Below, in pieces: positions 1-64,000 of a stretch of 64,000 nucleotides of DNA. The notes under the pieces are model-generated. The model was given only the letters and a program-made list of their open reading frames with translations, was not told the DNA's origin and made no database searches. A program made the position numbers and the translations under genes. Every line of letters begins with the position of its first letter. The stretch's first letter is position 1. The stretch is from Antedon mediterranea (Eukaryota > Echinodermata > Crinoidea > Comatulida > Antedonidae). The stretch covers positions 19,321,001 to 19,385,000 of the forward strand of contig NC_092680.1 in the NCBI RefSeq assembly GCF_964355755.1, read 5' to 3'.

Positions 1-3000
1 GGCAAACAAACACGACAACTTATTTACAAGATTTGAGTTTTAAGCAGGATATTAATGAGTATCTGTTACGTACGTCTGGGGATTTTGTTGAAAGGAGGTA
101 CAGTAGTTTCAACAATGATTACCCTTAATACTGTTAAATAATTCAGTAAACTAACGCTGTTGGTTCAAACAGTAATTGGATTGGTATTGTGGACAAGATG
201 TTTGTCCCCAAAAACCTGAAAAATAAGAATTAATAAAATCAGACTTTGAATAGGCCATTTTGTAGTTTTAATAAAGTTATTCACTTTTGAAAAAAGAAAT
301 AAAAAATAATTATTATTTCACTTATAAAAAGACAAAAGAAACAGTTAATTTAATTTAGGTATTTTTTGCTTTAAATTACATTTTTTTCAGGAAAATAATT
401 TTTTTTTCCATCCGGTTTTTTTAATTATTATTTTATGAAAATATATGTATAATAAATATATATATCTGAATAAAAAATGATGTTGTAATTTGTTTTTTTA
501 TAGGTATATTGGTGTTACCTTTGATGACATCAAAAAGACCACAAATGGAATGGAGAATGTAGCCAGGGTATGAGCAATAGTTGGTTTGAAATATTAGGGA
601 ACTTTCGGGTTGGGATGACCGACGACCAAACTATGTCATGTCAAATCATTGTGCGCATCCAGGAATATTGGGACATTTGTCCTCGCTCCTCACCTCGACA
701 CAGGTTTGATGGTCATTATGTCTAGACAATGACCAATGACATATCGATTGTCCAGACCTAGGTTGGTCGTCAATTCTCAGTTGTCACAACTAGAAAGCTT
801 TCAAGTATTAATGTTATCTATTATTTTTTATGTAGTAATTGAATGTTGTTTTCTGTCTACTACTACTACTACTACTACTGCTACTACTACTTGAAATTAA
901 TATAATACTATGTGGACATTCTACTCAATTATTCTCATTACGTTGTCTAGATGATTTGATTTGTTCCTACTCTACCAACTAAAGCTATGTCTACACTATC
1001 AAACATAAAAATGTGATGTGCTCATATATGGACATGATGTAATATCACTACCATATTTAAGCTTATAACTACCATATTTGGGCACATCACATGTTTTTCA
1101 AACTAGTTTGATAGTGTAGACAGAGCTTTATACATAATATCTTGATTTCAGGCTTGGTATGACAACAATGGGTTGCATGCGTTACCAACATCTTTAAATG
1201 TGCTCAACAATGTCATATTGAGAGCCAGCTTTCCAAGAAGTACTGCTCCTACATACGGTAAATTAATATTCCTATTTAATGATACCAAAAATGTAATTTA
1301 AATTTCTTTGGACCAAAATATACAAAAAAAAGACCTTATTCTGAACAACATTCATCCATATCAACTATTATTATGTATAGGTAGCACGAAAATTGTTATA
1401 TTTTTTGCTAACTTGGTTTAAATCATGCAAATTCAAGTCGCATGTAAAAACCACAAAAGAAGTTGAAAATATAAAAGAAAACCTTAATAAAGTATCATAT
1501 GTGACATTTATATATTGTATGTAGTACCTAAAGCTCTGTATACACTATAAAACTAGTTTGGCAAAAAAAGTGTGATGAAGCCAAATATGGTGGTCATATG
1601 TCTAAATATGGAAGTGATATGACATCATCATGTCCATATATGGGCACATCACATTTTTTTGTCACATAACATTTGATAGTGTAGACAGAGCTTAACTACA
1701 AATGAATTTCTTTCTGTAATCATTGCATTTAATGTACTGTGTATAAAATTGTTTTGATTTCTTTCTAGGTATAACTGCATACAACCACCCACTCAAGTTT
1801 ACCAAATCGTATGTTACAGTTGATGCTCTGTGAGTAGAAAATTTATTCAGGTTTTTATTTTTGTTGAATTTTAATTGAAGTGCAGTTTTATCAGAAACAT
1901 GGATTTACTGTATGTCGTTTACAACAAACTCTATAGCTCTGTCTACACTATCAAACTTATAGTTTGACAAAGAAAGTGTGATGTGCCCAAATATGGTAAT
2001 GATATGCCCAAATATGGTAGTAATCTGCCCAAATATGGTAGTAATATGACATCATCATGTCCATATATGGGCACATCACAGTTTTTGTCACATAAATTTG
2101 ATAGTACAGAGCTTTATAGTTTGGTACCACAATATTGATAATCTGGAGCTTGTTTTACTTCGTGAATAAAGATGTATTCACACATACAGAATGGAAGATC
2201 ATCTTAAAATGGAACAAGTGTGAATTCAGTCTTACAGAGTTTCTGACTAGTAATTTGGTACACAACACACACTGTAAAAATACAATTTTGTCAACAAATA
2301 GTTAAAATAATTAATGTAATATTGATATTTTAGGCTGGAGGCAGGCATTAATTATGGCATATCTATGTTGATCCTTTGTGCCTTTTCAATGATCCCAGCG
2401 ACCTTCATTATGTACCTTGTAAGTGAAAACCTTAGCGGAACCAAGAGACTTCATTATGTCAGTGGAATGCCTAGGATTGTGTATATCCTCAGCAATATCT
2501 TCTGGGATCTTGTGAGTATAATTTCATAATATCTTTCAAATAAGCCTTTAGTTTTGATTGGACTTAGACAAAGGAAGCATAAATTGTTATCCTAGTTAAA
2601 GCTCTGTCTACACACTATCAAATTAGGGCTAGTTTGACAAAAAAAAAGTGTGATGTGCCTTAATATGGTAGTGATATGTCCAAATATGGTAGTGGTATGA
2701 CATCATCATATCCATATAGGGGCACATCAACTGTTTTTGTCACATAAAGTTTGGTAGTGTAGACAGAGCTTTAGATGAAGACTTTTTCGATTTATTAGTT
2801 TTATGTATCATCCTAGTGTAAATGGGCCTTTAGTGTAAGGTAAATTTAGAAAGCATAGCAGTCATTTAAGCTTATAAGGAATCTTTATTGGTGCATTATC
2901 ATTAAGTGAATTAATATATGAATGATGCTTTATTAATGATTTTTATGTTTTTCTTTAGTTGTATTACCTGGTACCAGTTGGAATAACACTATTGATTGTG

Positions 3001-6000
3001 TACCTGTTTGACACCAAATCATTTGCATCTACTGACAACTTGCCAGCATTTGCTACGTTGTTGGTGCTTTATGGGTAGGTTTTCTAAATATTCTCTGATA
3101 AGGAAAGGTGTTTCCCAAAAGCTTGATAGGTTTTTGCCTATGTTACTGTAATTCAAATGGAAATAACCTACTAAGCTCTTTAGGCTAGCCTGAAAAATCT
3201 TCTATAAGTATATGATTTAATTATCTATTTGTAACCAACAGATGGGCTGTGATTCCAGTGATGTACATAACTGTACGATTATTCAAAGATTCTGGTACAG
3301 CATTTATTACACTGTTTTGTGCCAATATCTTCATTGCTCTTCTCACCAATCTTCCGCTGATCATCAAAGAATTGTTTCCAGTAGGTTATTGTATTATTTT
3401 CTTTAACCACGTTCTTTCAGCACATTTTATCACAAATTGGTGATAGGCAATACAGTAAACAGACCTGTAACCACGTGGTGAAGTTGTCACCTTCATTAAC
3501 ATACTGATAAGAAATATTTTACATCTCTAAAAGACCAGCCTAATTTCTTATTTACTTACTAATTATTATTTCCTAAAAAGAACTATAAAATAAATAAATA
3601 AAAAATGAATAAAGCTATTCTTAAATCTATTTTGTTAAGCACCCAAGTATGATGGAATGTCTGGAATATTTGGTCTGCCTAATTTCAAATTCTTACTCAT
3701 TTCAAACTCTGTAGTTTGATTTTGAATTGTGCCCTGTAATCTCTGAGGAAATACAAATTGTTTTAGATACCATCTTTGAAATAGCACATATTTTATGATT
3801 TTTCAGAATTCTGATCATGAAAACATTTACGAGGAGATCAATCGCTACAGTCTGATTTTCCCCCAATACTGTTTGGCTGGTGGTTTGACAACCCTCATTT
3901 ACAATCAAATGGAGGCAGACATGTACACACGATTTGGAATCGACACTTTCCTTGATCCATTCAGTAAAGATATGCTTTTTTGGAACTATGTATCTTTGGC
4001 TGCCCAGGGCATGTTTTTCTTGATTATCGCTATCCTGGTAGAATATCTATTTATTTGCAACTGTAACTGTGGGTAAGTTATTAGTTAATTTTAGTGTAAA
4101 ATTTGAAATATGATATTCATAATTGATCATTGCCTTTATAAAAATTGTTTCTAAAGGTCTGTTTACACTATCAAACTAGTTTGACAATAAAAGTGTGATG
4201 TGCCCAAATAATATGGTAGTGATATATCGAAATATGGTAGTGATATGCCCAAATATAGTAGTGATATGACATCATATGGTAGTGATATTCCCAAGTATGG
4301 TAGTGATATGACATCATCATGTCCATATAGGGGCACATCAAATGTTTTTTTGACATAAAGTTTGATAGTTTAGACAGAGCTTTAGATGAAGACTTTTTCG
4401 ATTCATATAGTTATATGGTCATATGGTAGTAATATTCCCAAGTATGGTAGTATATGGTAATGTCCATATATGGGCACATCACATTTTTTTGTTACACATA
4501 GAGAGCTATTGCTTCATAACAACCGTTTTTTTTTTCTTACATTTTACTTTTAGTAAAAGATGCATGACAGATACTTCATTAACTGGTGAGGACGAAGATG
4601 TGAGGCTTGAAAGGGAGCGAGTTATGAGTGGTGCCGCCAACGATGCTATGGTTAAGGTTAAAAATCTCAAAAAGGTACTTAATTAAAATAATAATAGTGT
4701 ACATATCACTGTGCACCCATATATATCATTAAAAACGAATATGAAATTTTAATCAAAATAGCTGAAAAATGTCAAATCTGGCCGACAGTATAAGTATATT
4801 TTAAGCAGTTATTAATTAAATGCAATCAGATATGTAAATAATTATATAATATGTTTACATTTCTTTGGTATGTTTGTTTCTTAGGTTTATCGAACTGGTG
4901 GAAACAAAATTGTTGCAGTTGATAGCTTATGTGTAGGAATACAAAAGGGAGAGGTAATTTGCTTGTGCAATAATTTTTGTGGCTATAAAATCAAGGCCAT
5001 ATACAGTACATTGTTGCAGCAGGGTATTTTATTTTACAACTCCCTGGTTGCAGTCACTTGCTCAAATTTGAGTTAGTGTTAACCGACCAACATAATGAAC
5101 TGTAGAGTTGTATCTGCACGCTACTAAAAATACAATATGAAACAAATGCAATATAATAGTTAGTCTTTTACATAAATTTGACCAGATTTTAAAAATCAAA
5201 TAAACTATAATATGAGAAAGTAATACATTAATCTACTATCTGCATATCTGTGTTGAATAATGATAGTGTATACAGTTTCAATGAAGAATGTCACATTATA
5301 CCTATATATAACATTCTTCTTGTTGTAGTGTTTCGGACTATTGGGTGTAAATGGAGCTGGTAAGACTACTACATTTAAGATATTGACAGGCGATATAGAA
5401 CCAACGGCTGGTAAAGTCAGCATCAACAAAAAAAGCAGGTATGATTATATGAAAACTCCAGTGAACATCTGTTTATGTTACCGTAGTACAGTCATTTAAG
5501 TTGACACTTTCCCTTGAAATGAACGAGGTAGCTGAGTAGTATTAGGATGCCTGACTATCATACAGAAAGACCCAGGTTCAATTCCTGATAAGAACTCTCA
5601 GTACACTCTGTAAATGAGTACCTGGTTTGAAAAAGGATGAAGGCAGCTTGGAAAAGAACTGGCCACCCTACCACATAATGCTGATATTTAGTACAATGAG
5701 CTCCTAACAGCTCATTCTTCTACGTTCAGAATAAATATGGGACACACTTTTATCATCATTGTAGTTTTGTTGATAACTTTCTAGGGAATGTCATAGGTTG
5801 TCTTACAGCAGTAGATTACATATTTTATCTTATGTCTTTAGGCACATGTGGCCAAGGATTACCAATAGTAAATTAATCACTGTCCTATCAGATAGGTGGT
5901 AATCCCCCTGATGCAGGGGCTATTTTGCAAACCAGTTCACCGGGGTAACCCCCAATTGGTCTCGAATGATGAACTGGGTTCTTTAAAGTGCACACGGGTT

Positions 6001-9000
6001 ATAACTGTATACACTGGAACTACAGTTTATAGTCCGGGAAAACTTGTTCCAGCACCAGAACTAGGAGCGAGTCGGCCTCGAACCCTTGCCAATATTGTTG
6101 GCTCTTTAGGTGCGGGAAAGGACGCCCCTGCCTTAACCGCTCAGCCATTTGACTTGCTCGTAACATTCTTGACACAGATTTTATTTATATTTGAAAATAT
6201 GTATTTAGAATTGGATATTGTCCTCAAAAAGATGCTGTTTGTGATTTGACAACTGGAAAAGAGATGCTGGTGTGTTATGGGTTGATCAAAGGAATGTCAT
6301 CAAAAGAAATCAAAAAGGTAAATGTTCTCTCTTAAGCTCTGTAAATTAGTCTTGGAATATCAGAACCATAATGCCCAAGAGAAAATGAAATTAGAAACAT
6401 TTTAATGCATTTTTTAATAATAATTTAGGCATAATTAGCACAATAATTTATTGTTTTCATATTCCGTTATGGTAATTACTTTATTCCTATATACCATTTA
6501 TTATTATTTACTAATTTGATTTTAGTTCTCGTCATGAATTTTGTATTATATTATTTATTTTGTATATTATGAAGGAAATAAATGTTACTATGAAATGAAA
6601 TAAAAAATGAAATAATACTAGTCTAAAAATATCGATAACCATAATGCTTTGTTAAAGATTGAATAAATAGACTCTGCATTAAATCGCAAAGACCTTTATG
6701 CCCAAATATACAGATACAGATCTTTTATTGTCATACAAACCAAACCAGAAATAAACCAAAACGAAAGGAAATCTATTTTCCCTGAGTAAAAATTTGCTCT
6801 GTTGAAATGTTTCTGGATTTTTTTGGATACAGATCTTTTATTGTCATACAAACCAACATAGTACAGTATGAAATTTTTCTTGTGGGGAAAAAGAATACAC
6901 TTAATTACAACGTTACAACGCATGCAAAATACAATAACATTATCAACAATGTATATATTAATAATCTTATCTAAGTTATATGGACATGATGATATCATAT
7001 TACTAGCATATTTGGCCACATCACACTTTTTTTGTCACATAAAGTTAGACAGAGCTTTAAAGGGTAAACATACTATGTGTGCATAGGGCCTATTCTCAAA
7101 CCCATGATGATGTCATATTACTACCATATTTGGGCACATCACACTTTTTTTGTCACATAAAGTTAGACATAGCTTTAAGGGGTAAACATACTATGTGTGC
7201 ATGGTAGGGCCTATTCTCAAACCCATGATGATGTCATATTACTACCATATTTGGGCACAGCACACTTTTTTTGTCACATAAAGTTAGACATAGCTTTAAG
7301 GGGTAAACATACTGTAATGTGTGCATAGTATGCTCATGATGATGTCAAATTACTACCATATTTGGGTACACATCACATTTTTTTGTCAAATAAGTTTGAT
7401 AGTGTAGACAGAGCTTTAGGAGTTGAATTAAACAATTCTTGTATTTTTAGGTTGTTCCAGTCATCACAAGAAGACTGGGAATGGATAATTACATCAATAG
7501 ACAAGTCAATACATACAGTGGGGGTATGAAGAGATCACTGTCAACTGCTATATCTCTTATTGGAAACCCAAATATTGTATTTTTGGTAAGTGATGTTTAA
7601 TGTTTAATTAGACCCATTCTACCATCACATTTACAGTAGGCTTATTTTCACTCTTACTAGGCTAGCCTACTCACTGCAATATTATGCATGATGCTAGAAG
7701 CTGTTTCTTCCAATTTCCAAACCTCTCCAAATGCAGTTGTAGTTTTCCTACAGTATACCAATTGTACAATATAAATGTAGGATCTTAAGAACCCATATGT
7801 TTAACTTCATAGTTGAATGGCTTATCTCTGTTCTCTTAGGATGAACCTACAACTGGTATGGACCCAGGCAGTCGACGCAAGGTTTGGAAGATGATCAGTA
7901 GTGAATTGAAAGCAGGAAAATCTGTCGTACTTACCTCACATAGGTTAGTGTCTTATCTCACTATTGAATGAAATAAAGAAAACTAAAATCCAAATGATAT
8001 ACAGAAAAAGTATATTATGTGCTTCTGTGAAAAAGTACTTAGGTATTTGTCATTGTTTTTGTTTTCATATGCAGTACTCACATATAACACCTAAGTATAG
8101 ATTCTTGTCTCATTTGATGGGAGGATTGTGGGTCATGTGATATTCAATAAACAATCCATTTATTCATTCAATCTTTTATTTCCTAATCTCTGGTCCATTG
8201 AAAGTAACATTACGTAAATATAAAAAAAAAATAAACTGTACTACTTTCTATAAGATTCACTCTCATCTCAGAATGGTATGTAATACCTACTAAAGATCAT
8301 CTTTTACTTATATAAGACTTTATCTATTATATGTTGACTTTTCATGCCATATATTGATTTTCATAATAATTCATAAAAGACATTCAACATTAAACTCATG
8401 CCACATCAACAGTGCATTTTTCGTTAAATTCGACTGCAAATTTGTTGCAATGCGTTTGCCTATGAAAATAGAGCATTTCCTCTTTCACCTCATGGAAATA
8501 TTGGTACCATTGCACTCATCAAACATTCATTGTTTGTCACTAGCATGGAAGAATGTGAAGCTCTTTGTACCCGTTTAGCAATCATGGTTAACGGTAAATT
8601 CAAGTGTATCGGAAGTCCACAACACGTGAAGAGTCGGTTTGGTGATAATTTTACAATAATCATTCGTGGAACTGATGAACAGGCTGTTCGACAAATAACA
8701 GCATACTTCATTCAACATTACCCAACTGCTGTCCTGAAGGTACGCTATTTTAGAAAGCATTTTTTATTTTTTTGAGTAATATCGGAAAATATGAATTGTT
8801 ATAAAATTTTACCCAATTTGAAGAAATTACCGGAAATAAATCTGAAATATTTCAGTTTTGTTTTTCAGGAATGTCATTTGAATTTAGTTCAGTACGAACT
8901 TCCAATGAAGAGCGCCACACTTGCAGATATCTTTGGAAAACTTGAACACAATAAAAGAGCGCTTATGATTGAAGATTACTCGGTGACACAAACCAGTCTT

Positions 9001-9750
9001 GAACAAGTAAGTGCCCAGTTTTTAATGTTTTATTTTCTCAATTCTACTGACATTTTTTATTCAAAGATCAAAAGACAAAATAATACATTATAAAATAAAA
9101 TATTACAAAACAGGCAAATGAAACGGGATACAAAATAAACACGAATACTTTAAAAAATAAAATGTAGATTTATACAAAAAAATAAAAGCTTAAAAGCAAC
9201 AAAAGAAAATAAAATGATTTTTAAGTAATGTTAACTGTTTCTAATCTTAATAAGTTTCAAAAATAAAATTTTGTACAAAATATCTTGTTTTAACAAAGGG
9301 TATCATCTAATTAGGTAAATTACCTACTTAGCCGCAAAATTTCTCTGCATTTTATCAAATTTTGGTGAACCATACTTTATTCTTTATATTTGAAATGCAT
9401 TGAATGTTTCAATATCATTTAATTTCTTCAGTCTATCTATCTATATATTTCATGTTGACATATCTTCGTTTATCTCTTTCTCCCACAAAAATTTCTTTCG
9501 TTGTACCTCCTTTTCATCTTCACTTATTACTTATGATCTATCCATTTAATTTTTCTACCTTACATTTTATTTATCAATATTATTTTCCTATTTACTTTTC
9601 TTATTACTTGTAAAATTGGTACTATAAATATATATAAATAAATTGTATTTGCAGGTCTTCCTTAACTTTGCTAGCAAACAGACTGATGGTATTGAAGAAC
9701 CTAGTGCCAACGTGTACGATAACTTTGCAGTTGAAGCTGAAAATGTTTAG
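1..9750 (+). CDS. ABCA-type (ABCA1-like) lipid transporter, 3' part of gene
   Basis: Membrane ABC transporter of subfamily A; family members export lipids using ATP. Inferred exons (GT-AG, phases consistent): 1-97, 504-567, 1152-1257, 1769-1829, 2334-2511, 2959-3074, 3242-3380, 3807-4072, 4554-4674, 4885-4953, 5329-5438, 6209-6317, 7451-7585, 7840-7943, 8544-8739, 8869-9006, 9655-9750 (TAG). They give about 700 residues, equal to the second half of an ABCA protein: a lumenal piece ([12 protein letters not shown]), about six membrane segments encoded at 2334-4072, then the second nucleotide-binding domain with Walker [11 protein letters not shown]-loop GYCPQ, signature [10 protein letters not shown], Walker [12 protein letters not shown] and switch-His [15 protein letters not shown]. 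The C-terminal VFLNF matches the ABCA1 VFVNF motif. The first exon may really begin at 48, after TTTTAAGCAG. The first transmembrane/ATPase half lies outside the window. About 12 residues usually found between Walker A and the Q-loop are missing from this model. The exact paralogue is unresolved. Confidence 0.93.
195..450 (+). repeat. MITE family B copy
   Basis: Starts with a TTTGTCCCC-like end and shares the AATCAGA-TTTGAATAGGCCATTTTGTAGTTTT core with copies near 34080, 38830 (reverse) and 41690. It lies in the first ABCA intron. Borders are approximate. Confidence 0.5.
980..1130 (-). repeat. MITE family A copy (ABCA intron 2)
   Basis: Inverted ends of the type AAAGCTCTGTCTACACTATCAAA / TTTGATAGTGTAGACAGAGCTTT, here with AAAGCTATG on the left. 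The interior has the CCATATTTGGGCACATCAC segment. No coding capacity. Confidence 0.85.
1530..1694 (+). repeat. MITE family A copy (ABCA intron 3)
   Basis: Both inverted ends are present (AAAGCTCTGTATACAC... and ...GTGTAGACAGAGCTT). One internal AAATATGGNNGTGATATG unit precedes the ACATCATCATGTCCATATATGGGCACATCAC half. Confidence 0.85.
1934..2115 (+). repeat. MITE family A copy (ABCA intron 4)
   Basis: Same ends. The internal AAATATGGTAGTGATATGCCC unit (about 21 bp) occurs three times, so this copy is longer than its neighbours. Confidence 0.85.
2597..2773 (+). repeat. MITE family A copy (ABCA intron 5)
   Basis: Full-length copy. The flank after its right end (ATGAAGACTTTTTCGATT) recurs after the copy ending near 4383. 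Confidence 0.85.
4153..4383 (+). repeat. MITE family A copy, expanded (ABCA intron 8)
   Basis: Longest copy seen. The internal GTGATATGCCCAAATATGGTA-type unit is repeated about five times with drift. A further truncated right half lies at about 4405-4497. Confidence 0.85.
5520..5760 (+). mobile_element. tRNA-derived SINE (ABCA intron 11)
   Basis: A-box-like TAGCTGAGTAGTATTAGG is followed about 35 bp later by B-box-like GGTTCAATTCC, then a non-tRNA body ending in an AATAAATATGGGA tail. The acceptor stem is not preserved, so this is a SINE, not a tRNA gene. Confidence 0.7.
5885..6165 (-). mobile_element. tRNA(Leu/Ser)-derived SINE (ABCA intron 11)
   Basis: On the - strand, ATGGCTGAGCGGTTAAGG (A box) and GGGTTCGAGGCC (B box) flank a long variable arm like that of class II tRNAs, followed by about 180 bp of unique body. 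It lies just upstream of ABCA exon 12 and, with the SINE at 5520, fills most of intron 11. Confidence 0.75.
6978..7418 (-). repeat. Tandem array of MITE family A halves (ABCA intron 12)
   Basis: Four tandem copies (about 110-120 bp) of a segment containing CATGATGATGTCATATTACTACCATATTTGGGCACATCACAC, the TTTTTTGTCACATAAAGTTAGACA(G/T)AGCTTTAA end and GGTAAACATACTATGTGTGCAT. Only the last copy keeps a full family-A end (AGTGTAGACAGAGCTTT). Confidence 0.8.
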
Positions 9751-11030
9751 AAACATGAAATACTATAGTAAAAAATACATACATACATTCTTTATTCGTC
9801 AAAAAACATAACAAAACAAATTCCAACAAAAGTACCAAAGAAAAAAAAAACCCACATGAAGTCCAAAATGGTTTTTTATAAAAAGTGCAGATGGGCCAAT
9901 ACTTAATCATGTTAAAATACTTAATCATGTTAAAATCACAAAAAAACACACCAAAAAAACAGTAGTAATAATCAGAAGTAGTAATTAATCATTATTATAA
10001 AAATTAATCATAAAAGAAAAATATTGATATTTAAAGAAATTGATTGATTTTGAATGTTTAATAACCAGGTGAATATTGTGGAGAACATAAAAATCTTATT
10101 TTTATATTTAGAAGAACCACACGATGTAAAGTTACAGTAATTGTTTTACCATTTCGTTTTCGATACATATTGTTATTTTGACTAGAAAATTACCAAATCA
10201 TATGAAATACTAAAATAACTATAGATTATTAGCATAGTATATAACTTACTCATACTATCCCTTTATTTGGAGTAAGTTTTATACTATTTTATTTAAACAT
10301 AATCATTGGTTGTATAGATTCTTTGTTAAAATAATACAAATTTGTTAAATGCGAAATTAATATTATAATGAATAGATTAGAATTTTAAGATAAAGTGAAT
10401 TAATCATGATAAATTGATAAACAAATAAACATTTTGAATCAATTAATACAATACTTTTATTTTAAGGCGGTTGTTGTAAATCAAAAGCAAGCTAATATTA
10501 GAGGTAATATTTGATAAATATCTAAATAATATATAAACAAAAGTAATATTAGTTAGCTTTGCCTGTTTTATCAATGCTTTTGATTTTATTTATTCTTAAA
10601 AAATGGCATATACCAATGCAAATGATATAAATATGATTGTTGATATTTGATCAATTAATACACTGGTTTTAATTGAGTGTTTTTTTCTAATGTATTAGGA
10701 ATATATTCAGATTTCTATATTTTCTAATGGCTGTTGATTAGGGTTGTTTCTCTTTTATATTGACATTCAACAAACTTAATTAACATTACATAATAAATGT
10801 TGGCATCAGCATTTTAATTTATCCCAACGTCAACAAATTCGTATTGTAAGTATTGCTCAGTTTGTTGTGTGAATGTTAGTTTTCTTATACTGTATTGATT
10901 TTAGTTAGTTTTATCAAATAAATAATTTTGATACAAATTACATAAATTCGTTCTCCAATAATATTTCGTTTTTTCCCCTTTTTCCACCTAACTTCGTCAT
11001 GACACATAACATTTGCTAAATTTCGATTTT
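9751..11030. other. ABCA 3' UTR and AT-rich flank
   Basis: No open frame of note. AATAAA-type polyadenylation signals occur near 10429 and 10920. The rest is AT-rich sequence with no recognised element. Confidence 0.5.
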
Positions 11031-11034
11031 TATT

Positions 11035-11489
11035 TTTAGACATAACTGGTTACTATATCATAATTTACATATGCAGAGTTGATTAATCCATTCTGCGCAT
11101 GTCTATTATATCGAAAAATAAAAAGCAATTTTTCAAAAAATGGCCAATTTTCGACCCTTTTATTTTTTTATATAATTGCTTACTAAAGCATAATTACAAT
11201 ACGCAGAGTCAAATAAGGCGTTCTGCGCATCTCTATTGTGCTATAATAACCATTTATATCGAAAAATAAAAAGGTCGAATTTTGGCAATTTTTCGAAAAA
11301 ATCCCTGTTTTATAGTACAGGGAAATTTTCAAAAAATGGCCAATTTTCGACCCTTTTATTTTTTGATATAATTGCTTACTATAGCATAATATACATGCGC
11401 AGACTCAAATAAGGCGTTCTGCGCATGTCTATTGTGCTATAGTAACCATTTATATCGAAAAATAAAAGGGTCGAATTTTGGTCATTTTT
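11035..11489. repeat. Self-complementary (foldback) repeat array, short block
   Basis: About two units of the same ~200-bp repeat that fills 16550-18330: AAAAGGGTCGAATTTTGG and its complement CCAATTTTCGACCCTTTT alternate with the ATGCGCAGA...TCTGCGCAT dyad. Confidence 0.8.
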
Positions 11490-12278
11490 GGTCGCGTGGA
11501 CCCGACTCTATATAATAATCTTTATTGTCTTTCTTTCTTGTTTGTTCTTTTGCACATACATAAATCAAAACTAAAGACTAAATTCCCTATAGTTCACTAT
11601 GTCGGTCGGTCGGTCTGTCTGTCGGTCCGGTATCACTATGCGTTTTATCGCTTTTCTGTACTTTTTGAACTGTTTTGATGTCAACATGTAGGCATTTACG
11701 TGAAATTGTGCATTGTGAATGACGTTAGAGTTGCGCAACGTGATTTACGCGCGATTTAATGATTTTCTTGTATTTAACATAGGTCAAAAACCAAACAATA
11801 TTTTAAATTGAAACTTTGCATAAGTTTAATTTATATCAGACGCTAACTTTCTGTTGAAAAAAAAATGTGTGTTTTACACAAAGTTACGCGCGCACGCGCA
11901 TTTAAAATTTTAAAATGCGCAAAATAAATTTTTAATCAACTTTCTACGCGTTTTTTGTCATTTTGAGCATGTCAAAAATTCCCATACGCGCGCGGTGCGC
12001 ACGTAGCGTTAAATACATACTTTTTTCGCGTGATTTATGTTTTTGCAGCCTTTTCTAATAATTTTACCAACTTTTAAAAAATTTCGACTTAAAATTACGT
12101 CATACGAGCACGTCGAATTGGATAATTTGAGCACGTTTTTGATCAAAAAGTTGAAAAATTCGTCAAAATTATGCCTTTTTAGTCGCGTGGACGCGACTCT
12201 ATAGTTCACTATGTCGGTCGGTCTGTCTGTCGGTCTGCCTGTCGATCCGGTATCACTATGCATTGTAGCACGCGACTT
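11490..12278 (+). mobile_element. TCGCGTG/CACGCGA-ended element, long form
   Basis: Begins GGTCGCGTGGACCCGACTC and ends GCACGCGACTTAATGGCTG, with a second TAGTCGCGTGGACGCGACTC start at 12180 inside it. The phrase CTATAGTTCACTATGTCGGT followed by CGGTC repeats occurs at 11588 and 12199. No coding region is seen, so it is a non-autonomous element. It could be one element or a nested pair (11490-11690 and 12180-12278). Confidence 0.55.
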
Positions 12279-13070
12279 AATGGCTGTTGGCCTTGTTAAG
12301 CATTCAGTTCACCTAAACTGAGAGAGAACACTACCCGTTCCTTCTTCTTGTATACGATATGTTCGTAATCTTCTAGATGATACTTCTTACTCTATTGGTA
12401 TTACAATTTCTAAGCATACTTTTGGAATGTTTCTGATTGTTCTTATAATAATAATACATGGTTTCTTAAAATCTAAACACATTCTAGAATGTTCATGTAG
12501 ATGTTACTGTATATTATGTTAGGAAATGGTAATTTATGACGATGTCAAACATCTTCAATACCGAGTGGCAAAGGCGCGCATATAGGCGCGGTATAATATC
12601 TAACTTGCCGTTTAACAAAATTGCATTCGTTCGATGTATGAAATGACCGTAAACTTTTTATGACAAACCTATTCTTCAAGACCCCCACACCAAGGACAGT
12701 GCGTGTCTTATTGTAAAATCATTCAACATGGTCATCTAGCATTCGTTCGATAATCTTTAGAAAATAAACCCAAAATCTTTACTTCGACGCCTAATGACAG
12801 CGTGCGTCAATGTTTTCAGTTTACAACCAAAGAGAGAACAGCGTCGTCTAACAATCACAATGCGTGTTCAAAATACTGGGATCATACAAAATGCAAGACA
12901 GAGAAATTAAAAAAATACATATTTAAACTGCACATATTATTTATTTTCAAATACCATATTCATTCAATCCAATGATATAACAGCGCGAATCATTGTCAGG
13001 CATGCTATAATACAAACGTTTAAACAATAATCATTATTTGGACGCCAAATGAAAGCGTCAATGTTTTTAA
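12279..13070. other. Gene-free stretch
   Basis: No coding frame, RNA gene or clear repeat was recognised. It separates the TCGCGTG element from the satellite. Confidence 0.5.
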
Positions 13071-13079
13071 GACTATATT

Positions 13080-16000
13080 TTTTGTGTTTCTGCCTAAGTC
13101 AGCTGTGTGACTTAGGCAATTAAGGAGAGCTGACTTATGATCTGCCTAACTCACTTCTTATATCATTATACTGTCTTCTGTACATTATCTGAGTGCTTTT
13201 ATATACATTTGCACATGCTCATATCGTTTTTTGTGTTTCTGCCTAAGTCAGCTGTGTGACTTAGGCAATTAAGGAGAGGAGACTCATGATTTTTTAAATA
13301 AAATAAGAAATACATTTTTATAGTATATTTTTTAATCCATTTGTTACAAATTCTTTCTCTTTTATTGCTACTTTCTTTTTCTAAAACCATCAGTGTTAAT
13401 TTTAATCTGAAGAGCTGATGCTATTAAATTTTGATACTTAAAGGTAGCATTTTTTGTATATAGATGATATCGACAGCCTCATAACAAAAGTGTCTGAGTC
13501 ATAATTTTTTTTTTTCTGCCTAACTCACTGCTTATATCAATATACTATATTTTTTGTGTTTCTGCCCAAGTCAGCTGTGTGACTTAGGCAATTAAGGAGA
13601 GCTGACTTATGATCTGCCTATCTCACTGCTTATATCATTATACTGCCCTCTGTACATTATCTGAGTGCTTTTATATACATTTGCACATGCTCAAATCGTT
13701 TTTTGTGTTTCTGCCTAAGTCAGCTATGTGACTTAGGCAATTAAGGAGAGGAGACTCATGATTTTTTAAATAAAATAAGAAATACATTTTTATAGTATAT
13801 TTTTTAACCAATTTGTTACAAATTTTTTCTCTTTTATTGCTACTTTCCTTTTCTAAATTCATCAGTGTTAATTTTAATCTGAAGAGCTGATGCTATTAAA
13901 TTTTGTTACTTAAAGGAAGCATTTTTTGTATATAGATGATATCGACAGCCTTATAACAAAAGTGTCTAAGACATAATTTTTTTTCTACCTAACTCACTGC
14001 TTATATCAATATACTATATTTTTTGTGTTTCTGCCCAAGTCAGCTGTGTGACTTAGGCAATTAAGGAGAGCTGACTTATGGTCTGCCTAACTCACTGCTT
14101 ATATCAATATACTATATTTTTGGGGTTTTTTGCCCAAGTCAGCTGTGTGACTTAGGCAATTAAGGAGAGCTGACTTATGATCTGCCTAACTCACTGCTTA
14201 TATCAATATACTATATTTTTTGGGTTTCTGCCCAAGTCAGCTGTGTGACTTAGGCAATTAAGGAGAGCTGACTTATGATCTGCCTAACTCACTGCTTATA
14301 TCAATATACTATATTTTTTGTGTTTCTGGCCAAGTCAGCTGTGTGACTTAGGCAATTAAGGAGAGCTGACTTATGATCTGCCTAACTCACTGCTTATATC
14401 AATATACTATATTTTTTGTGTTTCTGCCTAAGTCAGCTGTGTGACTTAGGTTATTAAGGAGAGCTGACTTATGATCTGCCTAACTCACTGATTATATCAT
14501 TATACTGCCCTCTGTACATTATCTGCCTGAGTGCTTTTATATACATTTGCACATGCTCAGATCGTTTTTTGTGTTTCTGCCTTAGTCAGCTGTGTGACTT
14601 AGGCAATTAAGTAGAGGAGATTCATGATTTTTTAAATAAAATAAATACATTTTTATAGTATATTTTTTAACCCATTTGTTACAAATTCTTTCTCTTTTAT
14701 TGCTACTTTCCTTTTCTAAAATCATCAGTGTTAATTTTAATCTGAAGAGCTGATGCTATTAAATTTTGTTACTTAAAGGTAGCATTTTTTGTATATAGAT
14801 GATATCGACAGCCTCATAACAAAAGTGTCTAAGTCATAATTTGTTTTTTGTTTTTCTGCCTAACTCACTGCTTATATCAATATACTATATTTTGTGTGTT
14901 TCTGCCTAAGTCAGCTGTGTGACTTAGGCAATTAAGGAGAGCTGACTTATGAACAGTAGTAGCTTCAAGATCAACCAATCAATTTAAGTCCGGTCTTGAA
15001 CGGGCATGGTCCAACCACCCTCTTAAATTTGCGCCATATTCAAGAGTTGATGTAATTATCAAGAGGGGCTTATAGGCATAGCCTAGCCTCGACTCCGGAC
15101 CCAGCATTGCTGAGCTCCGGAAACAAGTAAACAAGTAAACAAGTAAACAGCCTAACTCACTGCTTATATCATTATACTGCCCTCTGTACATTATCTGAGT
15201 GCTTTTGTATACATTTGCACATGCTCAGATCGTTTTTTTGTATTTCTGCCTAAGTCAGCTGTGTGACTTAGGCAATTAAGGAGAGGAGACTCATGATTTT
15301 TTAAATAAAATTAGAAATACACTTTTATAGTATATTTTTTAACCCATTTGTTACAAATTCTTTCTCTTTTATTGCTACTTTCCTTTTCTAAAATCATCAG
15401 TGTTAATTTTAATCTGAAGAGCTAATGCTATTAAATTTTGTTACTTAAAGGTAGCATTTTTTGTATATAGATGATATCGACAGCTTCATAACAAAAGTAT
15501 CTAAGTCATATTTTTTTTCTTGCCTAACTCACTGCTTACATCAATATACTATATTTGTTGTGTTTCTGGCCAAGTCAGCTGTGTGACTTAGGCAATTAAT
15601 GAGAGCTGACTTATGATCTGCCTAACTCACTGCTTATATCAATATACTATATTTTTTGTGTTTCTGCCTAAGTCAGCTGTGTGACTTAGGCAATTAAGGA
15701 GAGCTGACTTATGATCTGCCTAACTCACTGCTTATATCATTATATCTGCCCTCTGTACATTATCTGAGTGCTTTTATATACATTTGCACATGCTCAGATC
15801 GTTTTTTGGTGTTTCTTCCTAAGTCAGCTGTGTGACTTAGGCAATTAAGGAGAGGAGACTCATGATTTTTTAAATAAAATAAGAAATACATTTTTATAGT
15901 ATATTTTTAACCCATTTGTTACAAATTCTTTCTCTTTTATTGCTACTTTCTTTTTCTAAAACCATCAGTGTTAATTTTAATCTGAAGAGCTGATGCTATT

Positions 16001-16335
16001 AAATTTTGTTACTTAAAGGTAGCATTTTTTGTATATAGATGATATCGACAGCCTCATAACAAAAGTGTCTAAGTCATAATTTGTTTTTTTTTTTTCTGCC
16101 TAACTCACTGCTTATATCAATATACTATATTTTTTGTGTTTCTGCCCAAGTCAGCTGTGTGACTTAGGCAATTAAGGAGAGCTGACTTATGATCTGCCTA
16201 ACTCACTGCTTATATCATTATACTGCCCTCTGTACATTATCTGAGTGCTTTTATATACATTTGCACATGCTCAGATCGTTTTGTGTTTGCAATTAAGGAG
16301 AGGAGACTCATGATTTTTTAAATAAAACAAGAAAT
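13080..16335. repeat. Hairpin-bearing satellite with higher-order structure
   Basis: Tandem units of about 91-104 bp centred on GCCTAAGTCAGCTGTGTGACTTAGGC, a 10-bp perfect inverted stem with a 6-nt loop; about 16 copies were counted by eye. These alternate with a longer segment (CATGATTTTTTAAATAAAATAAG ... GATATCGACAGCCTCATAAC) present about five times, giving a second-order repeat. The 60-70 residue frames inside are repeat products, not genes. Confidence 0.9.
14951..15150 (-). mobile_element. Insertion within satellite unit
   Basis: About 200 bp unlike the rest of the array interrupts a unit between CTGACTTATGA and CCTAACTCACTGC. Its right end has three tandem AACAAGTA copies, as expected of a SINE or LINE tail read on the - strand. 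The family is not recognised. Confidence 0.5.
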
Positions 16336-16356
16336 ACATTTTTATAGTATATTTTT

Positions 16357-16532
16357 AGTCGCGTGGACGCGACTCTATAGTTCACTATGTCGGTCGGTCG
16401 GTCGGTCTGTCGGTCCGGTATCACTATGCGTTTTATCGCTTTTCTGTACTTTTTGAACTGTTTTGATGTACAGAAAAGTTTTAAAGTACATTACTTTTTG
16501 AAAGTTCATTTTTTTCTGAGAGCACGCGACTT
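16357..16532 (+). mobile_element. TCGCGTG/CACGCGA-ended MITE, compact form
   Basis: Left end TAGTCGCGTGGACGCGACTC, right end GAGCACGCGACTTA, giving 9-bp terminal inverted repeats AGTCGCGTG/CACGCGACT. The interior shares CGGTATCACTATGCGTTTTA with 11630. It sits between the satellite and the large foldback array. Confidence 0.7.
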
Positions 16533-16549
16533 ATGGCTGTTGGCCTTAT

Positions 16550-18335
16550 TGGAAAAAATCCCTGTACTATAGTACAGGAAAATTTTCGAAAAATTGCCAA
16601 TTTTCCACCCTTTTATTTTTGATATAATTGCTTACTATAGCATAATTAACATGCGCAGACTCAAATAATGCTCTCTGCGCATGTCTATTGTGATATAGTA
16701 ACCATTTATGTCGAGAATTAAAAGGTTCGAATTTTGGTCAATTTTTGAAAAAATCCCTGTACTATAGTACAGGAAAATTGTCAAAAAATTGCCAATTTTC
16801 GACCCTTTTTTTTTTTATAAAATTGCTTACTATAGCATAATTAATATGCGCAGACTCAAATAAGGCATTCTGCGCATTGTAATTGTGATATAGTAACCAT
16901 TTATATCGAAAAATAAAAGGGTCGAATTTTGGTCATTTTTTAAAAAAATCCCTGTACTATAGTACAGGGAAAATTGTCGAAGAATTGCCAATTTTCGACC
17001 CTTTTTTTTTTATATAATTGCTTACTATGGCATAATTAACATGCGCAGACTCAAATAAGGCGTTCTGCGCATGTCTATTGTGCTATAGTAACCATTTATA
17101 TCGAAAAATAAAAGGGTCGAATTTTGATCTTTTTTTTGAAAAAAATCCCTGTACTATAGTACAGGAAAATTTTCGAAAAGTTGCCAATTTTCGACCCTTT
17201 TATTTTTTGATATAATTGCTTACAAAAGCATAATTAACATGCGCAGACTCAAATAATGCGTTCTGCGCATGTCTATTGTGCTATAGTAACCATTTATATC
17301 GAAAAATAAAAGGGTCGAATTTTGGTCATTTTTTGAAAATTGCCAATTTTTGACCCTTTTATTTGTTGATATAATTGCTTACAAAAGCATAATTAACATG
17401 CGCAGACTCAAATAAGGCGTTCTGCGCATGTCTATTTTGCTATAGTAACCATTTATATCGAAAAATAAAAGGGTCGAATTTTGGTTATCTTTTGAAAAAT
17501 TCCCTGTACTATAGTACAGGAAAATTTTCGAAAATTACAAATTTTCGACCCTTTTATTTTTTGATATAATTGCTTACTATAGCATAATTACAATGCGCAG
17601 AGTCAAATAAGGCGTTTTGCGCATGTCTATTGTGCTATAGTAACCATTTATATCGAAAAATAAAAAGGTCGAATTTTGGCAATTTTTTTACCCTTTTATT
17701 TTTTACTATAGCATAATTAAAAAAAATCCCTGTACAGGGAAAATTGTCGAAGAATTGCCAATTTTCGACCCTTTTTTTGTGGATATAATTGCTTACTATG
17801 GCATAATTAACATATGCAGAGTCAAATAAGGCGTTCTACGCATGTCTATTGTGCTATAGTAACCATTTATATCGAAAAATAAAAAGGTCGAATTTTGGCA
17901 ATTTTTCGAAAAAATCCCTGTACTAGTACAGGGAAATTTTCGAAAAATTGCAAATTTTCGACCCTTTTATTTTTTTATATAATTGCTTACTATAGCATAA
18001 TTACAATGCGCAGAGTCAAATAAGGCATTTTGCGCATCTCTATTGTGCTATACAGTAGTAACCGTTTATATCGGAAAATAAAAGGGTCGAATTTTGAATA
18101 TTTTTGTAACCTTTTATTTTTTGATATAATTGCTTACTATAGCATAATTACAATGCGCAGACTCAAATAATGCGTTCTACGCATGTCTATTGTGCTATAG
18201 TAACCATTTATATCGAAAAATAAAAAGGTCGAATTTTTGTCATTTTTTTACCCTTTCATTTTTTGATATAATTGCTTACTATATCATAATATAGCTATTT
18301 TATTATGCTATAGTAACCATTTATATGAAAAAATC
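16550..18335. repeat. Self-complementary (foldback) repeat array, main block
   Basis: About nine tandem units, mostly ~195-210 bp apart (ATGCGCAGA-type landmarks near 16649, 16846, 17040, 17240, 17398, 17597, 17808, 18006, 18151). Each unit has two dyad centres: the perfect palindrome CCTGTACTATAGTACAGG, and ATGCGCAGA...TCTGCGCAT flanked by TTACTATAGCA/TGCTATAGTAA. The array therefore reads almost the same on both strands. No coding capacity. Confidence 0.9.
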
Positions 18336-19248
18336 AATATTTTGGAAACTAGCAAACATATACAAGAACCACTATTTTAAATTATTTTAGTTGGCATGTG
18401 CGAAGAAGATTTTATTTTTCAACTTGTAATTCTGGTATTTCATTAATTTTTCAATAATATAAGTCAATATTACTTTTCATTGGTTATTGGTTGTACTTAA
18501 TAATAATTATAAAATGTAGTACAGTGATTATTTTCAATAAAAATAATAAATATACAATATTGATTATTTATAAGTACAATTTCAAAAAATCAATGTACTA
18601 TATGTTTATTATGGTTATCACTATTATTAAAAATTATTATTATTTTTGAATAAAGTTCACAAGAAAAATTAAGATAAAATCCCTTCTCTACTTGGAAATA
18701 ATTCGTGCAGAATATCCAACAGTCAACTTTTGGAATAAATGTCTGTTGGCATAATTACACACATAAAGTAGGCCCTACTGTGAATATTCTGATGCTATAA
18801 CTGCAGAAATCCACATTTAATTAAGTAAAGAGGGCTGCAAATTCCATTTGGTAAAGTTTGTCTATTGTACAAAAAATAGTTTTTGGAAAAAAAATGAAGA
18901 AATTTCGGCCCTTTTATTTTTCGACATACAGTATTTTTTTCCGATGATGACAAATTAGCGCATTTGGAAAATTGCTTATTATCCAAAAGGGTCATAATGG
19001 GTATCATTTCGGTAAGTAAAGTATATTCTTGCTTTTTACAATTTTCTGGTATTAACCCTACCATCTAAATACATAATCTCTCCTATTAAACTAAAGAAAC
19101 ACACAAGAGAATTGGCCACAAAAGTGTACTGTACACTGTACTACAGTAAGAAATAATGGAAAACGGCGGGAAAATTAAATATTTTAACTAAAAAATTGAT
19201 GCAGCTAACCCTTGTGGAAGTTGTTGCAAGGCTGCTATCCCTGGTGTT
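18336..19248. other. AT-rich gene-free stretch
   Basis: Follows the foldback array. A stray GGCCCTTTTATTTTTCGACAT fragment near 18900 resembles the array. It is the 3' flank of the ENPP-like gene, which ends at 19249. Confidence 0.5.
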
Positions 19249-22200
19249 TTAGTTCCTGACGGACCACATTTCAGGGTATAACAGCTTTTTCAACATCATA
19301 GCCTCTGCTTCGGATGAGTCGAGTGTCTGATCCCGGAAGAAAACAATTCCCGTCAGCTGTTCAATATCACTGATTGTTGCTCGGTGATCGGCAAGGTTTT
19401 CATCAAAATTCTAAAGAAATGAGAAAAAGCACTTTACGTATTTATTCTATTAAACGCCTCCTCGAAAAAACGCCCTATGGCTCTAATAAACTCCTAAAAT
19501 CCTTCTAAACGTTTATTCGAATAAATAAGCTAATTTTAATTTTCTTTACACAAGAAATGTGGAGAAACAGCAGTTACAAAGAACTGCCATCTTTTATTTG
19601 GTGGGTTTATAGCTTATGAAATCACATCTTCGCCATTGTATCATTTACCTTGCAATTAGGAGGTGATTCGTTTGAGTGAGGCAGGATGAAGGATAGAATA
19701 TCAATATCTTCCGGTCTTTTTCCACATGACGAAAATACTCTGTTACTAACACGACATCGGGTCACGATGTAATAGTAGGCTGTGGGTACAGGAGTTTCTC
19801 CGATCCAATTAGAACTGTAATTTGAATGATAATAATAATAACAATGGTTGTTATAAAATGTCATCATGTGAACCAAAAACAGTATAAGCAGATTGGAAAT
19901 GCATATCCGAGAATAATCTTCCACTAAGTCAGATATGACGCAATTTGTGCGGAAATGTTTACGAATTGACGTCTAGAATCGAGTCTGCCCGAGAATTGAG
20001 ACCTGATTCTAAAATCACAGGACTTTAAAATACTACACATGCGCGCAACGGAAAAAAAAGAAATTAATGCTATATTTACCTTCCAGCAAGTTCATAATAT
20101 GTATCTACTCTTGAATCGTGGTTCGTGTCGAAAATTGGTCCAACTACGACATTGACACCTTTGTGCGTGTCTGCCCATCTTAGTGTTTGGCTAACAAGTC
20201 TGCTCCAATAACCTAAGATAAGAAAAACAGATCTATATGTGGTGAAAAATGCTATTTTCAAACAGACTATAACTTCCCCTTAATACGTACTATAACAAGT
20301 GTTTGGGAAGTGGGGGTAGGAGTAATTATACATAGTAACAGAAGCTTCAGTTCAGATGGGAAATGGAATTGCGGTGATTACACCACGAACTAATCGATTT
20401 ATTCATGTACACATTTAACTATTTGTTTAATGGATACCTTCTAGGATAATCTTAAGCTCTGTCTAGACTATCAAACTAGTTCGTGTGTTGTGCCCAAATA
20501 TGGTAGTGATATGCTTAAATATGGTAGTGATATGACACCATCGTGTCCATATATGGGCATGTCACATTTTGTTTTGTCACATAAAAGTTTGATAGTTTGA
20601 CAGAGCTTTACTGAGCGCGATAGTAAAAAAATAGTATTAGGCCTACCGGTGTAGAAATAAGTGTACATCGGGACAATGTTTGATGAAACAAGGCAATTGA
20701 TCTGGTCAGTCTGGTCGTTTGTAGTTCCTGTTCCACCAGTATTTCCTGTATATTCTACAATAACAATAACATATTGTAAGTTACATTTAATAAGTTTAAA
20801 ATTTAAAATGATAATTGTTTTAACTAGCTTTCCGTCAGAAAGCTAAAAGTAATTGGCCAAATTAGTTTAAACTCCTTCATGTTCTGACGTAATTTGACCT
20901 GATGCTAAGTATATAATTAAGAAAACTTGTACTAATATGCAGATGTTGACAAAGGGCCGAGATATTTAGGAAGGCACCCTTAGTCGTCCATTAGCCGGGG
21001 GGGGGGGGGGGGGGTGTATCAAAGGCTTTGGGGTATCAAAGATCTTTGGTGGGTATCAAAGATCTTTGGGGTATCAAATGTATCTGGGGTGTATCAAAGT
21101 TCTTTGGGGAGGGGGAGTATCAAAGGTCTTGAGGGAGGTACCAAATGCTTTGGGGGTAGCAAAGGCCTTTGGGGGTATCAAAGGCCCTTGGGGGTAGGAC
21201 GTATCAAAGTATTATCTTGAGTGTTTGCACCCAGTATAGTAGGTCATTTTAGTCGCAGTCGTACGGTACATAATAAAAATATAAACTTAGTGATGTGTGA
21301 AAAATAATAACTTACTACTGCAGCTATAGAGAAAACGCTTGCTAAGTCCATTTTGGTATTGTGGTCCAATGTACGCGTTACATTTAACACTATTCTCGGT
21401 TTGAATACGAATATCATCTTTTGTACAAGTATCAATTGGTGATATATAGTTTGTCTGAAATTACAAAGCATATATTGTAACTGAATACAAAACAGTATAT
21501 AAAAAGAAACAAATTTTAAAATGTTCACAACTCAAATTCAAACTAGTTTGGCAACAAATGTGATATTTCCAAAAATGGTAGTGATATGAAATCATCATGT
21601 CCATATATGGGCATATCACTTTTATTTTGTCCTATAACGTTTGATAGTGAAGACGGATCTTAATACAATTGAAAGAAATAAAACATTTTCTTTGGGGCTA
21701 AAATGTGACGTCTTTCCCTAAGCTAACTCTTAACCTAATCACATGAGATGCTGTATTACGGATTTGCCTGTGAAACTGGATGGATAAATATTGTCACGAG
21801 GAGATACAGAAAGAGGATTAAACCACTTTATTTTAGGTAAAAGGAGTTTTATAAGTATTCGTTGGTTTTAAGTGGCAGTATACAAATTATTCCTACACTT
21901 ATACAACAGCTGCTGCTTTTATGGATTTTTTTCGAGAGCTTCTCCAACTTTCGTAAATCCTTGATTTACACCGAAGTGGTTATGATGGTGTCGTGAATAA
22001 TGTTGCTGAACTTTCGACAGCATAGTAAAATTAAGATAAACTTGAGTTTTATGACAACATGTATCGTTGTTACGCCGAACAACATCATCAGTGTAACAAG
22101 TGATTAAAGGTACTTAAACAATTGCCAAACGTTCGGCGATTTCGAAATGTATAAACTTATTTAACACATATTATAATATTATGGAAGCGTAACAGTACAA

Positions 22201-25200
22201 TTGAGGCTATAACAGCTGTATATAAAGCCATGTTGGAAATACTTACATTTTCAGGTAGAGTGTAAGTAAGCATTCGTTGAATTTTGATATAATTGTCGTA
22301 TGCACTAATAAACCGTGTTTGATAGAGCAAACCAAAGTCTACACCTAGTGGGTTAGTTTCGTTTACCAGGATAGGAAAGCCATACGGTGCATTTGTTGCC
22401 CTACTGGAAGATTCTACAAGATAAAATTTGCATAAGTTGCAGGTGTAAGTAGAACCATATAGTTCACTTTTACTTAATGAGATGGAATATCGGAATTAAA
22501 CAAAACAAAAGCATGGGTTGTTACTAGTGAAATATGATTAATAATTACGGTCTATCTATGACGTAAGGTATTGCAAGGGTAAACCAAAGACCCCTACTGA
22601 ATGGGGTTTAGCTTGTTCTCTATAACGGGTTAGTATATACCTATAACTAATTTGGATGATGTTTATAATAATTGTAAAATACAAAATTGTCAGTATGATG
22701 CTACATTAATTTAATACAGTTTTAAAGAACTTACTTTCATTTTGATCTAAATCCAAATCCGAGTCAAAAAACCTACCGTCACGGTTAGAAAATTGCGTAT
22801 TTGCAAGAAAAGACTGAAATTTACAACAAATTAAATTAATATCATTAAATGCTTTTTTAATTTTTTTGTTTAATTCATGTTGAGCGTAATAGAGATGACC
22901 ACTGTCAATTTTCCATAATTTCATGATCAAATTCCGGGAAAGAAATCACATTTGAAACACACGTGTATGATAGACCATAATCTTACATGATACAGCCATC
23001 ATATGTGAGCCACATGAGTTGCTGTACAAAGAATTTGCCTATGATACGGGACATTATTATGTAATAAGAGGATTGATTTGCTTACTATTAAATCTTGTGC
23101 TGTGCACGAGCATCCTGAATTATACGCATTGTAACGTCTGTCTCGTTCAATGTTGTCACGTGGGTATGTAACTGATGTAGTGTTCTCGTTGTTGCTTCTG
23201 TAAGATGGCGTTCCAAATGAACCAGGACGTTGTAATGTAGACCTCATACTACCAGCTGTTCCGTTGTTTGGTTCAGGCGTTACATCAATCAGTTCTATCA
23301 ATTTAAAACGGTATTATGTTTGTTTGTATTTTCTCGAGAGATAAATAAACAGGTAATGAGAAACTTCCTATACTAAAATTTAAGTAATTTATAAACAATG
23401 TCACTACTTCTTGGGGGCCAGTCGGCTATTTTTCATTCACTATACACATTGACAATACATGAAATTAAATAAATATATATAGGTAAATAATCAGAGACAC
23501 AGAATATTTTCTATATTTGTTTTATAGTATAATATACGTTCATGCCATCTCCCCTACCCCTGTAAAAGACATAACCAACCTGCCATGTGTTTTATAGTAT
23601 AATATACGTTCATGCCCTCTCCCCTAGCCCTGTAAAAGACATAACCAACCTGCCATGAGATTGTACAGTTCTACATTTGCCACAGACTCTCTCAATACCA
23701 AACCATTTCTGAAACTCGGTCCAAATCCGACAAATAAACCCTTTTTACAAATAAAAAAAACGTAATTAATTTGTATGATATTTATCATAGACCTAGGTGT
23801 TTTTATAATGGAAAAATAGGAAGATTATGCAATGCAATTAAGAAGTAGGATTGTAGGATCGATTTCTGTATTTAAGTGGTAACATTACAGGTACACGATC
23901 TTAAAATAATACGTATAAAATATGTTAATGCTTTGGCCTATATCTAGTCCTGAAACTAATGTTCTCTAAACAAACGACCAATTATTATTGCCACAAAATA
24001 TGAGACGTATTCGACTGCCAATTTCCTACTTCATGTTTGAACGGTTACAAAAAGATAGTAAAATCACTAGAAATATATATCCATGAGCAATATACGTGTG
24101 AATGTTCAAAGCACATTATGGTTACAATTAACCACATACTTACATGCATCGACATGTTGAATGGATCAAATCCGGTATTAGCACCTCTGCAGTAATCCCG
24201 ATTGTAGGATGATTTACGACTAAAATCAACAAACATTTACAATTCAATTTATTTATTTAATTGTCTCTTATCACAGAAAGACAAGCTAAGTGATGATGAA
24301 AATGTCAAGATTTGGTACTGTACCCTTCCAACTATCACAAACAATTATCTTTAGCTTTTTAGGATGAGCTGATATTAGTTGATTATCCATGTAAGATGTC
24401 ACTTCCTACATTAATCGCTTCATAAATTACTAAGGATAACAGGCTTTTTTTTAAATATAATTTTATGTTCATATCTATAGATACTAGATCTACAATAAAA
24501 ATCTATTTAAAATTCACTTGGTCCGATTTGAACCTTTGAAATCTCACGTACAGGGTGGGCGAGTGTCTTACATAAAAGAATCTTAATGGTAAAAACCATG
24601 AAGTATTCTCAAAGCTACATACCTGCCGGAAAATACGGTTTCATTATCCATGACTACGACAAGAGGTGTAATTCTTTCGTTGCTGCCAAAGTGATAACGT
24701 GATGGAATTGTTAAGTTTCTCATGTAGATGGAAGCAAAATCCTCTTTACACTGAAATAAATGACAAAAACAGTTACAGATTTATTGAAAGTTCAAACCTT
24801 CTGATAATTTTGGTTTTCTTTTATTAATATTATGGAGGAGTATTTATATCTTGTTGACACTGTAGATCGTGAGTAGAGTATGGGGTCTATCCTTTGTATG
24901 TATTGGAGGTTGTCCATGTACCAAGATACATCGAGATAGGGAAAACGACTTATCACTCCAATATACTATTTACATTTAGTTTCTCCGAATTTATTTGAAA
25001 TTAAATGGTCTTTAATCATAATGTGAAAAATCATAGATACTTACAACCAATCGTTCCGCTAAATCTTCTGTCGTATTATACTTAGCACCTATATTGAAAA
25101 AAGTTTAAAATATTTTCTTACAATAAGACGGAGACATCAAAACCCTTTTAGTTATCAATAAATATTTACATTTTTAAAACGGGTATTAAGACGTTTTTCC

Positions 25201-28200
25201 CTTTGTTTTATACTCACGATCGTTTGGCAAAATCTCTGCAAATGATCCAATATAATCTGGTGTTACGTCATAATCCCTCACATCATCAACATACTGAAAT
25301 TAAATTATATATCCGATTTGTATTATTGTTTAAAAATAATTAGAGTAAAACAGTATAAAGCTCTGTCTACACTATCAAACTTTATGTGACAAAAAAATGT
25401 GATGTGCCCATATATGGACATGATAATGTCATATCACTACCATATTTGAACTTATCACTACTATATTTGGGACACACCACACTTTTTTGTCAAACTAGTT
25501 GGAGGTTTGCTTGCACGTAGAAGCATACCTAAACCCCGTTCTCAAAGAGTGTCTGATAATTATTCTTACGTCATCAAGATAAAGCACGTCATCACAAGTG
25601 ACATCGATCATGCCAGTAGTCCCAACAATCATGACGTCAATACAGTCCAGCATTTGTTCATCCATCAGATCTTCCATAACCAAACCAATTGCTTCATCTG
25701 TTTCACGCAGACTCTCATTAAACTGAAATAACATATGAACAAAACGTGGTGAATAATTCATTATTGCTTTGATATCAAATTACAAGTTTGTCCTTTTCGT
25801 TCAATTATTAAAAAGACTTATTATAGTATTGTACTGTTATGTTTACTATACGTTTATTAAATTAGACTTCTTTGTGACATAATTCAGCGTTTTTCATTTA
25901 CAATGAGGAAATGCTTTGTTATTTATCCCTATGTTGTCAAATGTCTCCCTAACATCACGACTTTTGCCCCGAGCTTAACCCGTTCTCACGAGTAGATAAG
26001 ATATGAAATTGCAGTGTCTGCCTAGCTTACTTGTTTTGAGTAGATACCATACTTCCTTGCTGTTTTACCAGGGTCTTCCATAAACATGGTGATAAATCTC
26101 GGTCTAAACAATTAAATAAAAATTGTTCGAAATTTAAAAAACAGAATTAAAAAATAGGCTTGTATGAAGAAAAAATGGCAAAATTAAAACATGGTTCAAT
26201 ATTGATGTGAACTTTGAAGAAATATAGGTGGACAATGTTAACAGTTCATTTCGTTCAATTAAAACCACCTCGATGATTATGAGATCATTAATATCTAAAG
26301 GGTCTTACGACTACAGACAATTACTCTCTGTAAAATACCTATATATAATAAATAAATGTGAATTGAATTGAATTATTATTATATGAATGGAATCAGTTCA
26401 CACAATTTTATTTAGGCCTATTGTATCTCCACATATGGAACGTTCAGTATCACGGACACATTATGTTATACAGTTTCACATGTTTGCCTCCCGTACTTCC
26501 CTTTTGAGCTGTCTACGACTCCCTATGTACCATACGGTATGTCATCATGTGTGAAATTGTATAACATAATTGTCCTATTACACTTGGCAAATTATAGATA
26601 TAGTATCGAGAATCGGTTACGTGGTTTGAAAAAAATTGAGTATGATACAAATCGTATTCATTGGTGGTAGTATCGCATCGCTGACGAAATATGTGTCTGT
26701 TTCAAACGAATCTAATTGGAAATCTTTACACACCTCGTTTTAGATGGCGCTTTAATCCATGCTTTAATCGTATTCATTCTGTCCTCGTATTTGACATCTC
26801 TGCAATAAATAAACATAATAAATCCACTAAGATGACAAAATTATACGCAAACAATAGGTGGCTTATGACATAATACTATTACTATAGTAAAAATAAAATA
26901 CAGGTATATTATTATCTAAAGCTGTGTAAATATTGTCTAAGTACACCTACAAAACGGATAGGTCAACCAATAGACTCGAACCTAATTTTTCATCTATGAT
27001 TCATGGTTAATGGTGATAGATACAAAATAAGCACTTTATAAAGTTGAACTTTATGAAATCGTGATATGATAATGTGTTATGTATAAGTAATGCAAGAGTA
27101 CAAATATTGGCAAAGATTGCAGAGATGTTAGTGCAAAAATAACTGATTTTTTTTATTTATTTATACTGGGTGATTGGGGCATGAATGTAGTTGTTAAAAA
27201 AAGTATATAGAAATGATGTAAAGCAACGTGAGTGTGTGATAGACCTGTTGGGCTTATATATGAATGGATGACGATCTGAGCTTGGACAAATATTGACACA
27301 CATTTTGCTTACTCACTACTGCGACTTAGTGAAGATGTGGACAGATTCAGAAAACTTAAATATGGTATACTGATCTAAAATAAGGTAAACAGTTTGTGTA
27401 GTCGGACGATTTTCTACTGATTTTAAAACGTCAAACAGTAGAAAGTTTACTCGAGAATAATTTAATACGCGGGTATTTCTCGAGTCATGGTAAAAGAAAA
27501 CCGTTATGTAGGCCTAAATGCCTTTAGAAGCAAAATCTTAAAATCCATACTCGTCATATTCTGCATAGTAAGTTGGGTGACGTTCTGTCTTTATACCGTC
27601 TTCGTATCTATCCTCTTTAACATTACTTCCAATCCACGAATGACTGGCACTAATGTAACCTTCTTCGTTTGCAGACTCCCACAACTAAAATATAAATAAA
27701 CAGAATGATAAGGAAATAACGCATTTGGCATGAACAGAAGACCAAACAAACTTAACCGAAACTGTCACTTATGATTGGTCTTTTACTTGCGTTGTGCATA
27801 TACATCCGTGCGTTGCGCATACATCCGTGCGTTTCACATCATCCGTGCGTCGCACACCATCCGTGCGTCGCACATCATCCGTGCGTTGCACACACCATCC
27901 GTGCGTCGCACACATTCCATGCGTCGCACACCATCCGTACGTCGCACACCATCCGTGCGTTGCACACACCATGCGTCCTGTAGGAACCGAAGCTCAGACA
28001 GATTTAACGCAGTATATGTTAAACTCTGTCTACACTATCAAACTACATTGACAAAAGAAGTGTGATGTGCTCAAATACTGCACCGTAGTGATATGCTTAA
28101 ATATGGTAGTTCTATGACATCCATATATGGGCACATCACATTTTTTTGTCACATAAAGTTTGATAGTGTAGACAGGGCTTTACACCAGTAAGAAACTATA

Positions 28201-31200
28201 AATACCGCTTTGGCCTGGTACCAATAAGCATCGTCAAGTTGTGGATCTTCTGGTTTTACAATAGGCTGAAAGGTACGACGATCTTCCTCCGAATATATAT
28301 AATCAGACGTCACTCCATGATAATCAGGATAAAGGCCCTGGTGGAAAATAAAACGTTACTATTTTAACACATCTATTATAATTGTGAAAGTGTTCCAAGG
28401 AGGCCAAGGAGTTTTGTTGAAAAACCTAAAACGGATATAATCGTATTATCGGAAAAATAAAAACAAGATTTAACCTTAAATTTATTTAAAGATTTAGTAT
28501 TTAATATTTTCGCTTCTTGTGCTTTTACCAGAGCCTCTGTTTGAAAACTTTGTCTTGAACATGTATTTTGTACACATTTTTTCCACACATTTAGCCTTAC
28601 ACATGTTTAGATATGAAAAATGTTTAGGTTACAAACCCAACTCAACACATTAGTGACGTGTTGATTGTTAAACATGTGGAGCAATTTAAAGACACGTTTA
28701 GGTTTTAAACGTGTTTAAATTGCCATGTGTGGAGCTCAAGTGTGGAGCTTTTTAGGCCACAGTAAAATCGTATGCACGCAACGCTAAACACGTACCTAAA
28801 AATGTTGACTGCTAAACATGTGGAAAAGTTGAAAACATAATAGTGTCATGGAGGAAAACAACATGTAGCTATAAACACATTTAGGTTTTACACACGATAA
28901 ACATGTAACTGTGTTTAAAAGCTCAACAGTTTTTACAGTGTAAAGGGCAAAAGGGGTATTGTCGAACGGGTCTCACTCGAGAACGTTTTCAAGTATATAC
29001 CTACAGTATTTAGTAAACTCACGTCAGTTAAGCATAATTGATAATCATATTTCAGAATTAGAACACTAATCTTTATTTTACAGTAGGCTTTATTGTCCAT
29101 GGTAACATCCTTAACGTCTGTTTTCATAACAATATGTTTGAATATCAAACACATTAGCAGTAATCAAATAGGCTTACCGTAATTATTGAATATAGGTTAG
29201 GATATGTAAGAGCTGGAAACGACGGCCTCAGCTTAGCCTGCACTCCACATTGAGCTGAGTATAAAAAAGATCGAAAATATAACTAGAATAAATATAATAA
29301 ATTTACGATTCAAGTTCTATTTAATACTGCAAGGCACTTACCAAGCCGTTTGATATTCTTGGCGTAGTTAGTGTTGTTCACATAGTCGTAGCGAAATCCG
29401 TCCAATGCTATTACAAGTAAAGGCTTTCTTGTATAACTACACAAAAAAAATGAACGTAAAAATGAAATACGTAAAAATAAAGAACTATTGACAATCTCAA
29501 TATGTTATGATTATCTGATAATATAAAAACTATAAACTAAAAAAGTTGAGGAAAGTCATAATCATCACTGTTCATAATCTACTATACAGTATTGTTTCAG
29601 AGCGGTTTCTGGTGAGTTCAGTAGGCCTACTGAATATGGTCATTGTCATCTGGATGGCAGAAGATACCACCATTAAGGCCTATAGCTGTCTGAAGAAAAA
29701 AGGCCACGAAATCAAATTAGACAATTAGCTTTTTCAACGTGTAGACTCCTCACTACTATTATACGAAACTTTTTAGTGAAACGAAAATGGGCTCTCGGCC
29801 AACCCTGATCAGGGAGAAATACGACGGCCAATATTATTACTATATTGAGGGGACACGTTGTTGGGGACACGTTGTTGGGTCCTAAATATGTCCCCTTAAC
29901 AAGCGTTCTAACTGTATATAATTACAGCTTTTGTTCTACTTACTCTGTTGGTTGGCATTTAAACGAACATGAACTGCCGTATGTTTTTGCAAAATTTCCT
30001 TGGTAACCAGAGCCTGCAAAAAATAGTTAAAAATTATCAATCATAATATCGGGGAAATGCAGCAAAATATAAAAATAGTTGGATAATTATTTATTTTCTT
30101 TCAATTTTATTGTCTACGCCGTCGTTACTAATTGTTATGAATAATTTTCCAGAGTTTACGAAAACGACGAAAAGTTGAAAGACTATTTCTTATTTCACAT
30201 GAAACGAATGAAATTTGGTTTTAAAAAGTAAGGAAATACTACCTCTCTTTCCTAGACCAACTCCAAGACCGATAGCGAATACGAAAATAAGGATTACAAC
30301 AATGACCTGAAAAATTAGAAACAATATTGAACAAATGTTAATATTAATTCAATTTCACTATAGTAATAGTATTTCCCAGATATACTGTATATGGTTCTGG
30401 GATCTCCTCATGTTTATCATTTCAATTAATGAATAATGACCACCGGGCCATTTAGATTAATATATATCTAATCGAACCACGGAAGCCCAGTGGTCTAATG
30501 GTTCAACAATCTTGCATATCAAGCAGAAGGTCCGAGTTCGAATCTCGGTTGGGGCAGCATTTCCTCATCTTTATCGTTTCAAATTAATTAACATTAATCG
30601 CCATGGAGTAAATATATCACCGATCGGTTTAGAATTTCTTGAAATGAATGAAAAAAGTAAAGGAGCATGCAAAGAAGAAAGTAAAACTAATCATAAAGTT
30701 TTCAGATGATTTTATGTATTTAGTTATGTATTAGGCCTATTATTTAAGAAAACCCATTACTAGTCATAGTCGCAAGAGACTACTACTAAGTTGCACATGC
30801 ACATAGGCCTATTTAAGCTCAGCCAATGAGTTGAATTAGTTGAAACAATAGTACATGCATTTGAGATTTTTAAATAATATTGTAATAAATAACATTCTTA
30901 TTTTCATCTTATATTACCATGCTTGCTTAGCAAAACTTTTGGTCTATAATGAATAATATTAGTTGGAAGAAAATAGAGATTAATTTGTGCTATTGATCAT
31001 GCGCATCATAAAGTATGTTTACTTTACTTACACAAATCTGTGAATGAGAAGACAAACACGTGACGAGTTGGTAATATAGTGACGTCAGAATTAACATCAT
31101 GAAATCATAGAAGAGTTTAATAAAAACGAAATTAAAATAATAGTAATTTAAAAATGAAAGATTTATATGTTAATAGTTAACAGAGAATGATGGAAATACG

Positions 31201-34200
31201 TCGCTGAATGGAATATAAAATAACACAGTGCATTAACTAATTTCAAAATTATTTTTTATATCATAATAAAATATTTTATTGAAGTGGTGTAACAGAATTA
31301 CTATTTACTCTCCTTTTGTTTTTGTTTAATTGTTTTTAAAGTATTTTGCTTCTTTTTTGTTTTTGTTTATTATAACCAGTAGAGAGACAAAGTCAAACGT
31401 AGCACAGAGTACGAACCAAAAATCTATCCTAGTAGGCTACAGTAGTTGATATACAGTAGGCCTACACTTATTCTGAAATATGTCAGGCCTAACTACACTT
31501 ACCACTATAGCACGTTTTCCTGTGCAGCATTCACCCACTTCACAACCACCTCCAGACGAGGAGGACTGCAAGGCAAAAGAAACAAACAAACATGGTTTTT
31601 TTTTATTTCATATAGTTCGGTTACATCATATGATTATGTGACAGCATAATTTATACAAGAGAACCCTTTAAGCATTTCAAAACGCCGCCATGACCAACAT
31701 ATACCAATATGGTGTCTTCTTTACGTAATAACAGGAATATCCGGTAATGCTTGGTTCCCACTCTAAAGCGTGGTTCCCACTAGCGACGCAACGCAAGGAC
31801 CAATCTTTAGGACGCAACACAAGGACGTAACGCAACGTAAGTGAATTGACCAATCACAAACGATAGATTATTCGAACTGTCGCTTGTCATTGGTTAACAC
31901 GCTTGCGTTTCGTGTACGTCATTGCGTTACATTCTAGTGGGAACCAAGCTTATGTAAATGATTAAGCCATGCATTACATTGCGTACACAATGAAAAGTCT
32001 AGGCCTATCGAAATTGAATTTAGATTCATCATGTCAGTTCGTATTGACACAGTGGGTTCTCGTACCAATACGTGCATCTTATACGATTCAGCTTGTTTAA
32101 ATATTTGAGTCACTCGTTTTACCTTTAGCTTACAATACCATTGTTCTCGTTCACATTATAAAACTGGAATCTTCATATTGCGTGTTAACGCAACCTATTT
32201 TGTAGTTGGTTTTGTTGAAGTTTCTATTGTTAATTTCCTGGTGAAATTGTTTTCTCTTTTTGTATATAAATGTTTTGTATACAATTTGTATATGGATGTA
32301 GGTCTACTATCCGAAATAAAATAAGTGAATATTTAATTCAATTTCCAAAAAATGGTTGATATTTCCAGCTATTATAGAAATTATCTCATATAGACTATGA
32401 TTTATATTTGTTTTTTTAGATTAGACACGTGACCAATGTATTTATGACTTAGTTCATGTACGGTACTGTTATATTCTAATTTAATAAACACTTAAGTCAT
32501 CAATGAGCCACTTAAGTCATGGATTGATAATTCCATCATAAAAATATAATAAATATTCATTTATATTAAAATCTTAAATTCTGCAAAGAAATACCTTATA
32601 CCTTAAAAATAATACAACATTGCAACGGTAGCACGGTGAAATAATATTATTTTAAAGGTATAGCACAGAGAAAACATAAATCAAGAAGTTAACATTTTGT
32701 GAAAACAAAACAATAACACTGTAATAGCCCTAATCATACCTTACGTGAGTACCTCGTAAATAACAGTGCCTACAAGGTGCTGCGTAAGATTTCTATTTGA
32801 CCCACATAAAATAACCTAAGTTTATTTACAAATTAAAAAATATACTTTTAGTACACTGAACCGTGTTGTGTTCTGTTTTATTGATAACTGTGTAGCTACT
32901 CGATTACAAGAGGTTGACTTTACTTTGTAATGTAGGGGAATAACCTGCGGCTTGCAGCTTACAGTGACACTTTACTCCCTCATTGGTCCCTTCGAGGCTC
33001 ATTTGCCTGTCCACACGACACGAGGCACTGGGGTGACCCCTCTTCCGCGAGATGCACTAGAGTACACACGAATCAGATGTGGAAATTGGCCTTTAATTAA
33101 GCTCATCCGATGAGACTTGAACCCGTGTCGTTTGTAAAGTATGACTGATGTGCGTTACCCCTACCTTAAACCACTCGACCACTCAAATGTATCGAGGATT
33201 ACGTTGCCGAAATTGCATTTATTTCGGAAATAGTTTTGATGGCACAAAGGCTACTTGCGCATCCCCAATCAAAATGGCACCGTGATGATGAAATATTTGA
33301 TATTGGCATCCATAGAAATGGCAATAACCCAAAATATCTTTATATCATGCAATGTAGTGATTCAAACGATCTACTGCGATGGTGTGTGCATACTATAAAT
33401 CCATAAAAGAAAATAGGCCCTAGTGGAAGCAAATTGCCAAGAGGATATGATGGTAATAATAGGCATACGTGCCTGGAATATGACATAACAAAAAACAAAA
33501 TTGTCCTGTAAACAAGGAATTGTTGTTGTCCCTTGGAAGATATTTTTAATTGTCAGCATGTGTAATACACATAGGAATTCGTTATTTGGATGATTTACGA
33601 TCAAATTTATGAACATTATTAATAAAAAAAACAAAACAGTGATATCTGTTTTCCTTATTAAATCCATATGTTGATCTCGAAAGGTCAATTGTCACCTTAC
33701 ATAGGTCTACTATGCATTACATTCAACATTGATGTCACTGATTGAAATATTCACTTACGTCTTTTCCATAATATTTTTCACTCCCCTTGGTGGAATAGGC
33801 AGGCGCAGCATCAATGGCGTCCAGATCAATTCCCTGTTGATATAAACACAATTACATTTTTGTAAATATTTTGATAAAATAGATAGCCAGTGCAGCAGAA
33901 ACATAAAACGACATTAGTAACCACCAGGTGCGTAACGGCGAAAAATAAAATAAGGAGATTAAAGAAAGAATGAGCGTAAAATATAAATGAATACAGTTGA
34001 ACCTGGGCACCTTTTAGGCCTACATGGGTACACTTTACCATGAAACGAAAGATGCACTAATAAGTTTGTTTTAAAGAATGTTTTTTAAAATGAAGATTAA
34101 TTAAATCAGATTTGAATAGGTTATTTTGTAGTTTCAACAAAGTTAATCACTTCCGTAGGAAATAAAAAACGAAATAAACAATGTTTTTACTTATAACATA

Positions 34201-37200
34201 TCATTATACATGGTGAATTCAACCAAAATCCCATTTGACCATTTTTTGCTTTAAATTACAGCTTTTTCAGGTAAATAAATCTTGTTTAAATCCAATTTTT
34301 GGTCAAAGTGGATAACTGTTATGTGAAAATAAAATGGCATATTCAATACCAACAATTTAAAAAAAATATGTTTCAGCGGGACAATACATCTTTAACATTA
34401 CAGCCTATCAATATTCAGGAAACAAGGGGACAATCTTAATATAGTTACGGGACCTATAAATATTAAAATAAATGGCAACTTTAGAAACAATTTTAAGAAT
34501 AAAAATTTACGTTGAGGAATTACTTTTCTGTTTATTTATGTTTATGATGCTTTTATGATGTCTTTAACAGCAATAATTAAAACGGCGATTGATCGGTGTT
34601 GTTGACAGCGACGATTATGATCCAATCATGGACCTATAATTTACATAGGTCCATGATACAATGTACAATAGTATTTTAAACTATTTATTATTCGATGTTA
34701 TAAATAAACCAAGCTTATTCCAATCACCATCCGATTATCAGGTTATATTATACAATGTGGTATACTTTGATATTAATTTGTATATAGATCTGCATAGGTA
34801 TGACTCATACAATACAATAGACAACGCCTCTAAACTAGAAACCACTATTGTGCAGCATACACATATAATTGTTTTATTACTACACATTATAGATACAGCG
34901 TATGGTAATTTGTACAGTATTAAGGCCCTGTTCAGACCCATGGCGTTAGACCGTTTTAGCGTACGACGCTAAAAGAATGTGTGTCTGAACAGTTGGGGAT
35001 TAGCGTACAACGCGTTGTACAACGGTTGTAGCGTTGTAGTGGAAAACGGTTGATAGTACCGTTTTAGCGTACGACGCTACTGTAAGTCAACGTTGTATCC
35101 AATCAGAACGTTTCCTGTTATGACGCGAAACAAGGTTTGACCTAGGCTGACATCTTGTATCGTCAATGTGTGAGATGGATTTCAATAACAAAAAGGCCAG
35201 AATAAATAAGGCCTAACTACACTACAAATATAACTGTTACAAAGGCTACAAACTATTATCAACTGATTACCATTATATTTTCTAACAAATGACATAAATA
35301 CATGCACCTTGTATTTAAACATAGGGACTACGATCCCATCCGCTTTTAGGCCTAGCTAGGCCTAGAGCCATTCACGCATTTCATTCAAGCTAAAAACTAG
35401 CCTGGGACATCAAGTCACTCATTCATACAAGGCAGACTAGACTGGACAAGTTTAATGCTGAAAACCCCCTAACTCCTAAAAAAATCAGTAAACAAACAAG
35501 GGGAGCTGTTTCCCTTTTATTAGCAAGTTAAGGGTTATTTTCAACCGACTGGACCAAAGAATATATAATCTTTGACTGGACTGGATAGACTAATCACAAT
35601 CATTTTTTTCTTCATCATTACGAGGCCTGCTTTATTTTCGTAACACAAGAGCCTGGGGAAAATGTTTTTTACTACAAAATAAAAACAATAGAAACAGAAA
35701 TTTGGCTTTACTATATTTTTCTTAAATAAATGCTGAGGTATGTTTTATTTACGGCAAATTTTGTCATAATTGTAGGGCTGAGATCTAGGCCTGTATACAG
35801 TGGAAATAATGATGAAAACACGTGGGTAAGAGCACATGAATATGCAACTAGAAACAACTTGGATGACGTACTTCCGTTGTAACGATAATCGTACGCTATG
35901 GGTCTGAACACCTCGTTTTTTTCTCTGCGGTTTGTAACGTGACCTTGATAGTAACGTTGTACGCTAAAACGGTCTAACGCCATGGGTCTGAACAGGGCCT
36001 TAAAATGTATTGATATCATAATTGAAAATCCAGCAGAGTCTCATAAATATACGAATCTAATACGTGCAAAGTGTATGCTAAAGGTGTTCAACGATTGTAT
36101 TCCTTAAGGAAGTTGAAACAATATAATAATAGGCCGTGATTGTTTTTTATCAAAGTGTTATTCAATCTGTATTAAGCTTTTGTTGTGTTACTTAGGTAAA
36201 TAGTCTAACAAAGAAAAATTTGAGTAAGTTAAAACAGAATAGGAATGCAAACACAATTACTGGTATCGAGATTATAAGATATCACACAAATGTGTAATAA
36301 TAAAATTATATCTAAATTAAATAATATTTTAGTTAATGAATCTCATATTCTCAACAATAAGTTAGTAGTTACCAGATCTGAAAGATTAACAGCAATTCCA
36401 GTTAAAACAAATAGACATAAATTGTCATTCTTACCTAGCGCTATTAGACTACACAACAATGAGTTCCAAAGATAGGTCATTAGGTCTTTTTGTATTTTAT
36501 ATTGCGTGATCAGTTGTTAGTTCCATGTTGATCACAAATGAAAAAAAGTATGTGTGTATTGTTTTGTTTGTGTTTTTCTGTCAAGAAAACAATTATCATT
36601 GTACTATATGAATGAATAAATCGTATCTGATAATGACAAAAATTTGCTTGACTTTACACGATATAAATCAATACTGGTTACTCATGGGCGTGATTCAGTG
36701 GAGGAGGAGGAGTGGGTTACTCATGGGCGTGATTCAGTGGAGGAGGAGGAGTGGTATATATTCCCTCCCTCTCATCTAACTAATATTATAATTGTACTGG
36801 TGATGACTAGAAACAATTTTGAGGAATTTAGAATTCTTCATTTACATGTGAAACTGCACGGTTGCCAATAACATAACTATCAAACTAGTTTGATGTGCCC
36901 AAATATGGTGGTGATGTGCCCAAATATGGTGATGATATGCCCAAATATAGTAGTGAAATGACATCATCATGCCCATATATGGGCACATCGCATTTGTTGT
37001 CACATCAAGTTTGGTAGTGTAGACAGAGCTTTAGACCACTTTAAAATAATATTATAATGATCTATCAGAATTTAATCTAGGGCTCTTTTTGGTCATGAAA
37101 TGTTCTTAAGCGTGGTTCCCACTAGCGACGCAACGCAAGGACGTAACGCAACGCAAGCGAATTGACCAATCACAAGCGATGGCTTATTCGCTTGTGATTG

Positions 37201-38646
37201 CTAACTGTCTTTAACTTCGCTTGTCATTGGTTAAAACGCTTGCGTTGCGTTTACGTCATTGCGTTACGTTCTAGTGGAAACCAAGCTTTACATTGCATAC
37301 TCGTAAAAAACTATTGTTTGCATTGGTTTTCACTTCAATAAGTTGAGTGTATTCATTGTTCTGTACTTATAAAAACCCAGAGAGAAAAATTCCACTTTAG
37401 GTTAACAATAAGAATGAGTCAACAACGTAATAAAAGCGCACATGTACAAATAATAAAAGGTTCAAAACAACCAATCGCCAGCCCATGAGAATGAACAGAG
37501 ATGCTAGTATGAAGGAATACGAATTCCATTCTATCATTCAATGAAGATTTTCTTTCTTTTTTATCTATTCTTGATTTTGTTTTTAAATGATGGTATACGC
37601 ATGGAGTTAAAAACTCCATGGTATACGTATGGCACTTGATGCCTTAAAAAAAAACAGATTCTATCGGTTTTACAGATCTTGTAATGCAAGTTTAGTTTTA
37701 ATCAGTATGGATTTTGCGATACAAAACGATAATAAGGAAAGGATTGGCTATTCCATATTGGCAATCAGCTAACACTATTCGCCAGATTTAATATTATCTA
37801 CACAACAATAACAATAATTTGAAAGAAACTTTTTTTTTTATGAAAGAAAAATGTTGTTTTGACAGTTTTATTTTTTTTTAATACCCCTGTACATGTATTA
37901 TATATATTTATTTTTTTATCGTTCTTGGTTTTAATGTTAAATTTATGTGACAAACAAATGTGATGTGCCCATGACGTCATATTACTACCATATTTGGACA
38001 TATCACTACCATATTTTGGCATATCACTACCATATTTGAGCACATCACACCTTTTTTTGTCAAATTAGTTTGATAGTGTAGACAGAGCGTTTAGACTTAT
38101 CTGTAGTTTTCGTAACCTTGTACAGTATATTATGTATAATTATGCTGTACAAAATAGGCTACTCGCGTGTATGTGTGACATGCCCTAATAATAAAAATGT
38201 ACCATATATTATAATATTTATGTAGGACTAATACGGTTAAACACCGACGAGTAATAAGATTTACAACTAAACATTTGTAAAAAATAGAATCTTCTTATCT
38301 ATACAATTTAAAACACAAAATCAAGGCTTGGATACCTGTGTGCTGTCTTAATATTATTAATATGAACCGATTTCATATGAACATGCTTATGGATAATGAA
38401 CTATCAAATGACCTTTTAAGCCGACCGGACCGGGTGGCGCTCTACGAACCGTTCGTTTACACCAATTAGATCACTCGACGAACGTGAAAACGTTCCAATT
38501 TGGCAAAACAAAATATAAAGTAAAATTATAACTAATTTATAATTTTAAATTTACCAACTTACCCCTGACGGAACGAGAGAATAGTTTGAAGTTTTATAAG
38601 CAACTGGTGGTAGTTGATCAGCCATCTTGTCTTTATTGTGATTCAT
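19249..38646 (-). CDS. ENPP/autotaxin-like type II membrane protein with degenerate catalytic site
   Basis: Inferred exons in coding order: 38646-38563, 33833-33759, 31565-31503, 30306-30243, 30013-29944, 29436-29342, 29254-29178, 28337-28206, 27684-27551, 26799-26734, 26103-26031, 25722-25570, 25293-25218, 25088-25045, 24750-24623, 24219-24144, 23740-23650, 23294-23086, 22813-22735, 22413-22247, 21454-21316, 20754-20647, 20212-20080, 19814-19649, 19410-19249. Total 2664 nt: 887 residues plus stop, close to ENPP1-3 length. Domains: cytoplasmic tail; one membrane helix (about 72-92, VIVVILIFVFAIGLGVGLG); a short Cys-containing stalk where ENPP1-3 have somatomedin B domains; phosphodiesterase fold (LDGFR, PNLYSIITGLYP, PNNGTAGS); nuclease-like C-terminal domain (GPIFD, PVPTAYYYIVTRC). 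Asp131 and nucleophile Thr167 remain. Ligand positions in EPDxxxH (now DPGKTAR), DHGM (TTGM) and DHGFD (NTGFD) are lost, so hydrolysis is unlikely. Function is unknown; extracellular binding is an inference. Confidence 0.92.
20452..20608 (+). repeat. MITE family A copy (ENPP intron 22)
   Basis: Inverted ends TTAAGCTCTGTCTAGACTATCAAAC / GTTTGATAGTTTGACAGAGCTTTA surround two AAATATGGTAGTGATATG units. Confidence 0.85.
20990..21220 (+). repeat. G-rich minisatellite with G20 run (ENPP intron 21)
   Basis: A run of about 20 G residues leads into roughly ten drifting copies of GGGGTATCAAAGATCTTTG (about 20-30 bp). The encoded frame is a repeat product. G-runs lie on the strand opposite the ENPP transcript, so the pre-mRNA would carry C-runs. 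Confidence 0.85.
21538..21662 (+). repeat. MITE family A copy, left-truncated (ENPP intron 20)
   Basis: Lacks the outer left end, starting at CAAACTAGTTTGGCAACAAATGTGATAT. The right end is diverged (TTTGATAGTGAAGACGGATCTTAA). Confidence 0.75.
23521..23660. repeat. 70-bp tandem duplication across an ENPP splice donor
   Basis: Two near-identical 70-bp copies (23521-23590, 23591-23660) beginning TTTATAGTATAATATACG. The inner copy contains the end and donor of ENPP exon 17 (ATGGCAG|GTTGGT on the - strand). The outer copy repeats the donor 70 nt further into the intron. Confidence 0.85.
25357..25501 (-). repeat. MITE family A copy (ENPP intron 12)
   Basis: Left end AAAGCTCTGTCTACACTATCAAAC is intact. 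The right end stops at TCAAACTAGTT, losing the outer ~20 bp. It lies about 70 bp from the donor of exon 12. Confidence 0.8.
26460..26570. repeat. Imperfect inverted repeat (ENPP intron 10)
   Basis: ATTATGTTATACAGTTTCACATG (26460-26482) pairs with CATGTGTGAAATTGTATAACATAAT (26546-26570) around a 63-bp loop, a likely MITE remnant or RNA hairpin in the intron. Confidence 0.65.
27790..27975. repeat. Minisatellite CATCCGTGCGTCGCACA (ENPP intron 8)
   Basis: About ten copies of a 16-20 bp unit. GTGCG/CGCAC within each unit is self-complementary. It accounts for the overlapping His/Arg/Cys-rich open frames on both strands. Confidence 0.85.
28019..28182 (+). repeat. MITE family A copy (ENPP intron 8)
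   Basis: Both ends are present (AAACTCTGTCTACACTATCAAAC and GTTTGATAGTGTAGACAGGGCTTTA). It is adjacent to the minisatellite. Confidence 0.85.
28560..28940. repeat. ACATGT/TTTAGG-rich repetitive stretch (ENPP intron 7)
   Basis: Recurring AAACATGTGGA, ACACGTTTAGG, TAAACACGT and CACATTTAGG words in both orientations, ending CAGTTTTTACAGTGTAAA. It looks like a decayed inverted-repeat element; borders are uncertain. Confidence 0.45.
29845..29905. repeat. Short duplication GGGGACACGTTGTTG (ENPP intron 5)
   Basis: Two adjacent copies followed by TATGTCCCCTTAAC, which is partly complementary. Beyond this, intron 5 (29437-29943) holds nothing recognised. Confidence 0.5.
30395..30625 (+). mobile_element. 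tRNA-derived SINE with duplicated tail (ENPP intron 3)
   Basis: GTGGTCTAATGGTT (A box) and GAGTTCGAATCTCGG (B box and T-arm) at 30488-30550 resemble a tRNA, but the acceptor ends do not pair well. TCCTCATNTTTATCNTTTCAAATTAAT-like sequence occurs before and after the tRNA part, suggesting a dimeric or tandem insertion. Confidence 0.6.
31749..31951. repeat. MITE family C copy (ENPP intron 2)
   Basis: Ends GCGTGGTTCCCACTAGCGACGCAACGC / GCGTTACATTCTAGTGGGAACCAAGC are inverted copies. The middle is CAATCACAA(A/G)CGAT...CGCTTGTCATTGGTT, itself an inverted pair. An extra partial left end sits at 31749-31767. Confidence 0.8.
32980..33190 (-). mobile_element. tRNA(Leu/Ser)-derived SINE (ENPP intron 2)
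   Basis: On the - strand TGGTCGAGTGGTTTAAGG (A box) and GGGTTCAAGTCTC (B box) are followed by a body running down to about 32980. A B-box-like GGTTCAAATC also occurs near 24530 without an A box and is not called. Confidence 0.65.
34080..34395 (+). repeat. MITE family B copy (ENPP intron 1)
   Basis: Shares AAATCAGATTTGAATAGG...TTTTGTAGTTT and the GCGGGACAATACATC right end with the family; the reference left end (GTATTGTCCC) is best seen at 41695. Confidence 0.6.
34625..34657. repeat. Perfect 13-bp stem hairpin
   Basis: ATCATGGACCTAT, 7-nt spacer, ATAGGTCCATGAT. No terminator context applies in this eukaryotic intron. It may be the end of a foldback element. Confidence 0.8.
34920..36003. mobile_element. 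1.08-kb TTAA-flanked inverted-repeat element (ENPP intron 1)
   Basis: A 41-bp perfect terminal inverted repeat starts GGCCCTGTTCAGACCCATGG at 34924 and is mirrored at 35999. Both ends abut TTAA (34920-34923, 36000-36003), the target-site signature of piggyBac-type transposons. Sub-terminal TTAGCGTAC/GTACGCTA motifs and TGTCTGAACA recur inside. No transposase frame, so non-autonomous. Confidence 0.85.
36280..36640 (+). mobile_element. Non-LTR retrotransposon 3' fragment (ENPP intron 1)
   Basis: A frame ending RHKLSFLPSAIRLHNNEFQR-stop resembles the extreme C-terminus of LINE reverse transcriptases (R...SFLPxxI.LWN). It is followed by a 3' UTR-like tail with AATAAA near 36615. 5'-truncated and dead. 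Confidence 0.55.
36660..36755. repeat. Two-copy 37-bp tandem repeat
   Basis: GGTTACTCATGGGCGTGATTCAGTGGAGGAGGAGGAGTG occurs twice in direct succession. Confidence 0.85.
36874..37033 (+). repeat. MITE family A copy, left-truncated (ENPP intron 1)
   Basis: Starts at ACTATCAAACTAGTTTGATGTGCCC, has three AAATATGGTGGTGATATGCCC units and an intact right end. Confidence 0.8.
37107..37289. repeat. MITE family C copy (ENPP intron 1)
   Basis: AAGCGTGGTTCCCACTAGCG...TTCTAGTGGAAACCAAGCTTT inverted ends with internal GCAACGCAAG / CTTGCGTTGCG. Better preserved than the copy at 31749. Confidence 0.85.
37591..37628. repeat. Short hairpin with direct repeats
   Basis: ATGGAGTT-AAA-AACTCCAT is bracketed by direct GGTATACG repeats. 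Confidence 0.75.
37941..38093 (-). repeat. MITE family A copy (ENPP intron 1)
   Basis: Begins within the family (TTTATGTGACAAACAAATGTGATG), carries several CATATCACTACCATATTT units and ends TTTGATAGTGTAGACAGAGCG. Confidence 0.8.
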
Positions 38647-38649
38647 AGT

Positions 38650-38770
38650 GAGCCAACGAACGATTGTTAAATCGACTGCATTGGTTGAATAGTACCTATT
38701 GTATCGGTTTACTGGAGCGATAGCCAACCACGGTCAGAGCGAATGAGATCATGGGAGGTATTTTTGAATA
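38650..38770 (-). promoter_or_regulatory. Putative promoter of the ENPP-like gene
   Basis: Directly upstream of the first ATG on the - strand. It has CCAAT-box-like words (GCCAACCAC on the +, ATTGGTTG on the +) and no TATA box. Assigned by position only. Confidence 0.3.
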
Positions 38771-38829
38771 ACAAAACGGTTGCCATTTATAGGAAAAAAT
38801 GCGAGATGGTTGATCTCAAGTCGAAGATA

Positions 38830-39120
38830 TATTTTCCCCCTGGTCAAATTATTTTTTTTGAAATTTTGTTGTTGAATATGCCATTTTAATGTCACATTTT
38901 ATTCCCTTGGAATCGGCAACACAATTAGGCCTATTTATATAATTTATTTAACTGTAATCGGAATTTAAAGATAAATAATAATAAATTGTCTGTTAGCACT
39001 GTTTTTCTTGTTAAATTTAACCGGTTATTTTGTCTTTTTATAAGTATATAAAATCATAATGTGTGTGTGTGTGCAAAATGGCCTATTCAAGTCTAATTCT
39101 AGTAATGTTTTATGAGGAGG
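38830..39120 (-). repeat. MITE family B copy, reverse orientation
   Basis: Reads AAAATGGCCTATTCAAGTCTAATT at its right side and TGTTGTTGAATATGCCATTTTAATGTCACA at its left, the complements of the ends at 41690-42010. A (GT)n and a G11 run follow. Confidence 0.6.
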
Positions 39121-39707
39121 GGGGGGGGGCAATACATATTTAAGTTTTCATTTTTTTTAAATCTTCCGATAATGTAAAGTATTTGAAATTTATGACCACC
39201 AACAACATTACCTTAACTATTAATTTGCCACATCATATCCAGGTACTGTACACCGGGGATTTTGAGTATTCCGTGAACTTATGTTACTTCTTATATTAGG
39301 CCTAAACGCCTAAACGCCTAAAGTGTCGGAAAATGTTTTTTTATGTAGGCCTAAACATTTTAAAACTGAAGTAATACCGTAAAATGGTTAAGATTCTATC
39401 AATCAAGTTTCATTGTTTGTTTCGGGTGTTCGGTAGGCCTAATAATGGCAATTTTGTATACGTACCTTTTTTAGACTGTACATTTATTTATTACGTTTAT
39501 TAGATTCAAGTTAGGCCTAATTTGATATTGAAATACATACTAGAAATCGTTTCATCGCGGACCGAAGGAAACAGTCCATATTAAAAACGAACCTAACAAT
39601 ATTGAGCCGGCCAGTTAGAAATCATGAAGGGGGTGTGGGAAGCTGTTAAAGGAAAAGCGGTTAAGTTACATCACTTTTTGACGATTTCAACCTCTCAAGT
39701 GATCTTA

Positions 39708-39843
39708 TAAGCTCTGCCTATACGTTATGTAACAAAAAAAATGTGATGTGACCATAAATGTACATGATGATGTCATATCACTACAATATTTAGACATATC
39801 ACACTTTTTGTCAAACTAGTTTGATGGTGTAAGACAGAGCTTT
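39708..39843 (-). repeat. MITE family A copy (upstream of ENPP exon 1)
   Basis: Compact copy of about 136 bp with both ends (AAGCTCTGCCTATACGTTATGT and GTTTGATGGTGTAAGACAGAGCTTT). Confidence 0.8.
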
Positions 39844-39849
39844 ACGCTA

Positions 39850-41685
39850 CTTCAGAATATGTTGTGATTATTGACTGGGTATTAACAAGTACAAATGTGT
39901 TTTTCTCATAACGTAATCAATGTTCGTATATGGGCCTGGGCCTAATATTAATACTTAATCATTTTGTATTTAAGAACCTAAAAAAAATCGGCGTGTTAAT
40001 ATTGAGTATACCGGCGTAAATGCTTACTCTTACCACCATGGGATATATTCATTTCCAACATTCCTGTGACATTAAATGACATTTTCAACAGATTAATTTA
40101 CTACATATCGAACATCCAGGGAATCGGGTGACACATTGCCATGGCAACTGAGAAGCGTCTGGAGTGTTCCGTTTTAATAGGGCAAACAACGTTCATCGAC
40201 CAATCACAATCAAGCAAAATATTGAGATATTGTAGAACCGATGACAAATCAGCGGGAGATGACTCGATTATGAATTTCAGATGTATCACGTGACGCGTTA
40301 CTAAAAAATATGGCCACCTTGAATAGGTCTACAATACACGGGAATAAAAAAAATACAGAAAAATAACGTGAATTAGGCCTAATACTATTAATGTTTCGTT
40401 TAGGCCTATACAAAATCGATAAATAGGCCTACATAACGAAGATGATATCAAATCACTATCAAAACACTACAGACTGATACATTATACCAGGTCTACAGAA
40501 GAAACCATCTATACGATTAGATCCTAGTGATGATTAGATCTTCATTTGTCTGCTTTATACTACTGTATCTACTTTGTCCAAGTAGGCTATGCTCACTTGC
40601 ACTGATAAAGGGAGTCGTGTTGCCCGAAAGCTCTGCTAATTTTCTAGCTTTTATCGTTTTGATTTAGCTTTTTGCTTTTATTTTGTATCTCCATTGAGAT
40701 CCAGCCACTGATAGCCACAGCATTGTCATTTTGTCAGTGTTGCGTTTTGGAATTAGATCATCGTTATGAAATCGATTTAACACCTTAATGTAAACAAAAA
40801 AGATTATTTATACTGTACTCTTTTTAGTTGTCAAAAATCCATTAAGATTACATAAACAGTTAACTCTTGGGGATAACTATTATCTACCACCGGCATTATA
40901 AGCCTAGACGAGATTCATAATGTATCAAAATGAGAGAGTCCATTCGGAACGGTAATCGTGCAAGGAAAGCAATTATAGTATTGTTCATTATCATCTTTCT
41001 TTACTCTTTAAATACTTGTTACGTCCAATATTTTTGCAGGAGCATTGGTCGTATGAGTATTTGTGCATGGCATAAGGCATCTCTATCTTTTGTTATAAAA
41101 TGTTAGGTTGCTTTCGTGTAGGCCTACTCCCTCTGCGGTACATTCAAATTATCTGTTTCATTCAAACACACGACTAACTGTTTGCGCTTTGTAATTTCAA
41201 TAACCATTTTCTGCAGCATTGATTTTGCTTTTATAAAGAATTCACAAATAAAACAGAGTTTGTTGACTATACATTATAGAACAAGAGTAAATAATAAACA
41301 ATAGCGTATTCACAGGCTGGTACAAAGCGAAAGAACCAGTTTGCTCTTTGCAGTACCTATTGACATATTTCAATACTAATAGTAGGCCTAATGTATAATG
41401 AATTGTATTAGGCCTAAGTCGTTTAACTAGTACGGTACAGTACTAAAAGTATATGTGAATGAATGATCAACTGGTTTTGACCGATGAGAATAGTTCGATG
41501 TAAAACCTGCATTACATTTCATTTATTTAATTGTTCGAATTCAGCTTCAAAATGTTCTACTATCGTGGCCATGTAATTCCTCTCAATCGAACCATGGAGG
41601 ATACACCTTAGTCTCCTGTGTGAATGATTATGATTATTATATCTTTTATAAAAAAAATAAAATTCGTTGTTGAGTTGTGATAGAC
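39850..41685. other. Gene-free stretch, possible intron
   Basis: No credible gene. It is an intron if the alternative ENPP first exon at 42412 is used. A CCAATCAC box and a GTAAGAG donor-like site (- strand, about 40033-40040) were seen but do not make an in-frame exon. Near 40600, TGTTGCCCGAAAGCTCTGC resembles the tail of a retroelement. Confidence 0.4.
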
Positions 41686-41689
41686 CCGA

Positions 41690-42010
41690 TATTATGTATT
41701 GTCCCCCAAAACATGAAGAAAAAAAAATGAAGATTGAATAAAATCAGATTTTGAATAGGCCATTTTGTAGTTTTGATAAAGTTAATCACTTCCGCATAAA
41801 AAAACGAGAAAGATGAAAGATGTTTTTACTTATAACATTTAACAAGACAACACAAACGGTTATATTCAACTAAAAACCCATTGGCTGGGAGAGCCAACAT
41901 GACTATTTATTTTGCTGTGGTACAGTTTTTTTCAGTTAAAAAATTGTTTAATTTTTGAAACTATTATTAATATGGAACATCAAAATGGCATTCAACAAAA
42001 ACAAAATTGG
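41690..42010 (+). repeat. MITE family B copy
   Basis: Starts TATGTATTGTCCCCCAAAACATGAAG, contains AAAATCAGATTTTGAATAGGCCATTTTG and ends near GGCATTCAACAAAAACAAAATTGGC. Best-preserved left end of the family. Confidence 0.65.
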
Positions 42011-42411
42011 CAAAAAAAATGTCAACAAATTGACAATATTTGTGTAATACTGTAGATCAGGAAATGAGAATGATGTAAGTACTGTACCAATCGGGGTACC
42101 AATATAGGCCATGGCGCGTGCCAACGATTTTGATTCAATTTAATTCTATCATGTCCTTGGCCTACTCTAAATATAAATATATAAATATATAAAATGAAAG
42201 ACATTCTATAAAATACCACATACCTGGCGAATGCGTAGTTTTAATCAACAATAACCCACTGGTTCTTTAACCAGTAGAAGAAAAGTTCCTCAACGGTGTC
42301 TATTATTAAGCATACCTACTATCCTCTGTACTAATCGATTTTTAAGACTGCTTCGTTCGTTAGGATCCATAATTAGGTGCATGATAGACCTATAATTTGA
42401 AATTCTCTTAC

Positions 42412-42456
42412 CTGCCCAGCAAAATCAGGATATCCCTTTTTCATTTCTGAACTCAT
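42412..42456 (-). CDS. Candidate alternative first exon of the ENPP-like gene
   Basis: On the - strand ATG opens 15 codons (MSSEMKKGYPDFAGQ) ending CAG|GTAAGAG, a strong donor in phase 0. ENPP exon 2 (33833-33759) begins in phase 0, as does the junction from exon 38646-38563, so either first exon splices in frame and only the cytoplasmic tail changes. It could also belong to an unrelated transcript. Confidence 0.45.
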
Positions 42457-42700
42457 GTTTTAAATAATAACCCAAATTCAATATTAATCACCGAAATATT
42501 CCCGATAAAAGCTTGTTTTGGTGAAAGCGGCTTCTTTTAAGTTTGTCATTCAAGCTCTCATCATCCGCCACTCGTACGTCCAATTGTGTTGGTCATGGCT
42601 CAGTAATCACAAGAACAACGCCGGCCACAGGTCAAAGGTAAGTGAATTCAATAGAGCGTATTATGAAAATAAACAACTATCCATGGCCCGGCCCGGCTTA

Positions 42701-43209
42701 ATTCCTTCTAATAGTAGAGCAGTTAACGCCATAAAAATAGCCAAGTTGTGCACTTTATTACCAAAGCATGAAACTTTCCACAAACTTTCCGGTATGGCGG
42801 CCATCTTGATTTCAAAATGGCCACCATAAAAACAAAAAGTGTTCATATCATGGCAACTATAAACAGTAGAGACTTGATTCTGGTGTTAAATTGTTCACAA
42901 ACCACATATTTCTATTTGCTCTAATGAAAGGTTTCGTCCAAAAATGACCGGAAATGACGTTTCTTCCAGTTTGACCTTTGACCTCTTATCTGTATATCTC
43001 GGTAACTACTGATCATTTTCAATCGATTTTGGTGTCATTTTGTTCAGAATAAATACATTTATATTTGTAGTAATGAAACATTTTCACATAAAATGATCGG
43101 AAATGCAATTTATGACCTTTGACATTAATGTATTGATTTGTTATTATGTGAATATACTGTATGTGGTTTTTGTTGGTCTTAAATGCATCTAATTTTGAAC
43201 TTTGACTGG
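42701..43209. repeat. Left arm of 3.8-kb foldback element
   Basis: Inverted copy of 45926-46478, from AGAGCAGTTAACGCCATAAA through GGCCGCCATCTTGATTT-like sequence to TTAAATGCATCTAATTTTGAAC. The inner ~100 bp is partly repeated in tandem at 43206-43296. Confidence 0.9.
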
Positions 43210-43299
43210 AAATACAATTTATAACCTTTGGCATATATAATTATGTGAACAGACTGTATGTGGTTTACATTGGTTTAAATGCACCTAATTTTTTAACCG

Positions 43300-43985
43300 A
43301 AATAATTGACACGGAATTATTATTCTGAATTTTTAACTTTTGATGTGATAGGATAGGCATAAAGTATGACAGATCACTGAGCTCATCTATGCCGACTTGT
43401 TTGCTAAACTGTGATTTGTCAATCGTTAGATAAAAGTCTTGGTCTTCTCTCCTTCATCTTTTTTTTTAATGTATTATACCATATGGACAATTGTCTGAAA
43501 TAAAAGTTGAATTAAATTGTTAGATGCCATTTGGAAATATTTTTGATGTAAAGTAGCATTCTTTCGTTGCCCTCTTTAATGTTGCATATGAGACAAGTTC
43601 GGAAAGTTCTCATTTTCATGAGTTAAGAGAAGAGAACACCGTCTTTCAAAGTACTTACTACAAACTTTATGCATTTGGGCAGTAGACCTACTTTCATTAG
43701 TCAGAAACTCAGATAATTCTTGTTCATTTTCATTGCATCTAGAAAAATGTACTTCATTTTTATGGGCCTTTGCTGTAAACCTTTCATCTGAATCCTTTTC
43801 CTCGATTTTCTCTAGTCATTGATTTTTTAGCAAAATCCGAACCAAATCAATTCGTAAAAGACATCTCAATATAATTATACAAGTAATCCTCAAATTAGTG
43901 ACATGGACCTACAATATACTGGACCTTTTTAGGCATCCACCTGTGGACTTTCACTAAAGGTCTTGGTCTCCTAATCATACAAGAA
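43300..43985. other. Interior of foldback element without recognisable gene
   Basis: AT-rich, no long frame and no similarity recognised. It separates the left arm from the minisatellite. Confidence 0.5.
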
Positions 43986-44019
43986 ACAATGTCTGATTTA
44001 ATCAATCAATGTAGTGGGT

Positions 44020-45165
44020 CCAGACAAAGAAGGGGGTGTGAGACCATCCACAGACAAAGAAGGGGTTGTAAGACCATCCACATACAAATAAGAGGGTATA
44101 AGACCATCCACATACAAATAAGAGGGTATAAGACCATCCACAGACAAAGAAGGGGGTATAAGACCATCCACAGACAAAGAAGGGGTGTAAGACTATCCAC
44201 AGACAAAGAAGGAGTGTAAGACCATCCACACACAAAGAAAGGGGTGTAAGACCATCCACATACAAAAATGGGGTGTAATACCATCAACGAACAATTCAAA
44301 GAAAGGGATGTAATACCATCAACAGACAAAGAAGGGGTATAAGACCGTCCACAGAAAAAGAAAGGGGTGTAACACCATCCACAGACAAAGAAGGGGTGTA
44401 GGACCGTCCACAGACAAAGAAGGGGGTGCAAGACAATCCACTGGCAAAGAAAGGGGTATAGGACCACTTACAGACAAAGAAGGGGTATAAGACCATCCAC
44501 AGACAAAAAAGGAGGTGTAGGAACGTTAACGTCCACAGACAAAGAAGGGGATGTAAGACCACCCACAGACAACGAAGGGGTGTAAGACCATCCACATACA
44601 AAGAAGGGATTATAAGACCACCAACAGACAAAGAAGTGGGTGTAGGACCATCCACAGACAAAGAAGGGGGTGTAGGACCATCCACAGACAAAGAAGTGGG
44701 TGTAGGACCATCCACAGACAAAGAAGGGGGTGTAGGACCATCCACAGACAAAGAAGGGGGTGTAGGACCATCCACAGACAAAGAAGTGGGTGTAGGACCA
44801 TCCACAGACAAAGAAGGGGGTGTAGGACCATCCACAGACAAAAAAGTTGGTGTAGGACCATCCACAGACAAAGAAGGGGGTGTAAGACCATCTACAGACA
44901 AAGAAAGGGGCGGTTTAATACCATCAACAGACAAAGAAGGGGTATAAGACCATCCACAGAAGGGGGTATAAGACCGTCCACAGACAAAGAAATGGGTGTA
45001 AGACCATCCACAGACAAAGAAGGGTGCATAAGACCATCCACAGACAAAGAAGGGGGTGTAGGACAATCCCCAGAAAAAGAAGGGGGTGTACGGTGGGGGG
45101 GGGGGGGTGTAGGACCATCCACATACAAAGAAGGGGTGTAAGACCATCAACAGACACAGAAATAT
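44020..45165. repeat. 30-bp minisatellite inside the foldback element
   Basis: About 35-38 copies of AGACCATCCACAGACAAAGAAGGGGGTGTA. The block 44636-44890 is exactly 30-bp periodic and alternates AAGTGGG with AAGGGGG. Since 30 is a multiple of three, stop-free frames run through several frames, producing spurious 80-280 residue frames. Confidence 0.95.
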
Positions 45166-45224
45166 AAAAAGTTCTTTGTATGGTCATTAATAATTAATGG
45201 CAGGTTTCCCGTGGGAATTCCAGA

Positions 45225-45665
45225 ATATTTTTCACATGCCAGCATCGTCACTCAACGAGATTTCAAGCAAGGGGAAATCTTGCCATTCCAAAATACAAAA
45301 GTAATGTTGGTCAATTTTCTGTCCGATATTCTGGTGCTAATTCATGGAACGAGATACCAGAAAATATTTTAAACATGACTCTAAAATTATATTTAAACGG
45401 AAATTAAAGCAATTCTTACTTTAGTTATATAATTATTTATTTTATTTATCTTATTTATGAAAAAGTGTAGTAATATTTAAATTTTAAAATATATAAATGG
45501 GATTGTTTTAACTTATTAAGTTTTTATTTTTAGTTTGTGTAAAAGGGGCTGGACTTGATTAGTGTTTACACTATTTTCTAGCCCCTTCCTTATGTTTTAA
45601 AATTTAATATTATTTATCATTGTAAAACAAAATATTATTTGGAAAATAAAGTTGAAGTTGAAGTT
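45225..45665 (+). mobile_element. Non-LTR retrotransposon 3' end
   Basis: A degraded frame reads like a LINE reverse transcriptase C-terminus (NVGQFSVRYSGANSWNEIPENI). The 3' UTR has a hairpin GGGGCTGGA...TAGCCCC, an AATAAA and a tail of GTTGAAGTT repeats. It lies between the minisatellite and the right arm of the foldback element. Confidence 0.7.
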
Positions 45666-45925
45666 AATATATTGATATAAACACGATCATCATACTATTC
45701 ATTTGACATTCAAATACAGTCTCAAAAAGAAGCTCATACTATCACCTTTTCGAGGTTTTACGGTATTCAATAACATGTATGTTATTTCCTCTGTCAAATA
45801 ACTTTTAGCGAATCAGAAGGTGCCAACATCATTGAACTAATGGTACCACCAAGCACAATGTTTACCAATTTTATGTACTATATACAATTTAAGTCCATTA
45901 ATCATTTAATATAATTACGCCTATC

Positions 45926-46478
45926 AGGTCAAAGTTCAAAATTAGATGCATTTAAGACCAACAAAAACCACATACAGTATATTCACATAATTAAAAATCA
46001 ATAAATTAATGTCAAAGGTCATAAATTGCATTTCCAATCATTTTATGTGAAAATGTTTCATTACTACAAATATAAATGTATTTATTCTGAACAAAATGAC
46101 ACCAAAATCGATTGAAAATGACCAGTAGTTAGAACAGAGATATACAAATACGAGGTCAAAGGTCAAACTGTAAGAATCGTCATTTCCGGTCATTTTTGGA
46201 CGAAACTTTTCATTAGAGCAAATAGAAATATATAGTTTGTGAACAATTTGAGACCAGAAAGTCTAATGTGTATAGTTGCCAAGATATGACATTTTTTGTT
46301 TTTATGGTGGCCATTTTGAAATCAAGATTGCCGCCATACCGGACGTTGGACACTTGGCACCCCTCGATATTTTGAATCTATATACATCAAAGAAACTTTG
46401 TGGAAAGTTTCATGCTTTGGTAATAAAGTGCACAACTTGGCTATTTTTATGGCGTTAACTGCTCTACTATAATAAGGA
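45926..46478. repeat. Right arm of 3.8-kb foldback element
   Basis: Reverse complement of 42701-43209 with an extra ~45 bp near 46340-46390 (GACGTTGGACACTTGGCACC...). It ends GCGTTAACTGCTCTACTATAATAAGGAA. Confidence 0.9.
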
Positions 46479-47100
46479 AGACTAGCTACGTCTGTGTTTT
46501 ACGTTAGTATACTTTATATGTAGATAATTTATTGTTTAATTAGGGAGTGGTTTTTAATCTACTACAGTCGCTGACTCTCTAGGCCTACTACTACTAAGTA
46601 CTACTAGCATGGTCCGGAGTAAATTACTTATGCTACAGTACCAGCCTAGTCATCAAGGCTAGGCCTAAGTTACTGTATTTCTAATGTTGACCTTGTTCCT
46701 GCACTATAACAATGTCCTTATGGCAGGTAGTGCCAGGATCAATAACATCCTTTACAAATTGCCATCATTCAAGCATAAAAATAGGTTAACTTCTTGCTAA
46801 TTGCTTTGTTCATTTATTTTGTAGGCCCTAGCTTAGCCCTACATTTTTTAGAATGCTTCAAATCAGTTTGAACATTTGAAGGAGTAGACTCTGATTCAAT
46901 TGTGTCTGTGTTTAACTTTTAGTGTTTTAATTTTGAAGCAGAAAACAGGAACATCTTTAAATCTATTCATCGTTTGATTTGACAGGTAAACTCCGGTCTA
47001 GACCTACAACCATTGAAATCTTGAAAAGGAATGATGGCTAATAACTTTTGTAAAGACACCTTAAGATATAATGTTTTATTTCTTTTATTCTAATATCTAG
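46479..47100. other. Upstream region of the DUSP gene
   Basis: Several AGGCCTA motifs, no long frame. The first coding exon is preceded by a splice acceptor (TAATATCTAG|AGTATGG), so a non-coding 5' exon and the promoter should lie here or further upstream, but neither can be placed. Confidence 0.4.
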
Positions 47101-47103
47101 AGT

Positions 47104-49045
47104 ATGGCCTGCATTCCACCACCAAATTTTAGCTGGGTGGTAGCAAGCCGATTAGCTGCCCATGCCTTACCAGAATCTAAGCAACATCTCCAGTACCTGT
47201 TCAACATCGGTATCTATCATTTAGTTACTTTAATGAGCGAAGGCATTCCTCCGATGGAGACCGTACCAGAATTGAAATGGACAAGGATACCTATAGAAGA
47301 TTTTACACCACCGTCTATTTCTCAGATTGAAACATTTGTGGACATTGTTGATTCTGCAGTTGCAGTAGGTAAAGTGAGTACTAAAGTCATGATTTACATC
47401 ACAGAGGCAGAGAATGGCTAAGCTGGCCACCATATTTTTTAGACGAAAGTGTCTGAGAGATTCCTATCTAGGAAAACAACTTTATGTAATTAACATTGTA
47501 TAAAACTTACACCAAGTAAAAAGAGGAAAATCATGATTCATTGTTTCAATCTTTATTGGATCATCATCACTGATTGGAATCATCAGTACATCTGTTGGTT
47601 TTTAAAGTATATATGTATATTATTTCAATTTGTTATAGGCAGTATCAGTACATTGTTTACGTGGAAGAGGTAGAACTGGCACCATGCTGGCTAGCTATCT
47701 GGTCAAGTCAAAAGGTATCTCACCAGAAGAAGCTATTAGAGAAGTGAGGACAATGAGACCAGGCTCAATAGAAACATCAAGTCAGGAGGATGTCATCAAG
47801 GAATACTCAGTATTTCTTAAGGCTCATTCTAGGTATTATGTTTGTCATAATGATATGAACTTTTACACAAATCAGACCGATCCATTATGTGGTTTGGTCA
47901 TCACCTGGACCCAGAATCCCCCAATACTGTTCAAGGAATCTTGCAGTAGAGGAAAGGGAAGCAAGTCTCTATGTCCATATATGTGCACAATGAATAAACT
48001 TTGTATTCAATGTGTGTGTGGTAAATAAATAAAATACTGGTTCCTAGGTTGTCAGAAATCGAACACCCTCTCAATTGTTTGACTGTGAAAAATTAACCAA
48101 AGCTTTCTTTTTATCCTGATATAGGTATTTAGATTCAAGGGAGAAGCCCCCTCCTTACTTCTCATGGGTTGTGCCAAATCTTCTAGCAGCACATGGCTTC
48201 CCAACAGAACCTTGCCATTTTGAATACCTCAGTTCAATTGGTATACGACACATGGTATCGGTAGCAACAGAGAACCGGCCTGATATAGACCAGTGTGTAG
48301 GTATGAAGTGGACATCTATTGGAGTAGATGATTTCAAAGCACCAAACCTAAACCAAGTTACACAATTTATACAACTTGTTGAAGATACTCAAGAAAAAAA
48401 TGAGGTTTGTCCAACACCAAAGTTTATATTTCAAACTCAAAACTCCAAATATAATTTTTAAAATTTTTATATATGATATAGGCCTACTTAGTAATATGAT
48501 TTTTTGTATATAACATTTTAAATATTATTTATCATCTCGTCTAAGGAAATCAAATTATGTCAATAAATAAATTATTAGAATTTTTTTTATTTAGGATTTT
48601 AACACATTCCATATAATATCAAAATAATCAAATAAGAAAATGCAACATGTATATGTAATCTTACAATGTTTCTTTATCACTGATAATCTCATAATAGTGT
48701 ATTCGATTCTTATGAATCACACTGTTGATTTTTGTATTCTTTTTGTTTGTGCATCTTGGACAGCTCCCATAATTGTGCAGCTGATGTCGGTGATATTTTG
48801 ATAAAAATCCATGCAATTGCTAAATAAAATGTGAACTTTCTTTACCATTTTAATAGGCCTTGTCGGTGCATTGTCAACGTGGTTGCGGAAGAACAGGCTC
48901 TTTACTAGCCTGTTATTTTATCAAAGCGTTTGACATGAACGCAGAAGAGGCGGTTGAAAAGATCCGAGAACTGCGATATGGGTCAATTGAAACTACTGAA
49001 CAACAAACAATAGTTCATGAATATTTTGATAGCTTGCAAGTTTAA
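47104..49045 (+). CDS. Double-domain DUSP23-like dual-specificity phosphatase
   Basis: Small cysteine phosphatase of the DUSP23 (VHZ) type, here with two catalytic domains in one chain. Exons 47104-47373, 47639-47832, 48125-48404, 48857-49045; phases join cleanly to 310 residues plus stop. Domain 1: PPNFSWVVASRLAAHALP at the N-terminus, general-acid Asp66 in IEDF, P-loop HCLRGRGRT (Cys96, Arg102), PGSIET. Domain 2 (from about residue 163): PPYFSWVVPNLLAAHGFP, Asp224 in VDDF, HCQRGCGRT (Cys254, Arg260), YGSIET. Both active sites look intact. The two domains share intron positions, so the protein arose by tandem duplication and read-through splicing. It probably acts in cytosol or nucleus (no signal peptide or membrane segment); the substrate is unknown. 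A truncated single-domain form is possible by reading through intron 2. Confidence 0.93.
47833..48028 (+). other. Possible alternative 3' end of DUSP gene (intron 2 read-through)
   Basis: The domain 1 frame stays open past the exon 2 donor for 65 more residues and stops at 48028 (TAA), overlapping GTAAATAAATAAAATA, which contains AATAAA. Cleavage there would give a one-domain phosphatase. Confidence 0.35.
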
Positions 49046-50314
49046 TTGTTTCGTTTTAAAGGATTTCATTAATCGGTGCTGTAATTTTTTTTAAATATTG
49101 CAGATAGAGTCAGTTATTATTATTCTTACTACAGTATATACCCTCCTCTTTTGGGACACCCATATTCACAGGCCCACCCAGCCAAAGTTTCCCCCCCCCC
49201 CCCCACCACCACATTATTGACTCCCAAAAGGTGTCCCTTAATAGAGGTCCTTTTGTATTTTTTTTAAATCTTATATACAGTATTTATTTGTTTACTCATT
49301 TGTCAATGAAAAAACATAAAAAAAAAAATATTGATTCACAAACTGTGAAGTGTTTTCCTCGCACAATGTTTTATTTATATGTTGTATCATACATATCTGT
49401 AGTTTTACAATAATGGACTTGAAACCATGATTGCGTATTTTACAACAACAGAAATTATTATTAGTATTTTTTTTAAATTTGAAATATAAGGCAGCCTATG
49501 TATGAATTTTAATTCCTAATTACACAGTATTTTAAAGGTTACTAAACTTTATAATAAATTTATAAATAACATATCTTTTTAAGTAGTTTTTTGTTTATTA
49601 TTTTGAATTTCAAAAATGAATTGGTTGTTTTAAACAACTGGAGTGTATCATAAAACAGGCTGTGTTTTCCACAAAAAAATATGTACAACCATTTTAGAAA
49701 ATAAAGATTTTCATATATTCATCTAATTATCTTACTGTGTTTATGTTAAATCTGTGGGAAAGTCCAACAATAATAATTATAAATAATTATAATAATTATT
49801 TTCATTAAAACACATTTTTAGATTTTTTAAACTTTTCTTAAATATTTTTCTGAAAAGCGCCCTCTTTTTAAATTATTAGAAGAATGCGGGGAGGCTGTTC
49901 TTATTTCCATTGAAATAATGATAAAAATTAATAAAATAAAACGAAGTTTAAAACAAATTATTTCCTTAGAAAAAAGACCAAATAAACAATTAAATTTAAC
50001 CAAAAACATGTTGACTTCCAGACAATTTTTTTCTGATTCAATCACATCGGTTTTATTTGATAGCCTTGGTTTTAAAAGTTAATTTATTTTATCTAATTTT
50101 TGAAAACTGAATTTGATTTTTGTTTGCGGGACAATATATCTTTAACAATCAATTTGAATTTAAGTTAAAATATTTGTTGCAATTTAATGATAATTGTGCC
50201 ATCATTGCAATGATTAAACCCCTGTATTGTTTCTCAATAATACTTGTTATTTTACTGATGAGTTTACTTGCATTGTACGGCATTTTTTCTGGTCAGATTC
50301 CATTCCTTCTTCTT
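49046..50314. other. Convergent 3' flanks of DUSP and P450 genes
   Basis: AT-rich, no gene seen. AATAAA-like signals near 49550 and 49700 could serve the DUSP transcript. A C-run (49188-49204) is present. GCGGGACAATATATCTTTAAC near 50127 matches the right end of MITE family B. Confidence 0.45.
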
Positions 50315-52928
50315 CTACCTTGGTGTTGATATTATCTGAAAGCTGTGAGGTACTCGTGTTGCTGCTATTTTTCCACGTAAATTAGGAGTTGGAGCATTTT
50401 CTGGCCTGGTAATATTGAAATTCATCATGATATTTGTAAAGAATAAATACAGCTCCATTTTAGCCAATTGCTGCCCGAGACACTCACGACGACCTACATG
50501 AGAGTATAAATCATTTTATTTGTATTAATTAATTAATTAATAATAATTAATGAAGGCGCATTTCCCACAACCCACTCTTCTATATCAAATAGGCTATAAT
50601 CTGATTTTTTGTTTTGCCATAATAGGCTACAATCAAAATATGAATGTTTGAATTTTGATCTTCAATGGACTCCATTGGAAACTTCAAGCGCCATTTATCG
50701 TAATGATTAATAACAAACACACTAACAAACTTTAGTTTGTAATAATTCTACTTTGTAGTAGAGTTTGGAATGAGTTTGTTAGTAGATCAGCTGACAAACA
50801 CCGTCTGTGTTGGCCTAAAGGTTTCTGAGCAGAAAAAATCCAACAGCGGGTAAACTCGAAGTTTCCAAACAAAAGTTTGCTAGTGTATTGTACTTCTTGT
50901 TTGGAGACTATTTTGAGAAGTGATTCATATCTTATCTAGCCCAATTACTGGAGCCCCTCATTGTTTCTATATGGAGGAAGACTGTAAAGCACCCACGACT
51001 GAGTTCTCAAACCTCAGCAAACTATAGTTTGTCAAGAAGTTACACGGCCTAACTTCTGCAAACTACAGTTGGCAAACAAAACAGTAGACTAGGTCAGCAT
51101 ATACTGATGTTACGTACGGTATATTGCTAATCATCTTTTAGACTAATAATATAAACTATGGTCTTACCAATACAAAACGGTATTAATTCTTCTCGACGAA
51201 TTACTTGATTGTTTTCATCAAGGAATCGTTCCGGATGAAATGCTTCTGGATTTTCCCAAATTTTTGGATCTCGCAGAACAGCAAATATGTTTGGAATGAA
51301 GATTGTACCCTTTTCGACATCATAACCTCGGAAGGTGGTGTTAAAAGAGGCGGCATGAGGCACTCCTAGAGGAACAATCGCTCCCATTCTCTGAATCTCC
51401 AAGAGCACAGCTTCAGTGTAAGGAAGCTTTTGAATATGAGCTTTTGTTGGATGGTTGCCTGCTCCCACCACCTGATCAAGTTCATCCTGAACCTTCTGTT
51501 GAACCTCTGGATATAGACACATGTACAGCATTGCCCAGAGGAGTGTTGTTGCTGTGGTTTCCGTACCAGCGACGAATAAATCTGCAGTAACAAATGCCAT
51601 GTTATCCTCATCGAAGGAACTTGTAATGTCGTCTTTGTTCTTGGTAATTTCATTTCGAAAAATATCAACAAAATCACGTGGGTTTTCTGGGTCGTATTCT
51701 CGCAAATGTTCATTGAAAATATCCAACTGGAAAGCCTTGAACGTTAGATAATTTTTCCACAACTCAGCAAAAGCAGTACGCGGAAAATATTTTAAAACGG
51801 GAAAGAAATTCATTGCGCTAGCATTGGTGGAAAGTTCAATACTGCGGTGCATTACTCTAAGCATTTCCAAAAACACTGCGTCATTGTAATCAAATCGACG
51901 ACCAAAGAGAATTGAACACGTGACATTTGATACGGATGTACTGGTGAGATGTGCAGGATCAAATGGAACATTGGTGAAGTTGTTTTTGATGTGATCAACG
52001 AATACATCTATTTCTTCTGTAATTTTGTCCTCAAAAGTCTGTTTTCCCATGCCGAAAGTACGAAGCACAGAAAGAGCAAAACGCCTCTGATCCTTTTGTC
52101 CGTTCTCGTGATAAGCTCCGATGAGACCTTCGTTTAAAGAAATTATGCGTGTTTTAGATGTTATTCTCATCATGGAGGAAATTTCCTCCACGTTCTCATG
52201 TATGTGGTTTTAATAAAAGGCTTTCAATACTATACTTATAATTTTACAACAATTTTGTGTAATCATACACGCTCAAGATTCAACATAATAGGTTCTTTTT
52301 TAGTTTAAATCTTCTATTTTAATGATACTGGACATTTATAAGAGAGGTAACAAATAGCCTATTCAGACTCTGTTCCAACTGTTTAGGATTGTGAATAGTA
52401 TTTCCAATTGGACAATTAAAAACATTCATAGATAGGCCTATAAGTACACTTCAACTGAATGAGACTAAAAACTTTAAAAATGCTCTCATTTAAGCACCTT
52501 CTTTTTTAGTTAGAGTTTTATACCATGACTTTCTACATCCAATAGGCATAAAAAGCCTGCATCTTCTTTTCAAATAACCTACCTCGTCCTTTACTGATAC
52601 CATCAAACATTACCATCCTTGGCCTGTCGTTGAAGGTGTCTCCAGATTTCACAAAAGCCTCCTTGATGCTGTCATAGTCACTCAATACCACTACTGGAAA
52701 TACACCAAGTTTCAATCTCATAACATTGCCATACTTTTTAGCCAATGTCGTCATGGTCTCGTGGGGGACCTCGCCCACCAGTGACAAAATATTCCCAATG
52801 TACGGCCATCCCCATGGTCCAGGTGGCAATTTTGTTTTTCTGCGAGTCCCATACAAAAAATATACGAACAGAACGAACGTAACTATTGGTAGAAAGACAG
52901 ACTTCCACTCAAAATGTGCAGTCGCCAT
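50315..52928 (-). CDS. CYP2-type cytochrome P450 (copy 1)
   Basis: Haem mono-oxygenase expected on the ER membrane. Exons in coding order 52928-52583, 52127-51168, 50493-50315; 494 residues, normal length. N-terminal membrane anchor VFLPIVTFVLFVYFLY, hinge KLPPGPWGWPYIG, I-helix AGTETTATT, K-helix EIQR (ExxR), PERF, and haem loop PFCIGRRECLG with Cys440 formed across the second intron. The acceptor of exon 2 (TTTAAACGAAG) is weak. It is transcribed away from the two + strand copies. Exon 3 is nearly identical to that of the copy at 61925 although exons 1-2 are clearly diverged, pointing to gene conversion. Substrate unknown; the family oxidises fatty acids or xenobiotics. Confidence 0.94.
50713..51085. 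repeat. AAACTTTAGTTTG-type inverted repeats (P450-1 intron 2)
   Basis: ACACACTAACAAACTTTAGTTTG near 50716 is mirrored by CCAAACAAAAGTTTGCTAGTGTATTG near 50866. CAAACTATAGTTTG and CAAACTACAGTTGGCAAAC follow to 51080. Likely a nested MITE. Confidence 0.6.
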
Positions 52929-55900
52929 TATCTTATATCAAACGTATGCTGTTGTGCAAGAGTTTACAACGGTAGATATATATATATATATATATATGAC
53001 ACCTCTTTCAATGTAAATATGAATATTCAATCGAGATTACTGATTTGTGCACATAGCCTAATATTGGTATGTTTACTTTACTTGTGTACTTTACCGTACA
53101 TACCACACGATAAGCATCAATATTTCAATATGAAATTAGGCCTATACATAAATTAAAGTTCAAGAATCAAAATGCAGCCCTTCACAAATCGTATGACCTT
53201 GACATCAGTTGTGTAGGTCCAGTGTGGCCAGCGATCGAAAGTAAATTATGCTAGATGGCAGCACAACATTATTCCAGATTATGCCAGACACAATTACGAC
53301 GAAAATGTCACAAAAACAATGAATTATAGGGCGGTGTAAAAAAAAGGTCTTCTAAAAAGATGACTTTTACAAAATATGCACGTACATCATATTTGTACAA
53401 AGTTAGCAATTGGTCAATGTCTGAACTATCAACCAGGCGAGATTTCTATTACTAAATGTTCTTTCATGAGTATTGTTATATGTTTACAAGGTCAAATTGT
53501 ATATTACATATTGTATTCTGGAACTATCATATGCAAGATGAGTTTATGACAGATGAGTTTATGACAGATGAGTTTATGACAGATGTCTTTTATGACATTT
53601 TTATGAACTTGAACTTCATATTTATCTAGTAGTACGTTAGTCGTGTGATAACAAAAGATATGTTCTATTTATTATTATTCTAATGTATTCTGATGTATTG
53701 TCCCTTGAAACACAAAAAATGAAGGTCGAAATATTCTAAATTTAAATTGGCCATATCAAAGTAGTAATATTAAAGTTATTCACTTTAAGTCGAAAATTCG
53801 AGCCAAGAACAACAAGTTTACGTAATTAACAAGTAAATTAATTTGATTGCATTTCGTCTGGAAAATCGTCGTAAACAAAGCTTTCAAACCACGAGTAGGT
53901 ATGCATAATAGCCTATGCATGATGCTAATTAGGATTGTTTACAACTCGTCACGGTTGAGAAGGTGTTTTCACACAGATCGCGAGGAAGTTTTATATGAGT
54001 ATGCATACAGAGTAGCTATTGTCAAACAAGCGCGTTGCATTATGAGATGTTTTTGATCGAAAACTTTGACTGGAAGTCAAAGTTATTTTTTGAACAAAAA
54101 AATGTCTGTATTTCAGTTAAATTATTTTTTTTCGACTACTATTATGATACTTCAAAATGACCCACTTTTTTCGAAATCTATTTAATATTTTTTTTGGAAT
54201 TAGTCAAAGGGACAAATTTTGAAGAAACCTTGAACTTTTACATAATTTAAACAAAATGAATCAGCCATACCACGAGGAATGTACTTCTATTCAATCCTGT
54301 TTTATAATAATCCTATTATTTATTAAATATTAACAATACTTACTATATAGGCCTATGTATTAAATATTAATATAGGCCTACTTAAATAGTAGCTATTATT
54401 TAAAGCTAAGCATCGAGTATTCCAATTGAGCCGTTCAGCTTTAGCTATATCATTTTGAATCATATTGATTATTTCTACTCAATTTTAATCCTGTAGTGTT
54501 TTTTTTTTTTTGGTGTGGAGGTGGAGAGGGTCTTGTAGCTCTATTACTACTATCGTCTGACCTTATGCAATAAGCACATAATAAACAACAATACTGATAT
54601 CTGGCCTACTGGGCCTAATATTAAATATTTAAACATCGGGTTTGCCAATATTGAGAATGATATAGCCATGGTTTCAGGAGAAATTTATTTTGAATGGCGA
54701 AATTTCTATTCTCTTTTATTTCCTTTCTAAGTATACATTACGCCTGCTCCTTTATAAACCTAGGTCATGCAGTGCCAGCACCATGTTGAGCTATGGAGAA
54801 TTACTTTTTTTTCCGAAATAAAAGATGAATGAATGAATGATCCAGTACTATCGTGCGTCGTTCTTGTTTTAATATAAAAGGCATCAATAAAGGTTAATTG
54901 TAGTTCGCAATGATGACGTAATCTTGTTTGTTTAGTGTCTTGTACATTTAAATTACTGCGTTATATACTATAGTATGTGTGCTTTCATTCATTTTAGTTC
55001 TTTTAACTCACGAAAAAAATGAAGAGGATCTTTCTGACCTATTACATTATACAGAACGTAATTGTTGTTATTGAAATAAATATTGAAAAATATGTCAGGT
55101 GTCTCGTATAGGCCTACTTAGAAACAAACTTTACAAAATCCTGATACGATTACAAAATGACGTCAAACTGTTATTACCTCTATCAATTCTCTGGGTATTA
55201 AACAATTGCTGATACTTGTTACCGTACCTAGTTCATTGTTTGATTGTAAGTACAGGGTTACGGACGGGCCAGATCTACTTTTTTGGTAAAAATGGTATCA
55301 GATTGGTGATTCTACCATACATTTTTAGAAAGCTCATTATGTCCTATATTTCAGAAATTTATGATATAAATATAAAATAGCCATTATTAATGTTTATTTA
55401 ACAGCTTTAACATAAAGTTTGCGGTACACCACGGTATATTTCTGTTCTGAAAAGAAGAAAATGCAGAAAGTCCAGGAAAGGGACTGACATGAAAGCTTCT
55501 CACTCTTGAAGATGTATATTTCATCGAAACGTCGACAAAACTTAACAATTCTTTTCAAACTAAATATGGGTTGTGTACCGCAAACAATTTATTTAAACAT
55601 ATCAATTTCGCCATGCAAACCTTTAAAAACATATTTAACACCGCCTACGGAAAATATGCAACACGATATTTGGGATACATTTTTGCGTCTCGTTTTAACG
55701 GCATCATGGACCATAAATAACACGCGACTGCAGCCATGTAATGGCCTTTGTATAACATGATGATGTTACAAAAAAGTAATAATTACCTTGGTAATTGTTG
55801 CACTTGGCCTACATTTTTGTCAAGTACCAAAGTACCCTATACTCATTTGCTAACAATTAACAGATATATTCTATTCATTCGACAAACTAGTTTAGATTTA

Positions 55901-56550
55901 ACAAGCGAAGTGTGACATTTTTAAAAACTTCACTTTGCCTGGATTTAAAAATATACCATGAATATGAATATCTCGATTCAGGTGTTTTTATGAACTTTCG
56001 AGGGTGTTGTTGTATATAATCTGCCCATACAACAGCAACTTCCGTGTTAACAATGAGCAGAAATTATATTATTTATATATAACTTAAAATTGTATTTGTT
56101 TTGGTCAAAATCGACATTTCCCATGCTTGTCACATGTTACAGTACAAACTATAATAAAAAATACTGTACAGTGTTGAAAATCATTAATATTATTACTAAA
56201 TATGGGCACAATAAGAGAGTATATTTGAACATGTTCTAACATTTGGCACGAGTTGACGTGTCAGTCGACTTGCGCATGCATATTATATCATAACAATGAC
56301 GTCATAAGGCATCGGTCGACATACTGGACGTTCAAATCGAAAGGTCCATGTCCTTCGTTCCCATTGACATATCCGGGTAGACGCTCCGCCGGAATGGACA
56401 ATTACAAATACTGCGATCTGCTTTTATAAACAACCTGTGCACCGTTGAATTCTTGTAAACAGTAGATTCTACGTAAATTTTATATTGACGTAGTTCAACT
56501 GTCATTGAGAATAATACCCGTGATCCAATTTGTATGTATAACAATAATAA
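52929..56550. other. Divergent intergenic region between P450 copies 1 and 2
   Basis: Holds a (TA)n run at 52976-52998, four AGATGAGTTTATGAC copies at 53535-53585, a family-B-like fragment starting near 53689 (GTATTGTCCC), and a GAATGAATGA tail near 54827 typical of retroelement 3' ends. No gene was recognised. Confidence 0.45.
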
Positions 56551-56679
56551 TAAGATCCCGTTAATATGAGAATTATCTGTTCAAAGATGAGGCGTTTGCT
56601 AAACAATGCGCTCAAGCGTCAAAATAAATCTCTATTCATAGGTTTGATCTCTAGGTTTAAATTAGTTTACGTCACTAAC

Positions 56680-56760
56680 ATAACAGATTATGATTGGTCA
56701 GAGGTTTACAGTTAAATTATGATTGGTTAGAAATTTCGGTATTGGTTATATATAAACTTG
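56680..56760 (+). promoter_or_regulatory. Promoter of P450 copy 2
   Basis: Three ATTGG (inverted CCAAT) boxes near 56693, 56731 and 56741, and a TATA box TATATATAAA at 56747-56756, 60 bp before the ATG. The same arrangement precedes copy 3. Confidence 0.7.
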
Positions 56761-56806
56761 AATATTGTGGAAAAATATTGTTTAAAGATATACATTTCTT
56801 TTCACA

Positions 56807-58890
56807 ATGGCGTTTATTTCGTTACTTGGAATATATTCTGAAGTTACTCAACTGACAAACTTAGATCAATGGAAGACTCTACTTTCAATAATTGTTTGCA
56901 TTTTATTATCAATCAATTATTGGAAACGTAACAAATCAAGCGTACCACCTGGTCCGCGGGGATGGCCGTATATTGGAAACCTTCTGACATTATCAGGCGA
57001 AAGTCCTCATGAAACATTAACGGAGATGGCAAAAAGATATGGTAACGTGATGGCATTGAAACTTGGTGTATTTCCTGTTGTCGTATTGAGTGACTATGAG
57101 AGCATCAAGGAGGCTTTTGTGAAATCTGGAGATAAGTTCAGCGACAGACCAAAAATTTTGATTTTTGAAGGTTTCAACAAAGGACGAGGTGAGTCAAATT
57201 GACTGTCTTATGTGAATGAGTGATAGTGAAACCTATTTAAGCTACTAAATAATTCTGATTGATTTGGTTTGTGAGTATAAATGTGGTCTTGTTTTCAGGA
57301 GAATCAATTAATCTTCCTCCTCACCCACCTACCGTAAAATACATTGTTAAAGTTCAATAATTCATAACTATTTACTGATAATATCATCTAATCTTAGAGC
57401 ATGTATCGTGGATACTGTTAGTATTAAAGTTATAATCTGTTTAACGCGCTGTTTTTTTTTTATACAATTTATGATAGGTGTTATAGGCGCTTGTCACGAA
57501 AATGGACAAAAGGAACAACGGCGGTTTGCAATGTCAGTGCTTCGTGGTTTTGGTATGGGCAAAACAAGTTTCGAGGAAAAAATTAACAAAGAAATTGATA
57601 TTTACATGGACCACATTAAGAAAACATACCGAAATAATGCCTTTGATCCAGCACACATTACCAATACTTCTGTTTCAAATGTGTTGACTTCAGTCCTCTA
57701 TGGTCGTAGATTTAGTTATGATGACCCGTTACTACAAGAAATGTTGCGTATTGTTAATCGATGCGTAGAACTTGCGACCAATGCCAGTTCAATGAACTTT
57801 TTGCCCATTTTAAAATATTTTCCAAACACGACTTTTGCTGAATTCTGGAAGCTACATGTTAACTTAAAAGAAATTCAAGTAAACATTCTCAAAGAACATT
57901 TAGAAGATTATGATCCAGACAATCTTCGAGATTTCGTCGATATATATATTAATGAAATTGCAAAGAATAAAGATAAAATGACTTCTTTTGACGAGTATAA
58001 TCTGACATGTGTGACAACGGATTTATTCATTGCTGGATCTGAAACCACAGCAACAACACTTCTCTGGGCAATTTTGTATATGTCTCTATATCCAGAGGTT
58101 CAACAGAAGGTTCAGAATGAACTTGATAAGGTGGTAGGAGCAGGCAATCATCCGACAAAAGCTCATATTCCACAGCTTCCTTACACTGATGCTGTGCTCT
58201 TGGAGATTCAGAGAATGGGAGCAATTACCCCTCTAGGTGTACCACATGCAGCTACAATCGACACCACCTTCCGAGGTTATGACATTAAGAAAGGAACAAT
58301 CTTTATCCCCAATATGTTTGCAGTTCTGCGAGATCCCAAAGTTTGGAAAAATCCAGATGTGTTCTGTCCAGAAAGATTCCTTGATGCAAATAATCAAGTA
58401 ACTCGTCCAGAAGAATTCATTCCCTTTTGCATCGGTGAGTAATAAATAGGCCTATACATTTAATTTACTTTCAACAGTGCCTAAGAAACATTTTTACATG
58501 TAATTTCAAGGTTAATAAAAACATCTCCAAAACCAAATCTTTTATACCATTTGAATTTTATTAAATAAAAGATATTTATTAAATAAGAGATACAGATTAT
58601 TTACAAACGTACCATAGTCAATGCCGATTGCTTGGGGTTATTATGTTGAAAGATACGGTAGAAGTTACAGAATAGAAAATAAATAATAACATACTTCAAT
58701 TTTCCATTCAGGTCGTCGTGAGTGTCTAGGACAGCAATTGGCTAAAATGGAGTTGTATTTATTCTTTACAAATATCATGATGAATTTCAATATTACCAGG
58801 CCAGAAAACGCACCGGCTCCTAATTTAGGTGGAAAGTTGGCAGCAACACGAATACCTCACAGCTTTCAGATAATAGCAACACAAAGGTAG
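56807..58890 (+). CDS. CYP2-type cytochrome P450 (copy 2)
   Basis: Exons 56807-57188, 57478-58434, 58712-58890; 505 residues. Longer lead than copy 1 (MAFISLLGIYSEVTQLTN before the anchor LLSIIVCILLSINYW), then SVPPGPRGWPYIG, I-helix AGSETTATT, EIQR, PERF and haem loop PFCIGRRECLG (Cys451). Introns lie at the same positions and phases as in the other two copies. It is the closest relative of copy 3 over exons 1-2, but its exon 3 differs more from copy 3 than copy 1 does. The start is supported by a TATA box 60 bp upstream and conservation with copy 3. Expected ER mono-oxygenase; substrate unknown. Confidence 0.95.
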
Positions 58891-59284
58891 CCTATTGGAA
58901 AGAAAACGCGAGTAAGCTTCCAAAAGGAATCTCCGCAACATCGAAACAATATAAATTTCTTTTCAAAAGCGAAAAAGAAATTTTGCTTCATATGTTTGAA
59001 GACATGTTCTTGAATTAACCAATTAGATTTTGCGATATCAGTTTGCAAAATTTTACAACTTCCATTATTTATTTTTTTTTTTGCAAAATACAAAAAAAGG
59101 TTACAGCATAACGAATCTTCCATTATTATTGGAAAGAATGTTAATTTGATCTGAAGGTGGTTGTGGTGGGATGTCGCGCTTTTTTCTTTTTGTGTTGGCA
59201 GGTGTATTGTTTCAAGCTTTTTTTCCCTTCTGTCTTGTTGTATTTTGTATATGAAATATGAAAGTGGAAAAAACAAAGCCATAT

Positions 59285-60910
59285 ACATGGCTGCAGTCGC
59301 GTGCTCAAATTTAAGTTGGTGTTTATCGACCGACCAACGGGAAGGTGGAGGAGTTGCTGTGTACTTAAACAACGAGATGACTACTAATAAGTTGAGACCA
59401 GATCTTAAGAATGAAAATTTGGAAATGTCTATTATTGAAATTAAACAACTAAATTCAAAACTATTCCTCCTTTTATCATGGTATAAACCCCCAAATTCTG
59501 ATATGCAGATCTTTGATAAAATAGAAGAGGTACTAGAGAATGTTGAAAGTACAAATTTAGAATATATCATAATGGGGATGTAAATTGTCACCCTCATTCT
59601 AAAAACCTATCTTGTTATACTAAAAAAATTAATTGATATTGCTAAAAATGTTCATATTTACACAACAGTTCTTAATAGGATCTCCAAATCAGGTGTATTA
59701 CATACAGGTATTAGTGACCATTCTGCTATCTATGTAATTGTTAGTAAACAAGAAAAGTGTAAAGCTCATAATCATAAATACAAAACAGGTAGAAACTACA
59801 AACATTTTAATGAAAATTAATTTAAAAAGGATACTGAAAAAATAAACTGGCAAAAAATTTATAATGATATTGATGACGCTATATATTTTTTTGAAACTAA
59901 CTTTCTTTAAATTGCTAATGATTATGCCCCGCTAAAAAAGAAGGTGCGAAACAAAACTATTCCTTGTCTAACAGATGATCTAGTTAGGTCAGTGCGTAAG
60001 CGTGACGTACTAAGAAAGAAAGCATTTAAAACTAACACACCTGAACTGTGGGCTCAATAAAAACAAGGTAAAATTAAGGTAAATGTAAAAAGAATGTAAA
60101 ACAGAATATTTTTCTAAACAATTAGATACAAAGGATTCAAAGAAAATATGGGAAACTTTAAGATATATTGTTCCAACAAAGAGTATAAATACAGAAATAT
60201 CCAACATAAAAAACAAGTGATAATAAATTAACAGCAGATTCTTCTAAAATAGCCAACAATTTAAACAAATATTTTTTTAAAATAGGACCTGACCTGTATT
60301 CCGCCAGAAATTCCTAGATTACTTATTGAAGATAATACTAATCAAAGCAGGGATCCACTTAAATTTAGTTTTGTAAACCAATAATACATTTATGAACAAT
60401 TAAACGCACTCTCTGTAAGTGAAGCAACAGGCTTCCAGCTAAAATGCTCAAGTTGGTAATTGATCAAATCGTTGGACCTCTCACTTATTTGGTAAATCTT
60501 TTACTCTCAACTAGTACTTTTCCGAAAAGATGGAAAGGTGCCCAATTTTTAAAGAGGGAGAAGGGGACAGAAGCTATAGCAATTATAGACCCATATCAAT
60601 TTTATTTATTCTTTCTAAAATTATCGAGAGGGTTGTATTTGATCAGGCCTATCAATTTATTAACTAAAAAAATATGATTTATGCTTACCAATCCGGATTT
60701 CGTCCTAATTTCTCAACTGTATCTTCATTATTAAATATTACAGAAGAGTGGATAAATGATATTGATTGTGGGAAGTATATATATTGGTTTAGTCATGCTT
60801 GATTAAAAAAAATCTTTGGATACGGTAGACCATACCATACTTATAGACAAGCTTAAATCATTTAACTCATGTCTCTATTATGGTTTAAAAACTACCTTTG
60901 TGATCAAATA
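59285..60910 (+). mobile_element. Decayed non-LTR retrotransposon (LINE) with APE endonuclease and reverse transcriptase remnants
   Basis: Endonuclease part: REGGGVAVYLNN, then GDVN (frame-shifted) near 59573 and ISDHSAIYVIV near 59707. Reverse transcriptase part: KRWKGAQFLK near 60523, YQSGFRPNFSTVSSLLN near 60686, and SLDTVDHTILIDKLK near 60810. Several frameshifts and stops make it dead. It lies between P450 copies 2 and 3, so it inserted after or during the duplication. Confidence 0.85.
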
Positions 60911-60959
60911 ATACACCACGAAAAACACCCAAAATATAATAGTTTGGTATTTTATAGCA

Positions 60960-61435
60960 GCTGTAGTTGTATTTATATATAATTATTCTAATACTTCACG
61001 TCTTACTTCTATTAGTTACCAATTCATATTTTATCATTGAAATGTTTTAAACTGCCGATTGAATGACAGACTTCAACGTGCATGTCCCTCTCATGCACGT
61101 TGTCACTTTCTGATGCGCACCGTAGATTAATATTTACACAGCACAAATCCCATATCCAGTCATGCTTCAATTTTTTAGCTTACAGATATTTCAAAGTGAA
61201 GAAATACTTATATCAATGGCCAAAAAAATGGCCGAATTTTATTATACTTACTTATCCATGCAAATTAGTATATAACCACATATAAATGCAGAAAAAGACC
61301 CATGCGGAGGACGGGTAATAGCTAGTAGTTTTAATGTTTTTTTAAATTTCTGCCAAAAAGGGTAAAGACTGTAGATATTTGTTTATATGCATTATATATA
61401 TAGGTCTGGTGAAAAAGAATTGTTAGAAATTGTTT
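60960..61435. other. Gene-free stretch after the LINE
   Basis: No gene or named repeat was recognised. CGTGCATGTCCCTCTCATGCACG near 61078 can fold into a short hairpin. Confidence 0.4.
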
Positions 61436-61437
61436 TT

Positions 61438-61757
61438 GTCCCGTTAATATGAGAGTAAACCCGTTCAAAGATGAGGTGTTTGCTAAACAATGCGCTCAAA
61501 GTGTCAACATAAATCTCTATTCATAGGTTTGATCTCTAGGTTTAAATTAGTTTACGTCACTAATATAACAGATTATGATTGGTCAGTGGTTTACAATTAA
61601 ATTATGATTGGTTAGAAATCTCAGTATTGTGGAAAAATTATTGATGACGATGAGAAAACTTCTCGAAAAAGACATACATTTCTTTTCACAATGGCGTTTA
61701 TTTCGTTACTTGGAATATATTCTGAAGTTACTCAACTGAAAAACTTAAATCAATGGA
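61438..61757 (+). pseudogene. Relic of a P450 copy: promoter plus start of exon 1
   Basis: Near-identical to 56556-56877, covering the ATTGG-box promoter and the first ~67 coding bases (ATG at 61691), then it breaks off at CAATGGA. The TATA-box segment is missing (replaced by TATTGTGGAAAAATTATTGATG). No P450 sequence follows until the intact promoter of copy 3 begins directly after it. Confidence 0.85.
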
Positions 61758-61789
61758 TGCTAGATCTCTAGCTAGAAATTAGTTTACGT

Positions 61790-61870
61790 CATTAGGTTAT
61801 GATTGATCAGTGGGTTGCAATATTAAATTGTGATTGGTTAGAAATTTCGTTATTGGTTATATAAACTTGA
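61790..61870 (+). promoter_or_regulatory. Promoter of P450 copy 3
   Basis: ATTGG boxes near 61832 and 61852 and a TATA box TATATAAA at 61858-61865, 67 bp before the ATG. The most upstream box has decayed to ATTGATC. Confidence 0.65.
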
Positions 61871-61924
61871 ATAGCGTGGACATAGTTCATTGATGATTAT
61901 GATTTTATACTATCTCTTTTCACA

Positions 61925-64000
61925 ATGGCGTTTATTTCGTTGCTTGGAATATCTTCTGATATTACTCAACTGGAACTGTTACAACTGCAATTGAAGTCTC
62001 TTTTGCTTCCAATAATTATTTGCATATTATTATCAATTAATTATTGGAAACGTAACACATTAAGCGTACCACCTGGTCCGCGAGGATGGCCGTATATTGG
62101 AAACCTTCTGACATTATCAGGCGAAAGTCCTCATGAAACATTAATGGAGATGGCAAAAAGATATGGAAGCGTGATGGCATTGAAACTTGGTGTATTTCCA
62201 GTTTTCGTATTGAGTGACTATGAGAGCATCAGAGAAGCTTTTGTAAAATCAGGAGATACGTTCAGTGACAGACCAAAGATTGCGGTTTTTGAAGGTTTCA
62301 ACAAAGGACGAGGTGAGTAAAATTTTTCAGTCTCAGGTGAATGAGTGATGGTGAAACCTATTTACGCTACTAAATAATTCCGATTGATTTGGTTTGCGAG
62401 GATAAATGTGGTATTCCGGTTATTATGGGAATCAATTATTTATCCTTATCCACCTTCATTACCGTACATCATTCAATAAATTCACCATTCACTGATAATA
62501 CAATATCGTCTAATCTAAGAGCAAATATTGTGATTAACCTGGTCAACTTTAGTTGATTAATTTTAACGAGCTGATTTTTTTAAAACTTATGATAAGGTGT
62601 TCTTGGCGCTTTTCACAAAAATGGACAAAAGGAACAACGGCGGTTTGCAATGGCTGTCCTTCGTGGTTTTGGTATGGGCAAAACAAGTTTCGAGGGGAAA
62701 ATTAACGAAGAAATTTATATGTACATTGACCATATCAAGAAAACATATCGAAATAATGCCTTTGATCCAGCACATATTACCAATACTTCTGTTTCAAATG
62801 TGTTGACTTCAGTCCTCTATGGTCGTAGATTTAGTTATGATGACCCGTTACTACAAGAAATGTTGCGTATTACAAATCGATGCGTAGAACTAGCAACCAA
62901 TGCAAGTTCAATGAACTTTTTGCCCATTCTAAAATATTTTCCAAATACAAGTTTTGCTGAATTCTGGAAGTTACATGTAAATTTAAAAGAAATTCAAGTA
63001 AACATTCTCAAAGAACATTTAGAGGATTATGATCCAGACAATCTCCGTGACTTCATCGACATATATATAAATGAAATTGAAAAGAATAAGGATAAAAGGA
63101 CATCTTTTGACGAGGGTAATCTGACATGTGTGGCAACGGATTTATTCGTTGCTGGATCTGAAACAACAGCAACAACACTCCTCTGGGCGATGCTGTACAT
63201 GTCTCTATATCCAGAGATTCAGCAGAAGGTTCACGATGAACTTGATCAGGTGGTAGGAGCAGGCAACCATCCAACAAAAGCTCATATTCCACAGCTTCCT
63301 TACACCGATGCTGTTCTCTTGGAGATTCAGAGAATGGGAGCAATTACCCCTCTAGGTATACCACATGCAGCTACAACCGACACCACCTTTCGAGGTTATG
63401 ACATTAAGAAAGGAACAATCTTTATCTCCAATATATTTGCAGTTCTGCGAGATCCCAAAGTTTGGAAAAATCCAGATGTTTTCTGTCCAGAAAGATTCCT
63501 TGATGAAAATAACCAAGTAACTCGTCGAGAAGAATTCATTCCATTTTGCATCGGTGAGTAAAACATAAATGTTATTTAATTAATGCTTTCAAAGTGCTTA
63601 AGAAAATGTTTTACAGATAATTTAAAGGTTAATACAAAACATCTTCAAGATCAAGTCTTAACTGTTATTAAAAAAAAGATGTTTATTAAAATAATAAGAG
63701 AAAATGGATATATTTACAAATTTAAAATGCGTTAAAGCCGATTCCTTAATGTTGGAATGTTGAAAGATAAAAGTTACAGAATAGAAAATAAATAATAACA
63801 CACTTTATCTCTTTTTCAACAGGTCGTCGCGAGTGTCTCGGGCAGCAATTGGCTAAAATGGAGCTGTATTTATTCTTTACAAATATCATGATGAATTTCA
63901 ATATTACCAGGCCAGAAAACGCTCCAACTCCTAATTTACGTGGAAAAATAGCAGCAACACGAGTGCCTCACAGCTTTCAGATAATAGCAACACCAAGGTA
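61925..64000 (+). CDS. CYP2-type cytochrome P450 (copy 3), last base of stop outside window
   Basis: Exons 61925-62312, 62597-63553, 63823-64000; the window ends AGG TA, so a TAG stop would finish at 64001, giving 507 residues. Membrane lead MAFISLLGISSDITQLELL with anchor LLLPIIICILLSINYW, SVPPGPRGWPYIG, I-helix AGSETTATT, EIQR, PERF, and PFCIGRRECLG (Cys453). The exon 2 acceptor is GATAAG|GTGTT. The first residues after it read GAFHKNGQ where the other copies have GA(C/Y)HENGQ. It shares exon 3 almost entirely with the - strand copy 1. Confidence 0.94.

Follow-up and report, generated by a model that had tools for sequence, protein, structure and literature searches.

An intact ENPP1-3-type gene of Antedon mediterranea predicted to encode a pseudo-phosphodiesterase without a zinc site

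In the window, by which we mean the whole 64-kb stretch of DNA analysed here, we found an intact gene for an ENPP1-3-type protein that appears to be catalytically dead, and judging from its sequence it is probable that selection maintains this gene for a non-enzymatic job. The gene lies on the minus strand, runs from 38646 to 19249, and has 25 exons and 24 introns, all 24 of which are bordered by GT and AG (Table 1). The re-derived exons, once spliced, form a single uninterrupted frame of 887 codons plus a stop codon, which confirms the claim of an earlier sequence-only reading that 25 exons join in frame to an 887-residue protein; the ends of the gene also matched. Most exon boundaries of the conserved region were recovered by an independent ENPP3-guided spliced alignment built without the exon list of that reading. 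Many introns carry a short dispersed repeat (CTCTGTCTACACTATCAAACT...CCATATATGGGCAC; near 20.5k, 21.6k, 25.45k, 28.1k, 37.0k, and 38.0k), possibly a miniature transposon.

Table 1. Exons of the ENPP-type gene in the order of translation, with positions given for the window
Exon	Position	Strand	Content and basis
1	38563-38646	-	Start codon at 38646; cytoplasmic N-terminus; gene model only, without homology
2	33759-33833	-	Cytoplasmic tail; gene model
3	31503-31565	-	Juxtamembrane CC-TGKR; transmembrane helix begins here (hydropathy maximum at residues 72-93)
4	30243-30306	-	Transmembrane helix; gene model and hydropathy
5	29944-30013	-	Short linker with Cys111 and Cys115, where somatomedin-B domains would stand
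6	29342-29436	-	LDGFR with Asp131, the retained Zn2 ligand
7	29178-29254	-	PALTYPN with Thr167, the retained nucleophile position
8	28206-28337	-	PDE domain; ENPP1 Asn259 replaced by Asp188
9	27551-27684	-	PDE domain; nucleotide-pocket loop WIGSN, lengthened
10	26734-26799	-	PDE domain; gene model
11	26031-26103	-	EPDxxxH replaced by DPGKTAR; D299G, H303R; Zn1 ligands lost
12	25570-25722	-	DHGM replaced by TTGM; D346T, H347T; Zn2 ligands lost
13	25218-25293	-	PDE domain; gene model
14	25045-25088	-	PDE domain; gene model
15	24623-24750	-	PDE domain; gene model
16	24144-24219	-	HGxD replaced by NTGFD; H460T; third Zn1 ligand lost
17	23650-23740	-	End of PDE core; gene model
18	23086-23294	-	PEPNNGT motif and linker cysteines
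19	22735-22813	-	Linker; gene model
20	22247-22413	-	Nuclease-like domain; gene model and alignment
21	21316-21454	-	Nuclease-like domain; gene model and alignment
22	20647-20754	-	Nuclease-like domain; gene model and alignment
23	20080-20212	-	Nuclease-like domain; EF-hand-like Ca loop DTNHDSRVD, residues 763-771
24	19649-19814	-	Nuclease-like domain; gene model and alignment
25	19249-19410	-	Nuclease-like domain and stop codon; gene model

The Pfam profile Phosphodiest (PF01663) matched residues 125-463 of the protein over its full length (E = 3.9e-68), and ENPP3 from the PDB matched residues 112-874, covering the PDE and the nuclease-like domain, with an E value of 1.7e-93. The solved structures of ENPP1 and ENPP2 likewise matched across both domains of the ectodomain. 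The nuclease-like domain is fused C-terminally to the PDE domain and keeps 36 of 48 invariant positions. Identity to ENPP1 and ENPP3 is about 30%. A strong transmembrane helix was found by hydropathy at residues 72-93, and from its sequence the product is a type II membrane protein, similar to ENPP1 and ENPP3 and not of the secreted type. It has 11 N-glycosylation sequons, of which 10 are in the ectodomain. A Pfam profile search of the protein gave no match for somatomedin-B domains (PF01033).

A canonical gene of the ENPP1-3 type, full length and with both domains, is present elsewhere in the genome (contig C4, 20.887-20.902 Mb), and its LDGFR, TFPNH threonine, EPDxxGH, DHGM, and HGYDN motifs are intact. 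In the tree, the window protein and this paralog both fall into the ENPP1/ENPP2/ENPP3 clade, apart from the single-domain ENPPs, with a support of 100/99; the branch of the window protein is long (2.28 vs 0.96 for the paralog), and its placement within the clade is uncertain. Sixteen of 20 ectodomain introns are common to the two genes in position and phase, which indicates that both descend from a single intron-rich ancestor. A recent duplication of the C4 gene can be rejected, as the two proteins are only about 31% identical. Somatomedin-B domains were not found in a search around the C4 gene either, and their absence from both genes is possibly a lineage trait. By descent and shared gene structure, as far as sequence can tell, the window gene belongs to ENPP1-3, but it is not a canonical member of the vertebrate type.

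ENPP1 binds one zinc ion through Asp358/His362/His517 and a second through Asp200/Asp405/His406, with Thr238 serving as the nucleophile (PMC6200793). Alignment placed G299 of the window protein at D358, R303 at H362, T460 at H517, D131 at D200, T346 at D405, T347 at H406, and T167 at T238. Five of these seven metal and nucleophile residues are replaced (D299G, H303R, D346T, H347T, H460T), which leaves no Zn1 ligand and, of the three Zn2 ligands, only Asp131; Thr167 is the other retained residue. Every one of these residues is exactly as the sequence-only reading had listed it. The three altered motifs contain no histidine, and EPDxxxH, DHG, and HGxDN are absent from all six frames of the whole window. 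A shifted ligand or a mutually exclusive exon is therefore unlikely, and alternative exons restoring the ligands were rejected. It is very improbable that the protein is still a hydrolase working through another metal site or mechanism, since the retained Thr167 and Asp131 would have to act with no Zn1 ligand left and with no histidine in the three motifs replacing those lost.

Beyond the active site, the protein looks maintained. At 171 positions the C4 paralog, ENPP1, ENPP2, and ENPP3 are identical, and the window protein keeps 111 of these residues; the calcium-binding loop (DTNHDSRVD vs DYNYDGHFD in ENPP3) is likewise preserved, as are 12 of 13 invariant cysteines. The ligand loss alongside 65% retention of the other family-invariant residues is not due to chance. 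A pseudoenzyme has lost essential catalytic residues and retained those that determine the fold, and both features were found here. These data support the view that the window gene codes for a predicted pseudo-phosphodiesterase lacking the zinc site.

Selection was assessed by a relative-rate test by domain within this single genome, in which unique departures from the vertebrate ENPPs were counted for the window protein and the C4 paralog. This comparison of paralogs took the place of dN/dS because synonymous sites of the two genes are too diverged. The C4 model was obtained from the ENPP3-guided alignment, and the outcome did not change when ENPP1 and ENPP2 served as references. In the PDE domain the window protein had 82-90 unique changes and the paralog only 22-32 (P 7e-7 to 6e-11), whereas in the nuclease-like domain the counts were 27 vs 26, 37 vs 29, and 34 vs 30, which is not significant. 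The relative rates of the two domains differed with P = 0.0003-0.012. The identities to vertebrate ENPP1-3 follow the same pattern, with 30-32% for the window protein and 46-48% for the paralog in the PDE domain, but 30-32% and 31-33%, respectively, in the nuclease-like domain. An acceleration of the PDE domain only, together with similar rates in the nuclease-like domain, indicates that the loss of constraint is confined to the catalytic domain; as judged from this comparison, the nuclease-like domain is under the same degree of constraint as in a gene whose active site is canonical. Clustering of the PDE changes at the active site was considered and was not significant, with 18 of 33 invariant positions kept near the active site and 55 of 87 elsewhere (P = 0.41). 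The acceleration is domain-wide, and a general relaxation of the PDE domain is therefore also possible.

The loss of five ligands and the long branch would also be expected of a decaying pseudogene whose stop codon is still to come, but we regard this as extremely doubtful. The frame and the splice sites are intact over 25 exons, about 9.5 stop codons would be expected at 200 neutral replacements, with a chance of 7e-5 of finding none, and the nuclease-like domain evolves at the rate of the C4 paralog. The acceleration of the PDE domain only, the 12 cysteines, and the calcium loop point instead to a protein that would be selected for a non-enzymatic function. The earlier proposal of a pseudo-phosphodiesterase that is non-enzymatic yet maintained thus gained support from the replaced ligands, from a frame that stays open over 25 exons, from the retained cysteines and calcium loop, and from the restriction of the acceleration to the PDE domain.

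The nucleotide pocket is altered as well. ENPP1 residues Asn259, Lys277, Pro305, and Asp308 correspond to Asp188, Leu210, Ile238, and Asn241, and Phe239 to Tyr168, whereas Trp304 and Tyr322 are kept as Trp237 and Tyr263. As Asp131, Thr167, and two pocket aromatics remain, residual ligand binding is possible, and the protein might be a decoy or receptor for nucleotide or phosphate whose pocket holds a nucleotide-like ligand without cutting it. The base-stacking aromatics Tyr168 and Tyr263, the kept Trp237, the conservative exchange of Asp308 to Asn241, and the new Arg303 at the metal site are in agreement with such a role, but both phosphate-holding zinc ions are predicted to be lost and the equivalents of Lys277, Pro305, and Asn259 are replaced, so that we consider it unlikely.

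In autotaxin, a deletion of the pocket loop opens the lipid pocket. Alignment showed that this deletion is absent from the window protein, in which the loop is present and longer than in ENPP1 and ENPP3. An autotaxin-like lipid binder is therefore disfavoured, and the lipid binding that had been suggested earlier appears less likely than binding of a protein. The former assignment to the "ENPP/autotaxin family" holds for descent from ENPP1-3, as judged from profile, structures, and tree, but not for the narrow autotaxin label, given the transmembrane anchor and the lack of both the somatomedin-B domains and the pocket-opening deletion.

A non-catalytic ENPP could also serve as a regulatory subunit, associating with an active ENPP present in the same cell and governing where that enzyme is located or how active it is. 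A canonical type II paralog of the ENPP1-3 type does exist in the genome, and the somatomedin-B domains of ENPP1 have been implicated in homodimerization (PMC12465099). However, these vertebrate ENPP1 dimerisation domains are absent from the window protein and were not found near the C4 gene, and the chances of this explanation seem rather small.

Our favoured interpretation is that the ectodomain would fold without zinc and be displayed at the cell surface, where it would work by binding rather than cutting; a metal-free surface ectodomain of this kind is likely on the sequence evidence. The metal site has lost two negative charges and acquired Arg303, and we suggest, as a guess, that Arg303 might form a salt bridge with Asp131 across the empty site. 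The binding partner would most probably be a protein, contacted through the normally constrained nuclease-like domain, though the partner is again a guess. More tentatively, the gene may belong to an ancient ENPP lineage dedicated to a non-catalytic role, with selection acting on the nuclease-like domain and the surface of the fold instead of on phosphodiester hydrolysis, and with an Arg303-Asp131 pair stabilising the metal-free site.

Five further ENPP copies of the single-domain type were found in the genome, two on C7 near 27.69 Mb, one on C7 near 23.99 Mb, and two on C11 near 3.96 Mb. According to the alignment, all keep 6/6 metal ligands, except that the region of the first aspartate was not recovered in one of the C11 copies. 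In the copy at 23.987-23.990 Mb of C7 (L066), whose six metal ligands are kept, FPTMVPSK replaces PTKTFPNH; by its sequence the catalytic threonine may be missing or shifted, and this copy is possibly a second non-canonical ENPP. The two copies at 3.961-3.969 Mb of C11 (L067 and L068) align with serine in place of threonine at the nucleophile position (PTMSLPN and VTLSSAS).

Elsewhere in the window, three related genes for cytochrome P450 (PF00067) cluster at 51127-52937 (-), 56786-58442 (+), and 61886-63561 (+), one of them opposite in orientation, and a small gene for a dual-specificity phosphatase is present in two neighbouring copies at 47101-48461 (+), the first with the catalytic motif HCxRGRGRTG. 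The repeat of a minisatellite at 44002-45183 lacks stop codons in several frames of either strand, with an open stretch of 295 codons on the minus strand, and is likely to give rise to false gene calls. A weak, sub-cut-off Pfam match to ABC2_membrane_3 marks 3780-4076 and 8428-8775 (+) as possible fragments of a gene for an ABC transporter.

Catalysis-independent effects have been described for two enzymes of the family. Mice with the inactive ENPP1 variant T238A retain normal trabecular bone (PMC12465099), and inactive autotaxin rescues adhesion phenotypes, with catalysis-independent effects on cell adhesion and positioning (PMC4349085). Such roles are difficult to separate from catalysis, as the proteins concerned are themselves enzymes. 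The window protein would be a dedicated version of them and, if the ancient non-catalytic lineage is real, a natural separation-of-function version of ENPP1/autotaxin. A full-length natural ENPP that lacks the metal site and keeps the rest would reveal the surfaces that carry the non-catalytic role, so that a little-understood function of the family could become testable. Open-access literature searches found no ENPP-family pseudoenzyme, which is weak evidence given their incomplete coverage.

Compared with known systems, the window protein shares with ENPP2 (autotaxin) the ectodomain composed of PDE and nuclease-like domains, but differs in having the pocket loop and a transmembrane anchor and in lacking the metal ligands. 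With ENPP1 and ENPP3 it shares the type II topology predicted from sequence, both domains, the disulfide cysteines, the calcium loop, the PNNGT glycosylation site, and the long nucleotide-pocket loop; unlike them, it has Asp131 as its sole zinc ligand, replaced pocket residues, and no somatomedin-B domains, and is identical at only about 30% of positions. With the C4 gene it has 16/20 ectodomain introns in common, an identical domain order, and somatomedin-B undetected in both, whereas in C4 the metal ligands are complete, the threonine nucleophile is present, and the PDE domain is closer to the vertebrate proteins (46-48% vs 30-32%).
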